Shown: in pieces, positions 1 to 64,000 of the stretch
Position numbering within the stretch: the stretch's first letter is position 1
How the letters are laid out: each line of letters begins with the position of its first letter
Notes under the pieces: model-generated
Told to the model about the DNA's origin: nothing
Databases searched by the model: none
What the model saw: the letters and a program-made list of their open reading frames with translations, nothing else
Assembly (NCBI RefSeq): GCF_024714495.1
Contig: NZ_JAMZMJ010000008.1
Span: 124,001 to 188,000 of the forward strand
Reading direction: 5' to 3'
Origin: Marinoscillum pacificum
GTDB taxonomy: Bacteria; Bacteroidota; Bacteroidia; Cytophagales; Cyclobacteriaceae
DNA: 64,000 nt
Program-made: the position numbers and the translations under genes

Positions 1-2952
1 CTGAATCATCAGGTTTTCAATAGCCTTTCTAATACCAAGCTGAAACTTATCCAGAGGATTAGCTTCTGCTGTCTGTATAATCTTTTGATCCTTGGAAGCC
101 TTTTCACGGATCTGTTCAAAGAACAGGCGGTCTTCCTCAGAGAAGTCAGTACCAAACTTATTGTTGAGTACCTCAATGATCTCTGATAAAGGTTTTTTTG
201 GTTCTTTCGATTTGCCCGAGCCTACTTCTGTTATTCCCTTTACTCCATAGGGTTCACCTTCTTCCATTACTATTGAGCCACTTGAAACTCGTTCAATGCG
301 GTAGTAATGGAGGCTGACATCATCTTCAGGTTTGATGATTTCATAATCCCTTTCTCGTGGCAGATGAGGGAGTAGAAACCTGCTAAAACTGTAGAGCATT
401 TCAAGCTCTGCATCTGCATAAGGAATGATTTGGCTTAAAAACGAGTAAGACTTGACAAATGCAGATACTTTATCTCTGAACAACTTGGCAGGCTCTTCTT
501 CTAACGTTTTATATCTGTCAACTGCTGGCTGAATATGTTTTTGCATTCTTGCATGATCAGACGGGTTTTGCGTTTCCAGGGCTTTGTAAAATACCTGGGC
601 AAATGCTTCCACCTCTGACCAATAGTATACCTGCATTGCGTTCAATTCATGCTTCAATGTTTCTAACAGCTGTGGGTCAGTTGTTTCCTGAAGTGAAGTT
701 TGGTCATAGTAAGGTTTAAAGGCCTTATAAATGTCTTCTGCACTGTTGACAAAATCCAAAACAAAGGGTGTTTCTTTACCTGGACTAATCCGGTTGAGCC
801 TTGATAGGGTTTGAACAGCCTGAACACCATCCAACCTCTTATCTACATACATGGTATGGAGTAGTGGTTGATCAAACCCCGTTTGGTACTTGTTAGCCAC
901 CAGTAGAATCTGAAAATCGTCTGTATCGAATTTCTCAGGAAGCTGGCTTTCGCTGATGGGCTTGCCGGTAACTACATCCGTATTCATTTCTGGTTCCGAG
1001 TATTCCAGTCCTGTATCAGGGTCTTGTACTTTACCACTAAATGCTACCATTGGTCTTACATCTTCGTATCCTCGTTGTTCAATATATCGCTGAAAAGCAA
1101 GCATGTACTTTACAGCGTGGAGTCTTGAGCCTGTAACAAGCATAGCCTTAGCTTTCCCATTGATTCGATGTTTGACAGAAGCACGAAAGTGTTCGATGAT
1201 TATCTGAGTTCGTTGTTCCACATTCACTGGATGCAAGGCCATGAATTTTCCTAAAGCCTTTGCTGCTTTTTTCTGGGGAAATTCTGGGTCTTCATCTATT
1301 GCCTTAACAAGCTTGAAAAAAGTATCAAACGTTGTATAATTCTCCAGAACATTTAAAATGAATCCTTCCTGAATGGCTTGGCGCATGGAGTATACATGGA
1401 TGGCTTCATCTTTTCTACCGAATAACTGTAAGGTTTTTCCTTTAGGAGTGGCTGTGAAAGCAAAGAAGCTGATATTCTTCTGCTTACCTCTCGACTCCAT
1501 TACCTGATTCAATCGGTCTTCCCAGTCGGATTCTGCTTCTTCGGATTCTATTGTTGTTCCTGCTCCTAATATTTCTTTAAGTTCTCTGGCCGTTTCTCCT
1601 GTCTGGCTTGAATGGGCTTCATCTACAATGATTGCGTAATTCCGTTTGGCAATTTCTTCTTGCCAGGCTTTTGATGTTGCAATCTGATCTTCAGTAGCTT
1701 TACCGGAACTATCAGCTCCTGCCACTTTGAGCAATCCCTTTAAGACAAAAGGAAACTTTTGTAGTGTGGTGATAACAATTTTAGTCCCGTCAACTAGGGC
1801 TTCTGCCAACTGTTGAGAATTTTGATCTATGGCTTTAACAACACCCTGAGCATGCTCGATTTGATAAATCGCATCCTGTAGTTGTCTATCAAGGACTTTT
1901 CGGTCTGTGATAACCACTACGCAATCAAAAACCTTTTGATCATCATCTGTATGCAGGCTGGCTAAACGATGTGAAAGCCATGAAATACTGTTTGTTTTGC
2001 CACTACCGGCTGAATGTTGGATCAGGTAATTGTGGCCTGTGCCTTCATCTCTTGATGTCTTAATTAATTCCCTAACGACATCCAATTGATGGTATCGGGG
2101 GAAGATGACAGTTTCCTTGGTATATTTCTTTTTTACCCCATATTCATCTGTTGTGGTTTCTTCTTTTGTTTCAATGAACATGAAGCTACCGATGATCTCC
2201 AAAAAGCTGTCATGCTGAAGGACTTCTTCCCAGAAATAACCCGTACGATGACCTGAGGGATGTTGTGGGTTTCCTGCACCACATTGAATTTCTCCAGGAT
2301 GGCTTCCTCTGTTGAAGGGCAGAAAAAATGTTTTTTCACCTCTCAGATGGGTAGACATGTGAACTTCATCCGTATCGGCAGCAAAGTGTACCACTGCACC
2401 CGATTTGAATTTGAAGAGTGGCATCCTCCAATCCCTATCTTTTCGATATTGAGCTACCGCATTTTTCCAATTCTGACCTGTTGCAGGATTCTTTAATTCG
2501 CAGGTAGCTACCGGAAGGCCATTAATTGAAAAAACCAGATCCATAGTATCATGTCTAGACGTATGACAAGGAACCTGACGGGTTACTGTCAATTGGTTTT
2601 TTTGATAGCGTTCTAGAATCTCGGGGTTGAGCTGATGGGCAGGTTTGAAATAAGCCATTTGAAAGGTCTTGCCGAAGAACTTGAATCCGTGCCGCAAGAT
2701 GTGAAGTGTTCCTTTCAGGTTCCTTTCTTTAACCAGCGTGTCAAGGATTTTAGTGTCCAATTCTTGACCGTGAAGTTTTAGCATTTGCTGATAAAGCTCC
2801 TGCTGACTGGACTGGATAAAGGAAAGGACACGATCTGTGAAGAATCCATGCTTTCGATCAAATTCTTTATTCGTTCCTTGTGTCCAACCACCTTGCGTGA
2901 GGAGGACTTCCTCTATGTAGGCTTCAAAGGCTTGTTCTGCTGTTGCTTTCAT
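1..2952 (-). CDS. hsdR: Type I restriction enzyme R subunit, HsdR (C-terminus cut by window edge)
   Basis: This is the motor and nuclease subunit of a type I restriction-modification enzyme: it translocates DNA with ATP and cleaves unmodified DNA as part of the HsdR2M2S complex. The frame stays open for 984 codons to the window edge, so only a short C-terminal piece should be missing (family about 1,000 residues). The N-terminal PD-(D/E)xK nuclease core shows Asp138 and the E-L-K triad at 152-154. The Walker A motif AGSGKT is at 315-320 and the DEAH box at 444-447, giving a superfamily 2 helicase motor. The ATG at 2952-2950 overlaps the stop of the FRG gene (ATGA), so it is translationally coupled. 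No frameshift was seen in the parts translated. Confidence 0.95.
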   Translation of the reverse strand, partial: MKATAEQAFEAYIEEVLLTQGGWTQGTNKEFDRKHGFFTDRVLSFIQSSQQELYQQMLKLHGQELDTKILDTLVKERNLKGTLHILRHGFKFFGKTFQMAYFKPAHQLNPEILERYQKNQLTVTRQVPCHTSRHDTMDLVFSINGLPVATCELKNPATGQNWKNAVAQYRKDRDWRMPLFKFKSGAVVHFAADTDEVHMSTHLRGEKTFFLPFNRGSHPGEIQCGAGNPQHPSGHRTGYFWEEVLQHDSFLEIIGSFMFIETKEETTTDEYGVKKKYTKETVIFPRYHQLDVVRELIKTSRDEGTGHNYLIQHSAGSGKTNSISWLSHRLASLHTDDDQKVFDCVVVITDRKVLDRQLQDAIYQIEHAQGVVKAIDQNSQQLAEALVDGTKIVITTLQKFPFVLKGLLKVAGADSSGKATEDQIATSKAWQEEIAKRNYAIIVDEAHSSQTGETARELKEILGAGTTIESEEAESDWEDRLNQVMESRGKQKNISFFAFTATPKGKTLQLFGRKDEAIHVYSMRQAIQEGFILNVLENYTTFDTFFKLVKAIDEDPEFPQKKAAKALGKFMALHPVNVEQRTQIIIEHFRASVKHRINGKAKAMLVTGSRLHAVKYMLAFQRYIEQRGYEDVRPMVAFSGKVQDPDTGLEYSEPEMNTDVVTGKPISESQLPEKFDTDDFQILLVANKYQTGFDQPLLHTMYVDKRLDGVQAVQTLSRLNRISPGKETPFVLDFVNSAEDIYKAFKPYYDQTSLQETTDPQLLETLKHELNAMQVYYWSEVEAFAQVFYKALETQNPSDHARMQKHIQPAVDRYKTLEEEPAKLFRDKVSAFVKSYSFLSQIIPYADAELEMLYSFSRFLLPHLPRERDYEIIKPEDDVSLHYYRIERVSSGSIVMEEGEPYGVKGITEVGSGKSKEPKKPLSEIIEVLNNKFGTDFSEEDRLFFEQIREKASKDQKIIQTAEANPLDKFQLGIRKAIENLMIQ

Positions 2953-3890
2953 AGTCCGTTTTCAAATTCTTTATATTTCAGCCACTTGGCCATGCCGTCC
3001 AGATCAGGAAACAATTGCTTGTCAAATACACCATATTGCTCCAACTGCTTACATATCTTCCTGTGGTTGTCTTTTTTGTGTTCGATCACATACTCTATAT
3101 AGTCATCTTCATCTATAGGAGTCAAAGGCCGGTGGCAGGCTAAAAGCACTCCATCTTGTGCCCTTATCCTTGGCGATACGTGCGCAGGGTCGTAAATGAT
3201 GTTTTCGCTAATGTCAAAAGGGGATGCAACCTCTTCTTTTGTTAATTCACTTGATTTGGCTACACTTTTATCTCTTGATTGTTTTTCTGATTCATATGCA
3301 TCTCTTAGCATCGTTTGAAGATTAGACATCATGGCAAGGTCCAAATCGCTCTTCTCACTTAAACTACCAAGTTCATATTCATCATAAGGGTCTTCTTCTT
3401 CAAAATCATGTACTTTTTCTGTCATAGAGTCACCAACTGGTAAGATGTCACGATGTTTATTCTCCTCATACCTCAGGAAATCACTGTATTTCTTCACTGG
3501 CTTAGTCAAAATATAAACTGCACTGTCTGACCCGTTAATGGCATTTCTACAAGCAAAGTATAAGGCAACCAAAGGGTTGGTGGTCCAGTCCATAAAGCGG
3601 GTAGGAAGTCCATGATGTTGGGCTAGAGCCAGCATTTCCCAGTCGTTTCTGGGAATGTGGTTCACATGGCCTATCACATGATTTGCAAATGTGTCTAATA
3701 CCCGGCACTCGAAATCAAAGAGATCTGATAACCGCTTGGGTACTTTAAAATCCGGCCTGCCAAGGGAAGGAACCAAAACAAAGCCATCGGAAACCCTTTT
3801 GGCTTGTCCTCTGAAATAAGGTCTGGGTACAGTGACTTCCTCGATCTCTTTTAAGTACTTTTCAAATGAATCTATGTAAATGGTGTTCAT
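2949..3890 (-). CDS. FRG-domain protein embedded in the type I R-M operon
   Basis: A 313-residue protein with the FRG domain, named after its Phe-Arg-Gly signature: YFRGQAKR is at residues 25-32 and the second family block LAQHHGLPTRFMDW at 89-102, followed by a hydrophobic strand (NPLVALYFAC). FRG domains are common in phage-defence loci, but the biochemical activity is not settled. The start overlaps the hsdS stop and the stop overlaps the hsdR start, each by the 4-base ATGA arrangement, so it is made in step with the R-M subunits. An acidic linker (about 155-175) and a charged region follow the domain. A role as accessory toxin or R-M modulator is inference from position. The family call is firm and the function is not known. 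Confidence 0.88.
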   Translation of the reverse strand: MNTIYIDSFEKYLKEIEEVTVPRPYFRGQAKRVSDGFVLVPSLGRPDFKVPKRLSDLFDFECRVLDTFANHVIGHVNHIPRNDWEMLALAQHHGLPTRFMDWTTNPLVALYFACRNAINGSDSAVYILTKPVKKYSDFLRYEENKHRDILPVGDSMTEKVHDFEEEDPYDEYELGSLSEKSDLDLAMMSNLQTMLRDAYESEKQSRDKSVAKSSELTKEEVASPFDISENIIYDPAHVSPRIRAQDGVLLACHRPLTPIDEDDYIEYVIEHKKDNHRKICKQLEQYGVFDKQLFPDLDGMAKWLKYKEFENGL

Positions 3891-5170
3891 GACGGTTCTG
3901 TGACTTTGATTTTACCGGTTACCGCTGCAGATATCAGAGCGGTTTTATATTCTTGAAGTTTTCGTACCGTTTCACCTGTTTTATTAATTAGATTATCTAT
4001 TTGGCTAATTTCTGGCTTTGTTAAAGTTATTATGCTGTCTTGCTCAGTATCCGGAGGTACAGGAACTTGAATTGACATTAATCTGTCAGATGTCAACTTT
4101 GGTTGTGCAGAGCCAGTTATGAGTGGGTAATATTCAAATATTTGCAATAGCCATTCCCAGAATTCAATGTTTCCATATTTATGCTTCAATATGTGCGCAT
4201 GGTTATTTACCCAATATTTCCCAGTTGCAATGAAGGCTAATGGAGTACTCCTTGAATATAAATTGGCACCATCCTCTGCAACTAGAATATGTGCTTCATC
4301 AAATAGATAGTTATCAACAAAATCAATTATTCCTGATGCTCCATAATAAGGATAAACTTTTTCCAATGAGGCTCTGTCTTCACCTGCTAAGGGAATTCTT
4401 CGAAAGTTTAGGTTTTGAAAAATGTACTTTAGCTTTTTTACCTCCCAATGCTTCGGAATATCTCCGAGCCATTCAATCCCACTTGGCTTTAATTCCACTG
4501 TGGGATCAATCCCCTTGGTGACGGCATTGGTGATTACTGCCAGTCGCTTTTCCTTTAGTCTTTCAATGAACTGTTGTTTCTTCTCTATAAGCGTGTCCAG
4601 TCGGGAGACTTCTTTATCCAGGAAGTTGGCGATGGATTGTTGTTCTACTACAGAGGGAGGAATTGAGAAATATAGAGAAGCGTATTTCTCAGCACTTACA
4701 TTTTGGATGGTGGCTTGAATTGTAATTGATTCAATCCATTGAGCATACCCATTAGACTTGGTCGTATAGTAAAGGAATTGAGGGTCGTACTTTTTCGTAT
4801 TAATTCGAGCCCTAATGAGGTAACCTGCGTATGCAGATTGACCCCACGAATCCTTATATATAAATGATTTCCCTACGGTTGCTCCACTTCTTGCCAACAG
4901 AATATCACCTTCTTGAAGCAAGTATGGTTGTGCAATTTCTGGCTCTAGTGAACGAAAGGTTTCATCTTTTAAATTGCCATTAGTATCAACATCTGTAATT
5001 CTTACATATCGCGGGAAGCCAGGTTCGATTAATTCTGCCGGAACATTTGCTCCGTACTTTAAACTTTCTTTGGTTAAAAATTTAAGCCGTTTAATACTCC
5101 AATGACTGGGTATTTCTCCAATCCATTCGACACCACTTTCGGTGTAGCTATTGTATTTATCTATACCCAT
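3887..5170 (-). CDS. hsdS: Type I restriction enzyme specificity subunit HsdS
   Basis: The specificity subunit recognises a bipartite DNA target for the methylase and restriction complexes. At 427 residues it has the expected two-domain layout. A first target-recognition domain follows the repeat motif SGVEWIGEIPSHW (residues 12-24), and a second follows the related SGIEWLGDIPKHW (230-242). Each half ends in a helical conserved region with the LDTLIEKKQQ/LI-type coiled coil (about 190-212 and near 395-415). The start lies one base after the hsdM stop, and the stop overlaps the FRG gene start. The two recognition halves are not alike, consistent with an asymmetric target. No inverted repeats or partial hsdS copies that would suggest shuffling were seen nearby. 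Confidence 0.94.
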   Translation of the reverse strand: MGIDKYNSYTESGVEWIGEIPSHWSIKRLKFLTKESLKYGANVPAELIEPGFPRYVRITDVDTNGNLKDETFRSLEPEIAQPYLLQEGDILLARSGATVGKSFIYKDSWGQSAYAGYLIRARINTKKYDPQFLYYTTKSNGYAQWIESITIQATIQNVSAEKYASLYFSIPPSVVEQQSIANFLDKEVSRLDTLIEKKQQFIERLKEKRLAVITNAVTKGIDPTVELKPSGIEWLGDIPKHWEVKKLKYIFQNLNFRRIPLAGEDRASLEKVYPYYGASGIIDFVDNYLFDEAHILVAEDGANLYSRSTPLAFIATGKYWVNNHAHILKHKYGNIEFWEWLLQIFEYYPLITGSAQPKLTSDRLMSIQVPVPPDTEQDSIITLTKPEISQIDNLINKTGETVRKLQEYKTALISAAVTGKIKVTEPS

Positions 5171-5171
5171 T

Positions 5172-7265
5172 TTAAATAGATTCAGAATCAGTTACTTCTT
5201 TCAATAATCCTAAAATGTCCTTCTCCAAATCCTTTAGCTCCTCTTCGATCAATTCCAAATCTCTTGGGGGTTCATATTGAAAGAAGTGTTTGTTTAAAGG
5301 AATCTCATAACCCACTTTGGTTTTGGAGTGGTCTATCCATGCATCGGGTACATGGGGTAGCACTTCTCTTTCAAAGTAGGTCTGAATGCTTTCTTTGAGT
5401 GGGATCATTTCGGTATCCCTTAGTTGTGGATCGGGTTCCGGGTCGCCTTTTTTATCCCTGCATATCTCGGCTGTTTCGTCCCGTTCACTTAGTGCCTCTA
5501 AGATGGCTTTTAGTTCAGAAGCGTTGAGCTTCATTTCTTTTTTCTTGTCCACTTCCCTCAGATCAAGTAAAAAGCTTTTGCGGTCGTTGTACAACTTCTC
5601 GTTGTGTGCTTTACCAAAGTCCTTGAGCATGTCTTTGATTGCCTGTTGGCGTTGTTCTCCGGCTTCTATTTCCTTCAAGCGCACATTTTCATCTTTCTTA
5701 TTGCTGCTAGCAATGTTTTGAAATGAGCTAATACCATCTAGTAGGGCAATCCGCTCGGCAGTGGCCTGGAAGTTTAGTCTTAGCGGACGCTCTACGGTAA
5801 TTTTGTTGTAGCCAAAGTCTTCATTGTCGAAGACCTTGCTCACAGGCAATTCTTTTTCTTTGCCATCAATGGTGAATTTGGCTTTTTCGTCATTCTGAAA
5901 GCGATCATAAATGCCTGTGATTTCAGCTATCTGATTGGGTCGGTTTTCTTCTCCATCGCCAATTTGCTTTCGCTTATTTCCAAGACTCTTTTTCATTTGA
6001 ATCCAGAAATTACGACCATCGATCAATTGAATTTTGCCTTTACGGGTTTTACTCTTTCGGTTGGTCACAATCCAGATATAGGTGGAAATTCCAGTATTGT
6101 AGAATAGCTGATCTGGTAGGGCGACAATGGCATCCAGCCAGTCATTTTCGATGATCCATCTGCGTATTTCTGACTCTCCACCTCCGGCATCACCGGTAAA
6201 GAGTGGGGAACCATTAAAAACTATAGCAATCCTACTACCGTCTTCATTCACTGGTCTCATCTTTGACACCATGTGTTGTAGAAACAGTAATGCTCCGTCA
6301 TTGACCCTTGGTAATCCTGCTCCAAATCGACCATTATATCCGAGAGATTCGGCTTCTCGTTTGATGTATTTTTCTTGCTGCTTCCAGGAAACCCCGAAAG
6401 GAGGGTTGGCTAGCATGTAATCAAACCTTTCGGAGGGGAACGCATCTTTGGTGAAGCTGTCTCCAAGTTTAATCTTTTCTTCATCATGTCCTTTGATCAA
6501 CATGTCCGAGCGGCAAATAGCCCAGGCCTCATCGTTCCAGTCCTGTCCAAATAGATGAGGTTGGGCGTCTTCATTGAGTTGTTTGATGTATTGCTCTGCT
6601 TCAGAAAGCATACCTCCGGTTCCACAAGCCGGGTCATAGATCATTTTCACTTTAAAACTCTGAGCCAAGTCGTCTTCAGGTGACAGTAAAAGATCAACCA
6701 TCAACTTGATGACCTCTCGAGGAGTGAAGTGCTCTCCGGCCTCTTCATTGGACTGTTCAGCTCCGATCCTAATGAGTTCCTCAAAGATGTAACCCATTTG
6801 GAGGTTATCGATCCTGCCTGGTGACAGGTCGATGGTCGAGAATTTCTTGATAACCTGATAAAGAATGTTCTTTTCAGCCATCTTTCGGATTTCATCCTCA
6901 AATTCAAATCTTACGAAGATTTCCCGAACATTGGGGGAGAAGTTGTTGATGTAGCTATTGAGGTTCGGAGCAATCTGGTTGGCATCATCCAAAAGCCTTT
7001 GAAAGTCCAGTTTCGACAAGTTGTAGAATTTAACGCCTGTTACCTCTTGTACTTTAGCATCTACGATACTTTGTGATTTGCCTTTGTACTGGCTGTAACG
7101 CTCCAAGGTGGCTTGCTTGGTTGGTGCAAGGATGCAATCAAACCTTCTAAGTACTGTTAGCGGTAAGATTACTTTCCTGTATTCATTGCGTTTGTAGGGG
7201 CCTCTGAGGAGGTTGCATATATCCCAAATAAAATCCGCCATCTGGCGGTGAGTTTCTACTGTCAT
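5172..7265 (-). CDS. hsdM: Type I restriction-modification N6-adenine methylase HsdM
   Basis: The methylase subunit transfers a methyl group from S-adenosylmethionine to adenine N6 at the HsdS target. An N-terminal HsdM helical domain (about 5-140) precedes the catalytic domain, with SAM-binding motif I DPACGTGGM at 211-219 and catalytic motif IV NPPFG at 287-291. At 697 residues it is longer than the classical ~500-residue HsdM; the extra C-terminal ~200 residues are charged and end in a coiled-coil-like helix (ELIEEELKDLEKDILGLL). It is the first R-M gene in the minus-strand run, with a 45-base gap to the preceding membrane-protein gene and one base to hsdS. The R-M subfamily cannot be assigned by eye. 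Confidence 0.95.
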   Translation of the reverse strand: MTVETHRQMADFIWDICNLLRGPYKRNEYRKVILPLTVLRRFDCILAPTKQATLERYSQYKGKSQSIVDAKVQEVTGVKFYNLSKLDFQRLLDDANQIAPNLNSYINNFSPNVREIFVRFEFEDEIRKMAEKNILYQVIKKFSTIDLSPGRIDNLQMGYIFEELIRIGAEQSNEEAGEHFTPREVIKLMVDLLLSPEDDLAQSFKVKMIYDPACGTGGMLSEAEQYIKQLNEDAQPHLFGQDWNDEAWAICRSDMLIKGHDEEKIKLGDSFTKDAFPSERFDYMLANPPFGVSWKQQEKYIKREAESLGYNGRFGAGLPRVNDGALLFLQHMVSKMRPVNEDGSRIAIVFNGSPLFTGDAGGGESEIRRWIIENDWLDAIVALPDQLFYNTGISTYIWIVTNRKSKTRKGKIQLIDGRNFWIQMKKSLGNKRKQIGDGEENRPNQIAEITGIYDRFQNDEKAKFTIDGKEKELPVSKVFDNEDFGYNKITVERPLRLNFQATAERIALLDGISSFQNIASSNKKDENVRLKEIEAGEQRQQAIKDMLKDFGKAHNEKLYNDRKSFLLDLREVDKKKEMKLNASELKAILEALSERDETAEICRDKKGDPEPDPQLRDTEMIPLKESIQTYFEREVLPHVPDAWIDHSKTKVGYEIPLNKHFFQYEPPRDLELIEEELKDLEKDILGLLKEVTDSESI

Positions 7266-7310
7266 GTTTTACTTTTAATTCGCGCTAAAGTAAGAATTGA
7301 ATATTCAAAT

Positions 7311-7952
7311 TTAAGTATCTGCCTTTGGATTACCCGAATATTGGTCTTCTGCGCTTGCATCAAACTTGTTGTCTATTTTCTGGGTAATTGCTTTGAGTTT
7401 TTTGGAAAGCACTATCATCATTGAAATACCTGTAATAAAAGCAGTGACGATCTTATTGGTGTCTTTTTGGACATTAAGTTCATGGGCCTCTTCGTTTCTG
7501 TAGATCTTAAGTACTGACACTAAGTGATAGTCCTCTGTTGATATAACTCCTTTTATTCTGGCAAACTCTAAGTAATCATGGAAAACGCCTTTTCTATTGT
7601 TTTTCTTAAGGAAGTCTTTGAATGACTGATCTTGCTTGTAGAGTTTTTTGAGCAGGTTTTCAATGATCTTAGCGAGTGCTGATAGTGCTTTGGTTTCTTC
7701 TTTGATTTCTATAAGTCCGCTAATGCTCATTAATTCAGCCTGAGTATCTTCATCCAAATGATCATCGGATTGCACCAATTCTTTTAATCGGGATTTGATT
7801 TCCTTCGTAATCAGATCATTCTCTTCAATTACTTTTTCTAAGTTATCGACTGTAGCTATTAGTTTTTTTCGATCTAGGGCAAGCCAAAGAATAATCATAC
7901 CTGCAACTACTGCAAGCGAAACTGCAATGTCTTTCCATTTATTATCGGCCAT
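7311..7952 (-). CDS. Membrane-anchored helical protein of unknown function in defence operon
   Basis: I do not recognise a named family with certainty. The 213-residue product has one clear N-terminal transmembrane segment (about residues 8-25, IAVSLAVVAGMIILWLAL), then a charged helical, probably coiled-coil, region (28-75), then a helical domain containing RNEEAHEL near residue 150. That Arg-x-x-x-x-His pattern recalls DUF4145-type helical bundles found beside nucleases and R-M genes, but the likeness is weak. A second hydrophobic stretch lies near 170-185 (AFITGISMMIVL). It sits between the Shedu-like gene (56-base gap) and hsdM (45-base gap) on the same strand, so it is probably co-transcribed with the defence genes. 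Function unknown. Confidence 0.75.
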   Translation of the reverse strand: MADNKWKDIAVSLAVVAGMIILWLALDRKKLIATVDNLEKVIEENDLITKEIKSRLKELVQSDDHLDEDTQAELMSISGLIEIKEETKALSALAKIIENLLKKLYKQDQSFKDFLKKNNRKGVFHDYLEFARIKGVISTEDYHLVSVLKIYRNEEAHELNVQKDTNKIVTAFITGISMMIVLSKKLKAITQKIDNKFDASAEDQYSGNPKADT

Positions 7953-8008
7953 ATTGGTTAAGATTTAAGTAATTAATAGGAATTGAATAGTCAAATTTGA
8001 AAAAGGTC

Positions 8009-8797
8009 CTATACATAATTTCCATGTTCAAGAACACTTATTGCTGAATCAATAAGATTGTCATAATGTAAAATAAGGATGCTGCTCTCTTTCTTCATTT
8101 TTCGAGCAATTCGATAACTATGGTCATTGAAGTCCTCTCTCAAGCCCGCAACAACTGCAAAATGCATCCTGGTTGTGTCTAACGATAAAAACTCCATAGG
8201 CAGGCTACTATGTTTGCCTTGATTCTTTTCAAACATAAGTTTTAGATGAGAAAAATTTGACTCTAGCCAATAACTCCAATCTTCTACTTGTTTAATGCCT
8301 TTCCGAAAGGTGGTTCCAAGGTTTCCATCCTTTGTGGTAATATCTGTGTTTGGGCGTTCGAGTTCGACAAAAACAAATTCGTGCCCATATGAACTCTTTC
8401 CAATTACTAAATAGTCAACTTTGTAGTTGGGTGGTAGTTCAAACTCTGGAAATAGAAAAGCTGAGTGGTGGCCAAATCGATAATTTTGAAGGATAGATCC
8501 AATAATGAAATATGCTTTTTGGATTTTAATGAATCTTAGGATGTCTCTTTCATTAGAGGATTTGTCATGAATGATAGATTTAAATTGATTCATGATGTCG
8601 GTGGTAGTTTCGTTCACATCAAGCTCATCAGTGTCAAGAATGTAATTAGGGAATATTGATTCATGAAAGAAAAAAGCCTTAGGTGTTTTTATGAAATCAA
8701 CTATATCCATTGAACTTCCAAATCCCTTCTTTTTTGCAGCCAGGTATTCTTTCTTTTCTTCTTTTGTTAAGTCAAAATATCCTCTGTCGTAAAGCAT
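8009..8797 (-). CDS. DUF4263 / Shedu-like PD-(D/E)xK nuclease
   Basis: The central part (about residues 118-180) fits the DUF4263 domain that defines the Shedu anti-phage protein. It has a YKVDYLVIG strand carrying the first acidic residue, then the FVFVELERP strand supplying the E-x-E(/K) position of a PD-(D/E)xK-type core, then the conserved helix with IKQVEDWSYWLE. The C-terminal half has the family's RMHFAVVAGL strand and the ILHYDNLID end. At 262 residues it is compact, with a distinct ~110-residue helical N-terminus, as is usual because Shedu N-termini vary between subfamilies. It lies 23 bases after kwaB. The domain call is good, and nuclease-based defence is inferred from the family. 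Whether it acts alone or with its neighbours is unknown. Confidence 0.8.
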   Translation of the reverse strand: MLYDRGYFDLTKEEKKEYLAAKKKGFGSSMDIVDFIKTPKAFFFHESIFPNYILDTDELDVNETTTDIMNQFKSIIHDKSSNERDILRFIKIQKAYFIIGSILQNYRFGHHSAFLFPEFELPPNYKVDYLVIGKSSYGHEFVFVELERPNTDITTKDGNLGTTFRKGIKQVEDWSYWLESNFSHLKLMFEKNQGKHSSLPMEFLSLDTTRMHFAVVAGLREDFNDHSYRIARKMKKESSILILHYDNLIDSAISVLEHGNYV

Positions 8798-8820
8798 TAA
8801 AATAGAATTTAAAATTGAAC

Positions 8821-9819
8821 TTAAGCTGATGCTGTTTCTTCGATAGCTTCTGTGTTTTCTGTTTCTTCTTCAACCGATATTCCATCTTTGGCCAGGCTGT
8901 CATAATAAAGCTTAGTTAGTTCAGAGGTGAGGAGATCATCATTGAGGATTTTCATGAACAAATCTTTAGAAACCCTTGTGTCCAATGTGAATTGTGTCTC
9001 ATCTGCATTATATCGCATTCTGTTCCGAGTGGCAGGGTGTAATTTGGAAAATGCTATAATATTTGAATTGGGGATTTGATGTTGAATAACAGGTGAACTT
9101 CTAGCTATCCGAGTGAGTTTTCTGGCAAAACTGATGTCAGATACTAGCTCCTCAAGTGTTTCTAAATTGCTAACTAAAGCTATTTCCCTAATAGTATCCA
9201 AGCCTGCGATAGCTTCACGCTCAATGACATCATGAAACCCGAAACTACGCTCGATAGCTGCCAAATCAGTAATGATGATTTCTTCATTGACTCTGATCAC
9301 TTGAAATCTTGGACTCATTCTAAGTAGTTGGTCATCAAAACGTTCTAGTCGTTCAGAAGCTCTGGCTTTACCAAAAATAAGGCCTCCGCGACCAATCACT
9401 TCGACAGGGGATAGTTTCTTGAATAAAGAAATTTCAGTGTCTTCATCAGCTAAAACTACAATTAAGGATTTTACCTGGGATAATTGGTTATCACCGAAAT
9501 TGAAATTATTTATTTCGTCATTGCCAATGACACTACTCAGTAGTTCAAACTCATTAGGTAGTTCTAAGTCATAAGCATAGAAGCAGTTCTTTCGTTCATC
9601 AGCAGTTGATAATGGAAGAACGGAATACTCATCTTTATCTATTATTGACTGCTTAATATAGCTAACAAAGAGTTCGTGGATGGGAGGTAGGTCGTCTGCT
9701 TTGATGTCTAGTTTTTTAGGGTCGTTTTCACCATCAAGTAATGCATACAAAATGATTTGAAGATCACCCTGCGGATTTTGTAAAAATTGCAGTGCCTCAT
9801 TTAGTTCTGTTTTAGTCAT
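8821..9819 (-). CDS. kwaB: Kiwa anti-phage protein KwaB (DUF4868)
   Basis: This 332-residue soluble protein resembles KwaB, the DUF4868 component of the Kiwa defence system. Family features seen are the early YDLELP strand, the LIVVLAD strand, the FGKARASERLERFDDQLLRM block near the middle, the IITDLAAIERSFGFHDVI segment just after it, and an LHPATRNRMRY region with a helical tail. The last ~20 residues are acidic and low-complexity. The gene starts three bases after kwaA, which is the partner that defines Kiwa, and the combined evidence makes the call strong. In Kiwa, KwaB is the cytoplasmic effector associated with the KwaA membrane complex and acts on phage DNA; that part is family knowledge, not visible here. 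Confidence 0.86.
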   Translation of the reverse strand: MTKTELNEALQFLQNPQGDLQIILYALLDGENDPKKLDIKADDLPPIHELFVSYIKQSIIDKDEYSVLPLSTADERKNCFYAYDLELPNEFELLSSVIGNDEINNFNFGDNQLSQVKSLIVVLADEDTEISLFKKLSPVEVIGRGGLIFGKARASERLERFDDQLLRMSPRFQVIRVNEEIIITDLAAIERSFGFHDVIEREAIAGLDTIREIALVSNLETLEELVSDISFARKLTRIARSSPVIQHQIPNSNIIAFSKLHPATRNRMRYNADETQFTLDTRVSKDLFMKILNDDLLTSELTKLYYDSLAKDGISVEEETENTEAIEETASA

Positions 9820-9822
9820 ATG

Positions 9823-10401
9823 TCATTTATTAGATGTTTTATAAGCATAGTAAATCCGTTCATCAAGTTTGAGGTATTTCACATGGTCATCCTTTAATAA
9901 TTTCTGTTTACAAATAATTATTTTGCTTTCTCGGATTGAACCATTTCTGAATTGACCATCAACTTTATAAATTCTGAATTGAAGGATAGCTAAGGTAGGA
10001 TTAGCATAAAACAGATCTGTGCGCACATAGATGATACCAATCACAAGAAGAATTATCACAAATACCAATTGGTACCGAACTGAGTCAAACTGAAAACACA
10101 CTAAGGGAATAATGTATGTTGTAAGGAATGTTAAGTGTTCATAATCTATATTTTCTATTTTAATGATTTGGAATGAAAGCTCTGGTGACCCTTTAGTTTG
10201 ATAACTGAAATCCCAATAAGATATACCACCGATTATAAGACAGACAAGGCAAATAATTGGAATAACATTTCCAAATAACAGAGGATACCAACCAATAAAT
10301 TCACAACCCGAAAAGCATACAGGAACATTAATTGTAATTATTATTATCAAAACAAAGAGAAGCCAAAGCGATAGGGCAAAAAGACCAACTTTTCTTAACA
10401 T
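9823..10401 (-). CDS. kwaA: Kiwa anti-phage membrane protein KwaA
   Basis: A 192-residue polytopic protein with four hydrophobic segments: about 5-25 (VGLFALSLWLLFVLIIIIT), 45-65, 90-105 and 110-128. It fits KwaA, the membrane sensor of the Kiwa system. Features shared with KwaA as I know it are the PVCFSGCEFIGW loop after the first segment and the TDLFYANPTLAILQFRIYKV block that starts the cytoplasmic tail. It is immediately followed by kwaB (three-base gap). It is the first gene of an unbroken minus-strand run reaching hsdR, so the promoter for the whole set probably lies upstream between 10402 and about 10550. I could not identify that promoter by eye. Confidence 0.83.
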   Translation of the reverse strand: MLRKVGLFALSLWLLFVLIIIITINVPVCFSGCEFIGWYPLLFGNVIPIICLVCLIIGGISYWDFSYQTKGSPELSFQIIKIENIDYEHLTFLTTYIIPLVCFQFDSVRYQLVFVIILLVIGIIYVRTDLFYANPTLAILQFRIYKVDGQFRNGSIRESKIIICKQKLLKDDHVKYLKLDERIYYAYKTSNK

Positions 10402-10900
10402 AAGCTTCAGCTATCTGGTAATAAGCCTTTTAAGAACTTACTAGGATTGTGAAATATCAACTCTATTTTCATATGCGGTGAACTTTACAATAATATGGCA
10501 GGATCAAATTATATCATTTCGTTATGTGCTGCAAGGTGGTTAATGGAAGGATTTGGGTGGTTTATCGAAAGCTTCTTCTGACAAAACGGTGTAGTGCTTT
10601 TTAATCTTGGAATAGTGATAGTTAGCAGTTGGCATTGGCTTTTTGCTTTTGGCCGTTGGCCATTCGTTCCTGGTCATCGGGTAAATCAACTACTCAGAAA
10701 TGGTATCTCCTGTATTTTCTTTCTGTAGGGTGGGATTTTCTTTCTGAACCGTGTGTCCCCCTCCGCCTTTCAGGCACCTCCCCCAACAAGGGAGGAAAGT
10801 GTTTGGTTGAGTAGTGGTTAGTTATTAGTGGATTAGTGATTGTCGGGTCGGAAAGGACCCTCTCTGTCCTTCGGACATCACTGGCCGTGCGCCACCGAAT
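10402..10900. other. Noncoding region upstream of kwaA
   Basis: No convincing gene is seen on either strand. The first ~150 bases are AT-rich and should contain the promoter of the Kiwa/R-M operon. From about 10610 the composition changes to G/T-rich text with short hairpin-like GC stretches, for example the complementary pair around GTCCTTCGGAC near 10866-10876. It then grades into the direct-repeat block starting at 10901. Short frames here overlap the repetitive text and look like chance. Confidence 0.6.
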
Positions 10901-11182
10901 CGTCGGACCGCCCCTGAATCATGGGGAGAAAAGAGAAGTGGTCCGGTTAAAGATTGGTGTTTTGGGTGAGTTGGTGATTAGTGATTGGTAGGTCGGTAAT
11001 CGGTAGGTCAGTAAATCAGTGAACGGCAGAGGTGAATTGAGAATTGAAAATGGAGAGTTGAGAATAATTGGCGAAAGTGTGAGATTCTTCTATCATCAGA
11101 TTGACAAAGTTGTTTGTGATCGGTAGACTAGTGATTAGTGGATTAGTGATCGGTGGGTCGGTTGATAGTTCCACCCCCTGCG
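10901..11182. repeat. Direct repeat block A, left copy
   Basis: This ~280-base noncoding block recurs at 13714-14015 in the same orientation. Shared landmarks in order are CGTCGGACCGCCCCTGAATC, AAAGATTGGTGTTTTGGGTG, the run GGTCAGTAAATCAGTGA, TTGGCGAAAG followed by AGATTCTTC, GACAAAGTTGTTTGTGAT, GTGATTAGTGGATTAGTGAT and GTTCCACCCCCTGCG. Substitutions and small indels separate the copies. The pair brackets the AbiE toxin-antitoxin operon. Confidence 0.88.
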
Positions 11183-11267
11183 CCCAATGACATAATATTA
11201 AGTACATTCTTTGGTTGTCTCTCCCTTCCCGCTCTTTGGAAGAGAGGGTAGCGATGGCATTAACTTA

Positions 11268-11548
11268 ATAGCATTACATCGCCGCCAGCGGGGATAGTTT
11301 AATTCGGGAATAAGTATGAGATTGCTTCTCTCGCTCTAAAGAGACGAGATCGCAATGACGGTTTTGGAGAGAAGATTCCACTAGAATTCATTTCAATTAA
11401 CCTAACTAGTTTAAGGAGCCAAGATGAATTCGGGGAATGACGGATAGTTAGATTGCTGAGCTGAGAGCCATTAAGGTGTTGGTTCCTGATTTTAAGGCAG
11501 TCAAAAAACCACCCCCTACCCCCGCCAGCGGGGGATATTTTATTTTGG
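11268..11548. repeat. GC-rich REP-like hairpin elements
   Basis: Two copies of a GC-rich element occur here: GCCGCCAGCGGGGATAGTTT starting about 11270, and the stretch with CCCCGCCAGCGGGGGATA at about 11519-11536. A third sits at 14163-14199. Each can fold through the CCCGC(C/T)-x-GCGGG core and is followed by an AT-rich ATAnTTTA tail. Between the two copies lies a GAGATTGCTTCTC...CGCAATGACG inverted segment (11328-11360). The pattern resembles bacterial REP/BIME-type intergenic repeats. Confidence 0.6.
11368..11445. repeat. Direct repeat block B, left copy
   Basis: A ~75-base block that recurs at 14055-14131, with four mismatches counted over roughly 73 aligned bases. The shared core includes AATTCATTTCAATTAACCTA, then ACTAGTTTAAGGA, then ATGAATTCGGGGAATGACG. 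It is more conserved than block A. It could be a mobile-element remnant, a regulatory RNA or a recombination substrate; no coding potential was seen. Confidence 0.85.
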
Positions 11549-11571
11549 AGTGAGGTAGGAGTCTATTCTCC
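11543..11571 (-). pseudogene. Possible decayed fragment of the excisionase-like HTH gene
   Basis: Read on the minus strand, this stretch would encode ENRLLPHSKI, close to EKRILPHSKI in the intact HTH gene at 14193-14453. At DNA level 25 of 29 bases match 14261-14289. The fragment directly abuts the GC-rich repeat that in the other copy ends the intact HTH gene, so the left repeat unit appears to carry a truncated copy of the gene as well. The surrounding frame (11448-11636) does not read as an intact protein. The match is short, so this remains tentative. Confidence 0.45.
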
Positions 11572-11770
11572 ATCACATTTAGGACTAAAAAGCTGTCCAC
11601 GAGATACAGATCAGGTAGGGGCACAAGTGAAAACACTTGAACTGGTCGATTGTGATAAGATAATTATAAACTAAAATGGTGAATACGAAAAGAGGGTAGA
11701 TTTAGTTGATGTGGATGTACCTATAAGTCAACATATTTATTGAACTGATTTACCCTTTTTCCTAAATACG

Positions 11771-12742
11771 CTATATCAATTTTGGAAATTGATAAGCCTT
11801 AATAAAGGATTTGATCCTACCCATAGAATCCAAAATGGAGTCAGAACTTGGTAGATCATCTGACCAGATTAGCTTAGAGAGTTCTCTCTGGTATGTTTCT
11901 TTTAAAGGAGCCCACATATCATCTATGTCTCTAAGTAATGGGGAATCATGAATAGGAAGTGATACCCAATCACCAGAGAAGGTATTATTCTGCTGGTCAT
12001 CCTGTAGCACCAAAGTAATGAGCTCAAAATTCTCCTGTACTAAAAGAGAGTTCTTCAAGTCTGGCTCATTTAGAAGTTTATGTATATCGTAGAAGTGTCG
12101 GATTTTCTGTTTTAGTTCATCTGCCCCTTCATAGGATAACCGAACCAAAGACATGAGTTTTTCATAGAAGGTTCGTTCTCGCTTTAATACGTTGATTTCA
12201 AACGCCTCCAGATTATGCTCCCTAATCAATTCCTCCTCACCTACATTGGATAGAAACTGAGCAACATAGGACTGAATAGTTTTCCTCTCAAAAGGAACGG
12301 GATTGGTAAAGCAATTGATCTCTAGCTGAATTTGTGGTTTTACGGGATCAAATATCTCTTCTTCAACAGCACGTGGGTAGCTGTAAAAAGTCCTTCTGTT
12401 TCTACCTCTCTTTTCTTCATTCGGGTGTTTGAAGTATTCCAACCCATCGGAAGCTTCTGTCTCAACTGCCTTAATAACCCTTTTGAGTTGATTATCCGTT
12501 ACACTCTCCTCTTTTAATATGGCCAGATCAATGTCTTCAGAAAATCTGTCAATGCAATTGAAAGCTTTGGATAATGAGGTACCCCCTTTGAAAATTACTT
12601 GATCACTTGAACTAGCCTGTGCAACATTTCTTAAGACATAAGTCACCCAATAGTCTTTTTCTATAAATATGTCTCTAAGTCTGAAATGTGCTGCAGCTGC
12701 ACGTATGGCATCTTCAAAGTCTGACGACTGGTGAAAGGTCAT
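11771..12742 (-). CDS. abiEii: AbiEii/AbiGii-family nucleotidyltransferase toxin
   Basis: This is the toxin of a type IV (AbiE) toxin-antitoxin pair; the family is a DNA-polymerase-beta-like nucleotidyltransferase acting in abortive infection. The 323-residue sequence shows the family order: EKDYW at 28-32, the glycine/serine motif GGTSLSK at 53-59, and the metal-binding D-x-D (Asp70, Asp72) in SEDIDLAI. The helical C-terminal half carries KLMSLVRLSYEG and a DIHKLL block, as usual in this family. All expected catalytic residues are present, so it is probably active. It overlaps the abiEi stop by four bases (ATGA), giving coupled translation. The pair lies between two long direct repeats in the island. 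Confidence 0.93.
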   Translation of the reverse strand: MTFHQSSDFEDAIRAAAAHFRLRDIFIEKDYWVTYVLRNVAQASSSDQVIFKGGTSLSKAFNCIDRFSEDIDLAILKEESVTDNQLKRVIKAVETEASDGLEYFKHPNEEKRGRNRRTFYSYPRAVEEEIFDPVKPQIQLEINCFTNPVPFERKTIQSYVAQFLSNVGEEELIREHNLEAFEINVLKRERTFYEKLMSLVRLSYEGADELKQKIRHFYDIHKLLNEPDLKNSLLVQENFELITLVLQDDQQNNTFSGDWVSLPIHDSPLLRDIDDMWAPLKETYQRELSKLIWSDDLPSSDSILDSMGRIKSFIKAYQFPKLI

Positions 12743-13467
12743 AGAATGTTCCAGTTTCTTTTGTCAGGCAATACCTGCTCACTTACTCCAATGTTGTACC
12801 TGGTAAGCTTGTTCAATGACTTTGATAGCTGATCAAGCATTACATTAATACCAACCTTCTGAAAGATTGCCCCTAGCAAAGCTCTAGTAGCGGCATTGTA
12901 GTTCAAAGCTAATTTGGCCAAGCGTTGCTGCTCCTGAGGTTTAAGATTCTTTATTTGTTTGAAAACAACAGGCAAAACCTGATCTGGGGAAGAGTCCGGA
13001 ATATTTTTGATGTCCTTTATAGCATCCAACAATTGAAGTAATGAAATGTCCTGATCCCTAATCGGGACAGTTCTTTGCTGATACTTCACCCGATAGCCTT
13101 GTACCTCTTTTGATGGAAGTGGCTTATTGGTGGCAATCTCCAACGTATTGGATACTTGCGAGGTTAACCCCAGCTTATTGTATACCGGAATACCTGTGAG
13201 ATAACCTATTCTTTGACCATTCTTTGTTGTGAGTGCCTCAATGATAGCTGACTCTTTGGGGCGTAATGGCCCAAACCTGGATAGCTCAGGTTTGTAGTAT
13301 TTTCCTTTGGCTATACGCATGATCTTGCCCTCCTTACTCAATCTACTCAAAGTCATGGCAAGAGCAGATTCTTCGATCTTATCTTTCTGAAAACGAGCAT
13401 ACCCAAAAACAGAACCTGGCTCCATTTTTTCAATTCGCTTTTTTACTAAAGATGATGAAGTAGACAT
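12739..13467 (-). CDS. abiEi: AbiEi-family antitoxin / transcriptional regulator (DUF6088)
   Basis: Cognate antitoxin of the AbiEii-type toxin. The 242-residue product starts with a winged-helix DNA-binding domain (residues 1-70: an early GSVFGYARF block, then ALAMTLSRLSKEGKIMRIAKGKYY, the recognition helix and wing). A C-terminal domain follows with YLTGIPVYNKLGL and a basic ALLGAIFQ segment, matching the DUF6088-type AbiEi antitoxins. These antitoxins act without contacting the toxin directly and repress their own promoter. Two inverted repeats 24-61 bases upstream of the start fit that (13491-13528). It is first in the two-gene operon. No frameshift is seen. Confidence 0.9.
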   Translation of the reverse strand: MSTSSSLVKKRIEKMEPGSVFGYARFQKDKIEESALAMTLSRLSKEGKIMRIAKGKYYKPELSRFGPLRPKESAIIEALTTKNGQRIGYLTGIPVYNKLGLTSQVSNTLEIATNKPLPSKEVQGYRVKYQQRTVPIRDQDISLLQLLDAIKDIKNIPDSSPDQVLPVVFKQIKNLKPQEQQRLAKLALNYNAATRALLGAIFQKVGINVMLDQLSKSLNKLTRYNIGVSEQVLPDKRNWNIL

Positions 13468-13490
13468 GATAACAATTCAAGTAATACCAA

Positions 13491-13528
13491 ATAGTGTGCT
13501 ATCAGATAAACCTATAGCTAATGCTATA
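13491..13528 (-). promoter_or_regulatory. Paired inverted repeats upstream of abiEi (candidate autorepression operators)
   Basis: Two short palindromes with four-base spacers lie just upstream of abiEi: ATAG-TGTG-CTAT (13491-13502) and TATAGC-TAAT-GCTATA (13513-13528), about 24 bases centre to centre. AbiEi antitoxins are known to bind paired inverted repeats cooperatively for negative autoregulation, so the arrangement fits. The DNA upstream to about 13620 is very AT-rich (ATATAATATAAG-like), as expected for a promoter. Confidence 0.6.
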
Positions 13529-13713
13529 TATGATTATGATATAATAGCCAACAAAAGTATATACGAATAATATATAATATAAGTTTTTAATATAATAAAC
13601 TTAACAATTTGATATATGTAATTACTAAATGCATAACCTGGTTGAGTTTTAGAATTGGTGAATAAGTAATTCAGTATGGCTTATAAGTAACGTCCCCCTC
13701 TGTATCTCTGTAA

Positions 13714-14015
13714 CGTCGGACCGCCCCTGAATCATGGGGAGAAAAGAGAAGTGGTTCGGTTAAAGATTGGTGTTTTGGGTGGGTTAGTGACTAGTGATTG
13801 GTGTGTCGGTAATTGGTCGGTCAGTAAATCAGTGATCGGCAGAGGTGATTGGATAATTGAGAATAGTTGGCGAAAGAGTAAGATTCTTCCTTCGTCAGAA
13901 GGACAAAGTTGTTTGTGATCAATGGTCGGTGAATCAGTGACCAGTGATCGGTAGGCTAGTGATTAGTGGATTAGTGATCGAATCGGTTAGTCGGTTCAGT
14001 GTTCCACCCCCTGCG
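13714..14015. repeat. Direct repeat block A, right copy
   Basis: Right-hand partner of the block at 10901-11182, about 2.8 kb away in the same orientation. It is about 20 bases longer, mainly through extra ATCGGT/GTGA-type text near 13920-13995. It starts at CGTCGGACCGCCCC and ends at GTTCCACCCCCTGCG. Together with blocks B and C it makes a composite repeat on both sides of the AbiE operon. Confidence 0.88.
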
Positions 14016-14054
14016 TCCCCGCAATGTTTGACATTACTTGTAACGACATTCTGG

Positions 14055-14131
14055 TGAGAAGATTCCCCTATAATTCATTTCAATTAACCTAACTAGTTTA
14101 AGGAACCAACATGAATTCGGGGAATGACGTA
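14055..14131. repeat. Direct repeat block B, right copy
   Basis: Near-identical partner of 11368-11445, from GAGAAGATTCC to GGGGAATGACG. In this copy it follows block A after only about 40 bases; in the left copy about 185 bases, containing a REP-like element, separate the two blocks. Confidence 0.85.
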
Positions 14132-14162
14132 TGGGTAGTCTGTAGTAGAAGATACAATTAGA

Positions 14163-14199
14163 TCCACCCCCTGCCCCACCAGCGGGGATAATTTATTTG
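14163..14199. repeat. GC-rich REP-like element, right copy (block C)
   Basis: Carries the CCACCCCCTGCCCCACCAGC / GGGGATAATTTA arrangement shared with 11509-11540. The stop codon of the HTH gene (14195-14193) falls inside its AT-rich tail, so the repeat directly abuts or overlaps the gene end. Confidence 0.6.
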
Positions 14200-14453
14200 A
14201 TCTTATTCTTCCTAAGGAGCTCAATGATGTCGTCATACTCGTAAAGGATGATCCCTGATATTTTGGAGTGTGGCAGGATTCTTTTCTCCCGGAGGTTGTG
14301 GAGGGTGCTTGGACTGATATTGAGCATGTCCTGGACGTCCTGGCTCCTGAGCCAAGGATGATGTGCACTTCCCTGCAGCATCTGTTTGATTTCACTGAGA
14401 AGTTCGAGTTTGAAATGGTCGAGATCATCTATTGTTATCACGTTAATTTTCAT
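14193..14453 (-). CDS. Excisionase-like HTH DNA-binding protein
   Basis: An 86-residue protein with a MerR/excisionase-type helix-turn-helix domain (HTH_17-like). The signature is WLRSQDVQDMLNISPSTLHNLREKRILPHSKI, residues about 34-65: helix, turn, recognition helix, then a short wing, followed by the ILYEYDDIIELL tail. Such proteins are common in Bacteroidota integrative elements, where they may act as excisionase or regulator. Here it sits on the integrase-bearing island about 4 kb from the integrase. The ATG start gives a typical N-terminus with an amphipathic helix (DLDHFKLELLSEIKQML). A decayed fragment may lie at 11543-11571. Confidence 0.78.
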   Translation of the reverse strand: MKINVITIDDLDHFKLELLSEIKQMLQGSAHHPWLRSQDVQDMLNISPSTLHNLREKRILPHSKISGIILYEYDDIIELLRKNKIK

Positions 14454-15300
14454 AGCCTAAGTGTAAGTTGAGTATTAGTTATCGATGGTGGCTTAACAAA
14501 TATTTGAAATAAGTTTATAAAATGTTAGTTACAGGGGTGACGTCACCCTAAGGTTAAGCTTTTGATAAAGAGCGGATTAAATAGATTTTTCGATAGTGAA
14601 TTAGTTGGTAGAACAGTGAGTCAGTGATCAGTGTTTCGGTAATCTATGGCTAGCAGTTAAAAAGTCGATATTCAGTAGCTAGAAGCTAGAATGAGTGGAT
14701 CGGTAATCGGTGAGTCAGTGATCGGTGATCGGTGGGTTGGTAGTTTAGCAGTCCATAGACCGTAGTCTATAGGGATTGATAATTCACCAGCATGGTAATC
14801 GGTAGGTCGGTGATTAGTAGCTATCGATAGACGACAATTTAAAATGAAGAATTGAGGACTTGCTTTTTTGCAACCACACAAGGAGTAGCTACTTGTTTGA
14901 GGTTTGGGAGTCAATTTCGTTATTTGACTACATCTAGCGTGAAAATACGCCGTGCTTACGCACGACGCTCATCAACCAGCTTTAAGCGTTCCTTTAGGAA
15001 CTTTAAATATGTATGTAAGATAGAAATGATTGAAGTGAAGGAGTAATAAGCTAACGTCACTTTGAAAGGATTCATCGAAAAGTGTGGGTATCCTGCCTAC
15101 AGGTAAATCAGCAGCTACAAGTCAACAGACTACTGTCGTTAGTCGGGAGCTGGAAGCTAGAATGAGCAAAGCGATGATCGATGGCTAAGTGATCGGTAAG
15201 TTTGTAGTCTGTAAGTCAGTCAAGGGACAATAGCTGAAAATCGGAAGTTACAGGATAAGAGGCAAGGTGGTGATCTGTGAATCGGTAGGTTTGGCTAATT
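14454..15300. repeat. Noncoding quasi-periodic ATCGGT/GTGA-rich region
   Basis: There is no convincing gene in these ~850 bases. Much of it is text built from drifting short units such as ATCGGT, GTGATCGGT, GTCAGTGA and AGCTAGAA, in two runs (about 14580-14830 and 15100-15300), similar to the runs inside repeat block A. A stem-loop-capable segment GCCGTGC-TTAC-GCACGAC lies at about 14952-14969. A 64-codon frame at 14852-15046 is not protein-like. The region follows the lysR stop on the minus strand. Confidence 0.6.
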
Positions 15301-16209
15301 TCAAAGAGCGTAATTAAGGAATTGACTTTGTATTGTCTCCTGGAAGTTGGAGACAAAGTCTACAAAATGAGGCTTATCAAAATCCTCTTCTCTTAAGACT
15401 AAATAGATTTCTCTCATCAATTTGTTTTTACCAATGGCTTTGAAGATTAATTCGCTTTGATGGGCAAATGGCTTCAACATCCATCTAGGAATGCACGTTA
15501 TTCCTCGGTTTGCCCGGACCATCTCCAAGCTGAGCTCTGTAAGGGGAATAGCAGAAATTTTGAAAGGGCTGATCTGATTTGGCTTCAGGTATTTATCATA
15601 GACTGATACAGTTTCCAGAGGATACGAGTGAATGATCAGGTGCTGGGAAGCGAAATCCTTCGCTACTACATATTTACTATCTGATAAGGCATTTTCTCTA
15701 TGCATTACTACTAAGAGCTCATCCCTGAGTACTTTGATGCATTTGAGATTTTCCTGTGCTGGCCTGGCTGTCACCATGGCTATGTCCACTTCATAATTGA
15801 GAAGGTTCTCTAATGGCTGATGTGTGGTATTGTATAGAAGCTGAATATCGATCCGTGGATAAAGAGCCGACATTCGATCCAGAAACTGAGGAAACAGTAG
15901 GTAGAACGTATAGCATTCACTACTCACCCTGATCTTACCTCCTGCACTTTGATGGTTGCTTTTAATCTGAAGAAGTTTTTCATCTACTGAATTGAGAATA
16001 TTGGTAGCCAATGCATACAATTCTTCTCCTGATTCGGTCAGCTTCCATTTGACTCTTCTACGTTCAAATATTTTAAAACCCAAATCCATTTCTAAGGAAC
16101 GAAGTTGATGGCTCAAAGCTGAAGTGGTCAGGCATAGTTCATCTTTTGCTCTGGCAATGCTACCAAGATCGGCAATTGTTTTTATGAGTCGGAGGTGCTT
16201 GAATTCCAT
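15301..16209 (-). CDS. LysR-family transcriptional regulator
   Basis: A 302-residue LysR-type regulator. The N-terminal winged HTH has the family pattern HLRLIKTIADLGSIARAKDELCLTTSALSHQLRSLE (about residues 4-39), followed by a linker helix and a periplasmic-binding-protein-like effector domain (about 92-295, starting IRVSSECYTFYLL). The domain contains EVDIAMVTARP and RGITCIPRW, typical of the MetR/CbbR-like group. It is divergent from an HPP-family membrane protein gene 134 bases away, the usual LysR arrangement for controlling a neighbour. The effector is unknown. It lies inside the island between the repeat tract and the AraC gene. Confidence 0.9.
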   Translation of the reverse strand: MEFKHLRLIKTIADLGSIARAKDELCLTTSALSHQLRSLEMDLGFKIFERRRVKWKLTESGEELYALATNILNSVDEKLLQIKSNHQSAGGKIRVSSECYTFYLLFPQFLDRMSALYPRIDIQLLYNTTHQPLENLLNYEVDIAMVTARPAQENLKCIKVLRDELLVVMHRENALSDSKYVVAKDFASQHLIIHSYPLETVSVYDKYLKPNQISPFKISAIPLTELSLEMVRANRGITCIPRWMLKPFAHQSELIFKAIGKNKLMREIYLVLREEDFDKPHFVDFVSNFQETIQSQFLNYAL

Positions 16210-16343
16210 GTCACAAATGTATTACAACAGAGGTACAAGGTTAGTTGAACAGATTTCAACAATAGACACAATTCTTCTCAACAAAGCTCCAGTTATTCAA
16301 GGTAGTTGATCTGATAAGTTTGTGGTTTGGAAAAGCCAGCAAC

Positions 16344-16922
16344 ATGAATAACATGGTACGTAGGAATCTGAGAATCGCCAAATACATTTTTTATCGTGAG
16401 ACGCTGCTCGAAAAAAGGGAGCTGCTCTGGACTTTTTTAGGTTCATTTTGCGGGATTGGTCTAATTGGATTAATGCAAAATTATGTCTTAGCAAGTACTG
16501 ACATTGTTTTTCTTATTGGTTCATTTGGAGCATCCAGCGTGTTGATATTTGGGGCTATTCAGAGTCCATTGGCTCAACCCAGGAATCTAATAGGTGGACA
16601 CCTGATATCTGCTGTTGTTGGTATAGGATGTTCCAGCCTATTCGGTACATTTCCAATGTTCGCGGCACCATTAGCTGTAGCGGTGTCCATAATGGTTATG
16701 CAGATCTCAAAAACACTTCATCCACCAGGAGGAGCAACTGCTCTAATTGCCGTGATAGGATCAGATCAGATTAAATCATTAGGATGGTGGTATGTGTTGT
16801 TTCCGGTGATGAGTGGGGTAATTATTTTACTGTTAGCAGCCTTGTTATTTAATAACTTATCCAAAGAAAGAAGATATCCCACCTCAACACGGTATACAAG
16901 GGTATTCAACAAAAGGAGGTAA
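16344..16922 (+). CDS. HPP-family integral membrane protein
   Basis: The product is a small polytopic membrane protein of the HPP family, named for the His-Pro-Pro motif seen here as TLHPPGGATALIAVIG in the middle of the protein. About four hydrophobic segments are visible: WTFLGSFCGIGLIGLM, DIVFLIGSFGASSVLIFGAI, LISAVVGIGCSSLFGTF and WWYVLFPVMSGVIILLLAALLF. A plant homologue transports nitrite; the role in bacteria is mostly unknown. I chose the ATG at 16344; an in-frame TTG at 16320 would add eight residues, and an ATG at 16353 is also possible. It is divergent from a LysR gene, which probably controls it. Confidence 0.85.
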   Translation: MNNMVRRNLRIAKYIFYRETLLEKRELLWTFLGSFCGIGLIGLMQNYVLASTDIVFLIGSFGASSVLIFGAIQSPLAQPRNLIGGHLISAVVGIGCSSLFGTFPMFAAPLAVAVSIMVMQISKTLHPPGGATALIAVIGSDQIKSLGWWYVLFPVMSGVIILLLAALLFNNLSKERRYPTSTRYTRVFNKRR

Positions 16923-16995
16923 TGTTTGGTAGGTATTCGTGACCATATCATTAATCACAAGATGTATTCAAGAATTCATAAATGCCTGGTAAGGC

Positions 16996-17334
16996 TTATT
17001 TATGTGAATGATTAAGGTGATTAAGCATCTCTATAAGCTTGGCCTTTACATTTTTCTTTGTAGACTCATCAGTTCCATAATATTTTGCTCTGAGGCTATT
17101 TAAAGAGATATCCTTGGCATTGGAAGTAACAAAATGGGTGGAGATCACTTTTAACATTTCAATTTGCGTTCCATTTGTAAAATATCCCAAATCATGAAAT
17201 AATCGACATAAAAAGGCTAGCTGTGCCACTGTTAAGGAAGTTTCAATTTTGGGTAACTCAATATGCGTAGTAGCAGATGCCTGAATTTTCTGAGGCTTGC
17301 TGAGATCCAAGCTGATACGAAGGTTGATGTCCAA
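16996..17334 (-). CDS. Small protein resembling the C-terminal part of RteC
   Basis: A 112-residue protein. The block IETSLTVAQLAFLCRLFHDLGYFTNGT (about 30-56), followed by LRAKYYGTDESTKKNVKAKLIEMLNHL, resembles the C-terminal region of RteC-type proteins of Bacteroidota conjugative elements, where the pattern is a short strand, a helix with 'L..L...L...G', and a C-terminal helix bundle. Full-length RteC is longer, so this is either a stand-alone short form or a truncated relative. It is 71 bases downstream of the araC start side, on the same strand, in the island near the integrase. The family link is tentative and function is unknown. Confidence 0.55.
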   Translation of the reverse strand: MDINLRISLDLSKPQKIQASATTHIELPKIETSLTVAQLAFLCRLFHDLGYFTNGTQIEMLKVISTHFVTSNAKDISLNSLRAKYYGTDESTKKNVKAKLIEMLNHLNHSHK

Positions 17335-17405
17335 TTCCTTTTTGATATATACTTCTATAAAAAAGTGAAACCATAGAGATAAAGCAAAGCTGACAGATAT
17401 CGAAT

Positions 17406-18377
17406 CTAAGGAATTTGTTTGCGCAAAGTGCTTGGACTGAATCCAAATTTGCTTTTGAATGCATTTGAGAAAGGTGATAGCTCACTATAGCCAGCCAATT
17501 CGGCAATTTGCTTCAGTGGAAGATCTGTTTCCAGTATTGCCTGTTGGGCATTCAACAAACGCTCCTCCAAAAGGAAAGCATAAATCGATGTTCCGAACAC
17601 ACTTTTGAATGACTTCTTTAACTTAAAGTCATTAAGGCCAAAACGTAGAGCAATCTGGTGTGTGGTTCCAGGGTTCGTGAGGTTATTGAGCAAGTATTCC
17701 TTCACATCAAGCATTCTCTTTATCTCTTCATATTCCGTCTCAAATTCCAGTTTGCGATAGTCCGCATTTTGTAATGCATAAAAGGTTATTTCAGAAGTTT
17801 TAATGCTCAGAAATCTCTTTTTTAACAAGCCCGAATAATTGCATTGGAGCATATTGAAAAGTGGAACAATCATTCTAGGGGTTGAATTGGCCGGTGTGTT
17901 TCTTAAACGATATGGCACTTTTGAATTGACAGAAGTGATCAGGGATTTTAACGGTTTGAAGACATTACTCCAGACTTTAAATGAAGAAGTCGAATAGTTA
18001 AAGCCACATATAATGTACGTCTTTGAATCAAAATTATATTCCAGCTGAATACTTGGAGCATAGAACAGGTCATATTGATGCTCTTCAACTACAATAGAAC
18101 TTAGTCCTTTCAAATAGTATTGCAGCCTATTCTTCAGGACGAAAAGGAATCCCAGGTATTGTTTGTTAATCGAAATAATCAGTCGAACAGGTTGCTTAAT
18201 CTGATAAGTAGCATGCCACAGGTTAAATTTCTTGTAATTAGAAATTGTCCATTTAATTGTTCCAAATGGCTGATTTGTTTCAAGGATTATTACATTAGGT
18301 TCATCCTCATGGCTAGAAACATTCAAGGGAATTTTCCCAAATTCTGGTGAAATGATGGAAATAGCTCGGTATGGCAT
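17406..18377 (-). CDS. AraC-family transcriptional regulator
   Basis: A 323-residue regulator with the usual layout: an N-terminal ~210-residue sensor region without a recognisable ligand-binding family, then two HTH motifs in the C-terminal ~90 residues. The first HTH covers HQIALRFGLNDFKLKKSFKSVFG. The second covers LKQIAELAGYSELSPFSNAF followed by KSKFGFSPSTLRKQ, the classic AraC signature. It sits in the island between the RteC-like gene and the integrase. Neither the target nor the ligand is shown by the sequence. Confidence 0.9.
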   Translation of the reverse strand: MPYRAISIISPEFGKIPLNVSSHEDEPNVIILETNQPFGTIKWTISNYKKFNLWHATYQIKQPVRLIISINKQYLGFLFVLKNRLQYYLKGLSSIVVEEHQYDLFYAPSIQLEYNFDSKTYIICGFNYSTSSFKVWSNVFKPLKSLITSVNSKVPYRLRNTPANSTPRMIVPLFNMLQCNYSGLLKKRFLSIKTSEITFYALQNADYRKLEFETEYEEIKRMLDVKEYLLNNLTNPGTTHQIALRFGLNDFKLKKSFKSVFGTSIYAFLLEERLLNAQQAILETDLPLKQIAELAGYSELSPFSNAFKSKFGFSPSTLRKQIP

Positions 18378-18590
18378 CTTTTATCTGGTTTCCACCCAGG
18401 GATTTCAGTTCTGTATTGGGGTAAACCATAAAAATTAAAATAATGCTGGTTGAAAAGAAATCGGTAGGGTCATTAAGTATTCTCTAAACTATTGAAAAGA
18501 GCCACTAAGTTATTTGCGATATAAGGAATAAAACTTGATGAATCGGGATTATTTCGTAATTGTTACTCAAATGTTATCCCATCATTACAT

Positions 18591-18610
18591 ATACAGGTTT
18601 CAACCTGTAT
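18591..18610. promoter_or_regulatory. Perfect 9-bp inverted repeat after the integrase gene
   Basis: ATACAGGTT-TC-AACCTGTAT is a perfect palindrome with a two-base centre, 24 bases past the integrase stop. The tiny loop and lack of a T-run argue against a terminator and for a protein-binding site, for example for a regulator or recombination accessory factor. A copy of the integrase-proximal motif ATTGGATACA (18622-18631) lies beside it. Confidence 0.45.
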
Positions 18611-18633
18611 CAGGAAGCCTCATTGGATACAAT

Positions 18634-19731
18634 TTATAGCAGATGTTGATTTGCTTCGTCAATTACTTGTTTTTCAAATCCATCCAAATAGACTTGCGTT
18701 GTTTTTTCGGAATAGTGTCCAAGGCTCTCACTGATGATATTAGTAGCCACTCCACTTCTTTTAAGCACAGTAGCATAGGAATGTCTTGCAACATAGCTGG
18801 TGAGCTTGAAGTTGATTTCGAGCTTGTCAGCAATTTTCTTTAACCACTTATTGGTGATTTTAATGGACAACAACTTCACAGACTTAGCCGTTCTCTTGGT
18901 CTTTCTCCGGATGTAGTTGATTCGACCATCATATATGTTCTCATTCTTGAGAAAGGCAATATCTGTAAAATTCATTCCCTGACATAGATATGAAAGTAGC
19001 CAGTAGTTCTGTGCAAACCATTCTGAAGAATGAGGAAGTGCCTCGTAATTGTAGATATTCAAAACCTGCTGTTTGGTTAACGCCCGTTTCATGGCGCCTT
19101 CACTTGGAATCTTATATTGTCGGAACGGATAGTCATTCTGTCCTACAATACTCTTATCGATAGCCCTATTATAAATGGTACGCAAAGACCTCATGTAAAT
19201 GCCGATAGAAGTCACCGATAGATTTTTGCGCATATGCCTCTCAAAGTCTTTTAGAAACGTAACAGTAAGATCTGCAAAAAGTAGATCCCTGTTGTTTCGG
19301 AACTTCTTCAAGGCATTTAGCGCGTTTCGGTATGAGATGGCTGTACCTATTCGCTCCTCGCTCTCGAGATCACGAATGATGGAATTGAAAAGGGCAAAGA
19401 CGGATGTCTCCTCTCCTAATGCAATAAACTCCGATTCGAAAAGATCAAATGAAAATGCTCGCCCCTTCTTTTCGATTTCAGTGATGATCTCTTCAGCCAA
19501 TTTTTCATATTCAACAAGCTTAAACTTTATCTCCTTAAGTTTCTCCTTTGGTCTCTGACCCATGACCTTTTCCCAGTCCTCCTCAGATAGGTATATCACC
19601 TCACTGGGGTTTAACATAAGGGAGAAGTATTTCCGCTTACGACGATAAGTAAGTCGCAAGCGAACCGGATATCTACCGTCATTTAATTGTCTCTTTTTAT
19701 GAAGAATTGTTGATACAGTTACTTTTTCCAT
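18634..19731 (-). CDS. Tyrosine recombinase / integrase of the genomic island
   Basis: A site-specific recombinase of about 365 residues with the Bacteroidota layout: N-terminal arm-binding domain (VTVSTILHKKRQLNDGRYPV, then YRRKRKYFSL), SAM-like core-binding domain, and catalytic domain. The second Arg and following segment (VARHSYATVLKRSG), LGHYSEKTT with the catalytic His, and the nucleophile Tyr in TTQVYLDGF are present. The usual first catalytic Arg region reads YLCQGMNFTDIAFLK, with Gln where many relatives have Arg. I prefer the ATG at 19731, giving MEKVTVSTIL, over an upstream ATG at 19761 that lies in a 12-base tandem repeat. It sits next to the displaced tRNA-Asn end and should catalyse integration and excision of the island. 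Confidence 0.92.
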   Translation of the reverse strand: MEKVTVSTILHKKRQLNDGRYPVRLRLTYRRKRKYFSLMLNPSEVIYLSEEDWEKVMGQRPKEKLKEIKFKLVEYEKLAEEIITEIEKKGRAFSFDLFESEFIALGEETSVFALFNSIIRDLESEERIGTAISYRNALNALKKFRNNRDLLFADLTVTFLKDFERHMRKNLSVTSIGIYMRSLRTIYNRAIDKSIVGQNDYPFRQYKIPSEGAMKRALTKQQVLNIYNYEALPHSSEWFAQNYWLLSYLCQGMNFTDIAFLKNENIYDGRINYIRRKTKRTAKSVKLLSIKITNKWLKKIADKLEINFKLTSYVARHSYATVLKRSGVATNIISESLGHYSEKTTQVYLDGFEKQVIDEANQHLL

Positions 19732-19737
19732 AAGCCA

Positions 19738-19761
19738 GATTGGATACACGATTGGATACAC
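19738..19761. repeat. Tandem 12-bp repeat beside integrase (candidate arm-type sites)
   Basis: GATTGGATACAC occurs twice head to tail immediately upstream of the chosen integrase start. A third related copy (ATTGGATACA) lies just past the integrase stop at 18622-18631, all in the same orientation. With the core site about 130 bases away, short direct repeats here are good candidates for arm-type integrase-binding sites. They could instead be regulator sites of the integrase promoter. Confidence 0.5.
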
Positions 19762-19886
19762 ATTTCAAATTATAATATTGAAATATCTATAATCAAATAT
19801 AACGTAAATTTGTGTAAATACCTGACTTACAGCACCTTAAATTAGGTCGGATAAAAATGTATTACTAAAAATAATAGTATGGAGAT

Positions 19887-19930
19887 GACTGTTAATCAGA
19901 GGGTCGCTGGTTCGAGCCCAGCCTGAGGAG
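19887..19930 (+). other. Attachment site: displaced 3' half of a tRNA-Asn gene (attR)
   Basis: These 44 bases are the 3' half of a tRNA-Asn(GUU): GACTGTTAATC (anticodon arm, GTT at 19891-19893), the variable region, the T-arm GCTGGTTCGAGCCCAGC, and the acceptor strand CTGAGGAG. The 5' half (D-arm and 5' acceptor strand) is absent: the sequence upstream is AT-rich island DNA. This is the signature of integration into a tRNA 3' end, leaving a displaced copy at the far junction. The intact gene should lie beyond the left window edge. The tRNA's own terminator follows. Confidence 0.9.
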
Positions 19931-19942
19931 CAAAAAAAGCAG

Positions 19943-19975
19943 AAACCTGATCATTATTGGTCAGGTTTTTTTTAT
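19943..19975 (+). terminator. Rho-independent terminator of the original tRNA-Asn gene
   Basis: A stem AACCTGATC / GGTCAGGTT with a short ATTATT loop is followed by a run of T. It lies a dozen bases past the displaced tRNA half and belongs to the chromosome side of the junction. Confidence 0.8.
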
Positions 19976-19980
19976 TGTCA

Positions 19981-20265
19981 TTTCCAAAAGGCTCGAACTC
20001 ACTCGAGAACGAAATTCACCCAATTGTCAAGCAGTCTACCCAATCATTCTTCAATAAAAGATACCTATCCTTTATAGAGAGCACTCCTTTTATTGAAACC
20101 GGATATTGAGGCTTATTCATCTTGTATTTTTCAATTGTATCTGCAATTTAAGACCAGCTCACGCTCAACCACACAGCTATCTTCTTATATCACAAGTCTT
20201 TAGTCATTAATTACACATAATGTTCTGTAAATTGCCCTATGTTCAATAAAATATACCATAACGTT
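19981..20265. other. Intergenic region right of the island junction
   Basis: No gene, repeat or RNA was recognised in this ~285-base stretch between the tRNA terminator and the small lipoprotein gene. Confidence 0.5.
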
Positions 20266-20454
20266 ATGAAAAATTTATTCAAAATTCTTATCCTTGTTGT
20301 TGTAACATCTTTTGTTCTTCCATCTTGCTCTTCTGATGATGATTTTACGGATATTGTAGAATCTTCTCAGCTTGATGCAAAGGCAACTACTAGCGGATCG
20401 GATGATGAGGATGATGATAAAATAAAACCTAGTTCCACTAATTCGGGAAACTAA
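20266..20454 (+). CDS. Small acidic lipoprotein
   Basis: A 62-residue protein from the ATG at 20266 (an in-frame ATG at 20239 would add nine residues that spoil the signal peptide). It has a typical lipoprotein signal: MKN, then a hydrophobic core ILILVVVTSFV, then lipobox LPSC. The mature part is only about 43 residues and very acidic (SSDDDF, GSDDEDDD), with no recognised domain. It should be lipid-anchored, probably in the outer membrane. It lies 60 bases upstream of a TPR membrane protein, with a hairpin between them. Function unknown. Confidence 0.7.
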   Translation: MKNLFKILILVVVTSFVLPSCSSDDDFTDIVESSQLDAKATTSGSDDEDDDKIKPSSTNSGN

Positions 20455-20477
20455 TACAATCAGCGGTGAACTTTTAC

Positions 20478-20503
20478 AGAAGACGGGCTTAAGCCTGTCT
20501 TCT
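20478..20503 (+). terminator. Hairpin between lipoprotein and TPR genes
   Basis: AGAAGACGGGC-TTAA-GCCTGTCTTCT forms an 11-bp stem with one G-U pair and a four-base loop. No strong T-run follows, so it may be an attenuator or an RNA-stabilising hairpin rather than a full terminator. It ends 11 bases before the TPR gene start, where it could also affect ribosome access. Confidence 0.5.
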
Positions 20504-20514
20504 AGATTTACAAA

Positions 20515-21771
20515 ATGAAATATTTTCTAATAGCCTTGTTTAGTGTTCTATTATCGGAGGTAATTGCTTCTGATAAAGATATCATTGTCAAGCTTCATGA
20601 CAAGTGCTATTCACTTCTTGATAATAACCTCGATAGTGCAATTATTCTCGCCGAACAAGCCGAAAAATTAGCATTACAAGAAAATAATTTATTCCTAGAA
20701 GCCAAATCACTATACATCAAGGCATTCGCTTATGATGCAAAACAAGACTTAGGCAAATCATTCGTACTAAACCTAAAAGCACTAGAATTACTAAACAAGC
20801 TTAAATCCAAACAAGCTTCAGATACAAGAATAGAAATCCTCAACAATACTGGATTGATACTCAAACAACACTATGTTTATAGTGAGGCTATAAAATATTA
20901 CGACGAAGGGATTGATTTAGCCATTGAAAATGGCAATATGGAATTACTCGCTCCTCTCTACTACAATAAAGCATTGGCACTAAGGCACAATAACCAACTA
21001 AATGAGGCACTGGAAATTATCGAACTTAGCTTATTATCTGCTCAAAAAGCCAAAGATGAGTCACGAGTATTAAGAGGACTAAATCAAAAAGGACTGATTC
21101 TAAAAGACCTTGAAGAATTCAATCGTGCAAGAGACACCTACACTGAAATTATCAAGTACCCTTTTGAGAAGAAATCTCCGGAAAAGTATCTAGGTCAAGC
21201 ATGGCACAATATTGCCGTCACTTATTTGAATGAAAACAATCTCGACAAAGCGAAAAAAGCATATCAAAAAGCAATCTTAATCAAGGAACAAAGAAATAAG
21301 CCAGAAGACCTCTTCATAACCTATCAAGATTATTCCCAAACGTTACTCAACTTAAGCGAGCTTAATGAGGCTTATTCCTACGCACAAAAATGCCTAGTAC
21401 TTTACGAACACTGCGACTTAGACCCTGACAACTACAAATTCTTCAACTTAATGTCTGAAATAGCCTACAGACAGAATAAACCAAAGTTAGTCCGAGAGTA
21501 TTCTCAGAAGTATTTTGATGAAAATGAGAAATTCCTCACTCAACAGAGAGAAATCCTGGAAGTGAAAGATCGTTACAAAATGGAAGTGCTAACCGCGGGA
21601 TTCTTCTCAGAGCTACACGCAGATCAAAACATCTCCCTTTTAGAAAGAGTCCTCTGGACCGTAGGCATTCTTTTTACCTGCATTTTACTTATCACACGCA
21701 TTTACACTTACTTACGTAAGCGTTCATTAAGCATCCAAATTACTCAAATCAAAGAAGAAGGCACCGTCTAA
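20515..21771 (+). CDS. TPR-repeat membrane protein (sensor-like, no kinase domain)
   Basis: The 418-residue product has a signal peptide (MKYFLIALFSVLLSEVIAS), an all-helical region with about seven TPR units (about 25-330; for example AIKYYDEGIDLAIENGN, ARDTYTEIIKY and AKKAYQKAILI), a transmembrane segment near 380-400 (VLWTVGILFTCILLITRIY) and a ~20-residue cytoplasmic tail. This is the architecture of Bacteroidota TPR histidine kinases or TPR-LuxR regulators but without any output domain. It may signal to a partner protein or simply act as a membrane-anchored TPR scaffold. The reading frame ends cleanly and no kinase remnant is seen downstream. Confidence 0.8.
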   Translation: MKYFLIALFSVLLSEVIASDKDIIVKLHDKCYSLLDNNLDSAIILAEQAEKLALQENNLFLEAKSLYIKAFAYDAKQDLGKSFVLNLKALELLNKLKSKQASDTRIEILNNTGLILKQHYVYSEAIKYYDEGIDLAIENGNMELLAPLYYNKALALRHNNQLNEALEIIELSLLSAQKAKDESRVLRGLNQKGLILKDLEEFNRARDTYTEIIKYPFEKKSPEKYLGQAWHNIAVTYLNENNLDKAKKAYQKAILIKEQRNKPEDLFITYQDYSQTLLNLSELNEAYSYAQKCLVLYEHCDLDPDNYKFFNLMSEIAYRQNKPKLVREYSQKYFDENEKFLTQQREILEVKDRYKMEVLTAGFFSELHADQNISLLERVLWTVGILFTCILLITRIYTYLRKRSLSIQITQIKEEGTV

Positions 21772-21844
21772 CCACTGGCTGTAACCATTGTTACATTAAC
21801 CCTTTCCGTTCTCTAGTAACTTCACACCAATAAACTATTGCGCT

Positions 21845-22240
21845 ATGATCGGATTGTTAAAAAACATATTTGTCCAAAAATGCCCAAGATGCAGACAAGG
21901 AGAACTTTTTGTTAGCAGTGCTTACAACCTCAAATCATTCACAAAAATGAATGAGAAGTGCGACTGCTGTGGATTAAAATACGAAATGGAACCTTCATTC
22001 TTTTACGGAGCTCTATATGTCAGCTACGCACTTCAAGTAGCCCTATTCATTACAGTATTTGTAGCAATTAATGTATTAGCTCCAGACGCACCAGCTTCCT
22101 GGTTCATCACAGGAGTGGTTCTTTCAATTATCGTGTTTTATCCTCTGGTAATGAGATGGAGCAGATCCATTTGGGTACATATTTTCGTAAAATATGACCC
22201 TGAGTACAAATGCAAGGTAAAACACCAGCATTCTCACTAA
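21845..22240 (+). CDS. DUF983 family membrane protein
   Basis: A 131-residue protein of the DUF983 family, frequent in Bacteroidota and alphaproteobacteria. A Cys-x-x-Cys pair (CPRC, about 14-17) and a second pair (CDCC, about 39-42) form a probable zinc ribbon before the motif YEMEPSFFYGALYVSYAL. Two transmembrane helices follow (about 57-78 and 86-104). The end is His-rich. No biochemical role is established for the family. It is a single gene downstream of the TPR gene. Confidence 0.88.
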   Translation: MIGLLKNIFVQKCPRCRQGELFVSSAYNLKSFTKMNEKCDCCGLKYEMEPSFFYGALYVSYALQVALFITVFVAINVLAPDAPASWFITGVVLSIIVFYPLVMRWSRSIWVHIFVKYDPEYKCKVKHQHSH

Positions 22241-22385
22241 ACGTAACTTAAGTTACTTCAACAACTTGGCTTTTTCTATTATCACTTAAAAGAGATAATA
22301 CGATATTTAATTAGATTAATATAAAATGGAGCAATCAATTGTATACTCCATTCTATTTAATCTAAAATCAAACAAATCTATTCAC

Positions 22386-22547
22386 ATGGAACACAACATC
22401 CCTAAAGAAGAGTATGAAGCAATCCAACAAATGATAGCCAGCACCGAAAGTGTAGTAGGTATTGATGCGAAAAAGACTCACATCATTATCATCCACAAAT
22501 TACTCGAAATAGAAAAACGCTTAGACGTACTGGAAAAGAAGCAATAG
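22386..22547 (+). CDS. Small hypothetical protein
   Basis: A 53-residue protein from the ATG at 22386 (MEHNIPKEEYEAIQQMI); an in-frame ATG at 22326 would add 20 residues of unlikely composition. It is predicted to be helical, with a C-terminal coiled-coil-like segment (KLLEIEKRLDVLEKK). No family was recognised. It runs convergently into the oxidoreductase gene with no gap between stop codons. Confidence 0.5.
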   Translation: MEHNIPKEEYEAIQQMIASTESVVGIDAKKTHIIIIHKLLEIEKRLDVLEKKQ

Positions 22548-23879
22548 TTAGAGTTTCGGCTCCCAGCCTGGCTCGTATTCACGCTTAACTTTTGCTGAAG
22601 CCTTAGGATTGTCTAGAATCTTACCATTCTTATCAATGTTGAGGCTTACTTTTAAATCCTGCGCAATATTCCCCAGGTGACACATATGCGTAGACATACT
22701 CGCATCATCAATTGGCGCATTGAGCTTTTCCTTTCCTGCTATGGTATTGACAAAGTTCTGAATGTGCTTCACTGTCAACCCATCAAAACCACTGGTATCA
22801 CTTGTACTTGCCGAAGTTCCCGGACTCCCTTCTTTTACATAACTAATTTCCTTCCCCTGAAGATCCAGCAGCTGATATCCTGCTCTATCTAAAAGTACCG
22901 AACCTTTGGTTCCATGAATGATAGCACCACGACCTCTACCATACAAGCCCATTCCATTACAACTTTTACCTTCCCACTGAATTGTTTTTCCATCAGCATA
23001 TTCAAAGTTGGCAAGCTGTGTATCATAATACTGCCAGTCGTCTCCTGAGAAATGCAAACGACCGCCTGTAGAAGTCACTCGTGAAGGCAATCCAGCACCC
23101 AGCGCCCAACGACAGACATCAATTTCATGTGTACCATTATTGTGAATCTCACCTGTTCCCCAGGTACGGAACCAATGCCAGTTGTAAGGATGCACATTGT
23201 CTCTATAGTTTTCACGTGGTGCTGGGCCTTGCCAGAGATCCCAATCCAGATAATCAGGAACAGCCACATTTTTACCCTGCCCAATGGACCCTCTAGTATT
23301 GGCATACCAGGCTTTCGCATAATATGGGTCACCTATTTTACCATCTCTAATATCCTTTATTGCTTGATTAGAGGTAATGGATGACCGTTGTTGATTACCC
23401 ATCTGACAAAGCTTGCCATACTTTTTGTAAGCGTTCACCAATAATTCATTTTCATACAGATTGTGTGAACAAGGCTTCTCTACATACACATGCTTTCCAG
23501 CCTGCATTCCCATGATAGCCATTGGCGCGTGCCAATGCTCAGGAGTAGCCACAAATACCACGTCTATACTTTTATCTTCGAGCACCTTTCGGAAGTCACG
23601 TTGACCTTTCACTTTATAGCCTAATGCATCCAGTGAGTACTGCTTGAATTTCTCCAAACGATTGTTATCCACATCACAAACCGTAGCCAATTTAATATTA
23701 GAGCAAAGTCCGATAGATTGTGCCAAAGCATGTGCTCGCCCACCTGTTCCCAGGATAGCGGCATTCACAGTCTCATTTGAAGAGAATGCCCACACGTTAT
23801 TCGCAGACATGAAATAAGTAGCACCAGCCGTAGCCAATGCAGTATTTTTTATAAAAGATCTTCTATTCGATTTCATCAT
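22548..23879 (-). CDS. Gfo/Idh/MocA family oxidoreductase, Tat-exported
   Basis: An NAD(P)-dependent sugar oxidoreductase of 443 residues. The N-terminus is a twin-arginine signal (SNRRSFIKNTALATAGATYF), so it is probably folded before export to the periplasm. A Rossmann fold follows (NAAILGTGGRAHALAQ), and the catalytic EKP motif is seen in GKHVYVEKPCSHN. A C-terminal substrate domain has the GEIHNNGTHEIDVCRWALG block with the conserved His. It is the last of three genes with 8-base and 0-base gaps. The neighbours, a second exported Gfo/Idh/MocA protein and a DUF1080 hydrolase, suggest 3-oxidation of glycosides followed by cleavage of the keto-sugar. Confidence 0.88.
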   Translation of the reverse strand: MMKSNRRSFIKNTALATAGATYFMSANNVWAFSSNETVNAAILGTGGRAHALAQSIGLCSNIKLATVCDVDNNRLEKFKQYSLDALGYKVKGQRDFRKVLEDKSIDVVFVATPEHWHAPMAIMGMQAGKHVYVEKPCSHNLYENELLVNAYKKYGKLCQMGNQQRSSITSNQAIKDIRDGKIGDPYYAKAWYANTRGSIGQGKNVAVPDYLDWDLWQGPAPRENYRDNVHPYNWHWFRTWGTGEIHNNGTHEIDVCRWALGAGLPSRVTSTGGRLHFSGDDWQYYDTQLANFEYADGKTIQWEGKSCNGMGLYGRGRGAIIHGTKGSVLLDRAGYQLLDLQGKEISYVKEGSPGTSASTSDTSGFDGLTVKHIQNFVNTIAGKEKLNAPIDDASMSTHMCHLGNIAQDLKVSLNIDKNGKILDNPKASAKVKREYEPGWEPKL

Positions 23880-23887
23880 TTGAGGAG

Positions 23888-25090
23888 TTAAGAGAATTGT
23901 AATGCTGGATAGTCATCCCAGCTTTTGATTTGGTTCTGATAAAGTGCATCCAATGAGATTTGAACACACTTGGCAGTAAGCGCACCCGTCTGAAGACTTG
24001 ATATAACAGGAGTTCCATTGGCTATGGATTCGTAGAACTGCTTAAGTGCGTCAAGGGTAGGATCATTTCCTGGTGCATCAATAGATGCTCCCTCACCCTT
24101 TTGCCAGGCTTGCATAGTAGCTCCAGACACTCCATCTACCAGACCCTTTTCTTTGATACCTTGTGCCTCACTGAAAATGGTACCTTTGGTGTAATCTAGA
24201 ATAATCGTCCCTTTGGAACCTAGCACTTTGATCTGATAATCCTGATACCCATTAGTGGTAGTACATTCAAATGATGCATCTAAACCAGATGGATACTTAA
24301 ACAATAGATGGACATTATCATATGTCTCCCGACCATCTTTCCAGTGATCAATACCTCCAAATCCAGTTACCTGATCGGGATGACTATCTGTCACCCAATT
24401 GATAAAGTCAATTTGATGAGACATTAATTCAGCCACCAAACCACCTGAATACTCTCGATACATTCGCCAGTTGATCATCCGTTCCCATTTAGGATCAGGA
24501 ACTGGTCTACGCCAACTCCCATTACGATTCCACTGGCATTCATATGCCGTCACATCACCAATATATCCTGATCGGATAATTTCTCTAGCCTTATTATACA
24601 GCGGGCTACTATGGTACTGATGCCCCGTCTGGAATACTTTCCCTGAAGCGTTTACAGTATCTATCACTGATTGAATTTGAGCAATGCCTTTCGTCATGGT
24701 CTTTTCACAGTACACATGCTTACCTGCTTTGAGTGCAGCAATGGCTATTTCATCATGCGTACTGAAAGGAGTGGACACAATCACCGCGTCAACTTTCTTA
24801 TCCGCTAGTAGATCACTGTAATCAGGGTATGCCTTAGCCGATTTAGCCAACTTGATCGCGTCATCCAGTCGAAACGGAATTATATCAGAGCATGCCACCA
24901 CTTCCAAACCTTCAATCTGGTTCATTAAGCGAATTAGACCTGATCCGCGATCTCCTGTCCCTATAACCCCAACGTTGACTATCTCCTTTCCAAAATGAAT
25001 GGGCATGGCATTCAAGTACCTCGCACCAAGCACAGCACCTCCAATCAGTGTTGCTCCTGTTTTAAAAAATTTCCGTCTTGAATCCCCCAT
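23888..25090 (-). CDS. Gfo/Idh/MocA family oxidoreductase, Tat-exported
   Basis: A second exported oxidoreductase, 400 residues, with a twin-arginine start (GDSRRKFFKTGATLIGGAVLGA). The Rossmann motif is NVGVIGTGDRGSGL. The lysine motif reads EKT (GKHVYCEKTMTKG) instead of the more common EKP. The C-terminal domain has the GGLVAELMSHQIDFINWV block with a conserved His. It starts directly at the stop of the DUF1080 gene and lies eight bases before the third gene. It may form a heteromeric or sequential pair with its neighbour. The cofactor and substrate cannot be read from the sequence. Confidence 0.87.
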   Translation of the reverse strand: MGDSRRKFFKTGATLIGGAVLGARYLNAMPIHFGKEIVNVGVIGTGDRGSGLIRLMNQIEGLEVVACSDIIPFRLDDAIKLAKSAKAYPDYSDLLADKKVDAVIVSTPFSTHDEIAIAALKAGKHVYCEKTMTKGIAQIQSVIDTVNASGKVFQTGHQYHSSPLYNKAREIIRSGYIGDVTAYECQWNRNGSWRRPVPDPKWERMINWRMYREYSGGLVAELMSHQIDFINWVTDSHPDQVTGFGGIDHWKDGRETYDNVHLLFKYPSGLDASFECTTTNGYQDYQIKVLGSKGTIILDYTKGTIFSEAQGIKEKGLVDGVSGATMQAWQKGEGASIDAPGNDPTLDALKQFYESIANGTPVISSLQTGALTAKCVQISLDALYQNQIKSWDDYPALQFS

Positions 25091-26443
25091 TTAGTTAAGT
25101 TCTCTGATTTTGATACTTCGGAAACTCACTTCATTACCATGATCTTGCAACAAGATACTTCCCTCTGGCCATCTACCGAAGTTTGGCCAGTCCTTGTATT
25201 TGCTATAAGCAACAAGTGCTTTGAATATTTGAGAATTGCGATCATATTCAATGATTTTCTCATTGTTTAGCCAGTGCTCTACTTTGCCATCCCTAGAGAC
25301 AATTCGTGCCTTGTTCCATTTTCCCACACCTTTGAACTGTTTACCTCTTCCCGGAACAGAAAGATTTTCTGCTGTAATTAAATCATATAATGATCCAACC
25401 GTACGATTACCATTAACACCCATCTTAGCATCAGGGTGACGCTGATCATCCAATATCTGAAATTCACAACCTATAGCTGATCCTTGCCCTTTGTTTAATG
25501 ATGGATCCACGAAGTACTTTATACCACTATTGGCACCTTCTGTGATCTTAAACTCCAATTCCAATTCAAAATTGCTATAGTTGGAAGTAGTAACAATATC
25601 ACCAGGACCTGTTGATTCTCCACCGTCTGTCGCCAAAACTGTAAGTACTCCATCTTTCATTTGCCATCCTGACTTTGGAAACCCATCCAATTTTGCACCT
25701 CTCCAGCCTTCAGAAGTTTTACCATCCCAAAGCAAACGCCAACCATTTCTCTTCTCCCATTCGGTCAGTTCATTTTTAAGATAACTCATTTGCATCACTT
25801 CCGGATCTGGAGCTAAACGATGAACCACTACATCCTCAGTTAAAATTCGAAGGTCTTTCCACTTGACGATATAGCCTTTTTCTTTCTCGCCAATACTATG
25901 CACCTGCAACCCAATAAATCCTTCACTTGTCATATCATCTACCAGATTGCTACACATCTGACCATTGATATAAGTTCGAATTTCACTGCCAAGACATTCA
26001 ATTCGGACTCTATTCCACATTCCTAATTGAAATGCAGCTGATGCTTTTGTATTTAGACTGATCGGATAGATCCATCCTCGACGTTGCTCATCGTAAATCC
26101 CACCTGAAAAAGCCCGTGTGGAAGGATCAATTTCGCATTGATATCCATTTACTACGGTGCTAAAATTACTCCTAAACTGCACTCCGGTATTCAAATGATT
26201 GGGCAGGAGGATTTCAAATTCCAGTATAAAATCTGAATAGGTTTTCTTCGTACATAAAAAAGTATTCGGACTATTTAGGACTGCAGTCCCAACAATTACA
26301 CCATCCTCTATTTTAAAAGGAGCTTTACCCCCTTTGGATTCCCAACCAGTTAGGTCCTTCCCATTGAAGAGAGGCTGCCAGTTTTGTGCAAACGAAGAAT
26401 AGAACAGGCCCACTAATAGCAGGCTCAAAAAACACTGTCTCAT
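25091..26443 (-). CDS. Two-domain DUF1080 protein (3-keto-disaccharide hydrolase family)
   Basis: The 450-residue protein has a signal peptide (MRQCFLSLLLVGLFYSSFA) and two DUF1080 jelly-roll domains: residues about 20-205 (WQPLFNGKDLTGWESKGG ... HSIGEKEKGYIVKWKDLRI) and about 225-448 (WRLLWDGKTSEGWRGAK ... SFRSIKIREL). The family cleaves 3-keto-glycosides made by Gfo/Idh/MocA-type glycoside 3-dehydrogenases, and two such enzymes are encoded immediately downstream. It is first in the operon, with its promoter presumably in the 285-base gap upstream. It could be periplasmic or surface-exposed. Calling the pathway glycoside 3-oxidation is inference from this trio. Confidence 0.85.
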   Translation of the reverse strand: MRQCFLSLLLVGLFYSSFAQNWQPLFNGKDLTGWESKGGKAPFKIEDGVIVGTAVLNSPNTFLCTKKTYSDFILEFEILLPNHLNTGVQFRSNFSTVVNGYQCEIDPSTRAFSGGIYDEQRRGWIYPISLNTKASAAFQLGMWNRVRIECLGSEIRTYINGQMCSNLVDDMTSEGFIGLQVHSIGEKEKGYIVKWKDLRILTEDVVVHRLAPDPEVMQMSYLKNELTEWEKRNGWRLLWDGKTSEGWRGAKLDGFPKSGWQMKDGVLTVLATDGGESTGPGDIVTTSNYSNFELELEFKITEGANSGIKYFVDPSLNKGQGSAIGCEFQILDDQRHPDAKMGVNGNRTVGSLYDLITAENLSVPGRGKQFKGVGKWNKARIVSRDGKVEHWLNNEKIIEYDRNSQIFKALVAYSKYKDWPNFGRWPEGSILLQDHGNEVSFRSIKIRELN

Positions 26444-26728
26444 TTTTTGGTTATAGTTTCAACAAATAAAATTGGGGGCAACTCAATTTAGCTATTAATC
26501 TTTAGTAGCCGAAACGATTTATGTAAATCCCACTATTTCAAAGCAATGCAAACAGGTTAGAATCATGCAATAAGTCTCGTCACGTATTTCACGTGTTTGG
26601 TCCCATAGGCAAATCACATAAACGAGAAAATACCTTTAGTTAAATCTAAAAAGAACCATCTCAACGAATGTTTTCCAAAAAACAGTATTGATTAAAATAG
26701 TTTTGAATTATTAATAAAGGATAATAAA

Positions 26729-26911
26729 ATGAGAAGTAGCAAAATCCTTACGGAAAGAGAAATATCAAATGCCACCAAAACAGAAAATGTAGACTCTTTG
26801 GCATTTTTCTTTGATTCGTTCGCACAAGTTCACCCAAACACACAAGAAAAAATCCTTAAGGATATGGGATTCAACATCTATCGTCAATTCGGCACGCTCT
26901 TCATGAATTGA
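26729..26911 (+). CDS. Small hypothetical protein, paralogue of 27070-27249
   Basis: A 60-residue ORF with no recognised family. It shares a pattern with the next small ORF: basic start, (T)-x-(S/R)-E-I-x-NATK-x-E in residues 8-20, then a helical stretch with F/L spacing and a final LF near the end. The preceding bases include AAAGGATAAT, a plausible ribosome-binding region. Conservation between two neighbouring copies is the main evidence that it is translated. Confidence 0.55.
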   Translation: MRSSKILTEREISNATKTENVDSLAFFFDSFAQVHPNTQEKILKDMGFNIYRQFGTLFMN

Positions 26912-27069
26912 CATACCCGTTCTGTACCATTCCATTTTTCAGCTGATTATCCATATATGTATGGTAGATAAATGGATTGGATGGAGAAATCAGACAGTTC
27001 ACCGAAATACATCAGGCATCATAACGATCAGGGTGTACATTCACAATTATAACTATCCGATCTAAGCAT

Positions 27070-27249
27070 ATGAAAGCAAGAAAATACCCTACTCAAAGCG
27101 AGATTCTTAACGCAACTAAAATCGAGGTATTCCACGTATTAAATGAGAATTTCGGATCTACAGCCACATTTGCCAACAGACGAGCAAATGCCTTCCAGGA
27201 AATGAATTTCAAATTAGACAGGTTATTTTCTGTAATCCACAATAACTAA
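27070..27249 (+). CDS. Small hypothetical protein, paralogue of 26729-26911
   Basis: A 59-residue ORF (MKARKYPTQSEILNATKIEV...) too short for usual gene calling. It aligns with the upstream 60-residue ORF through the E-I-x-NATK-x-E motif and overall length. It is followed at once by a terminator-like hairpin, which supports transcription. No family is recognised. A divergent tandem duplication is the simplest reading. Confidence 0.55.
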   Translation: MKARKYPTQSEILNATKIEVFHVLNENFGSTATFANRRANAFQEMNFKLDRLFSVIHNN

Positions 27250-27250
27250 A

Positions 27251-27276
27251 AAGGGCTTCCTTTACGGAAACCCTTC
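27251..27276 (+). terminator. Terminator after the small ORF pair
   Basis: AAGGG-C-TTCC / GGAA-A-CCCTT with a TTTAC loop follows two bases after the stop of the 59-residue ORF. The hairpin lies between convergent genes and may serve both strands. Confidence 0.6.
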
Positions 27277-27305
27277 TAACCAACTATCAATATCCTAAGC
27301 GAGGT

Positions 27306-28022
27306 TTATTTAGCCCAGTTAGCAGCCATTCGGTACATTTGGTCAAACAACTCATGAACCACAGTTACCATCTCTTCTTTCAGGTCATCTGGTAAAAGAT
27401 CAACCAGGTGTGAAATCTCATCATCACTAATACCTGTAGAGTGATTCTCTTCAGTATCCTGATGCTTTTTGCCAAAATACTCCAATTGATCATATAGATC
27501 TTCAGCTTTCAACACAGGGTGAATAGCTGCTTTGAATTTATCAAAAGTAATTTCTAATACTTCGATCATCAACATTCTAGCCACCGGATGATCGTACTGC
27601 TGCACGTATCTATTGAAACTATAGATCGTCTTTCTAACTTCCAAGGTATCATCTGCCCATGTTTTGGTGATTAGGTCTAAACCTTTGTTTTCCTCAAAGT
27701 GACCAGTCATGAAAGCTAAATCCTTCAAATACCACTCCCAGTGATTTGAATCTTCATCACTGTGTGTATTTACGCTTTCTTGCAAATCACTAGTCTCACC
27801 CTCATATCTTACCAATTCCATGATATCCTTAAATCCTAGAACGAAAAACAACATTCTTGGAATGAAAGTCAGTTTATCCTGAATGGAGATGTCAGACTTT
27901 AGTTTTTGATGCAACGCATTACCTGCAAATTTCTCTGCGCCGATCATAAACTCTTCTCTGAGCTGATGATTTAATTGTTCAACTTGAGCCGCTGAAATAG
28001 GGTTTTCAACTTTCGTTTTCAT
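27306..28022 (-). CDS. Heme-oxygenase-like (HDO-fold) metalloprotein
   Basis: The 238-residue all-helical protein resembles the heme-oxygenase-like diiron oxidase/oxygenase group ('iron-containing redox enzyme'). Candidate metal ligands are seen in NTHSDEDSNHWEWYL (about residues 84-98) and in GKKHQDTEENHS (about 185-196), matching the family's spaced His/Glu/Asp pattern. No signal peptide is seen. It is on the same strand as the V4R-like and NmrA genes, but a hairpin terminator at 28150-28169 suggests its own transcript. The substrate cannot be assigned. It could also be a scaffold without metal. Confidence 0.6.
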   Translation of the reverse strand: MKTKVENPISAAQVEQLNHQLREEFMIGAEKFAGNALHQKLKSDISIQDKLTFIPRMLFFVLGFKDIMELVRYEGETSDLQESVNTHSDEDSNHWEWYLKDLAFMTGHFEENKGLDLITKTWADDTLEVRKTIYSFNRYVQQYDHPVARMLMIEVLEITFDKFKAAIHPVLKAEDLYDQLEYFGKKHQDTEENHSTGISDDEISHLVDLLPDDLKEEMVTVVHELFDQMYRMAANWAK

Positions 28023-28149
28023 GTGAGTACTATTTGTTAAGTTAATAAATAATTAAAGTGCTAATTCACCGAGATATACTGATTCTATCGAGTCGCTGGT
28101 CCAATAGATTTTAAATGATAGTTTATCCTATGTTAGATTTTTGAAAACA

Positions 28150-28169
28150 GAGACGCCAAGTGGCGTCTC
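28150..28169 (-). terminator. Hairpin terminator after the V4R-like gene
   Basis: GAGACGCCA-AG-TGGCGTCTC is a perfect 9-bp inverted repeat with a two-base centre, just past the stop at 28188 on the minus strand, followed by TGTTTTC. It separates the NmrA/V4R-like pair from the heme-oxygenase-like gene. Confidence 0.65.
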
Positions 28170-28187
28170 CTGTCAATTAATTAAGTG

Positions 28188-28769
28188 TTACCAGTTAATG
28201 ATAAAAGTGCATGTTTCTCCTCCAGTACGTCTAGTTTCCTTGGTTTCATCAAGGGTTACTTTTGTTCTGATAGAGCCTTCCGGCTTGAACTTTCTTACAA
28301 TTTGAAGGATTAGTCCTTCTTCAAATTTGCTTGGGTAAGGCGTATGACACACCATCACAGCTTCCTTAGCATCCTGATCAAATCGAGTAAGTTTATAATG
28401 GCCAATACCTTCAAGCATTTGTCCTGTAGATGGATTAAACATCGGAACTCCCGCTTTTCTGTGGTTCATGTGATATGCCACATCCAATGATTCCAACGCT
28501 TCTTTCAATCCATTCATGGGCGGGAATTGTGCATTATCCATTACCGCTTTCCCAATTAAGAACAAGTTCATTTCTCCAAACTGGTTCTTGACTTCCTCAA
28601 ATGCACTCAAAAACTTCTGCAAGTCATAAAATGTATTCGGATCATCTTTGTATTCAAGGCCATGCTTTTTTAGAATAGCAAGTCTACTGTCTTTAGACAT
28701 GGAACCTACTAAAAATGGCTGAATAGCGTTGGTTTCTATCCCCCCTTCAAAGGATTTAAATTCACTCAT
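28188..28769 (-). CDS. V4R-like small-molecule-binding protein (tentative)
   Basis: A 193-residue single-domain protein. The C-terminal part, with MLEGIGHYKLTRFD, VMVCHTPYPSKFEEGLILQIVRKF and a final TRRTGGETCTFIINW, recalls V4R / 4-vinyl-reductase-like domains and related ligand-binding folds, where a strand pattern ends in 'C..rGg..C.f.i'. No DNA-binding or enzymatic partner domain is attached. It overlaps the upstream NmrA-family gene by eight bases, so the two are translationally coupled. A ligand-sensing role is inference. No firm family name can be given by eye. Confidence 0.55.
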   Translation of the reverse strand: MSEFKSFEGGIETNAIQPFLVGSMSKDSRLAILKKHGLEYKDDPNTFYDLQKFLSAFEEVKNQFGEMNLFLIGKAVMDNAQFPPMNGLKEALESLDVAYHMNHRKAGVPMFNPSTGQMLEGIGHYKLTRFDQDAKEAVMVCHTPYPSKFEEGLILQIVRKFKPEGSIRTKVTLDETKETRRTGGETCTFIINW

Positions 28770-29664
28770 TTGTTAATGTATTTTGATGATAATTGCTGAT
28801 AAAATGTACTTTGTAGTCTTTCAAAAAGGCTTCAAAGCTGGTTTGATTTTGGCTTGTTAGATGAGTAAAATCTTTGGTAAATAAATCATATCGATCATTC
28901 TGAGCTGAATGATATATTTCTTGCAACATTTCAATTTTCCAATCAGGAACGCCTTTACTTCTTAGCTGAAATATCACTTCGGCCACAGGTGCATCGATGT
29001 ACTCATAAGGCAACTCGATCACACCATTAAACATATTAGCAACTTCTGTTACTGTATAAGACTTATCCCCTGTTAGATAGTTGACAATCACTTGATTATC
29101 CGAGCTTTCCTCCCAATCCCTAAGAGCACAAAAACTAGCATTTGCCACATCACGAACATCGATATAGCTAACTCGTCCCTGGCCCATCGGCAATATTAGC
29201 TTCCCGTCCGGTGTTGGAGGAAACTGGTTAATGTAGTTCTGCATGAAGAACACAGACCTCAAGATGATTCCACTCATGCCTGATTCTGAAAACAACATTT
29301 CCATGGCCTGTAGACGCTTACTTACTATGTTATTAGGAGAAGCAGTTACTCCTGCTCCGCTTATCAAAACGAAATGCTTAACTTGATTAACAGAACAAGC
29401 GGTAACGATATTCCGGGCGAATTGATCCATCACAGGAGTGTCTGGAATCACTACAAAAATCTGATCAATGCCTTTTGTAGCAGCTATTAGCGTTTCCGGC
29501 TTTGCATAGTCGACTAGGTGGTGATTTTGATGAAGTTTGGAAGGGAGAGACTCGCCTGAATAGTAGCCTGCTCGAACTTTGATTCCTTCATTAACCAATA
29601 TCGCTAAGAGATGCCCGCCTACGTTGCCGGTTGCACCCAATACCAATATCTTGTCAGTCTCCAT
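28762..29664 (-). CDS. NmrA-family NAD(P)-binding oxidoreductase or sensor
   Basis: A 300-residue atypical short-chain dehydrogenase of the NmrA group. It has an N-terminal Rossmann motif KILVLGATGNVGGHL with GxxGxxG (about 10-16), a YISGAG-type region read as HFVLISGAGV (about 97-106), and a C-terminal substrate lobe. The canonical YxxxK is not obvious, as in many NmrA proteins that sense NAD(P) or reduce quinones and azo compounds. It is the first gene of a two-gene unit with the V4R-like gene (8-base overlap), and is divergent from the chemotaxis receptor. Confidence 0.82.
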   Translation of the reverse strand: METDKILVLGATGNVGGHLLAILVNEGIKVRAGYYSGESLPSKLHQNHHLVDYAKPETLIAATKGIDQIFVVIPDTPVMDQFARNIVTACSVNQVKHFVLISGAGVTASPNNIVSKRLQAMEMLFSESGMSGIILRSVFFMQNYINQFPPTPDGKLILPMGQGRVSYIDVRDVANASFCALRDWEESSDNQVIVNYLTGDKSYTVTEVANMFNGVIELPYEYIDAPVAEVIFQLRSKGVPDWKIEMLQEIYHSAQNDRYDLFTKDFTHLTSQNQTSFEAFLKDYKVHFISNYHQNTLTNE

Positions 29665-29895
29665 TTCTGTTAATGCGTTATTTGCGGATTAATATATTCA
29701 ATTTATTTTACTCTGTGTTAGATACTTACATGAAATTTAGGTTATTAAGCTAAAAAACATTTTATCATACACAACGCATTTATCTTGTAATATTGAAATT
29801 TCCTCTCCTATTTTGGCACTGAATCCAGGGTTCACATGTGATGAATTTCACTACCCCAAGTGGCACCCAGTAATTTTCACAATTCTTTAAATTGA

Positions 29896-31599
29896 TTGGT
29901 CTTGAAAAGAAATTTCATTCAGTTGTCTTCATTGAACATCAGAAGCACCGTCCTGACGTTGCTAATTATAACAGTAATTTTGACGCTTCTATTACTGTCC
30001 TTGCAATATATAGCCAACAGTGGGTCATATACTAAAATAATTGCAACATTATTCGCAATAATTCAAATAGCCTCGCTTGCAGGACTTGGTTACACAATAC
30101 ACTATCGGAACTTTAATAAGCTAGAACAAATAGAAAAACTCACACAGCAAATGGTGAAGGGGCATTCTTCTGACTCGTACAATTTTAATCTAGATCTCAT
30201 TCTTGACAACCTAAATCAGCTTCAAGAAAGAACCGAGAAAACCACTAGGTTTTTACGAGATGTTAGGCAAGGTGATTTTTTCACCAACTTCACTGCCGAT
30301 GGAGAAGGTGACCTGTTAGGTCAAGAGGCAAATGATTTACGAAGAAATATAACAGATTTCATTACAGAGCAAAGAATCATTTTAGACGAGGCGGGTAAAG
30401 ATGGAGATCTGGAAAGACGTGCTGAAACCTCTGGCAAATCAGGCGCCTGGCTTTATTTATCAGAGTCATTAAATGAACTTCTGGAAGCTATTTCCAAGCC
30501 TATAAGTGAAGTAATCCAAATTGTTCAGGCAATGTCTGATGGCGATTTAACTAAACGCTACAATGATGAGGCTGCAGGGGACTTTTACGAATTGGTTCTT
30601 GGCCTGAATCTATCTTTAGACAACTTATCTGCTCTGGTTAATTCTATCACCCAATATTCTGAAAGTATAGAAGAACAAATGATTGTGATGAAAGTAAGTG
30701 GTCAGGAAATGGAAACCAGCACTAAAGAAATTGCTACAAGCATTGGGGAGATGAGTCATGGCGCTCAAACTCAGGTACAAAAAGTAGATGAATCTTCAAA
30801 CTTAATCGAATTGATCCTCACCAGCTCAGGAAATATGAGTGACAAGTCGCATTCCATCAATGAAGCAGCCAATAAAAGTGTAGACAACTGTATCAAAGGC
30901 ACAAACATCATCAATGATGTCGTATTCAAAATATCTGAGATCAACAGCATGTCCAGTGAGACCATTCAGTCAATGAACATACTTTCTCAACGCTCAGCCG
31001 AAATCTCCAGAGTACTGGGAATGATAACCGAAATCTCCGCACAAACCAATCTTTTAGCACTGAATGCCGCCATTGAAGCAGCTAACGCTGGCGAGTATGG
31101 AAGAGGATTCTCTGTAGTAGCGGAGGAAATCAGAAAGCTAGCAGAAGACTCAAAGCGATCCGCGAATGAAATTCAACTACTTGTAGATAGTGTTCAAAAA
31201 GACACACAACAAGCTGTATCCATAACCGAGCGCATGAATGAAAACATTAGTTTCAGCGTATCTGCTTCAAAAGAAGCTTCTCAAGTATTTGAAGAAATGG
31301 CTGTGGCATCTAACCAAACTCTTGAACAATCAAAGAGCATATTGGACGCTGCAAAATCACAAAATGATTACGTTTCGCAGATGGTTGGTATTACAGAATC
31401 TATAGTAGTGGTGGCCGAAGAGACCGCCGCTGGAACGGAACAAATAGCAAGTTCAGCGACTGAATTGTCTGCAGGAATGGAGAATTACATGAAGATGGCT
31501 GCTACTTTAACCAACATAGCAGAAGGCTTATCTAATGCTGTTGAGAAATTCAAACTAGACAAACAAAGCGAAAAGCCCATACTAGAAGAAATAGTCTAA
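29896..31599 (+). CDS. Methyl-accepting chemotaxis protein
   Basis: A 567-residue receptor-type signalling protein. Two closely spaced transmembrane helices (about 18-41 and 45-65) leave almost no periplasmic domain. A HAMP-like region follows (about 190-250; [20 protein letters not shown]), then the coiled-coil signalling domain with the hairpin tip [20 protein letters not shown] and [18 protein letters not shown]. It therefore probably senses through the membrane or cytoplasm rather than an outside ligand. The longest frame starts at TTG 29896 with a second TTG at 29902, and no in-frame ATG is close, so the start is uncertain. It is monocistronic, ending in a strong terminator. In gliding Bacteroidota such proteins may control motility. 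Confidence 0.9.
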
Positions 31600-31605
31600 T
31601 AAATC

Positions 31606-31635
31606 AAAACCCCGGCCTTTTCAGGCTGGGGTTTT
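31606..31635. terminator. Bidirectional terminator between chemotaxis receptor and aldo/keto reductase
   Basis: AAAACCCC-GGCC-TTTTCA-GGC-TGGGGTTTT folds into a long stem with A-runs on one side and T-runs on the other, so it can end transcription from both converging genes. Confidence 0.85.
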
Positions 31636-31641
31636 ATAATC

Positions 31642-32661
31642 TCAGGACTCTAAGATTGTTTTGATCTTGGCGATTTCATCTACAGAGAAATCCAGAGTGT
31701 CCAATGCTTTTACGTTTGACACTAATTGCTCAGCACTACTAACCCCTACTAAAACAGAAGTTACTCGCTTATCTTTCAACAACCAGGCAATGGCCATATC
31801 GCTCAGTGTCTGACCTCTTCCCTGAGCGATTTCATGCAAAGCTTTGATCTTCGGTAAGTTTTTCTCAACGGTATCTTTCTGCAAATAAGTCATCGACTTA
31901 GCTGCTCTACTACCTTCAGGAATTCCATTGATGTATTTATTGGACAGCATTCCTTGCTCTAAAGGACTGAATGCGATACATCCTACTCCATTGTCTCCAA
32001 GTACATCCAGCAATCCATCTTCTACCCAACGATCCAGCATAGAATATCTAGCCTGATGAATCAAGCAAGGAGTTCCCAAATCATTTAGGATCTCAATCGC
32101 TTTTTTGGCCAATTCTGCTGGATAATTGGAAATCCCAACATAAAGTGCACGCCCTGATCTCACAATGAAATCAAGTGCGGACATGGTTTCCTCCAATGGA
32201 GTATCTGGATCCGGTCTGTGATGATAGAATAAATCTACATAGTCCAGATTCATGCGCTTCAAGCTCTGATCCAAACTGGATACTAAATATTTTCTGGAAC
32301 CGAGATTGCCATAAGGACCGGGCCACATGTCATATCCTGCTTTAGAAGAGATAAACAACTCATCTCTAAGCGGCTCAAAATCTTGCTTGAAGAGTCTTCC
32401 AAAGTTCGTTTCTGCTGCGCCATATGGAGGTCCGTAGTTATTTGCTAAATCAAAGTGAACAATCCCATTATCAAAGGCCGTTCGTAGTATCTCCTGACCT
32501 TTCAACAGATCATCCGCATGACCAAAGTTATGCCATAGACCAAGTGACAACATCGGCAATTGGATACCACTTTTACCACATCGTTTGTATTTCATCTGAG
32601 CGTATCGCTCATCATTGGCATAATATGCCTTATATCCTGATTTATCGTTGATTTGCATCAA
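31642..32661 (-). CDS. Aldo/keto reductase, YghZ-type
   Basis: A 339-residue NADPH-dependent (beta/alpha)8 reductase. The catalytic tetrad is visible as Asp in GIVHFDLANNYGPP, the following Tyr, Lys in LFISSKAG and His in DLFYHHRPD. The GPYGNLGSRKYL and FSPLEQGMLSNKY segments point to the YghZ/Kv-beta group (L-glyceraldehyde-3-phosphate reductase in E. coli). The start overlaps the last FG-GAP lipoprotein gene by four bases (ATGA), making it the final gene of that operon. This suggests it reduces an aldehyde or keto-sugar from whatever the SusC/SusD system imports; that link is inference. Confidence 0.88.
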   Translation of the reverse strand: MMQINDKSGYKAYYANDERYAQMKYKRCGKSGIQLPMLSLGLWHNFGHADDLLKGQEILRTAFDNGIVHFDLANNYGPPYGAAETNFGRLFKQDFEPLRDELFISSKAGYDMWPGPYGNLGSRKYLVSSLDQSLKRMNLDYVDLFYHHRPDPDTPLEETMSALDFIVRSGRALYVGISNYPAELAKKAIEILNDLGTPCLIHQARYSMLDRWVEDGLLDVLGDNGVGCIAFSPLEQGMLSNKYINGIPEGSRAAKSMTYLQKDTVEKNLPKIKALHEIAQGRGQTLSDMAIAWLLKDKRVTSVLVGVSSAEQLVSNVKALDTLDFSVDEIAKIKTILES

Positions 32662-35600
32662 TCTTGTTTTTTAATGTATTGGTAAATTTCTAATGACCCA
32701 TTGTTTACTCCAAACAATAGGTATTGATTTCCATCAATGGTGATTTGTTCTATATCTCGAACATCTCCCTGGATTTGGAAGCCTGACTTAGATTGAGCTT
32801 CCACGTCAAAAGTACCATCTCCTTTTCCCAGAAGAAGCAATCCATGGTTTCCGTCACTGGATCCGAAATACGTATTTGCCCAGGAGCGATTTCCTGCCAC
32901 AATTAAATCTGGTATTTGATCTTGATTTACATCAACTGGCTGAATAGCGTATATCGGAGAAACCTGCGCCATCAATGGCAACTCAATTCTCTTGAAATTG
33001 AAATTTCCTTCATTAATAAGAACCACTGAAGCAAAATCATTCGCCTGATACTTCAATCCCTTAGCAATGGATTCTTTATTCAACACTTCCGTAACCGTCT
33101 TGCCTGAAAAGTCGCGATAGTTTGTAAAAGACTTTTTGATCATTGGCATTTGCTTCGCCAACTCATCTCGATTCGCAACCGGGTATTCACTGCTATCTTT
33201 GGTGTACGTAATGATTTGATCCAGATAGCCATTTCCATCAAAATCGTTCACATACATTTTGACCGGGTCAGATACACTTGGCTTTAGCTTATTGTTAAAT
33301 CCTTCGTTACCCAACACAAAGTCCATATCTCCATCACCATCCAAATCCACAGACTCTATACAATTCCACCATCCATTGGAAGATTCTAGAGCAGCTATCT
33401 CCTTAGGAGCCAATTGTCCTCCTTGATTCATAAATACTCTTATAGGCATCCATTCACCTATCGCAATAAGGTCTTCATACCCATCACCATCCAGATCCTC
33501 CCAAACCGCATCGGTTACCATACCCATATAGCGAAGAGATCTATTATCCTTCACAGAAAACTGACCAGAGCCATTGTTCTCTAATAAATAACTTGACGGA
33601 ATCAATCCGTACCTTGAAGACATCACCCTGCCTCCGATAAATAAGTCTAAATCACCATCATTATCAAAATCGGCTGGTTTAGCAACAGAACTATGGGAGT
33701 TCAAATATGGAATCGCATTGTTTGCTTGCACATAGTTTCCAGACTCATTGAGGTACAGTAAGTCCGCAATCCAGGGACTGTTATCTGGGTATTCATTTCC
33801 ACCGGTTATGATCAGCAAATCATCATCTCCATCTCCATCCGCATCAAAGAAGACATTATTCGTTTCTTCGTAAAGTACTTCAGCTAATGATTGTGATTTC
33901 TTCCTCGAAAATAAGGTACCCGGTTGACCTGAAGGTCCACCTATGTAAACATCACCTGATTTGCTCAAAGCAATCTTTGGCCCCTCACGAGAAACCACAT
34001 GCGGTATCAGAGACTGATGATTGAAATCAACGAAAGTGTTTTCTTGATGTTCAAAGGATATATCAAAGCCATCAACCTTAGCAAAATAAGGAGAGACAAC
34101 CTCAATACTTTCAGAAGAGCGCTCTACAGCATTCGTATAATCAAAAACAATTTTTGTACCTGATTTCACATTCTGTAATCCTTCAACATTGCCATCCGGC
34201 CAGAGCACGGTAATAGAGTCTGCCGCAATAGCATCCCCCAACCCAAACAGTGAATGATACGAACCTGAAGATTGAAATCCTCGAACAGGATACATCTCCT
34301 TTACTTGAACACTACCTTTAGAATATACATTGATCCTTGCTCCAATACCGAAAGGATTATCTGTAGAGCCTTTCAAATCAACGGAAATCACATTTCCCTT
34401 TTGCTGCAATGTATTCTCATAGACAAAAGCCTGATCGTTGATATTGTTAACTACCAAATCTAAGTCTCCATCAAGGTCTAGGTCAGCGTAAATTCCGGCC
34501 GTAGAATAGGCAGGAATATCCGGAAGCCAATTAGGCGTCTCATCCTCAAAACCAGCTGCTGCTTCATTTCTAAACACCCTATTAACAACTTTGCCGCCCG
34601 GCATCTGATCGATTAAGGCTTGATCATTGACTTTGCTATTGTTGGATAGGTTTCCTGCTGTTATGTTATTGCCGGACATGAAAGACACATAATCCAAATC
34701 ATTTGGTCGTTTGACAATACCATTGGTAATAAAAATGTCATTGAATCCATCCAGGTCATAATCTGCAATCAATGGGGACCAGCTCCAATCTGTGGCAGCT
34801 ACGCCATACATTAAGGCAACATCCGAGAACGTTCCATCACCATTGTTTAATTGCAGAGAGTTTCTGGCGAACTGAGGTTCATATCCAAACTCCAACTTTA
34901 ACTTATAGATCTCAAAAGCATCTTCACCTGCAGAGTTTTTCAACACTTCTTCATCATCTGGAAGCATATCCAGGGTCATGATTTCCGGATATCCATCCTG
35001 ATTGATGTCTGCAATGTCATTTCCCATTGAGAAGCGACTGGTATGACCTACCATTTGACCAATTGACTCGGTGAAAGTCCCATCCTGGTTATTGATATAG
35101 AGATAATCGTTTTCATGAAAGTCATTGGACACATAGATGTCTGGCCATCCATCCCTATTGATATCGGAAACGGCCAATCCTAACCCATAACCAACCTGTG
35201 AATTGTAGATTCCGGCAGAAGAAGTTGCATCTGTAAAAACGCCATCATCATTGCGATAGATTCTATCACCAGCCAGTTCATCTGAGTCCTTCCTTAAAGA
35301 TGCCTTTCCATAACTTCTGGACGTATGAACTGAATGATTCAAGAGATACATATCTAAATCACCATCCAGGTCGTAATCGAAAAATGCTGCCTGAGTGGAG
35401 AATCCGGAAAAATCCAGGCCATAATCTGCTGCCTTTTCTGTGAAAGTGTTATCTCCGTTATTGATATATAATTCATTCTTTCCCTTTACATCTCGATAAG
35501 CTCCAACTCTACACAGATAGATATCGAGAAATCCGTCGGCATTGACATCCGCCATGGTAACACCTGTCTTCCATGAACCTTCCGAAGCAACTCCTGCCGT

Positions 35601-35918
35601 TTCAGTAATATCCTCAAAAGTCATATTGCCTTTGTTGAGGTAAAGCTTGTTGACACCCATATTGGCGGAAAAGTACAAGTCTTCCAGGCCATCATTATTG
35701 ATATCACCTACCCCTAAACCACCTCCATTGTAGAAATAGAGGTAATCAATGATATTGAAATTATCCGAGTACTCCAGATCATTCGAAAAAGTAATGTTGG
35801 ACTGATTACTCTCTACCAGCTGGAACAACGTATTCTTAGCAGGCTTTTGTTTTTCTGCTCCACAAGAAACCAGTAGCCAAATCGCAACAAGTATGTAGCT
35901 GTGTTTTAAAACCCTCAC
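32658..35918 (-). CDS. FG-GAP/VCBS repeat and ASPIC/UnbV lipoprotein (copy 3 of 3)
   Basis: A 1,086-residue exported lipoprotein with signal and lipobox LLVSC near residue 19. It has many FG-GAP/VCBS-type beta-propeller repeats with Ca-binding loops such as DINNDGLEDLYFS, DVNADGFLDIYL and DYDLDGDLDMYLL. An ASPIC/UnbV domain lies in the middle (IRGFQSS-like: VRGFQSSGSYHSLFGLGD, then ITVLWPDGN). A second set of repeats follows. The family is often coded beside SusC/SusD in Bacteroidota; the ligand is not known. It is likely on the outer membrane surface. It overlaps the gene on either side by four bases, and is about equally similar in plan to the two upstream copies. Confidence 0.88.
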   Translation of the reverse strand: MRVLKHSYILVAIWLLVSCGAEKQKPAKNTLFQLVESNQSNITFSNDLEYSDNFNIIDYLYFYNGGGLGVGDINNDGLEDLYFSANMGVNKLYLNKGNMTFEDITETAGVASEGSWKTGVTMADVNADGFLDIYLCRVGAYRDVKGKNELYINNGDNTFTEKAADYGLDFSGFSTQAAFFDYDLDGDLDMYLLNHSVHTSRSYGKASLRKDSDELAGDRIYRNDDGVFTDATSSAGIYNSQVGYGLGLAVSDINRDGWPDIYVSNDFHENDYLYINNQDGTFTESIGQMVGHTSRFSMGNDIADINQDGYPEIMTLDMLPDDEEVLKNSAGEDAFEIYKLKLEFGYEPQFARNSLQLNNGDGTFSDVALMYGVAATDWSWSPLIADYDLDGFNDIFITNGIVKRPNDLDYVSFMSGNNITAGNLSNNSKVNDQALIDQMPGGKVVNRVFRNEAAAGFEDETPNWLPDIPAYSTAGIYADLDLDGDLDLVVNNINDQAFVYENTLQQKGNVISVDLKGSTDNPFGIGARINVYSKGSVQVKEMYPVRGFQSSGSYHSLFGLGDAIAADSITVLWPDGNVEGLQNVKSGTKIVFDYTNAVERSSESIEVVSPYFAKVDGFDISFEHQENTFVDFNHQSLIPHVVSREGPKIALSKSGDVYIGGPSGQPGTLFSRKKSQSLAEVLYEETNNVFFDADGDGDDDLLIITGGNEYPDNSPWIADLLYLNESGNYVQANNAIPYLNSHSSVAKPADFDNDGDLDLFIGGRVMSSRYGLIPSSYLLENNGSGQFSVKDNRSLRYMGMVTDAVWEDLDGDGYEDLIAIGEWMPIRVFMNQGGQLAPKEIAALESSNGWWNCIESVDLDGDGDMDFVLGNEGFNNKLKPSVSDPVKMYVNDFDGNGYLDQIITYTKDSSEYPVANRDELAKQMPMIKKSFTNYRDFSGKTVTEVLNKESIAKGLKYQANDFASVVLINEGNFNFKRIELPLMAQVSPIYAIQPVDVNQDQIPDLIVAGNRSWANTYFGSSDGNHGLLLLGKGDGTFDVEAQSKSGFQIQGDVRDIEQITIDGNQYLLFGVNNGSLEIYQYIKKQD

Positions 35919-38900
35919 TGAACTTTGAATTTGACTAATGTCTCGCTGTTTCTCGAAATGATGATTTCTTCTCCATTGACAATGATGTCACGAATCTCTC
36001 CATCTACTCTGAATCCACGCCCATCTTTGATCACCACAAAGTTTCCTTTACCATCATTCTCCAAATAAACACCGTAACTCGCGTCATATCGGCCAACTTC
36101 TGGTTTAGCACCATACAGGTTTCCTCCCATAATGATATCCTGATCTCCATCTTGATCAAAGTCTCCTGTTTTTATCGCAAACATTGGAGAAAGTTGAGTT
36201 TCAACAGGAAGTGCAGACGGCTTGAACTTAAATCCTCCTTCATTGATTAAGAGCATCGTTTCCAGAGTATTTACTTCAAGCACTTTGGATGAAGCCAACT
36301 CCTCAGGAGTGAAAATATCCTGAACAGGGGCATTTTTATAGGACTCATAATCTGGGAATCGCTTCTTAAAACTCTTAATCTGATCAATTAAGTTGTGTCT
36401 CAAGGCATAAGGATACTCTCGTCCATCTTCTGCGAAACCAGTAATAATTGGATCAATGAATCCATTGTTGTCAAAATCATTGATATATAACCTAATTGGC
36501 TCATCAACTGTTGCTCTAAATCGGCTATTCAAACCATGATTTCCAACAATTAAATCCAAATCGCCATCACCATCGACATCAGCTGAAGTGATAGATCTCC
36601 ACCAACCCGTAAGGTTATTCAATGAACCAGAAACGTTGGTAAATGTGCCATTATCATTTTTGAACAAGTTCACTCCCATAAACTCGCCAACTGCTACAAG
36701 ATCCAAATCACTATCACCATCAATATCAATTAGCTGACTTGCAGTGATCATTCCAATATTCTCGAAATCCTTAACCGGTGCATTGGTAAACTTACCTGAA
36801 CCATCATTTACAAGAAGGTAGCCATTACCTGCCACACCATAGTTGAGCAATTTCATTCGCTCTCCAACGAACAGATCGATATCACCATCACCATCTACGT
36901 CTCCAGCAGAAACAGTCGATGAACTAACATATCCAGCGGTGCTAGGCAAGAATTGATCACTCAACACAAAGTTCCCTTTGCCATCATTGACATAATAGCG
37001 ATCCTTTAGCGCAGAAGATGATTGTGAAAACTCCGTACCACCACTACACACATACAAATCCATATCTCCGTCATTGTCTCCATCAAAGAATACGCTCTCA
37101 GCATCCTCAGAAATCTTATCCTTATCAAATGATGTCTGCTGGCTAGCGACATAATCACTTCCTTTAGACATTAGCAAAGTACCTGCTATATCTTTTGCCC
37201 CACCGATGTAGTAATCCAGTTTTCCATCGCCATTGATATCTGCACTAGCCATCTTAGGCCCTTCAGTACTGTTCATGTGGTACAACAATCGATCTCTATC
37301 AAAATCAATAAAGGCATTTTCCTGATGTTTAAATTCTGGAGCTTCGGCAGCAACGAACAAAGCATCGTTTACTTTTGCATCTTCAATTGACTCTAATATT
37401 TCAAGCTTATTTTGATCCAACTCCATTATCTGATTAACCTTCACATCCTTTAACACAGAATATTTTCCTTGTGGCCAGAAAACGGTCACATTGATATTTG
37501 CATCAGATGGCAATCCAATATTTGGTCTTGGATCTACACTTGATTGGAAGCCTCGAATAGGTTGCTGCTCCACATAGTAAGTCGCTCCTTGCTGTTCTAC
37601 TCTAATTTTGGCCCCAATAGCATTTGTGTTCTTGCCTTGCCCTTTTACCACAAATTTGATGAAGTGGTTACTAGTCATGGTGTCTGCATGATTTTCAAAC
37701 ACCCAGGTAGGCATATTGACATTATTCACAATGAGATCAAGGTCGCCATCATTATCCAAGTCTCCATACGCAGAACCATTGGAGAAACTTGGCTCACCAA
37801 GACCAAAGTCGTCAGATACCAATTGAAATCTCAGGCCACCCAGGTTTTTATAGGTGTGATTAGGAATCGGATTAGATGGGATTAAATCAATTAATTTGGC
37901 GTAATCCACTTTGTTGTTGGTTACAATACTTTTCAGCACTTCTTCATTCGAAATGTACTGTAGATAATCCTGGTTTGTTAAGTCCTGATAGATCCCGTTA
38001 GCAATGAATAAATCACGCAAACCATCATTATCCATATCAAAGAACAATGCTCCCCAGCTCCAGTCAGAAGCTTCAACTCCAGCCAATCTTCCAATTTCAC
38101 TAAATGAGCTATCACCATTATTCAATTGGAAAGTATTTCTTGTAAACTGATGATAGTAACCATTCGTAAGATTGTATTGATAACGATCCCAGTTTTCAAA
38201 TGTGGTTACAGATTTGAGTCGCTGGTTATCTGATGGGAGCATCTCGGTTACGAACAGGTCATTGTAACCATCATTGTTGATATCAGCCAAATCAGCACCC
38301 ATGGATGCGCCACTGATTGACTTCATTTGGCTAGTCAGATCCTCAGCAAACGTTCCATCACCTTGATTGATGTATAAGTAGTCACGCTCGAAAAAATCAT
38401 TGGACACGTAAATATCATCCCAGGTATCTCCATTCACATCTCCGATAGTTACCCCTAATCCGAATCCTATGATACTTCCATAAACTCCGGCTTCAGCACT
38501 TACATCTTTGAAGATTCCATTGTCATTACGCATTAACTTATCTCCGCCAAGCGAATCACGCTTAGGTCGTTCATTTCTACGAAGGTTAAATGAACCGATG
38601 GCTTGATAAGAATTGTTCAACATGTAAGCATCCAGATCGCCATCCTTATCATAATCAAAGAACGAAGCATGCGTAGAAAAACCTCTATCGGCCAAACCAT
38701 ATTGCTCCGCTGACTCAGTGAAGGTTAAGTCTCCATTATTAATGAACAGTTCATTTTGCTTATTATCTCCAGCTATATCGCCGGAGTTACAGACATAAAT
38801 ATCTAACCAACCATCACCATTCACATCAGCCATAGTAACTCCTGTCGACCATGCCTTATCACCAGAGATTCCTGCACTTTCTGAAATGTCTTTGAAATGA

Positions 38901-39187
38901 AGTCCACCTTCATTCAAATAAAGCTTATTGGGACCAAGGTTGGAAGTGAGATAAACATCTACTAATCCATCATTATTAATATCACCGATAGATACTCCTC
39001 CACCGTTGTAGTAATTCCGATAGGTGTACACATTGAAATCAGCATCATAGTGCAGCTTATTTTCGAAATTAATACCTGTACTTTCACTGGATAGCTTTGT
39101 AAAAAGTGTTGCAGGCTTTGTCTCTTTCTTTTCACAAGAAAAAATAACAACAACCCCACAAGCAATAGCTAGTATATTCTTAAACAT
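35915..39187 (-). CDS. FG-GAP/VCBS repeat and ASPIC/UnbV lipoprotein (copy 2 of 3)
   Basis: A 1,090-residue paralogue with lipobox VIFSC near residue 18 and the same order: propeller repeats (DINNDGLVDVYLTS, DVNGDGWLDIYVC, DYDKDGDLDAYML), ASPIC/UnbV domain (IRGFQSSVDPRPNIGL, then VTVFWPQGK) and a second propeller set (DFDQDGDQDIIMGG). Calcium-binding DxDxDG loops recur throughout. The gene starts three bases after the small lipoprotein stop and ends overlapping the next copy by four bases. Together with copies 1 and 3 it forms a block of tandem paralogues whose ligand is unknown. Confidence 0.88.
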   Translation of the reverse strand: MFKNILAIACGVVVIFSCEKKETKPATLFTKLSSESTGINFENKLHYDADFNVYTYRNYYNGGGVSIGDINNDGLVDVYLTSNLGPNKLYLNEGGLHFKDISESAGISGDKAWSTGVTMADVNGDGWLDIYVCNSGDIAGDNKQNELFINNGDLTFTESAEQYGLADRGFSTHASFFDYDKDGDLDAYMLNNSYQAIGSFNLRRNERPKRDSLGGDKLMRNDNGIFKDVSAEAGVYGSIIGFGLGVTIGDVNGDTWDDIYVSNDFFERDYLYINQGDGTFAEDLTSQMKSISGASMGADLADINNDGYNDLFVTEMLPSDNQRLKSVTTFENWDRYQYNLTNGYYHQFTRNTFQLNNGDSSFSEIGRLAGVEASDWSWGALFFDMDNDGLRDLFIANGIYQDLTNQDYLQYISNEEVLKSIVTNNKVDYAKLIDLIPSNPIPNHTYKNLGGLRFQLVSDDFGLGEPSFSNGSAYGDLDNDGDLDLIVNNVNMPTWVFENHADTMTSNHFIKFVVKGQGKNTNAIGAKIRVEQQGATYYVEQQPIRGFQSSVDPRPNIGLPSDANINVTVFWPQGKYSVLKDVKVNQIMELDQNKLEILESIEDAKVNDALFVAAEAPEFKHQENAFIDFDRDRLLYHMNSTEGPKMASADINGDGKLDYYIGGAKDIAGTLLMSKGSDYVASQQTSFDKDKISEDAESVFFDGDNDGDMDLYVCSGGTEFSQSSSALKDRYYVNDGKGNFVLSDQFLPSTAGYVSSSTVSAGDVDGDGDIDLFVGERMKLLNYGVAGNGYLLVNDGSGKFTNAPVKDFENIGMITASQLIDIDGDSDLDLVAVGEFMGVNLFKNDNGTFTNVSGSLNNLTGWWRSITSADVDGDGDLDLIVGNHGLNSRFRATVDEPIRLYINDFDNNGFIDPIITGFAEDGREYPYALRHNLIDQIKSFKKRFPDYESYKNAPVQDIFTPEELASSKVLEVNTLETMLLINEGGFKFKPSALPVETQLSPMFAIKTGDFDQDGDQDIIMGGNLYGAKPEVGRYDASYGVYLENDGKGNFVVIKDGRGFRVDGEIRDIIVNGEEIIISRNSETLVKFKVQ

Positions 39188-39190
39188 ATC

Positions 39191-39772
39191 TTATTGTTTC
39201 TTATAGTCTGGATGATTCAAATCCTTAATATATCCTTGAATGTATTGGTCGTCAATTTTAGAAAGGTTAATCAATCTGTTTCCATCCAATTTCACCAATG
39301 ACTCCTGTTGTTCATTGGGTAGTTTCATTTGTACAAACTCATTCCCACCATACCATCTTTGCAAAGTATCCTGAAGAGCAATCATCAATGAGTCACTTGA
39401 AAACTTCTTATTCCATGGTGACCAGCCAGAATAAGTAAAAGTCAACTTCATGTATTTGATTTTTTGAGCTTTATCAAACTCAGGGAAAAACAACATATGA
39501 ATTGGAGACTCTCCCAATTTATCATTCGGCATGATGTACAGGACATTTTGGTTTCTTGGCCCTTGAGCTATCAATCCTTTTTTATTCTTCTCCCAACCTG
39601 TTTTGAAAAATTCCTCGCGAGTATTCCCAAAATAAAACTCCAGAAATAGCGAGTCCTCAGTTACGCTGGACTTGAGCTCCCGGTCTACTAACTTTTCATA
39701 AGGCGTGCGATCATCGCACCCAACCACTATCCACAGTAGTAAACCTATTACCAGTAAATCACTGCTTTTCAT
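39191..39772 (-). CDS. Small lipoprotein of unknown function in ASPIC/UnbV operon
   Basis: A 193-residue protein with a lipoprotein signal (LLVIGLLLWIVVGC, Cys at 19) and a mature alpha/beta domain without a family I recognise. It contains FYFGNTREEFFKTGWEKNKKG and MLFFPEFDKAQKIKYMKLTFTYSGWSPWN. The gene overlaps the end of FG-GAP copy 1 by 14 bases and lies three bases before copy 2, so it is co-translated with them. Placement suggests an outer-membrane partner of the propeller proteins. Confidence 0.72.
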   Translation of the reverse strand: MKSSDLLVIGLLLWIVVGCDDRTPYEKLVDRELKSSVTEDSLFLEFYFGNTREEFFKTGWEKNKKGLIAQGPRNQNVLYIMPNDKLGESPIHMLFFPEFDKAQKIKYMKLTFTYSGWSPWNKKFSSDSLMIALQDTLQRWYGGNEFVQMKLPNEQQESLVKLDGNRLINLSKIDDQYIQGYIKDLNHPDYKKQ

Positions 39773-42700
39773 ACACTTCTACCTTTGAATTATTATTTGC
39801 TACAATTACCACTTTACGTCCTTCATACTCTTCGATAACAATACCTCTTACTTGATTGATAATGTTACTCAAATGCACTTTGGAACCAGTACTTTCATCA
39901 TCCAAAACTAATAGTGGCAAGGCATCATACCTACCAAATTGCGGTTTAACCAAAAACTGATTACCACCTACAACTACTTCATTTAGATTATCGCCATCCA
40001 GATCTCCGGAGGCAAATGAATATATTGGTCCATATTGAAGGACTCCAGGAAGCTTTTTAATTCTGAATGACCCTCCTTCATTAATGAGGGTAACAGAAGA
40101 TTTCATATATGCATCCAAAATAATAGAACTAGCCAATTGCTCCTGACTAAAGATGTCTTCCACCTTCATCGTGGCATAGTCTTTATAATACAACAGCTTT
40201 TTCTTTAATATCGGCAACTGACTAATCAGCTCGTTTTTATCAGCTACAGGATAATAGGAGCCATTTATTCTTTCACAGAATATATAATCATAGGTTCCAT
40301 TTCCATCAAAATCATTGACATACAACCTGGTAGAATCCTGAAAGAAACTATTCAATCCGTGATTTCCTGCCAACACATCCAAATCACCATCTTGATCTAT
40401 ATCCTGAATTGCAAGCGCATGCCACCACCCTTTGGTTTGTCCCAAACCATAAGCATTGGTTTGCTCTTTAAAATCACTTCCAGAATTGATGAAGATTCTT
40501 AAGTTATCCCAATCAGTTGCGATGAGAATGTCATCCAACCCATCTCCATTTATATCTCCTACTTTAGAATCTGTAATCATCGACGACTTCATGATCTCAG
40601 GGATACGATCTTTGGTTACATCAGTAAAGTGACCTGTTCCATCATTTTCCATTAAGAATCCGCGAACCTGATCACCATATCTAAACGGATGAAATCTCTC
40701 AGTTACGAATAGATCTTGATCACCATCAGCATCAAAATCGATAACGCTCACACTACTACTACTGAAATATTCACCCAGAAAGTAGTCATTCATTTTTTCG
40801 AATAATCCTCCTTTGTTAAGGTAAATACGATCATTTAGTGCGCTGCTACTTTTCGAATAAGCCCGCCCACCGCTTGCTACATATAAATCAAGATCATTAT
40901 CACCATCAATGTCTACAAAAACGGCATCTACATCTTCAGATATTGAATCGGCAGCAATTGCAGGAGAATCCATTTTCTTAAACACTCCACCTTTGTACTT
41001 ATATAAAGCTCCAGGCTGGTTCTTAGCTCCCCCAACAAAAATTTCCATCACACCATCTCCGTCAATATCTCCTGAGGCAAGTGCTGGACCTTCATTATGA
41101 AGCATATGAGGTAAAAGTCGATCTCTATCGAAATCATTAAATTCATTTTCCTGATGAGCATAGTCAAGCTTGATAGCCGATTTAATGAAATAACCGTTTC
41201 GATTAGACTTGGATCGATCATAAGTATCAGTTGCGTCAGATTGCCTTACGGCGAGTAATTGATTGGACTGAACTTCTCTTAGAACATTTTGATTTCCATT
41301 CTCCCAGGTGATCACCAAAGAATCTATTTGAGTGATATCTCCAAGGCCAAAATGAATAATTGGCTCCACTGTACTTTGGAATCCCTTAAATGGAAAGTTT
41401 TCTGAAGAGAACACTTGATCACCTGAATAAGCCAATACCAGAGCACCAACTCCTTGTGTATTCTTTTCTTCCCCTTCTAACTTCAGGCGAAGATATTTAT
41501 GCGTTAAAGGATCTGAATTGTTTTTGTAGACTAAAGCAGGCATGTTGACATTGTTAATGACTAAATCCAAATCTCCATCATTGTCCAAATCTCCATATGC
41601 ACTTCCATTACTGAAAGTAGGCAACCCAAGCCCCCATTCTTCACTTACATTATCAAACTCAAAATCACCCTTATTGGCAAACATCTGATTAGGCACAGCC
41701 TGTGAAGGCATTAAGTCAATCAATTCCTTGATGACATTTCCATCCTGCTTCAGCTGAGTTTTAATCTGCTGCTCGTTTGCTGTATAGGTCAGATAGTCCC
41801 TATCTAGTAGATCCTTATATATTCCATTCGCAACAAAAATATCTCTCAAACCGTCATTGTTCGCATCAAACATGAGCGCTCCCCAGCTCCAGTCTGTGGC
41901 AGAGACGTTGGAATATCTACCCACTTCAACGAACAGGCTGTCATTTATTTTTTGTTGCAATACGTTTCTCGGGAATTGATGGAAATAACCTTGTCTAACA
42001 TTCAACTGGTACTTATCCCAGTTCTCGTAAACCGCCTTAGTTCTCTTACGCTCTACATTAGAAGGGAGCATTTCTGTCACAAATAAATCTGGCTCTGTAT
42101 CATTGTTCAAATCCGCAGCATCAGCTCCCATTGAACCCATGGAAATACTGGTAAAATAGTCTTCTAAGCTTTCTTTGAATCGCTCACCCTTCTGATTGAT
42201 ATATAGATAATCCCGTTCAAAGAAGTCGTTGGATATAAACACATCGGTCCATCCATCTTTATTAAAATCACTCAAGGTGATACCTAATCCAAATCCGATG
42301 CTGCTGGCATAAATACCAGACTCTAGTGTAACATCAACAAACTTTACTCCATCATTTCTGAAAAGCTTATTACCACCGCCAGTTTCATCAGGTATTTCTC
42401 GTTGGTTTTTAATCAGATCAAAACCTCCAATAGATTTTAAGGAATTAGTTAAGACATAGCAGTCTAAATCTCCATCCTTGTCATAATCGAAGAATGCAGC
42501 GTGAGTAGACAGACCGGTTATGTTAAGACCGTATTCCTTTGATTTCTCGGAAAACGTCAAATCACCATTGTTAATGAACAATTCATTGTGTCTGTTATCC
42601 CCTTCTGGCTTGCCAGACTTACAAACATACAGATCCAGTAATCCATCACCATTGACGTCCACAAAAGTGGCTCCAGAGGACCACACATTTGGGCATTCAA

Positions 42701-43031
42701 CACCCGCTCTGTGAGTGATATCTTCAAATGTCCAATCACCTTTATTCAGGAATAACTTGTTATCCACCATATTTCCTGTGAAATAGATATCCAACAACCC
42801 ATCATTATTAATATCACCTAATGCAACTCCCCCTCCGTTAAAAAAACTGCGGTAGGTATAGGGATTGAAATCTTCTGTATAACTAAGGTTGTTTGCAAAT
42901 GACACTCCAGCACTTGAAGCAACATCTTGAAATAGAAGATTCTTATCCTCGGTAGGATCACAAGAAGCCAATAGAACTAAAAAAATGATTGTATATACTT
43001 TTCGAAAAGTCGATACGCAAATGCTATTCAC
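39759..43031 (-). CDS. FG-GAP/VCBS repeat and ASPIC/UnbV lipoprotein (copy 1 of 3)
   Basis: A 1,090-residue paralogue and first gene of the propeller operon. It has a signal with lipobox LLASC (Cys near residue 24), propeller repeats with DINNDGLLDIYFTG, DVNGDGLLDLYVC and DYDKDGDLDCYVL, an ASPIC/UnbV domain (FKGFQSTVEPIIHFGLGD, then LVITWENGN) and a second repeat set (DIDQDGDLDVLAGN). A terminator lies between it and susD, so it may be transcribed partly by read-through and partly from its own promoter, where two palindromes occur (43057-43084). Binding of a surface ligand or glycan is inferred from the SusC/SusD context only. Confidence 0.88.
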   Translation of the reverse strand: MNSICVSTFRKVYTIIFLVLLASCDPTEDKNLLFQDVASSAGVSFANNLSYTEDFNPYTYRSFFNGGGVALGDINNDGLLDIYFTGNMVDNKLFLNKGDWTFEDITHRAGVECPNVWSSGATFVDVNGDGLLDLYVCKSGKPEGDNRHNELFINNGDLTFSEKSKEYGLNITGLSTHAAFFDYDKDGDLDCYVLTNSLKSIGGFDLIKNQREIPDETGGGNKLFRNDGVKFVDVTLESGIYASSIGFGLGITLSDFNKDGWTDVFISNDFFERDYLYINQKGERFKESLEDYFTSISMGSMGADAADLNNDTEPDLFVTEMLPSNVERKRTKAVYENWDKYQLNVRQGYFHQFPRNVLQQKINDSLFVEVGRYSNVSATDWSWGALMFDANNDGLRDIFVANGIYKDLLDRDYLTYTANEQQIKTQLKQDGNVIKELIDLMPSQAVPNQMFANKGDFEFDNVSEEWGLGLPTFSNGSAYGDLDNDGDLDLVINNVNMPALVYKNNSDPLTHKYLRLKLEGEEKNTQGVGALVLAYSGDQVFSSENFPFKGFQSTVEPIIHFGLGDITQIDSLVITWENGNQNVLREVQSNQLLAVRQSDATDTYDRSKSNRNGYFIKSAIKLDYAHQENEFNDFDRDRLLPHMLHNEGPALASGDIDGDGVMEIFVGGAKNQPGALYKYKGGVFKKMDSPAIAADSISEDVDAVFVDIDGDNDLDLYVASGGRAYSKSSSALNDRIYLNKGGLFEKMNDYFLGEYFSSSSVSVIDFDADGDQDLFVTERFHPFRYGDQVRGFLMENDGTGHFTDVTKDRIPEIMKSSMITDSKVGDINGDGLDDILIATDWDNLRIFINSGSDFKEQTNAYGLGQTKGWWHALAIQDIDQDGDLDVLAGNHGLNSFFQDSTRLYVNDFDGNGTYDYIFCERINGSYYPVADKNELISQLPILKKKLLYYKDYATMKVEDIFSQEQLASSIILDAYMKSSVTLINEGGSFRIKKLPGVLQYGPIYSFASGDLDGDNLNEVVVGGNQFLVKPQFGRYDALPLLVLDDESTGSKVHLSNIINQVRGIVIEEYEGRKVVIVANNNSKVEVYEKQ

Positions 43032-43056
43032 TTAATGCCTTTTATTTTTAAAGATC

Positions 43057-43084
43057 GTCACAAATGTGACAATCATCAATTGAT
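43057..43084 (-). promoter_or_regulatory. Two palindromes upstream of the FG-GAP operon
   Basis: GTCACA-AA-TGTGAC (43057-43070) and ATCAATTGAT (43075-43084) lie between the susD terminator and the first FG-GAP gene, 26-53 bases before its ATG. They are candidate regulator-binding sites for separate control of the downstream operon. No matching site was found at the susC promoter. Confidence 0.4.
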
Positions 43085-43085
43085 C

Positions 43086-43124
43086 ATAAAAAAAAAGGTT
43101 GCCGCACAACATGCAGCAACCTTT
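43086..43124 (-). terminator. Terminator after susD-like gene
   Basis: On the minus strand, AAGGTTGC...GCAACCTT with an inner GCA/TGT loop region is followed by a run of nine or more T. It lies about 20 bases past the SusD stop and would limit read-through into the FG-GAP lipoprotein operon, so that the SusC/SusD pair is made in excess. Confidence 0.85.
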
Positions 43125-43142
43125 CATGAAGATTTTTATTAA

Positions 43143-44714
43143 TTAATTATAACCTGGGTTCTGCTCAAGCTGAATACCAGCTGCAGAAGCATTGATTTGA
43201 TCCAACGGAATCGGCATAATCGCACGGTAATCATTGTAATCAAACGCGTAGCTATCTTTTTCCCACCATTCGTTACCCCATCTTCTAAATCTGATCAAGT
43301 CAGTTCTTCTGATAGATTCCTGGAACATTTCACGACCTCTTTCTGCAAAGAAAGTATCTTCAGTCATAGTAGTGTATCCATCCAATCCTGCTCTGTCTCT
43401 GATCATGTTTACTAGAGAAATTGCCTCTGCGTTAGCCCAGTTACCATCTCTTCTACATAGAGCTTCTGCCTTCATCAACAATACATCACCATATCTTAGC
43501 AAAGTATAGTCATTATCCATATCGTTGATTTGACCCAGTTTGAAGGAGAACTTACCAAGTCTAGCACCTGCCTGTCTAGATCCGTTAGGAGCTAGCTCAT
43601 TGATAGCTGGCGTATAGTTAATTGGAGCACCATCTGGATCAGCCTTATCGAATGCAACATCCAAAATTGGGTTACCGTTGATATCAGTTTGAGGACCCGC
43701 AATAAAGTTTGCGTCTTTTCTCATATCTGCATCGTCATAGGAGTTGTAGAACTCCTCCAAAGTAGAATAACCATTCCATGGCTGCTCTTGCAAATCATAT
43801 GTCAACTGAGATGGATAGTGTAATGTCATTTGAGCAAGGTTCATTCCTCCACCTGTAGCTTCATCAAACGGAGCTACTAAGATGTGCTCAATGTTATCTA
43901 CGTTATCTGGAGAGAATACTGCAGACACCATTCTTCCATCAGGACCTTCTTGATAAGTATAATCCAAATCATAGTTACCAGAATTGATCACCATGTCAGC
44001 TGCATCAATAGCATCTTGCCATCTTGCTGTACCTGTATACACTTCTGCATTCAAGTATAGACGCGCTAATAAAGCATATGCTGCACCTTGGCTAATACGA
44101 CCATAGTCAGCTCTACCTTCTCCTAGATCATCTACAACTGCCAAAATTTCTGCTTCGATAAAGTTGAAAGCTTCAGTTCTTGTAGACTGAGGCACATCAA
44201 CTCCAGCTGTTACAGTCAACTTAATGTTACCGAACATGTCCATCAACTTCCAGAAGTAGTATGCTCTAAGGACTCTTAGTTGAGCCACTGCATTATCAGA
44301 CAAACCACCTTCACCAAGAAGGTTGTTACACTGTGCTACACCACCGTATATATCTCCCCAAGCTCCATTTAAACCCGGGTTAGTTGATCTAAAATCATGA
44401 CGGTGCATGTTTAGCCAGATACCACCATCAAACCAGTCACCACCTTTTTGAGTGATAACAGCTTCATCAGTAGAGATTTCAGAAACTGAGAAATAAGATC
44501 CGTGCCATGCCACACCATTTCTGATGGTTGAAAATGCAGGTGTCAATCCATCATTTGGAATAGACCCATTTACATTGGTACTTGCACCAAACCCAGGATT
44601 GTTTACATCCTGTCGCTCTGTCAAGCTATCGTTCAAATCCTCCTCTAAGTCAGTACAAGCAAAGCCTGAAAACAAGAGGGCTATTAATAATGTATTTTTA
44701 TTTAAATATTTCAT
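43143..44714 (-). CDS. susD: SusD/RagB-family outer-membrane lipoprotein
   Basis: A 523-residue surface ligand-binding lipoprotein. The signal has lipobox FSGFAC (Cys 20). TPR-like helices of the SusD fold follow, with the family blocks LRVLRAYYFWKLMDMFGNIKL, GAAYALLARLYLNAEVY and the C-terminal DYTLLRYGDVLLMKAEAL, REMFQESIRRTDLIRFRRWG and IPLDQINAS...LEQNPGYN. It lies 17 bases downstream of its SusC partner and should form the lid of that TonB-dependent transporter. The substrate is unknown. No glycoside hydrolase is encoded in the locus, so this may not be a classic polysaccharide system. Confidence 0.95.
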   Translation of the reverse strand: MKYLNKNTLLIALLFSGFACTDLEEDLNDSLTERQDVNNPGFGASTNVNGSIPNDGLTPAFSTIRNGVAWHGSYFSVSEISTDEAVITQKGGDWFDGGIWLNMHRHDFRSTNPGLNGAWGDIYGGVAQCNNLLGEGGLSDNAVAQLRVLRAYYFWKLMDMFGNIKLTVTAGVDVPQSTRTEAFNFIEAEILAVVDDLGEGRADYGRISQGAAYALLARLYLNAEVYTGTARWQDAIDAADMVINSGNYDLDYTYQEGPDGRMVSAVFSPDNVDNIEHILVAPFDEATGGGMNLAQMTLHYPSQLTYDLQEQPWNGYSTLEEFYNSYDDADMRKDANFIAGPQTDINGNPILDVAFDKADPDGAPINYTPAINELAPNGSRQAGARLGKFSFKLGQINDMDNDYTLLRYGDVLLMKAEALCRRDGNWANAEAISLVNMIRDRAGLDGYTTMTEDTFFAERGREMFQESIRRTDLIRFRRWGNEWWEKDSYAFDYNDYRAIMPIPLDQINASAAGIQLEQNPGYN

Positions 44715-44731
44715 TGTCTTACATTCTTTAA

Positions 44732-47668
44732 TTAAAACCCAATATTTACACCGAATGTGAAGGTTCTAGCTGTGAAGTAATTGTATCTTCTATCAATACC
44801 TGGAGCCAAAACATTTTGGTTCGCAGGATCAAATCTTGCTCCGTTATCTAGAGCACCTCTATCTTGTAGTACTGGCTCTGGATCAATTCCAGAATAGTTA
44901 GTGATTACAAATGCATTTTGAATATTAGCATACAATCTGATTGATTTGAATGCACTTGAATTGCTCATATCAAAATTGTAACCTACAGTAACGTTATCCA
45001 ATTTGAAGAAATCAGCTCTTTCTACATAAAGTGAGCTAAACTGAGATACTGTCAAACCATCTACCGCCTTATCAGACTTGATTCTATTGTAAGAGTTGAT
45101 TGCTCCCGGATCGATTGGCTCATAGAATGCACGGTATGTGTTCACCAAACTGTGACCAAAAGCACCTCTGAAGAATGCGTTGAAATCCCAGTTTTTATAA
45201 GTTACCTGGTTAGTCCATCCAAGTTCTAATGCTGGAAGTCCGTTACCTAACACTTCAAAGTCTCCGTTTTCAGCCAATGCAGATCCCTGATCAGCAACGA
45301 TTTCTCCGTCACCATTCAAGTCCTTCATTACCGGCGCTCCATTTTCGTCAACATAGTCATATACTGGACCCCAGATTTGACCAATGTCTTCACCTTCTGC
45401 AACTCTAATCATAAAAGTAGAGTTTTGACCAGGTGCACCCAGGTTACCAACTACTGTAGGTATGTCTACTATAAAGTCATCTAGAGTTGATTTGTATGAA
45501 CTCGCTACCACACCAGTTGTCCAAGTCAGATCTGGAGTTGTTACAGCATCGTAATTCAATGAAATCTCAGCGCCATTGGTAGTCAATGAACCAATGTTAT
45601 TCCAGTAAGGAGTAGTGTTTCCACCTCCTGAAGCCTCAGGAGTAAATAGTTGCAAGAAATCAGATACATTTCTTGTATACACATCAACTGATCCAGTCAA
45701 CTTACTCATCAAACCGAAATCTACACCAAGGTTTATTTCCGTTTTCTCTTCCCATTTTAAGTCAGGGTTCGCATCTCTTGTTACAGAAAACGCTCCTCCT
45801 TCGTTAAATCCATAACCAACACCTTGTTTTGAATATCCAGAAGCTGGTGGCAATGATCCTGTCACACCATATCCTACTCTCAATTTCAAAATATCAACGC
45901 CTGTTAATGCAAGGTATTTATTCAAGTCAACACCTGCTCCTAATGCAGGAAAAATACCCCACTGGTTGTCAACTCCTAGTTTTGTAGAACCTTCACGTCT
46001 CACTGACGCATTCAAGAAAATAGCATCATCTATAGTAAAGTTAGCTCGTCCAAAGAATGCGATGATTTTTTCGTCAGGAGTAGCCCAGCTATCCACGTTC
46101 ACATTAGACGCAAGTCCTAATACTCTGTTACCAGACAAATCTATACCGTAGTAGCCAAGATCATCTGTTGGGAAGTTACCCAACTCCAAAAGAAGACCTT
46201 CTCTGAAGTTTTCCTGATATGAATAACCAGCTGATACCGTCATATCTACACTAGAGAACTTTGCGGAGTAAGTACCATAACCTTCAACCAAAGAGAATCG
46301 ACCATCTTCGGTATATCTTCGAGCCAAACCAGTTCTGTTTAGACCTCTGAAGAATGATGTACTTGGATAGAACTCACCATTCAATGTGTTGTCATACTGC
46401 TGACCATAGTTTACAGTGAATGACAAAGCATCTGTAATATTATACTCAGCCATGATATTGAAGTTCAACTCCTTCTTTTTACCATCATTGATGTTTTGCT
46501 CAAGAATAGCTTTCGGGTTGAAGTTATCAAACAAAACTGCCTGGAAGAACTCTCCATTATCGAATCTCACTGGAGCAGTTGGGTTATAAAGAGCAGCATA
46601 TCTTAATGCTTCGTTAAATGAATAATTGCTCTTTCTGTTAGTCAATGACATGTTGAAATTGATTTTCAACTTATCGTTTAGCGCATAGTGGCTAATGTTA
46701 GCTCTTGCGTTGATTTGATCAAATCCTGACTTATCAAGAATACCATTGATATCTCTAAAGTTTGTAGACAATCTGAAAGTAGTGTTTTCTGCTCCACCGG
46801 AGATTGCAATGTTGTGTACATTGGAAACACCAGTTCTTGTAACTTCATCTTGCCAATCTGTTTGTGCGCCAAGATCGTTACCACCAGCAGCTAGGTATTC
46901 GCTTGCAGACATAACTGGCTGCTCATTTAAGATAGTAGCAGCAGCAACATAACCATTGTAGTTAGCTGTTACTCCGCCTCCTCTTTTACCTTTTTTAGTT
47001 GTTACAAGGATAACCCCTGATGAACCGCGAGAACCGTAGATCGCAGCAGCAGATCCATCCTTCAATACGTTAATCGACTCGATATCATTCGGGTCAACGT
47101 TCTGAAGCGATGCACCAATTACTCCATCGATTACAACTAATGGCTCTGTGTTAGCACCTACAGTAGAGATACCTCTCAAACGAATTGTTGACGTTGAGTT
47201 AGGATCACCACCTTTGTTGTAAACTGAAAGACCTGGTACTTTACCTTGTAATAATTGTGTAGGGTCGTTGATGTTACCTTTGTTGAATTCTTTTTCGTCC
47301 AATGCAACAACAGAAGATGTAATCTCTTTTTTCTGCTGAGATCCATATCCTACTACCACAACCTCTGCAAGCTCCTCAACATCCAAGTTAAGACCTACAT
47401 TCACTACACTTCTGTTACCAACCTCTACTTCAGATGGTGAATAACCAACGAAAGTGAAGACTAGAACTGCGTCTGATCCCACCGAAATTTGGTACTTTCC
47501 ATCAAAGTCTGTGATTGTTCCGTTTGTTGTTCCTTTGACAACAACGTTGGCTCCTGGGACAGATTCTCCTGTCTCAGCATCCGTTACTGTTCCTGTTATC
47601 GTCCGTTCCTGAGCCCATAGCGATGCACCCAGGATTAGCGATAATCCTAAGAGTAAATACTTCTTCAT
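44732..47668 (-). CDS. susC: SusC/RagA-family TonB-linked outer-membrane transporter
   Basis: A 978-residue TonB-dependent transporter. It has a signal peptide (MKKYLLLGLSLILGASLWA), a carboxypeptidase-regulatory-like domain (RTITGTVTDAETGESVPGAN, about 22-100), the SusC motif region VVVGYGSQQKKEITSS, a plug domain (LLQGKVPGLSV ... LKDGSAAAIYGSRGSSGVILVTTKKG), and a C-terminal beta-barrel ending in FTFGVNIGF with terminal Phe. It is the first gene of the locus, paired with susD. A LacI-type palindrome sits in the region before it, so a repressor probably governs expression. The ligand is unknown. Confidence 0.95.
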   Translation of the reverse strand: MKKYLLLGLSLILGASLWAQERTITGTVTDAETGESVPGANVVVKGTTNGTITDFDGKYQISVGSDAVLVFTFVGYSPSEVEVGNRSVVNVGLNLDVEELAEVVVVGYGSQQKKEITSSVVALDEKEFNKGNINDPTQLLQGKVPGLSVYNKGGDPNSTSTIRLRGISTVGANTEPLVVIDGVIGASLQNVDPNDIESINVLKDGSAAAIYGSRGSSGVILVTTKKGKRGGGVTANYNGYVAAATILNEQPVMSASEYLAAGGNDLGAQTDWQDEVTRTGVSNVHNIAISGGAENTTFRLSTNFRDINGILDKSGFDQINARANISHYALNDKLKINFNMSLTNRKSNYSFNEALRYAALYNPTAPVRFDNGEFFQAVLFDNFNPKAILEQNINDGKKKELNFNIMAEYNITDALSFTVNYGQQYDNTLNGEFYPSTSFFRGLNRTGLARRYTEDGRFSLVEGYGTYSAKFSSVDMTVSAGYSYQENFREGLLLELGNFPTDDLGYYGIDLSGNRVLGLASNVNVDSWATPDEKIIAFFGRANFTIDDAIFLNASVRREGSTKLGVDNQWGIFPALGAGVDLNKYLALTGVDILKLRVGYGVTGSLPPASGYSKQGVGYGFNEGGAFSVTRDANPDLKWEEKTEINLGVDFGLMSKLTGSVDVYTRNVSDFLQLFTPEASGGGNTTPYWNNIGSLTTNGAEISLNYDAVTTPDLTWTTGVVASSYKSTLDDFIVDIPTVVGNLGAPGQNSTFMIRVAEGEDIGQIWGPVYDYVDENGAPVMKDLNGDGEIVADQGSALAENGDFEVLGNGLPALELGWTNQVTYKNWDFNAFFRGAFGHSLVNTYRAFYEPIDPGAINSYNRIKSDKAVDGLTVSQFSSLYVERADFFKLDNVTVGYNFDMSNSSAFKSIRLYANIQNAFVITNYSGIDPEPVLQDRGALDNGARFDPANQNVLAPGIDRRYNYFTARTFTFGVNIGF

Positions 47669-47974
47669 ACTATTACAATTTGTTTCTAAACTTTACTATT
47701 AACTAAAGTTGCTAATGAAATACTACTTATTTCAAAGGCCAATAAAACTAAATTAACAGAATTTTAAAAAAGAATTACAATAAAAAGTACATGTTTTTAA
47801 CAATTGCACAATTACAAACGTTTGCAACTGTAGGTATTTTTCTGATGTCATAATTTATGACTTTTCTAAGAAGCCTAAATGGCATTTTAATGCATTTTTC
47901 ATACTCGATCGAATCTCAAAAAACTCCAACCTAAAAACACACCTCAAACCAGAGTTGACTATCTTGCCTTCAAC
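47669..47974. promoter_or_regulatory. Divergent susC/lacI control region with LacI-type palindrome
   Basis: The 306-base region between two divergent genes contains CAAACGTTTG (47815-47824), a perfect palindrome with the central CG typical of LacI-family operators; the flanks TTA and CAA keep partial symmetry. On the susC side, a CTTTGAAATAAGTAGTATTTC segment about 50-70 bases before the ATG is a loose match to the Bacteroidota TTTG/TAnnTTTG promoter. The rest is AT-rich with no other recognised element. Confidence 0.65.
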
Positions 47975-48994
47975 ATGAAAAAAGGACCTGTTACCATTAA
48001 AGACATTGCCCGAGAACTTAATGTGTCAGTATCCACTGTATCTAGGGCATTAGCGGACAACCCTCTAGTAAAACTCGAAACACGACTAGCAGTAAAAGAA
48101 CTTGCTAAAAAACACAACTATCGACCACACTTTACCGCACTTAGCTTACGAAGCAACAAAACAAAAACCCTGGGAATCATTATCCCTCAGTTGGTACACG
48201 AGTTCTTCTCCATGGTCATTAGAGGAATAGAAGATCACGCCTACGCCAATGGGTACAATGTAATCATCAGCTCATCACATGAATCCTACGAACGGGAAGT
48301 GCTTGATACGAAAGCCTTAATCAACGGGCGCGTGGACGGCTTAATGGCCTGCATTTCCAAAGAAACCAAGGACTATGAGCATTTCAAGGAATTTGTAGAC
48401 AGAAGCATCCCATTAGTATTTTTTGACTGTATCTGTGACGAAATAGAGGCTCCAAAAGTTGTATTGGATGATTTTGATGCTGGCTATCAAGCAACTAAAC
48501 ACCTTATCCAACAAGGATGCACCAGCATAGCCTATGTTGGAGGCCCGATCAACCTATTAATTAATAGAGACCGACTAGCCGGATACAACAAAGCATTAAG
48601 TGAAGCAAACCTCAATACTAAGGATGATTGGATTATTCACTGCGACTCTGGGGATTACGAAGAAGGCCGCCAAAAGAGTGAACCTTTGATTAACTCAAAA
48701 GAAATAGACGGCATATTTGCCGCAACAGACATGCTTGCAATAGGCGCAATGAAGAACGCAAAAAAAGCAGGACTTAAGCTACCTGATGATCTTCTTGTTG
48801 TCGGATTTAGTAATTGGTCTATAGGCACACTATATGAACCTTCGCTAAGCACCATGTCTCAACCTGGGTACGAAATGGGGCTTAAAGCTGCTGAACTCCT
48901 TATAAAACAAATTGACAACCCAGAGCAAACGATCACAGAAACCTTTGTACTTAAGAGTGAATTGATTGTTAGGGAGAGTTCAATGACGGATTAA
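47975..48994 (+). CDS. LacI-family transcriptional regulator
   Basis: A 339-residue LacI/GalR-type repressor. The N-terminal HTH is TIKDIARELNVSVSTVSRAL (about 7-26), followed by the hinge region and a periplasmic-binding-protein-like domain (about 62-335, starting KTLGIIIPQLVHEFFSMVIRGIEDHA). It contains GRVDGLMAC, VVLDDFDAGYQATKHLIQQGC and DGIFAATDMLAIGAM, all family blocks. It is divergent from susC, with a CAAACGTTTG palindrome between. Control of the SusC/SusD locus by a LacI protein is well known in Bacteroidota as an alternative to hybrid sensors or anti-sigma systems; the inducer is unknown. Confidence 0.94.
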   Translation: MKKGPVTIKDIARELNVSVSTVSRALADNPLVKLETRLAVKELAKKHNYRPHFTALSLRSNKTKTLGIIIPQLVHEFFSMVIRGIEDHAYANGYNVIISSSHESYEREVLDTKALINGRVDGLMACISKETKDYEHFKEFVDRSIPLVFFDCICDEIEAPKVVLDDFDAGYQATKHLIQQGCTSIAYVGGPINLLINRDRLAGYNKALSEANLNTKDDWIIHCDSGDYEEGRQKSEPLINSKEIDGIFAATDMLAIGAMKNAKKAGLKLPDDLLVVGFSNWSIGTLYEPSLSTMSQPGYEMGLKAAELLIKQIDNPEQTITETFVLKSELIVRESSMTD

Positions 48995-49088
48995 TAAATT
49001 AATGTTATCAACTAATAAATTTAATAAATCCAACTATTAGCACTTTTGCATCAGACATCAATCAATTAAGAATATAAGATCGAAAGAC

Positions 49089-49400
49089 ATGATAGAATTA
49101 GCAGAAGACAACTTAAACGAAATCATAAATAGCAACGAACAAGTAATGGTGCAATATGGCGCGACCTGGTGTGGCAATTGCCGAGTTACCAAACCAAAGT
49201 TCAAAAGAATGGCGGGAGAGAATGAAGAAGTTGTTTTTGTCTATGTAGACGCTGAAAAACTTCCAAACTCGAGAAAACTAGCCGACGTAAGCAACCTTCC
49301 AACTTTTGCTGGATTTAAAAACGGGTCGCTAGTATCTCAAGCAGCAGGAAACAAAGTAGAAACCATAACCAATATCCTAAATGAGGTTACCAATAATTAA
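49089..49400 (+). CDS. Thioredoxin-family protein with WCGNC active site
   Basis: A 103-residue cytoplasmic thioredoxin-fold protein. The active site is WCGNC at residues 27-31 instead of the usual WCGPC, and the cis-Pro loop is NLPTF. The fold blocks ATWCGNCRVTKPKF, VVFVYVDAEKL and GFKNGSLV are all seen. It overlaps the next gene by 20 bases. Replacing Pro by Asn in the active site should raise or alter its redox potential; its partner is not shown. In other Bacteroidota a similar pair follows a peroxiredoxin gene, but none is present here. Confidence 0.88.
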   Translation: MIELAEDNLNEIINSNEQVMVQYGATWCGNCRVTKPKFKRMAGENEEVVFVYVDAEKLPNSRKLADVSNLPTFAGFKNGSLVSQAAGNKVETITNILNEVTNN

Positions 49401-49635
49401 GCACATCATTGATTTCGTAGATCAGAATGATGAGGATTGGGTAGTAGAAACCATTGAATTATTAGAACACATGTCGGAAGCCAAAGGCATCAAAGATGAA
49501 GAACTGGATGTGATTGGCGAATTATTATCTAACATGTATGGTGCATTGGAAGTACACAAAGAAGTGAAAAACGGAACTTCTCAGAAAGAGGCACTGAACG
49601 GCTTCATGAAACGAGTCATGGGCTCAATCAACTAA
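49381..49635 (+). CDS. Small DUF6952-like protein coupled to thioredoxin gene
   Basis: An 84-residue helical acidic protein (MRLPIIKHIIDFVDQNDEDWV...). It resembles the short Bacteroidota proteins encoded right after thioredoxin genes (DUF6952 as I know it). The 20-base overlap with the upstream gene implies coupled translation. No catalytic residues are evident. A role as partner of the thioredoxin-like protein is inferred from the fixed gene order. Confidence 0.7.
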   Translation: MRLPIIKHIIDFVDQNDEDWVVETIELLEHMSEAKGIKDEELDVIGELLSNMYGALEVHKEVKNGTSQKEALNGFMKRVMGSIN

Positions 49636-49654
49636 CACTGAAACTATCTTAATA

Positions 49655-49683
49655 TATAGAAGGCTCCCAATAGGAGCCTTTTT
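49655..49683. terminator. Terminator after thioredoxin pair
   Basis: AAGGCTCC-CAAT-AGGAGCCTT followed by TTTTC forms a strong hairpin with a T-run on the plus strand; it lies just ahead of the converging membrane protein gene. Confidence 0.85.
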
Positions 49684-49686
49684 CAT

Positions 49687-50253
49687 TTATTTGATAACAG
49701 TAGGATCTAATATACCAGCAGCTAACCAAGCCAGAAAGATCAGAGCCATCAATATATTATGAGCTAATTTCTTTTTCACATCAAGCCCTAAAAAAGCAAA
49801 TAATACAATAATCATTGCATACTGAGGAACTTGCGAAGATGGCGCCCATCCTGAAATGAACACATTCTGCAGATAGCTCATCACTACAATTGCGAACATG
49901 ACTAAAAAGAGGGGTTTCCACTGATCAAAATAATACTCCTCTAAATCATTCTCATGACTTCTTAAACCAGTTGGGAACAACATACGAGCCAGCAAGTACA
50001 ACAATATGGGATATACGAGCAAAAACATCACCAGCGGAGATGTCCACTCCTCAATCTCATGAGTATACTCATAACTATACCACCACTCCTGAAAGTGCAT
50101 TAAAAAAACAATAAGCACCATCAACGTGTGAGCAAATCCCAATTTCACATTCTTGAGATTTGAAATAGCATCTGCCGCTCCGGTAAGAAGCTGCGCAATA
50201 CCCAAACCCAAAATCAGCGATTGCAAAACAATGAAATACTCAAAAGGATCCAT
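49687..50253 (-). CDS. Hypothetical multi-pass membrane protein
   Basis: A 188-residue protein with about six hydrophobic helices (about 5-25, 38-56, 72-92, 112-130, 138-155 and 162-182) and few conserved charged residues apart from a QEWWYSYEYTHEIEEW loop. I do not recognise the family. It is a single gene with a start 355 bases from the tRNA-Val. No function is suggested. Confidence 0.7.
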   Translation of the reverse strand: MDPFEYFIVLQSLILGLGIAQLLTGAADAISNLKNVKLGFAHTLMVLIVFLMHFQEWWYSYEYTHEIEEWTSPLVMFLLVYPILLYLLARMLFPTGLRSHENDLEEYYFDQWKPLFLVMFAIVVMSYLQNVFISGWAPSSQVPQYAMIIVLFAFLGLDVKKKLAHNILMALIFLAWLAAGILDPTVIK

Positions 50254-50574
50254 ATTACTCTTATTAAAGTTACAGTATACACCACTACAATAAATAGGTT
50301 ATTCTTTTGAATAAAATTATCCATTAAATGTCAATCAGTTGACTTTCGAGGCCTAAGCTATAACTACAAAACACCATAACAAGCTTACTTAGAAATGGCA
50401 AGCGACACCACATTAAGAAAACTTGAATGTATTTAAACAAGCCTTCTAATAAAAAACTCGATGAAATCTATCAGAACTGAAAGTGATAGGTGCCAAGGGA
50501 TTGAATTTAGGCACAAAAACTCGTGGATCCACAATTTCGAACCGCATGGTTCTCAACCCACAAAAATAGGCATA
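50254..50574. other. Intergenic region between membrane protein and tRNA-Val terminator
   Basis: No gene or repeat was recognised. The DNA is AT-rich. The only structured element is the tRNA terminator at the right end. Confidence 0.5.
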
Positions 50575-50603
50575 AAAAAACCCTGACAGAATTTATCAGG
50601 GTT
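50572..50603 (-). terminator. Terminator of the tRNA-Val gene
   Basis: On the minus strand, AACCCTGATAAA-TTC-TGTCAGGGTT is followed by a run of seven T, six or so bases after the CCA end of the tRNA. Confidence 0.85.
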
Positions 50604-50608
50604 ATAAG

Positions 50609-50686
50609 TGGTGGGCGCTGAGGGATTCGAACCCCCGACCCCCTCGGTGTAAACGAGGTGCTCTGAACCAACTGAGCTAAGCGCCC
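50609..50686 (-). tRNA. tRNA-Val (anticodon TAC), CCA end encoded
   Basis: The minus strand folds as a full cloverleaf. The acceptor stem is GGGCGCT / AGCGCCC, the D-arm TTAGCTCAGTTGGTTCAGAG-like, the anticodon arm CCTCG-TTTACAC-CGAGG with anticodon TAC, and the T-arm GGGGG-TTCGAAT-CCC(T)C. The discriminator is A and CCA is encoded (50611-50609). The anticodon decodes GUA and other Val codons. Confidence 0.95.
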
Positions 50687-50797
50687 TTTTTGTCTTTTTC
50701 TGAGTTGCTTTTCTGTAAGCGTTTCAAAATCGGATTGCAAAAATAGTAAGGAAGTTTACTAATGCAAGGACCTAGTAAAAAATATTTGAAATAATTT

Positions 50798-51454
50798 TCA
50801 ACTTACTGCCACAGCAAGGTAGTCATTGAATGGTTTCATCTGCTGAAATACCTTCACAACCTCCTCTACCACAGAATCTTGAGAAACATTTTGATCACTC
50901 ACTTCTGTCATAACCGTATAACTTTTCAATTTCAAAAATTCTATGTTCGGATGATCCTTTGGATATCCTTTTGGAGCTGCTTTTAATTTTTCCCCTCTGA
51001 TTTCTCCAAATACTTTATGAAAATCTGATTGCTCAACAATTTTTTTCAGCTCTTCTGGATTGTAATCTACCTCTTGACGGATCTTTTTTAAGATTTCACC
51101 TGCAGGCATGTAAATACCTCCTCCAATAAAGTTTTGACCAGGCTGTAAGTGGAAATAATATGAGGGGTTTTCGGAATGCTTACCACCTTCAGAAATAGCC
51201 GCTCCAAAATTGACCTTGTATGGCCTTTTGTCATTGCTAAATCGTATATCTCTATTGATCCTAAAAATGCATTTTCTAGCCTCAAGATCCGCAACAGCAG
51301 GTTCAAAAGCAGACATCTGCATTAAAACTTCAGAAATGACCCCAATAAACTCCTGCCTACACTCTTGATACCAAGCCTTATTAGCATCCATCCATTCCTT
51401 CGAATTGTGGGCATTTAATTCCGTTAGAAACCTTAAGCTATTTGATAAATTCAT
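50798..51454 (-). CDS. DUF2461 family protein
   Basis: A 218-residue cytoplasmic protein of the DUF2461 (TIGR02453) family. It has the N-terminal LRFLTELNAHNSKEWMDANKAWYQ block, IFRINRDIRFSNDKRPYKVNFGA in the middle, and YYFHLQPGQNFIGGGIYMPAGEILKKIRQEV, which are the conserved family segments. The family is widespread in bacteria and fungi but has no proven function. It is divergent from the TRAP-type binding protein with 82 bases between the start codons. Confidence 0.92.
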   Translation of the reverse strand: MNLSNSLRFLTELNAHNSKEWMDANKAWYQECRQEFIGVISEVLMQMSAFEPAVADLEARKCIFRINRDIRFSNDKRPYKVNFGAAISEGGKHSENPSYYFHLQPGQNFIGGGIYMPAGEILKKIRQEVDYNPEELKKIVEQSDFHKVFGEIRGEKLKAAPKGYPKDHPNIEFLKLKSYTVMTEVSDQNVSQDSVVEEVVKVFQQMKPFNDYLAVAVS

Positions 51455-51536
51455 GTTGTTATAAACTGATCCAGTTGAAAGTGGTTGTCAGAGATTGACA
51501 TTTTTTACTCTACGGAAATTAACTAATTTCAACACC

Positions 51537-52661
51537 ATGTCAGACAATAATTCATCCAACAGAAGGAGCTTCCTCAAAAAAGCTAGCTCTGCCGCAGTTA
51601 TAGCTAGTTCCACAGCCGGACTCACCTCCTGTATATCCGAATCCACAAAAACGGTCAACATAAACTTCAACAACACCTATAAATGGAAAATGACCACTAC
51701 CTGGCCTCCAAATTTCCCTGTAGTTGGTGAAGGCTGTAAAATGATGGCAGAATGGGTGAAAGAAATGTCTGGCGGTAGAATGGAAATCACGGTTTATGGA
51801 GCTGGGGAACTCATTCCTGCATTAGAAGGATTTGATGCAGTGAGTAGTGGCGCTATAGAAATGAACCATGGTGCTGCTTATTACTGGGCCGGAAAACTAA
51901 TATGTGCTCCTTTCTTCACTGCAGTACCCTTTGGCATGAATGCACAACAAATGGGATCATGGATTATCTCTGGAGGTGGACAGCAACTTTGGGAAGAAGT
52001 ATATAAACCCTACGACCTCCTTCCTATAATTTGTGGAAACACAGGTGTGCAGATGGGCGGATGGTTTAACAAAGAAGTGAACTCACTTGATGATTTGAAA
52101 GGCCTGAAAATGCGCATACCTGGTCTTGGAGGAAAAGTCTTCGCCAAAGCAGGAGGAACGCCTCTACTTGTTTCTGGTGGCGAAATCTATACCAACCTGG
52201 AGCGTGGAGTGATAGATGCCACCGAATGGATTGGCCCATATCATGATTATAAAATGGGTTTTCATCAAGTAGCTAAATACTATTACTATCCTGGCTGGCA
52301 CGAACCAGGACCCGTACTTGAATTGATATGCAACAAATCAAAATTCAATGAACTTCCATCTGACTTACAAGAAATAGTGCGAACAGCAGCTTACAGGCTC
52401 AACAGATGGATGATGGCTGAATTCGATTACAAAAACGGCGAATACCTTCAAAAAATCATTAACGAGACAGATGTAGAACTAAAGGCTTTTCCGGCTGAAG
52501 TAATGCACGGTCTCCAACAAGCTACCAAGGACACGATAGATGAGTTGGTTGAAAAAGATGAACAGACACGCAAGGTTTATGAACACTACTCTAACTTTAG
52601 AAATAACATCAAAAGCTGGATGAACATCAGTGAAAAGATTTTTTACAACGAAATAGGTTAA
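51537..52661 (+). CDS. TRAP-type transporter substrate-binding protein (DctP family), no permease beside it
   Basis: The 374-residue periplasmic binding protein starts best at ATG 51537, giving SNRRSFLKKASSAAVIASST, a twin-arginine-type signal, with Cys in GLTSC as possible lipidation site. The upstream in-frame start at 51495 would add 14 residues before the signal. The DctP fold is seen in YKWKMTTTWPPNFPVVGEGC, GGRMEITVYGAGELIPALEGFDAVSSGAIEM, LKGLKMRIPGLGGKVFAKAGGTP and GVIDATEWIGPYHDYKMGF. This resembles the TakP-like group that binds alpha-keto acids or similar carboxylates. TRAP systems need DctQ/DctM membrane subunits; none is in the window, so they must be elsewhere or absent. Confidence 0.88.
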   Translation: MSDNNSSNRRSFLKKASSAAVIASSTAGLTSCISESTKTVNINFNNTYKWKMTTTWPPNFPVVGEGCKMMAEWVKEMSGGRMEITVYGAGELIPALEGFDAVSSGAIEMNHGAAYYWAGKLICAPFFTAVPFGMNAQQMGSWIISGGGQQLWEEVYKPYDLLPIICGNTGVQMGGWFNKEVNSLDDLKGLKMRIPGLGGKVFAKAGGTPLLVSGGEIYTNLERGVIDATEWIGPYHDYKMGFHQVAKYYYYPGWHEPGPVLELICNKSKFNELPSDLQEIVRTAAYRLNRWMMAEFDYKNGEYLQKIINETDVELKAFPAEVMHGLQQATKDTIDELVEKDEQTRKVYEHYSNFRNNIKSWMNISEKIFYNEIG

Positions 52662-52671
52662 AAAAACACAG

Positions 52672-52709
52672 CCGATCTAAGGCTCAAAAACTTGAACTAA
52701 AGATCGGCC
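52672..52709. terminator. Weak terminator-like stem-loop after the TRAP binding protein
   Basis: GCCGATCT ... AGATCGGC forms an 8-bp stem with a large loop of about 21-22 bases. A run of A precedes it, which becomes a T-run on the minus strand, so it fits better as a terminator for the LytTR gene or as a bidirectional element. Confidence 0.4.
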
Positions 52710-52878
52710 AACTCCCAACCAGCTATAGGAATTCTTCTGTGTCTTTGTAGTGATCTACCACAATCACTACCCCGTAATGCATATACCAAATCTAACGACA
52801 CATAGTGACCACATCAAGGAAGGTGGGACGGATAGCCAAATACAGGGACAAAGAGCATTCAATAATAACGCCATTAGA

Positions 52879-53565
52879 CTATTTACCATGCAATTCCCTT
52901 AATACTTCGGCTTTAAAATTTCTTGAAATAGGGATTTCCGCATTATTCTTCATTTTACACATATCCCTTTCAACCAACGAAATCTGCCTTTTATTAACCA
53001 GGAAGGAGCGATGAACCTGCAAATAATATGAAGGAATTTTATCCAAAATTTCTTTTAGAGTCAATCGCACTTTAATGGCGTTTTCATCCTCATTAATAGC
53101 ATGAAAAATCAAATAATTTCTGGAAGACTCAATATGATTTATTTCTCTTAAGTCGATATTAAAAAAATGGCTTCCTGAGCCTACATGCAACTCATTAAAC
53201 TCAACATCAATTCTCGCCTTTGCCAACTGGATTTGAGCTATCAATTGCGCCTGCGTAAATGGCTTGACCAAATAACCCAATGGCTCCACCAAAATAGCTT
53301 CTTTAAGCGTATCGGGATCTGAATAGGCCGTAATGTAAATAAAGGGAATATCCCTTTCTCGCAAATAACGACCAATCTGAACACCTTCTTTTCCTTCTCC
53401 CAGATTAATATCCAGAACAACCAGGTCCGGACACAAATCACTCATCAATTCTAAGAAGGCATCCTTAGAATACTCGCTAGCCACCACTTCACACCCCATT
53501 TCCTCAACATACTGAACAATGAGGTTATTGATAATCGCATCATCTTCACAAACAGCTAATTTCAT
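52879..53565 (-). CDS. LytTR-family response regulator (system 1)
   Basis: A 228-residue response regulator. The receiver domain (1-120) has acidic pocket EDD near residue 7-9, phospho-acceptor Asp in LVVLDINLGEG, the Thr/Ser in FIYITAYSD and the Lys in GYLVKPF. A LytTR DNA-binding domain (about 130-228) follows, with LREINHIESSRNYLIFHA and LQVHRSFLVNKRQISLVERD. It overlaps the upstream histidine kinase by four bases (ATGA), a cognate pair. Its closest relative in the window is the LytTR regulator at 60000-60704. Confidence 0.92.
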   Translation of the reverse strand: MKLAVCEDDAIINNLIVQYVEEMGCEVVASEYSKDAFLELMSDLCPDLVVLDINLGEGKEGVQIGRYLRERDIPFIYITAYSDPDTLKEAILVEPLGYLVKPFTQAQLIAQIQLAKARIDVEFNELHVGSGSHFFNIDLREINHIESSRNYLIFHAINEDENAIKVRLTLKEILDKIPSYYLQVHRSFLVNKRQISLVERDMCKMKNNAEIPISRNFKAEVLRELHGK

Positions 53566-55469
53566 TGCAATGGATAGTTGATGGACAGGTAAATACTATC
53601 AGAAATCCCATCATAAGTAATTGTACCCTTCAGTTGATTAACTAACATTTTAATCAATTTCAGGCCAACAGTCTGTGGATTACTAAAGTCAAGCACTTTT
53701 GAAACATCCACAGCACTATCAGCTATTTTCAGACACAACTTACCTTCATTTAATGAGACTCCAATATCGACTGTACCACCATTAATTGGCAGCAATGAAT
53801 GTTTTATAGCATTGGTAACCAACTCGTTGATAATTACCCCTAATAAAACAGCCTTATCACCAGGAATAACAATGGACTTGAGGAGCGAATTCACATTCAC
53901 TGACACATTAGATGTGATATTTTCAATTTGCATTTTGATTTCAGAAATCAAATAATTCAAATCTACCCCTTCAAGATTTCCTCTAGAAAGCAACGATGCG
54001 TGAAGCATAGCCATGGATTCGAGACGCTCCTTAACTTTATCTAATTCAACTTTTGCCTCCTCGCTGGATGACTGTGATTTTTGAAGTTGTATTAGACCGA
54101 TTAAAAAGCTTAAATTATTCTTAACTCTATGATGCACATCCTTGAGCAATTGCTCTTTGTTGGTAACAGCCTCTGATAATTGACCATTGATTCGATTTAT
54201 TTGCTTGTTTTTTGATTTCAAAGACAAATAAAAAATTAGCACAACAACAAGTAAAGCTCCAGCTGTGACTAATGCGATGAGGATTAAGTTAAATTTCTGA
54301 CGTTCCCGTTCAGCTCTGGCAAGCTCTACTTGCAGTTCCAGTTTTTTACGCTCTACTTCTAAGTTTGCAGTCCTTACCGCAACCTCTTTATTAACTAGTG
54401 TAGAACGTTCCAAACTAACTGCTGCTTTGGCAGAATCTAAGTATCGATAAGCTAGCTTAATATCATTGGACAAGAGACTGATGGTTGCCAAATGCTCGTA
54501 GTAAGTATATAGGACAGAATACCACTGATACTTTCTTATTACCGGCATTACCTCATTAATTAATTGACTTGCCTTATCAAATTGACGCATTTCAATCCAA
54601 TGGCTACATAAATTACCCGCAGCGCTCACCCAGTACCGATCATATCCAGCCTCCTTCCACAAATCAATAGCAGTCAACAGTAATCCTTCTATCTCTGCAT
54701 CATCTCCCATTCGCGCCAAAACAGATGCCAATTCATTATAAGCTTCAGCCATCAAGACTTTATTCCCTGTTTTCTTAGACAGATCCAAATATTTCCTTGT
54801 AGTTATTAAAGCAGAGTCCAATTGGTTTGACTCATTGAAAACTGCAGCCTTTCTGCTGAACTTGTAAAGCTCCAACTCCATAGTGACATTTGAAGCGCTT
54901 GATAATTTATCCGCACCGTAGAGGTATTCTAATGCGAGCTCAAAATTTCCTATTGCTCGATAATATTCTCCAAGGTTCACATACAATATGACCAGACCAA
55001 CGTCATCTTTTGTTAATTGATAAACCTTCAGTGCTTCTCTAAATGCTTCAATAGAATTAGCATAATCTCCAGTATACTTTAACAGCCGGGCCTTCAACAC
55101 CAAACAGTCAGCCAACAAAGATTCATTAAGACTATTACTCATTAAAATAGCTAAATAATCCTTCGCTTCATCAAATTGACTTAGACCGCCCAAGGCTTTA
55201 GCTCGGAAATAAGAGAAAACTTGCTTTGATTCTGGACTAAAATCATCAGACATCAACAAACTATCAATCATCAATAAAGACTGAGAAGCATCACTAGTTA
55301 GCAGTCTTGCAAATTGATTCATTTCTCGATTAAAGGCTCTTCTCTCCCTCTCATCTATATTAATATCATATAAATCTATGAGTGTATGCACCGGTCGATA
55401 CTGGTATGACGCTGAAGCACCAAAGAATAAATTTACGAGTGTGAATAGAAATAATAGCTTCTTCACCAT
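53562..55469 (-). CDS. TPR-containing HisKA_2-type histidine kinase with degraded G1 box (system 1)
   Basis: A 635-residue sensor kinase: signal peptide (MVKKLLFLFTLVNLFFGASA), TPR-type periplasmic region (about 30-365), one transmembrane helix (about 398-418, FNLILIALVTAGALLVVVLIFYL), then HisKA_2 with LLKDVHHRVKNNLSFLIGLIQLQ carrying the phospho-acceptor His, and an HATPase domain with N box INELVTNAIKHSL. The G1 box, normally D-x-G-x-G, reads IADSAVDVS, losing both Gly residues. Autokinase activity may be weak or absent. It lies 45 bases after a terminator that follows the PID-CTERM-like gene. Confidence 0.88.
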   Translation of the reverse strand: MVKKLLFLFTLVNLFFGASASYQYRPVHTLIDLYDINIDERERRAFNREMNQFARLLTSDASQSLLMIDSLLMSDDFSPESKQVFSYFRAKALGGLSQFDEAKDYLAILMSNSLNESLLADCLVLKARLLKYTGDYANSIEAFREALKVYQLTKDDVGLVILYVNLGEYYRAIGNFELALEYLYGADKLSSASNVTMELELYKFSRKAAVFNESNQLDSALITTRKYLDLSKKTGNKVLMAEAYNELASVLARMGDDAEIEGLLLTAIDLWKEAGYDRYWVSAAGNLCSHWIEMRQFDKASQLINEVMPVIRKYQWYSVLYTYYEHLATISLLSNDIKLAYRYLDSAKAAVSLERSTLVNKEVAVRTANLEVERKKLELQVELARAERERQKFNLILIALVTAGALLVVVLIFYLSLKSKNKQINRINGQLSEAVTNKEQLLKDVHHRVKNNLSFLIGLIQLQKSQSSSEEAKVELDKVKERLESMAMLHASLLSRGNLEGVDLNYLISEIKMQIENITSNVSVNVNSLLKSIVIPGDKAVLLGVIINELVTNAIKHSLLPINGGTVDIGVSLNEGKLCLKIADSAVDVSKVLDFSNPQTVGLKLIKMLVNQLKGTITYDGISDSIYLSINYPLQ

Positions 55470-55513
55470 TGGAGAATAAGATAGGCCTAAATCCTATTAT
55501 TTAATAGATTAGC

Positions 55514-55558
55514 ACAAAAAAACCGACTCCTCTTTTGGTGAAAAAGTTGAAGTCGGCT
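55514..55558 (-). terminator. Terminator between PID-CTERM-like gene and kinase
   Basis: On the minus strand, GCCGACTTC...GGAGTCGG followed by TTTTTTT forms a hairpin with a long loop of about 22 bases. It lies 26 bases past the stop of the 59-residue gene. It ends the BspA/PID-CTERM transcript before the kinase gene. Confidence 0.7.
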
Positions 55559-55583
55559 TATCCCAATCAGCTATGATTACTTT

Positions 55584-55763
55584 TTATTCGCTCTTTCTTA
55601 AGTCCCTGATTTTTTTAATCCCATACACTCCTCCCGCAGCAAGCAGCAAACTCAAGCCCCCGTCAATCGGTGTAGCAGGTGGAGCTGATGGCTGAGCCAT
55701 CGCAGGAAGAACTAATAAAATTGCTGGAAGTATGAATAGGATTTTATATAATATGTTTTTCAT
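55584..55763 (-). CDS. Small PID-CTERM-like protein, exported
   Basis: A 59-residue protein too short for common gene finders. It has an N-terminal signal peptide (MKNILYKILFILPAILLVLPAMA) with a likely cleavage after AMA, a short Pro-rich linker QPSAPPAT, then PIDGGLSLLLAAGGVYGIKK and a basic end RDLRKSE. The Pro-Ile-Asp-Gly-Gly start, a single hydrophobic helix and a basic tail are the layout of the PID-CTERM sorting signal known from Bacteroidota. It starts 11 bases after the stop of the giant BspA-like gene and is followed by a terminator, so the two form one transcript. Confidence 0.8.
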   Translation of the reverse strand: MKNILYKILFILPAILLVLPAMAQPSAPPATPIDGGLSLLLAAGGVYGIKKIRDLRKSE

Positions 55764-55774
55764 GATTGTTTCGG

Positions 55775-58700
55775 TTATTTCAAGACTACTTTAAATGATT
55801 GCTTGCCATCTGTGACGAAGTATACCCCCGCAGGTACTGACATCTGAACTTGCGCTGAATGCTCCAAACTTAGAGTCATAACTTGTTGACCTGAAAGATT
55901 TAGAACCTTAAAGTTCCTTTTCACACCGTCTTGAATAGTGAAGTAAAGCGTATTATTAGCAGCATAAACATGCAAGTTATCATCAGTCAATCCAAGAACA
56001 TTTCTGCTCCTAACAAGAACAAAACGACCATTATTCTGCCCTGACTGAGCCGAAAATTCATATCCAGCACCAGCATCTACGATTTCACCCGTCAGATTAT
56101 CTCTCAGATATAAAAACTCTCCTTTTGATTCGCTAAAATCTAATTCAATCTTATAGATTCCTTGCTCTGACACATTAAAAGCCAATGGAATTTGCTCCTT
56201 TAAGTGAGTGATCGTTTGTATCGCCAATGCATCTTCACCTTTAATTGAATAGATGAGATTAGGTGATGAAGTACTAAATACTCTTCCATCATATCCTTTA
56301 GAAAACTCAGTGTTGCTTGCCTCATCATTCCACCCAACAATGGCTTGCTTGAACAGGCCATTGGCATTTGTCAAATTAACTCTAACAATTGATGCTTTTT
56401 CATCAGAAGATCTAAAGAAATTACCATCAGCATTGCTGGCACTTACCCTCATAGACTCTGTAAATTCCACCGAACCTGCGCTACCATCCATCTGAATGAA
56501 AAAACCTTGCATTGACCCGATATGACCATTCCATCTGGACTCATTATCAGGACCATTATTATCAGTAGCGCCTGTTTTAGTTACCACTATATAATCGCTA
56601 TTGGACCCTCTTCCAGTATCCGATCCATTGTCATCCCAAACATAGAGCGTGCCTGTAATGTCAGAATTACCATCAATGAACTCATTTACATCTATTGCCG
56701 CAGGATAAGGATTACTTAATAAGTGAAATCCATCATTGACAGCAGAAGCAGTATAACTCACAGTACCATCATTTGGTCTTCCTGTGAATTCAATAATTTG
56801 CTGCTCTGCCTGGGTATAGCCTCTCCCTGGCACTAATGCATCACTACTTGCGTCTATCCATCTCGCTAAATCATCAGATATCTCTGAAGCTGACTCGTCA
56901 TAGCTATACACATGACTTCCTAATTGGACCCCAGTTATGGTGCTTCCACCATTTTCCACAGGCACTCCCACAAAACTGTACTTACCGTCACTGTATCTTG
57001 TATTTCTAGAAAAAGTAATGTTTTCTGCAATGGTGTTCCCATCATAGGTAATCAAAGAGGAACCTGAAGACACTTCAAAAGTACCGTCATTTGTTAGGTC
57101 ACCATGAACTTCAATGGACCCATTCAGCACTATACTTGCTCCTGATGAGATGCTTAAGTTATTGCATTCAAACCCAGCAGTATATGTTCCAGATGCCATA
57201 ACTACATCATCATTAATAGAAGGACCAACACCATTACTCCACGACGATCCATTCCAGGTGATTACATCACAAGACTCTCCACCATCTAAAATGCTCCAGT
57301 TAAAATTGTCAATAAGCATTTGTCTGGCATTTCCTCCAGCGCAATAAGTGAGACCATTAGCACCCAGCGACAGGTTACTTTGAAGTCCAGTATTTTGAGC
57401 CCAACCGATCAGTGTGTTGTCATAGTTTTCTGTGCTCAAGCCAGCATTCTTAAAAATTCCTCCTAACGTGGTAACACTACTCAAATCCCAGTCTCCCAAG
57501 TCCTGATCAAACGAACTAGCACCTTCAAACAAACCACTTGTAGTAGTGACATTACTTACATCCCATGAACTGACATCCTGATTAAAGACGGTATTATTAC
57601 TAAATGTGGAGCCCATCGAGGTTACGCTACTGACATCCCAGGATCCAATATCCCCATTGAATCCCGAGTAGGCAAATGCCCAATCCATATTAGTAATATT
57701 GCTAACATCCCAATCACTTAAATCGCTGTTGAAATTGGAACATTGATAAAATGCCCTAAACAGACTGGTTGCAATCGATAAGTCTGGTATATCTGTTGCA
57801 GTCATTTCCAGATTGGTGCACTGAGCAAAAGATCCATTCAAGTCCCACCACTGCGTATCTCCCCATTGCACAATTTCAATGAGTTGCTTCATCCCTTTAT
57901 TGTCAACTACTCGGAAGGTATGATAATCGCCACTTACCGAAATTAAATAATCTCCATCAGCAGCATAGGTATGCGTGGCTTCTTTTACCACATCTTCAGA
58001 CACCTGACCATCACCCCAGTCAATGTCAAACTTTCCAAGATATACTCCACTTGCATAGTACCTAACCTGGTTATAATCCGCAGTACCATCATCTTCTATA
58101 TGCCACTTGGTGATGAAAGGATCTGGACAGACTTCTGTATCCCCTTCAATATTCCAATTATATGTATCAATCAAAGACGCTCTTCCATCTCCGCCTTCAC
58201 AGTATTCCAAACCAACACCTCCAAAACGAACATTCGATTGTAAACCGCTCAACTGGGACCAGCTATTAAGTATCAAATCGTAATTGGAAGAACTAAGTGA
58301 AGTATTATCAAAAATATTCCGCATGTTGGTCATACTGGTCACGTCCCAGTCGCTTAAGTCCTGATCAAATGATGACGCGCCAGAGAACATAAAGTAAGCA
58401 ATAGTAACGTTGCTAACATCCCAACCTCCAATATCTTGATTGAATGATGTAGCTCCAGCAAACATGCTCCCCATATTGGTAGCAGATGAAGTATTCCATC
58501 CACTGATATCTGCATTGAAGCCAGGCACATTCTGAAACATTACCGAAAAACTCGCCCCGGAACTAACATCCCAAGATGAAAGGTCGGCAGCAAATGCACT
58601 TGCATTTTCGAACATGTTATTAAAGCCCGAAACCGAAGACACATCCCAGCTCCCAATTTCTTGATTAAAAGCAGTGGCACCTCGGAACATGCTGGACATA

Positions 58701-59872
58701 TTGGTCACATTACCAGTATTCCAAGACCCAATATCCTGATTAAAAGCTGTTGCATTGTAAAACATCAAATACATATTAGTCACCTGACTTACGTCCCAAC
58801 CTCCAATGTTTTGATTGAATGACGAAGCGCCTCTAAATGCAGCATATAAATTGGTAACTGCTCCTACATTCCACGATGAAATATCTCCATTAAAATTAGT
58901 GGCATTATAAAAAATCTGCTGGAGATCTGTAACTGCACTCACGTCCCAGCCTGATATATCTGAATTGAACGAACTGGCTCCATAAAATAAACTATTCATA
59001 TTGGTGACGCCACTTACATCCCAGCCACTAAGGTTTCCATTGAATGAAGATGCATTTTTAAAGACACTGGTCATGTCTGTAATCCCACTCACATCCCACG
59101 AGGTGAGGTCTGAATTAAAATCTGTAGCATTCTCAAACATGTTGTTCATAGCAACCAAAGCAGGGGTAGTCCATCCACTTAGATCACTCGCAAAACTAGA
59201 GGCTCCATAAAACATGTATGACATATCGGTCACACTACTCGGGTTCCAGGTACTTAAATCGGAATTGAAGGAGGAAGCTCCATAGAACATTCTATTCATA
59301 TCAGTTACAGCACTAACATCCCAATCACTTAGATCTCCATTGAAGGAAGATGATCCTATGAACATTTCACTCATATTGGTAACACTACTCACATCCCATC
59401 CGGTAAAATCAACTGTACCAAGACCTGCGTTTTGAAACATATTGGACATGTCTGTCACGTTAGTAAGATCAGGAACATCTGTGGCACTAACCACCAGATT
59501 GGAACAATTACGAAACATCTGATTCATGGAAGCCCACTGAATATCTCCCCATTGAACCACTTCAACTAGCTCCCATGTATATGAAAAACTGAAAGGAAAA
59601 TTCAGAATCGGATACTCTCCATAAATCTTAATGGTTTTCACTCCCGAGGTTGCATAATCATGCACCACTCCTCCACTGGAGGTTTTTGACTCAATAGTAC
59701 CATCTCCCCAGTCTACGGTGAAGTTGTAACTGTAACTGGAATTTTGAGGAAGCACCACTCTTACTCCTCCATTAGTATCCCATTTAGTGATAAACGGATT
59801 TCCGGTAGGTTGTGAGAAAAGAGCAAAACTTGCCAGAAAAAGCAAGCACAATAGCGGTATAGTTTTATTCAT
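55775..59872 (-). CDS. Giant BspA/DUF285-repeat surface protein with T9SS sorting domain
   Basis: A 1,365-residue secreted protein. After the signal peptide (residues 1-20) comes a PKD-like domain with VDWGDGTIESKTSSGG. Then follow about 16 BspA/DUF285 repeats of about 24 residues with WDVSxVTNMxxMF (about 125-560), a second WGDG domain, five more repeats (about 690-850), a beta-rich region (about 880-1290) and a C-terminal type IX sorting domain (NFKVLNLSGQQVMTLSLEHS ... GVYFVTDGKQSFKVVLK). It should be exported by T9SS and held at the cell surface, with adhesin or binding roles. It is co-transcribed with the PID-CTERM-like gene and flanked by two LytTR systems. Confidence 0.92.
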   Translation of the reverse strand: MNKTIPLLCLLFLASFALFSQPTGNPFITKWDTNGGVRVVLPQNSSYSYNFTVDWGDGTIESKTSSGGVVHDYATSGVKTIKIYGEYPILNFPFSFSYTWELVEVVQWGDIQWASMNQMFRNCSNLVVSATDVPDLTNVTDMSNMFQNAGLGTVDFTGWDVSSVTNMSEMFIGSSSFNGDLSDWDVSAVTDMNRMFYGASSFNSDLSTWNPSSVTDMSYMFYGASSFASDLSGWTTPALVAMNNMFENATDFNSDLTSWDVSGITDMTSVFKNASSFNGNLSGWDVSGVTNMNSLFYGASSFNSDISGWDVSAVTDLQQIFYNATNFNGDISSWNVGAVTNLYAAFRGASSFNQNIGGWDVSQVTNMYLMFYNATAFNQDIGSWNTGNVTNMSSMFRGATAFNQEIGSWDVSSVSGFNNMFENASAFAADLSSWDVSSGASFSVMFQNVPGFNADISGWNTSSATNMGSMFAGATSFNQDIGGWDVSNVTIAYFMFSGASSFDQDLSDWDVTSMTNMRNIFDNTSLSSSNYDLILNSWSQLSGLQSNVRFGGVGLEYCEGGDGRASLIDTYNWNIEGDTEVCPDPFITKWHIEDDGTADYNQVRYYASGVYLGKFDIDWGDGQVSEDVVKEATHTYAADGDYLISVSGDYHTFRVVDNKGMKQLIEIVQWGDTQWWDLNGSFAQCTNLEMTATDIPDLSIATSLFRAFYQCSNFNSDLSDWDVSNITNMDWAFAYSGFNGDIGSWDVSSVTSMGSTFSNNTVFNQDVSSWDVSNVTTTSGLFEGASSFDQDLGDWDLSSVTTLGGIFKNAGLSTENYDNTLIGWAQNTGLQSNLSLGANGLTYCAGGNARQMLIDNFNWSILDGGESCDVITWNGSSWSNGVGPSINDDVVMASGTYTAGFECNNLSISSGASIVLNGSIEVHGDLTNDGTFEVSSGSSLITYDGNTIAENITFSRNTRYSDGKYSFVGVPVENGGSTITGVQLGSHVYSYDESASEISDDLARWIDASSDALVPGRGYTQAEQQIIEFTGRPNDGTVSYTASAVNDGFHLLSNPYPAAIDVNEFIDGNSDITGTLYVWDDNGSDTGRGSNSDYIVVTKTGATDNNGPDNESRWNGHIGSMQGFFIQMDGSAGSVEFTESMRVSASNADGNFFRSSDEKASIVRVNLTNANGLFKQAIVGWNDEASNTEFSKGYDGRVFSTSSPNLIYSIKGEDALAIQTITHLKEQIPLAFNVSEQGIYKIELDFSESKGEFLYLRDNLTGEIVDAGAGYEFSAQSGQNNGRFVLVRSRNVLGLTDDNLHVYAANNTLYFTIQDGVKRNFKVLNLSGQQVMTLSLEHSAQVQMSVPAGVYFVTDGKQSFKVVLK
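58195..59500 (-). repeat. Coding tandem repeats (~72 bp units) of the BspA-type protein
   Basis: About 16 degenerate units encoding the 24-residue DUF285 repeat (W-D/N-V-x-x-V-T-N-M-x-x-M-F followed by x-x-A-x-x-F-N-x-D-I/L-x-x-W). They are similar in protein but much more variable in DNA, so the array is old rather than freshly expanded. A second, shorter run of five units covers about 57320-57800. Confidence 0.8.
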
Positions 59873-59999
59873 CTTTTGCTGTTTAGGTTTATAAATCAGC
59901 AGTGAAGATGTCTTTAAATCAATAATGAATCATCCCGCTTTTAAGGGAAGAGCGAGTAAAACCTAGTAAAAAGAATGTTAAAATGAGTAAACGGAATCC

Positions 60000-60704
60000 C
60001 TACAAAACCGGCAAGCTATCCATAAAACTCTTGCGGTACGACTTACCAATCTGCACCTTATGAGCTCCAATAAAGACATATCCTTCAGAAATAGAATTGA
60101 TCTTATCAAAATTGATCAAATGCGACCGATGAATTCTTCTAAAACCAAAAGGGAGCAACTTATCTTCAATACTTTTGAGGGTATGACTGATGAGATATTT
60201 TCCTTTATCGGTATAGATGAATGAATAATTGTCACTAGCCTCTACGAAAAGGATATCTGATGACATGACGGAAACCACCTCATTTCCATCTCTAACAAAA
60301 AACTTTTCCGGGGTACGATTGACGATTTCAGATTGTCTAGTAACTGAGCGGGACAGGGCAATTTCTAAATTAACAACCAGGTCTTTTTCGCTAAAAGGTT
60401 TTACCACATAGCCTGCCGGATTTGTCAGTTTTGCACGGTCTATTGTGGCCTGATCATAATAGGAAGTAAGAAAGATAAACGGAATATCTAAACGAGCAGC
60501 CAATTCTATCCCATCCATCTGTCCTTCGATATTCACATCTAGCAATGCAATATCGATATCAGATTTGGCAATCTCCTCTAAAGCATCGGCAGCCTCATCC
60601 ACCATAGCCACAACTTCGTAATTGTTCTTTGTTAGTATACCCGAGATATCATAAGCAATCAACGGCTCATCCTCTACTATCAGTACTTTCGCTTTGCTCA
60701 TCAC
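60000..60704 (-). CDS. LytTR-family response regulator (system 2)
   Basis: A 234-residue response regulator. The receiver domain has KVLIVEDEPLIAYD, the phospho-acceptor Asp in IALLDVNIEG, Thr/Ser in FIFLTSYYD and Lys in GYVVKPFSEKD. The LytTR domain follows, with SDILFVEASDNYSFIYT and RRIHRSHLINFDKINSI. The four-base overlap with the upstream kinase makes it the partner of that kinase. The stop lies 127 bases upstream of the BspA-like gene, which is the most likely target by position; no binding site was identified. Confidence 0.92.
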   Translation of the reverse strand: MMSKAKVLIVEDEPLIAYDISGILTKNNYEVVAMVDEAADALEEIAKSDIDIALLDVNIEGQMDGIELAARLDIPFIFLTSYYDQATIDRAKLTNPAGYVVKPFSEKDLVVNLEIALSRSVTRQSEIVNRTPEKFFVRDGNEVVSVMSSDILFVEASDNYSFIYTDKGKYLISHTLKSIEDKLLPFGFRRIHRSHLINFDKINSISEGYVFIGAHKVQIGKSYRKSFMDSLPVL

Positions 60705-62563
60705 ACCAATTTATATCTACTCATTACCAATTCCACTGAGGTTCCTTCTGCATTGTTTACTGACAGTTTCCCTTTTACTTTTATGGACAAAATATTCACC
60801 ATCTTCCACCCAAATGAATTTAAATTGGAGAGATCAACTTCATTCATACCCACTCCATCATCTGCTACTCTGGCGACTAATTGATCTCCTTGTTGCTCCA
60901 GTCCTACTTCTATATGACCAGTTTTGCCATCAGGGAATGCATACTTGATACAATTTGTGATCAGCTCATTAACAATTAATCCTAACGGAATGACAGTATC
61001 AATGTCCATTTTCAAACCCTCAGCATTTACCGAAAAATCCACCCGTTCTCTATCCACCCCGAAAGCACTGAACAGCTCACCACATAAATTCTCCAAATAG
61101 TCCTGAACATCCACTCCCCTGACATCATCAGCAGAATACAACCTTTGATGAATCAATGCCATGGATTTTACCCGATTTTGTCCCTCACGCACGGCATGTA
61201 CTGCAGCATCATCTGTCAGTGTATCAGCCTGCAAATTGAGCAAACTAGAAATTACCTGTAAGTTGTTTTTAACCCGGTGATGAATCTCTTTCAATAGAGT
61301 TTCACGCTCAGCGAGGGACTCTGATATTTGGTTATTTTTGATTTCAAGAATCTCAGAAGTTCGTTTTTTAGTATTGTACTGATAAAACAAAAAGCCCGCA
61401 ACAACCATCAACAACAAAAACCCTGAAATAAAAATATTACGCTGGTTATTAGACCTTGCTAATGAAAGTGCCGCATTTTTTTGCACCAACTCAAGCTCCG
61501 CAATTTTCTGTCTACTTTCTGCGGTCTCATACTTAATGTTAAGTTCTTGAACCAAAGACTCCTGACGAATACTGTGCAAGCTATCCTTGAGGTAATCATA
61601 GTACTCCATCATTTGTTCCGCTCGCTGATAGTTATTGTGCAGCTTTTCAAATTCCACATCAATCCCAAGCAACTTGATGTACACATTCAGGTCTCCAATT
61701 CTTTTTGCAAAATAATAGCCACTATCAAGACAAATCCGAGATCTTTCAAATTCTCCTCTTAAGAAATGGTATTGCGTAAGGTTTTGATAGACAATGCCAA
61801 GTGCAGAAAAATTACTTAGTTGACGATTATAGCTAATCGCTTGATCACTAAACTCAATGACTTTTTCATGATTGCCCAATTGATCATGAATGATCGCTCC
61901 ATTCAAATATATTTTAGCCATCAAACGTTTTTGGTTTTGCAACTCCTTGTCTTGGAGTAAACCATTATAAATAGCTAGGGCTGAATCCGGCTTATTTATC
62001 CTACCATACCATGTTGCCAAATATATTCTTGCGGTATAATTCTTATCCTTTTCAAGTGCCAGAGATCTATCATAAAAACTTTTAGCTTTTTCCAGATCAT
62101 TTGACCGCTGAAACAAAAAACCCATAGATGTATATACCTCTGCAACTCGATCAGGAATGCCAAGACTATCATAAATTCGTATTGCCTGAGTATAATATTT
62201 CTGAGCTATACTCATTCTCCCCAAAGAAAGATTCACATCACCTAAACCACTCATATTATGAGCCAAAAATTTTGGTTGTGCATTACCTTCCGCACTTTTT
62301 AACCCTAATTGATAATAAAACAAGGAAGAATCGTAATTGGCTTGAATCCAAAATGCTTTACCGATTAGTGCATTCATTTCGGATGATCTAAGAGAATTGT
62401 TCTTTGACCTCAATAACTCTTTAATATAATAAATCGCTGAATCGGGATTATTATCTAAATAATGCTCAGCTTTTTCTATGTATTCATGGTCCATTTGACA
62501 AAAACCAAAAACAGTCTGAGCATATAACACCATCAAAATGATGTATCGCAGTGAATAACGCAT
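60701..62563 (-). CDS. TPR-containing HisKA_2-type histidine kinase (system 2)
   Basis: A 620-residue sensor kinase: signal peptide (MRYSLRYIILMVLYAQTVFG), TPR repeats (about 25-370, for example AQKYYTQAIRIYDSLG and AKSFYDRSLALEKDK), a transmembrane helix (about 378-398), HisKA_2 with LLKEIHHRVKNNLQVISSLLNLQ, and an HATPase domain with INELITNCIKYAF-type N box (GLIVNELITNCIKY) and an intact G1-like segment VADDGVGMNEV. Unlike its paralogue at 53562-55469 it keeps the Asp-x-Gly-x-Gly pattern, so it should be active. It overlaps its response regulator by four bases. Confidence 0.92.
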   Translation of the reverse strand: MRYSLRYIILMVLYAQTVFGFCQMDHEYIEKAEHYLDNNPDSAIYYIKELLRSKNNSLRSSEMNALIGKAFWIQANYDSSLFYYQLGLKSAEGNAQPKFLAHNMSGLGDVNLSLGRMSIAQKYYTQAIRIYDSLGIPDRVAEVYTSMGFLFQRSNDLEKAKSFYDRSLALEKDKNYTARIYLATWYGRINKPDSALAIYNGLLQDKELQNQKRLMAKIYLNGAIIHDQLGNHEKVIEFSDQAISYNRQLSNFSALGIVYQNLTQYHFLRGEFERSRICLDSGYYFAKRIGDLNVYIKLLGIDVEFEKLHNNYQRAEQMMEYYDYLKDSLHSIRQESLVQELNIKYETAESRQKIAELELVQKNAALSLARSNNQRNIFISGFLLLMVVAGFLFYQYNTKKRTSEILEIKNNQISESLAERETLLKEIHHRVKNNLQVISSLLNLQADTLTDDAAVHAVREGQNRVKSMALIHQRLYSADDVRGVDVQDYLENLCGELFSAFGVDRERVDFSVNAEGLKMDIDTVIPLGLIVNELITNCIKYAFPDGKTGHIEVGLEQQGDQLVARVADDGVGMNEVDLSNLNSFGWKMVNILSIKVKGKLSVNNAEGTSVELVMSRYKLV

Positions 62564-62698
62564 AGGGCCACGTTGTAATTAACTGATAAAAGATATAACC
62601 AAACTAAGAATAAATACTTTGAATTGGAAAAAATCAAAGACTCTATTAGACGAAACACGTCAAACAACCGTCTATTGAATCATACAACCTTACAATAA

Positions 62699-64000
<1,302 letters not shown>

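Follow-up and report, generated by a model that had tools for sequence, protein, structure and literature searches.

A mosaic-like run of Kiwa, SduA-domain, type I restriction-modification and McrBC genes in Marinoscillum pacificum

Results

A ten-gene run of defence families on one strand

The window, a 64-kb stretch of the M. pacificum genome, carries eight minus-strand genes in the order kwaA, kwaB, an SduA-domain gene, a gene for a 213-aa protein, hsdM, hsdS, an FRG-domain gene and hsdR. The intergenic gaps from kwaA to hsdR are 3, 23, 56, 45, 1, -4 and -4 bases, exactly the arrangement of five short gaps and two 4-base overlaps given in the first-pass annotation. That annotation ended the set at hsdR; the eight genes are indeed present, but hsdR is incomplete in the window and is followed on the same strand by mcrB, after a gap of 56 bases, and mcrC. 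Once these are counted, the run comprises ten same-strand genes with every gap at most 56 bases. AbiE genes lie close upstream of the Kiwa end of the run. The features, in order of transcription, are:

9823..10401, minus strand: kwaA, 192 aa, Kiwa membrane component (NCBIfam NF041622, 238.5 bits, cut-off 100; PADLOC KwaA, 2.3e-76)
8821..9819, minus strand: kwaB, 332 aa, Kiwa DNA-binding component (NF041623, 371.7 bits, cut-off 200)
8009..8797, minus strand: SduA_C-domain gene, 262 aa (SduA_C PF14082, 51 bits, cut-off 27; PADLOC PDLC00386, 4.7e-97)
7977..7998, minus strand: 22-bp direct repeat, copy one, within the 56-bp gap ahead of the 213-aa gene; core near-palindromic
7311..7952, minus strand: 213-aa gene, putative membrane protein, N-terminus hydrophobic by eye; RNEEAH motif (HEPN-like RxxxxH)
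7313-7306, minus strand: TANNTTTG box at the hsdM-side repeat copy
7291..7312, minus strand: 22-bp direct repeat, copy two, within the 45-bp gap ahead of hsdM and overlapping the 3' end of the 213-aa gene
5172..7265, minus strand: hsdM, 697 aa, type I methyltransferase (HsdM_N 90 bits, N6_Mtase 201 bits)
3887..5170, minus strand: hsdS, 427 aa, specificity subunit with two Methylase_S stretches
2949..3890, minus strand: FRG-domain gene, 313 aa (FRG PF08867, 82.7 bits, cut-off 25), between hsdS and hsdR
1..2952, minus strand: hsdR, 1026 aa in full (length taken from L003), ending 129 bases past the window edge (HSDR_N, SWI2_SNF2, T1R_D3-like)
L002:13467-15815, same strand as hsdR: mcrB (AAA_5, 53.7 bits)
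L002:12142-13494, same strand as hsdR: mcrC (McrC PF10117, 265.7 bits)

Assignment of the genes to families

The known defence classes named in the first-pass annotation (Kiwa, Shedu-like, type I R-M with FRG) hold at the family level by Pfam and NCBIfam, and PADLOC supports seven of the eight assignments. The first two genes are Kiwa: both proteins score above the curated NCBIfam cut-offs, their genes are adjacent with a 3-base gap, and KwaB matches a solved KwaB chain (9o0i, E 4.9e-33). Kiwa is described in the accessible text of PMC12904381 as a two-component system, whereas here it heads a ten-gene run.

The third protein belongs to the SduA_C (DUF4263) domain family by its PF14082 score above cut-off. 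PDB searches with the protein and with its profile gave no sequence match to solved Shedu, but its predicted model (pLDDT 93.2) has a Shedu-kind nuclease-like fold, with Shedu 8ti9 as the top Foldseek match in the PDB (E 2.7e-4). The PD-(D/E)xK nuclease motif carries a canonical catalytic lysine. In the 262-aa protein ELE replaces ExK, placing Glu147 where the general form of the motif would have that lysine, and E145 and E147 are invariant across all 31 aligned rows. Since the canonical lysine is missing, we file the protein as an SduA_C-domain protein and not as an active Shedu.

The 213-aa protein has nothing above cut-off in Pfam or NCBIfam and no PADLOC match. Its hydrophobic N-terminus, judged by eye, makes it a putative membrane protein; its model (pLDDT 51.8) is too poor for structure comparison, and its profile gave nothing useful against the PDB. 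Matches were found in nine of 194 genomes: its own, L011 and seven others with weak matches. The single credible relative, L011, retains the motif residues R, N, E and H. At two of the weak loci the long frames contain no RxxxxH motif and seem to represent a different gene; the remaining five are in open frames of 360-715 aa. Searches of plasmids and viral contigs with this protein gave nothing useful.

HsdM, HsdS (with two target domains) and HsdR score above Pfam cut-offs, identifying a type I R-M system; NCBIfam TIGR00497 and TIGR00348 also match the R-M proteins, but below their own cut-offs. McrBC is identified by the McrC domain and an AAA-type McrB. The FRG gene is a foreign gene in the hsdS-hsdR slot, on the same strand and overlapping each neighbour by 4 bases. 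This slot is variable among HsdR relatives: in eight loci opened by hand, of 762 matching plasmid records, it holds AAA+HNH genes, RhuM, other or unannotated stretches, or nothing, and in locus L058 it holds an SduA of the window gene's own subfamily.

Stacking of defence genes into type I operons is already a known kind of arrangement (PMC12255303, PMC11411939). As far as the accessible text of these sources goes, PrrC, TgvAB, RloF and DarTG2 all lie within type I operons (PMC12707154, PMC3874165, PMC11411939, PMC12255303); for DarTG2 and RloF the position is between hsdS and hsdR (PMC12255303, PMC11411939), the same-strand slot that FRG fills here, and for PrrC (EcoprrI) the exact slot is not stated in that text (PMC12707154, PMC3874165). 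The present locus differs from all four in that the embedded gene is FRG and extra modules flank the R-M genes on both sides, ahead of hsdM and after hsdR; no RptR-like regulator was noticed. A junction of McrBC with type I R-M is likewise described for the E. coli K-12 branch in the accessible text of PMC11090510; mcrB-mcrC after hsdR on the same strand is the likeness, and the extra modules are the difference.

Composition, repeat and transcription signals

GC content is 31-38% in kwaA, kwaB, the SduA-domain gene and the 213-aa gene, 39-43% in hsdM, hsdS, frg and hsdR, and 34-35% in mcrB and mcrC. The change is distinct at hsdM, but individual genes do not separate cleanly, because hsdS (38.5%) is close to kwaB (37.7%). 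The 22-bp repeat occurs twice in 64 kb, against 0.01 copies expected, and flanks the 213-aa gene. The GC step and the repeat mark a seam ahead of hsdM, which suggests later assembly.

The terminator and promoter scans covered the gaps inside the window; the hsdR-mcrB gap falls outside. The first-pass statement that no terminator separates the genes agrees with the scan, which gave nothing terminator-like in any minus-strand gap, with totals at background for both terminators (14 found, 10.8 expected) and promoters (25 found, 27.3 expected). A separate search of this strand used the promoter form TTG-N17-23-TANNTTTG; in window positions 1-11500 the full form occurs 0 times, against 0.44 in shuffled sequence. 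A single transcript for the run is plausible from these sequence features.

The gene order is not conserved, but Kiwa is recurrently linked to R-M

The full gene order was not found in any other genome searched. In the window's phylum 17 further Kiwa loci were compared, and none contains the SduA, FRG or 213-aa gene. Nor does Kiwa occur at any of the 59 other SduA-subfamily loci; for 13 of the 53 non-viral ones, the flanking DNA on one side is shorter than 3 kb. A first scan of genome contigs with the SduA-domain protein gave zero relatives. The SduA set consists of 52 loci, minus L100 (30 residues) and L054 (which shares a contig with L047), plus L019, L020 and L047, giving 53, and six viral contigs; L085-L096 are near-copies by identity and length. 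Within the genomes searched, the idea of a composite whose order is kept outside this strain is therefore not borne out, and we reject both a conserved eight-gene composite and a unit made of Kiwa and SduA. We likewise reject a general partnership of FRG with R-M: type I R-M genes are near none of the 19 fetched FRG loci, whose FRG proteins are distant, match only part of the protein and so may not be orthologues.

Linkage of Kiwa to R-M does recur. Seven of the 17 other Kiwa loci have a DNA methyltransferase within 3 kb, a limit picked after the loci were seen. For the AbiEii genes of these genomes the figure is one of 16 (Fisher p 0.024), and widening the limit to 3.3 kb would add a second, G762. 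For FRG loci in genomes belonging to the window's order it is none of 21 (p 0.0019 against Kiwa, computed with 20). Distances were read by hand from listings. The Kiwa sample came from hits in 13 of 395, 8 of 395 and 7 of 294 genomes, 19 distinct besides the window's own. Two of these were dropped: G192, where the match spans 61 residues of a 1379-aa frame, and G920, whose frame contains a stop and whose contig is 3.8 kb long. The 16 AbiEii genes derive from 19 rows after two split genes were merged and one sub-cut-off fragment was dropped, and the 21 FRG loci are those of 28 non-own rows that fall in the 18 Pfam-searched genomes. The remaining ten Kiwa loci have no methyltransferase within 3 kb by two models of the Pfam test; among them, G055 has an Eco57I-type enzyme and G290, on a 3.4-kb contig, was kept as a negative.

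In six of the 17 loci (L036, L040, L043, L044, L045 and L110) Kiwa and R-M are joined on the same strand with gaps of at most 100 bases. The script behind this count favours Kiwa because its queries included R-M proteins from Kiwa loci, a bias from which the Pfam methyltransferase test is free; its AbiEii model recovered the gene in only seven of 17 loci, so its AbiEii figure was left unused. The random-placement probability, 4e-10, does not take the clustering of defence genes into account. In several lineages Kiwa adjoins an R-M operon or lies within one, and the R-M systems concerned span type I, type II and Eco57I-like enzymes. A Hymenobacter plasmid has the order R-PDDEXK-S-AAA-M-KwaA-KwaB, and a Paraburkholderia plasmid has an Eco57I-like methyltransferase upstream of Kiwa (the plasmid gene tables are incomplete). 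R-M linkage requires at least six changes on the KwaB tree, so it recurs, and its label clusters there no more than shuffled labels do; L127 and L167, whose gaps are near 200 bases, were labelled R-M, L112 negative, and L041 and L128 adjacent. Kiwa lies before hsdM in the window and after the methyltransferase in the six joined loci.

The proposal of an undescribed unit is partly supported: the whole set was found nowhere else searched, but the narrower idea that Kiwa belongs with R-M gains from a linkage seen in seven of 17 loci.

Discussion

The run is probably a mosaic defence operon in which known modules were stacked on a type I R-M core. The hsdM-hsdS-hsdR operon would carry the FRG gene in its hsdS-hsdR slot, with a lower-GC front block (Kiwa, the nuclease-like SduA-domain protein and a small putative membrane protein) stacked before hsdM and McrBC behind hsdR. 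Joint expression would probably be driven by a promoter ahead of kwaA; the repeat copy next to hsdM might provide a second start or serve as an operator. Going by their families, the modules are probably separate layers: R-M would cut unmethylated DNA, McrBC would cut DNA with modified cytosines, Kiwa would bind incoming DNA at the membrane and block its replication, a mechanism described in the accessible text of PMC12904381, and DNA is also the probable target of the SduA-domain protein. Like PrrC, the FRG and HEPN-like proteins may serve as a back-up that comes into play when R-M is inhibited.

The genes might instead be defence-island neighbours on at least two transcripts, with Kiwa, SduA and the 213-aa gene on one, R-M and FRG starting from the repeat before hsdM, and mcrBC apart. 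The TANNTTTG box, the near-palindromic repeat on either side of the 213-aa gene, the composition steps and the nearby AbiE genes would fit this arrangement, but the full promoter form is absent from window positions 1-11500, no gap in the window holds a terminator-like site on this strand and overlaps tie hsdS, frg and hsdR together, so that we regard it as possible but on the improbable side. What counts against a mosaic is the recurrent Kiwa/R-M linkage, which exceeds that of a random stack, and the parts may therefore not be independent. Kiwa could be an add-on effector of R-M operons, here and elsewhere, if, for example, methylation marked self DNA for KwaB or phage inhibition of R-M switched Kiwa on. 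The excess over the AbiEii and FRG controls, the six joined loci, the two plasmids, and the variety of R-M types with repeated changes on the tree all point in that direction. We nonetheless judge it unlikely, given that ten of 17 loci have no methyltransferase within 3 kb by the two models, defence genes cluster anyway, the tree label is unclustered and the position of Kiwa here is reversed; moreover, two-gene Kiwa cloned from Streptococcus thermophilus protects, according to the accessible text of PMC11514479.

Extending the add-on idea beyond this locus, Kiwa might be a portable effector module of R-M operons, joined many times independently, that serves methylation-based self/non-self discrimination or guards R-M against phage inhibitors, with the window as the most layered case; we offer this as a doubtful but specific conjecture. 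To our knowledge, how Kiwa spares the cell's own DNA is an open question. If the repeated joining of Kiwa to R-M reflects shared function, methylation would be a direct and testable answer, and the linked loci and the Hymenobacter plasmid are ready material for it. Under the mosaic reading that we prefer, the window illustrates possible routes of growth for defence operons, with modules stacked ahead of the methyltransferase, after hsdR and between hsdS and hsdR.

Kiwa and type I R-M genes in a same-strand run

The window spans contig positions 124001-188000. Eight genes from kwaA to hsdR, listed below in transcription order, are followed by mcrB and mcrC; an AbiEi/AbiEii pair lies upstream.

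9823-10401, minus strand, kwaA
8821-9819, minus strand, kwaB
8009-8797, minus strand, SduA_C-domain gene
7311-7952, minus strand, 213-aa gene
5172-7265, minus strand, hsdM
3887-5170, minus strand, hsdS
2949-3890, minus strand, FRG gene
2952 to past the window edge, minus strand, hsdR
11771-13467, minus strand (as the run), AbiEi/AbiEii pair, separated from the upstream end of kwaA by over 1.3 kb

The intergenic distances from kwaA to hsdR are 3, 23, 56, 45, 1, -4 and -4 bases, and the first-pass annotation was sound in describing eight genes on one strand in this order. HsdR is 1026 aa, its gene ending 129 bases outside the window; mcrB begins 56 bases after hsdR and overlaps mcrC by 28 bases. 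By eye, 10600-11400 is intergenic with many short degenerate repeats, and a mobile island may be indicated by a tyrosine-recombinase-like gene at 18634-19761, roughly 8 kb away from kwaA. Three similar large proteins of about 1090 aa each are encoded consecutively at 32658-47668, beside a SusC/SusD-like pair (by eye).

KwaA and KwaB both score above NCBIfam cut-offs, and the solved KwaB chains match the KwaB encoded here. The R-M proteins score above Pfam cut-offs and below those of NCBIfam models TIGR00497 and TIGR00348. The SduA_C protein, also above its Pfam cut-off, gave a confident predicted model (pLDDT 93.2), which among PDB entries matches 8ti9, a Shedu nuclease domain, best (E 2.7e-4). 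Residues E118, D128, E145, E147 and Q170 are unchanged across 31 aligned rows, and in this putative nuclease a glutamate occupies what we take to be the position of the canonical lysine. In the 213-aa protein the N-terminus looks hydrophobic by eye, and an RNEEAH motif is reminiscent of HEPN RNases; no family above cut-off and no usable structure model backed this likeness. Its sole credible relative, encoded at locus L011 near a transposase-like gene (by eye), is 29% identical and keeps the R, N, E and H of the motif; among the sequences searched the gene was found nowhere else.

Signals within the run

Terminator and promoter scans gave background levels overall. No terminator-like site was found in the minus-strand gaps of the run within the window, and to that extent the earlier statement that no terminator separates the genes holds. 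A complete promoter of the Bacteroidota type was not found on the run's strand within 1-11500; at 7313-7306, immediately before hsdM, there is a TANNTTTG box. The 213-aa gene is bracketed by two copies of a 22-bp direct repeat whose core is near-palindromic, one in the gap before hsdM (7291-7312) and one in the gap before the 213-aa gene (7977-7998), where 0.01 copies were expected within the window; the repeat could be an operator or an insertion footprint. GC content is 31-38% in the four front genes, 39-43% from hsdM to hsdR, and 34-35% in mcrBC. Because of this repeat and the GC differences between gene blocks, we read the run as assembled from at least three pieces.

The complete gene set is known, as far as searched, from one genome

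Scanning 84,980 species, one genome each, for the SduA subfamily yielded 52 loci; with plasmid and viral loci included, 59 besides the window's were usable. KwaA and KwaB were absent from all 59 by profile or single-sequence search. Type I operons house two of the 53 non-viral loci (13 of them with one flank shorter than 3 kb): L058, ordered M-RhuM-S-SduA-R, whose HsdM and HsdR share 50% and 44% identity with their window counterparts, and L072, ordered SduA-M-S-x-R (x, another gene). At a third, L049, an HsdM-like frame is about 7.5 kb distant. Two copies of this SduA subfamily, differing from each other (L067, L086), occur on a single Lachnospiraceae chromosome (AP025573.1). Type I R-M genes were found near FRG in 0/19 fetched FRG loci, and SduA, FRG or 213-aa genes in none of 17 other Kiwa loci sampled from the same phylum. 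The gene order sought in other genomes was thus not found at the surveyed loci, and the whole set, absent from the SduA, FRG, 213-aa and Kiwa surveys, is known within the searched scope from this genome alone. In relatives of the window's HsdR the slot between hsdS and hsdR is variable: among the eight loci opened (L168-L175) it is occupied by AAA and HNH genes together, by RhuM or by small unknown genes, or is empty.

R-M genes of several types adjoin Kiwa

R-M genes often adjoin Kiwa, in varied arrangements.

Kiwa loci with R-M neighbours (M, methyltransferase; S, specificity; R, restriction; x, other gene)
L036: M-x-KwaA-KwaB-R; HsdS not recognised there
L044: methyltransferase with HSDR_N domain, S, KwaA, KwaB
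L110: R-M-S-KwaA-KwaB
L040: Vsr, C5 methyltransferase, Eco29kI-type nuclease, KwaA, KwaB
L043: 1058-aa N6/Eco57I-type methyltransferase (by inference type IIG), KwaA, KwaB
L045: helicase, Eco57I-type methyltransferase, KwaA, KwaB
L041: Kiwa divergent from M-S-R
L112: hsdM about 1 kb downstream of Kiwa
Hymenobacter plasmid: R-PDDEXK-S-AAA-M-KwaA-KwaB; 216-base gap before kwaA
Paraburkholderia plasmid: Eco57I-like enzyme upstream of Kiwa
Pseudomonas syringae plasmid: C5 methyltransferase convergent with Kiwa (two of four matching records opened)

In the Vibrio plasmid, genes for a methyltransferase and a specificity subunit start about 6 kb from Kiwa. Gene listings of Emticicia, Paracoccus and Rhizobium plasmids have no R-M gene directly beside Kiwa, and model search found none in an unannotated Methylorubrum Kiwa record. 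A Piwi-domain gene (PF02171; L037:10785-13076) lies about 350 bases after kwaB, and the same-strand gene after kwaB at L043:8074-9225 has a weak, below-cut-off SIR2-like match.

With methyltransferase markers selected independently of Kiwa (PF02384 and PF00145), and a 3-kb limit picked after the loci had been seen, a methyltransferase was found within that distance in 7/17 Kiwa loci (genomes G297, G164, G054, G176, G137, G762 and G581). The AbiEii genes of the same genomes gave 1/16 (Fisher p 0.024), a control of modest strength, and FRG loci 0/21 (p 0.0019, calculated with 20). Mapped onto a tree of 26 KwaB proteins, the R-M label required eight changes, a number similar to that obtained from shuffled labels, and well-supported branches force at least six of the eight; the linkage has therefore been gained and lost often and is not a single inherited arrangement.

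A probable stacked form of a familiar operon type

In published passages, type I operons are described with PrrC, TgvAB, RloF or DarTG2 inside (PMC12707154, PMC3874165, PMC11411939, PMC12255303), and McrBC is described as often joined to type I R-M (PMC11090510). Kiwa is there described as binding injected DNA at the membrane without cleavage (PMC12904381), and DNA degradation is its mode in another paper's table (PMC12322248); a Streptococcus thermophilus Kiwa pair sits in a defence island also containing R-M systems (PMC11514479). No statement of operon-level Kiwa/R-M linkage was found in the portions of literature searched, a silence that is weak evidence of novelty because the scope excluded preprints and the primary Kiwa description.

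The suggestion of an undescribed composite unit stands in part: the order is not conserved elsewhere as searched, whereas the joining of Kiwa to R-M recurs. We regard the composite as most likely a new, stacked version of a defence operon type that is already known, and it is the recurring union of Kiwa with several R-M types that merits pursuit.
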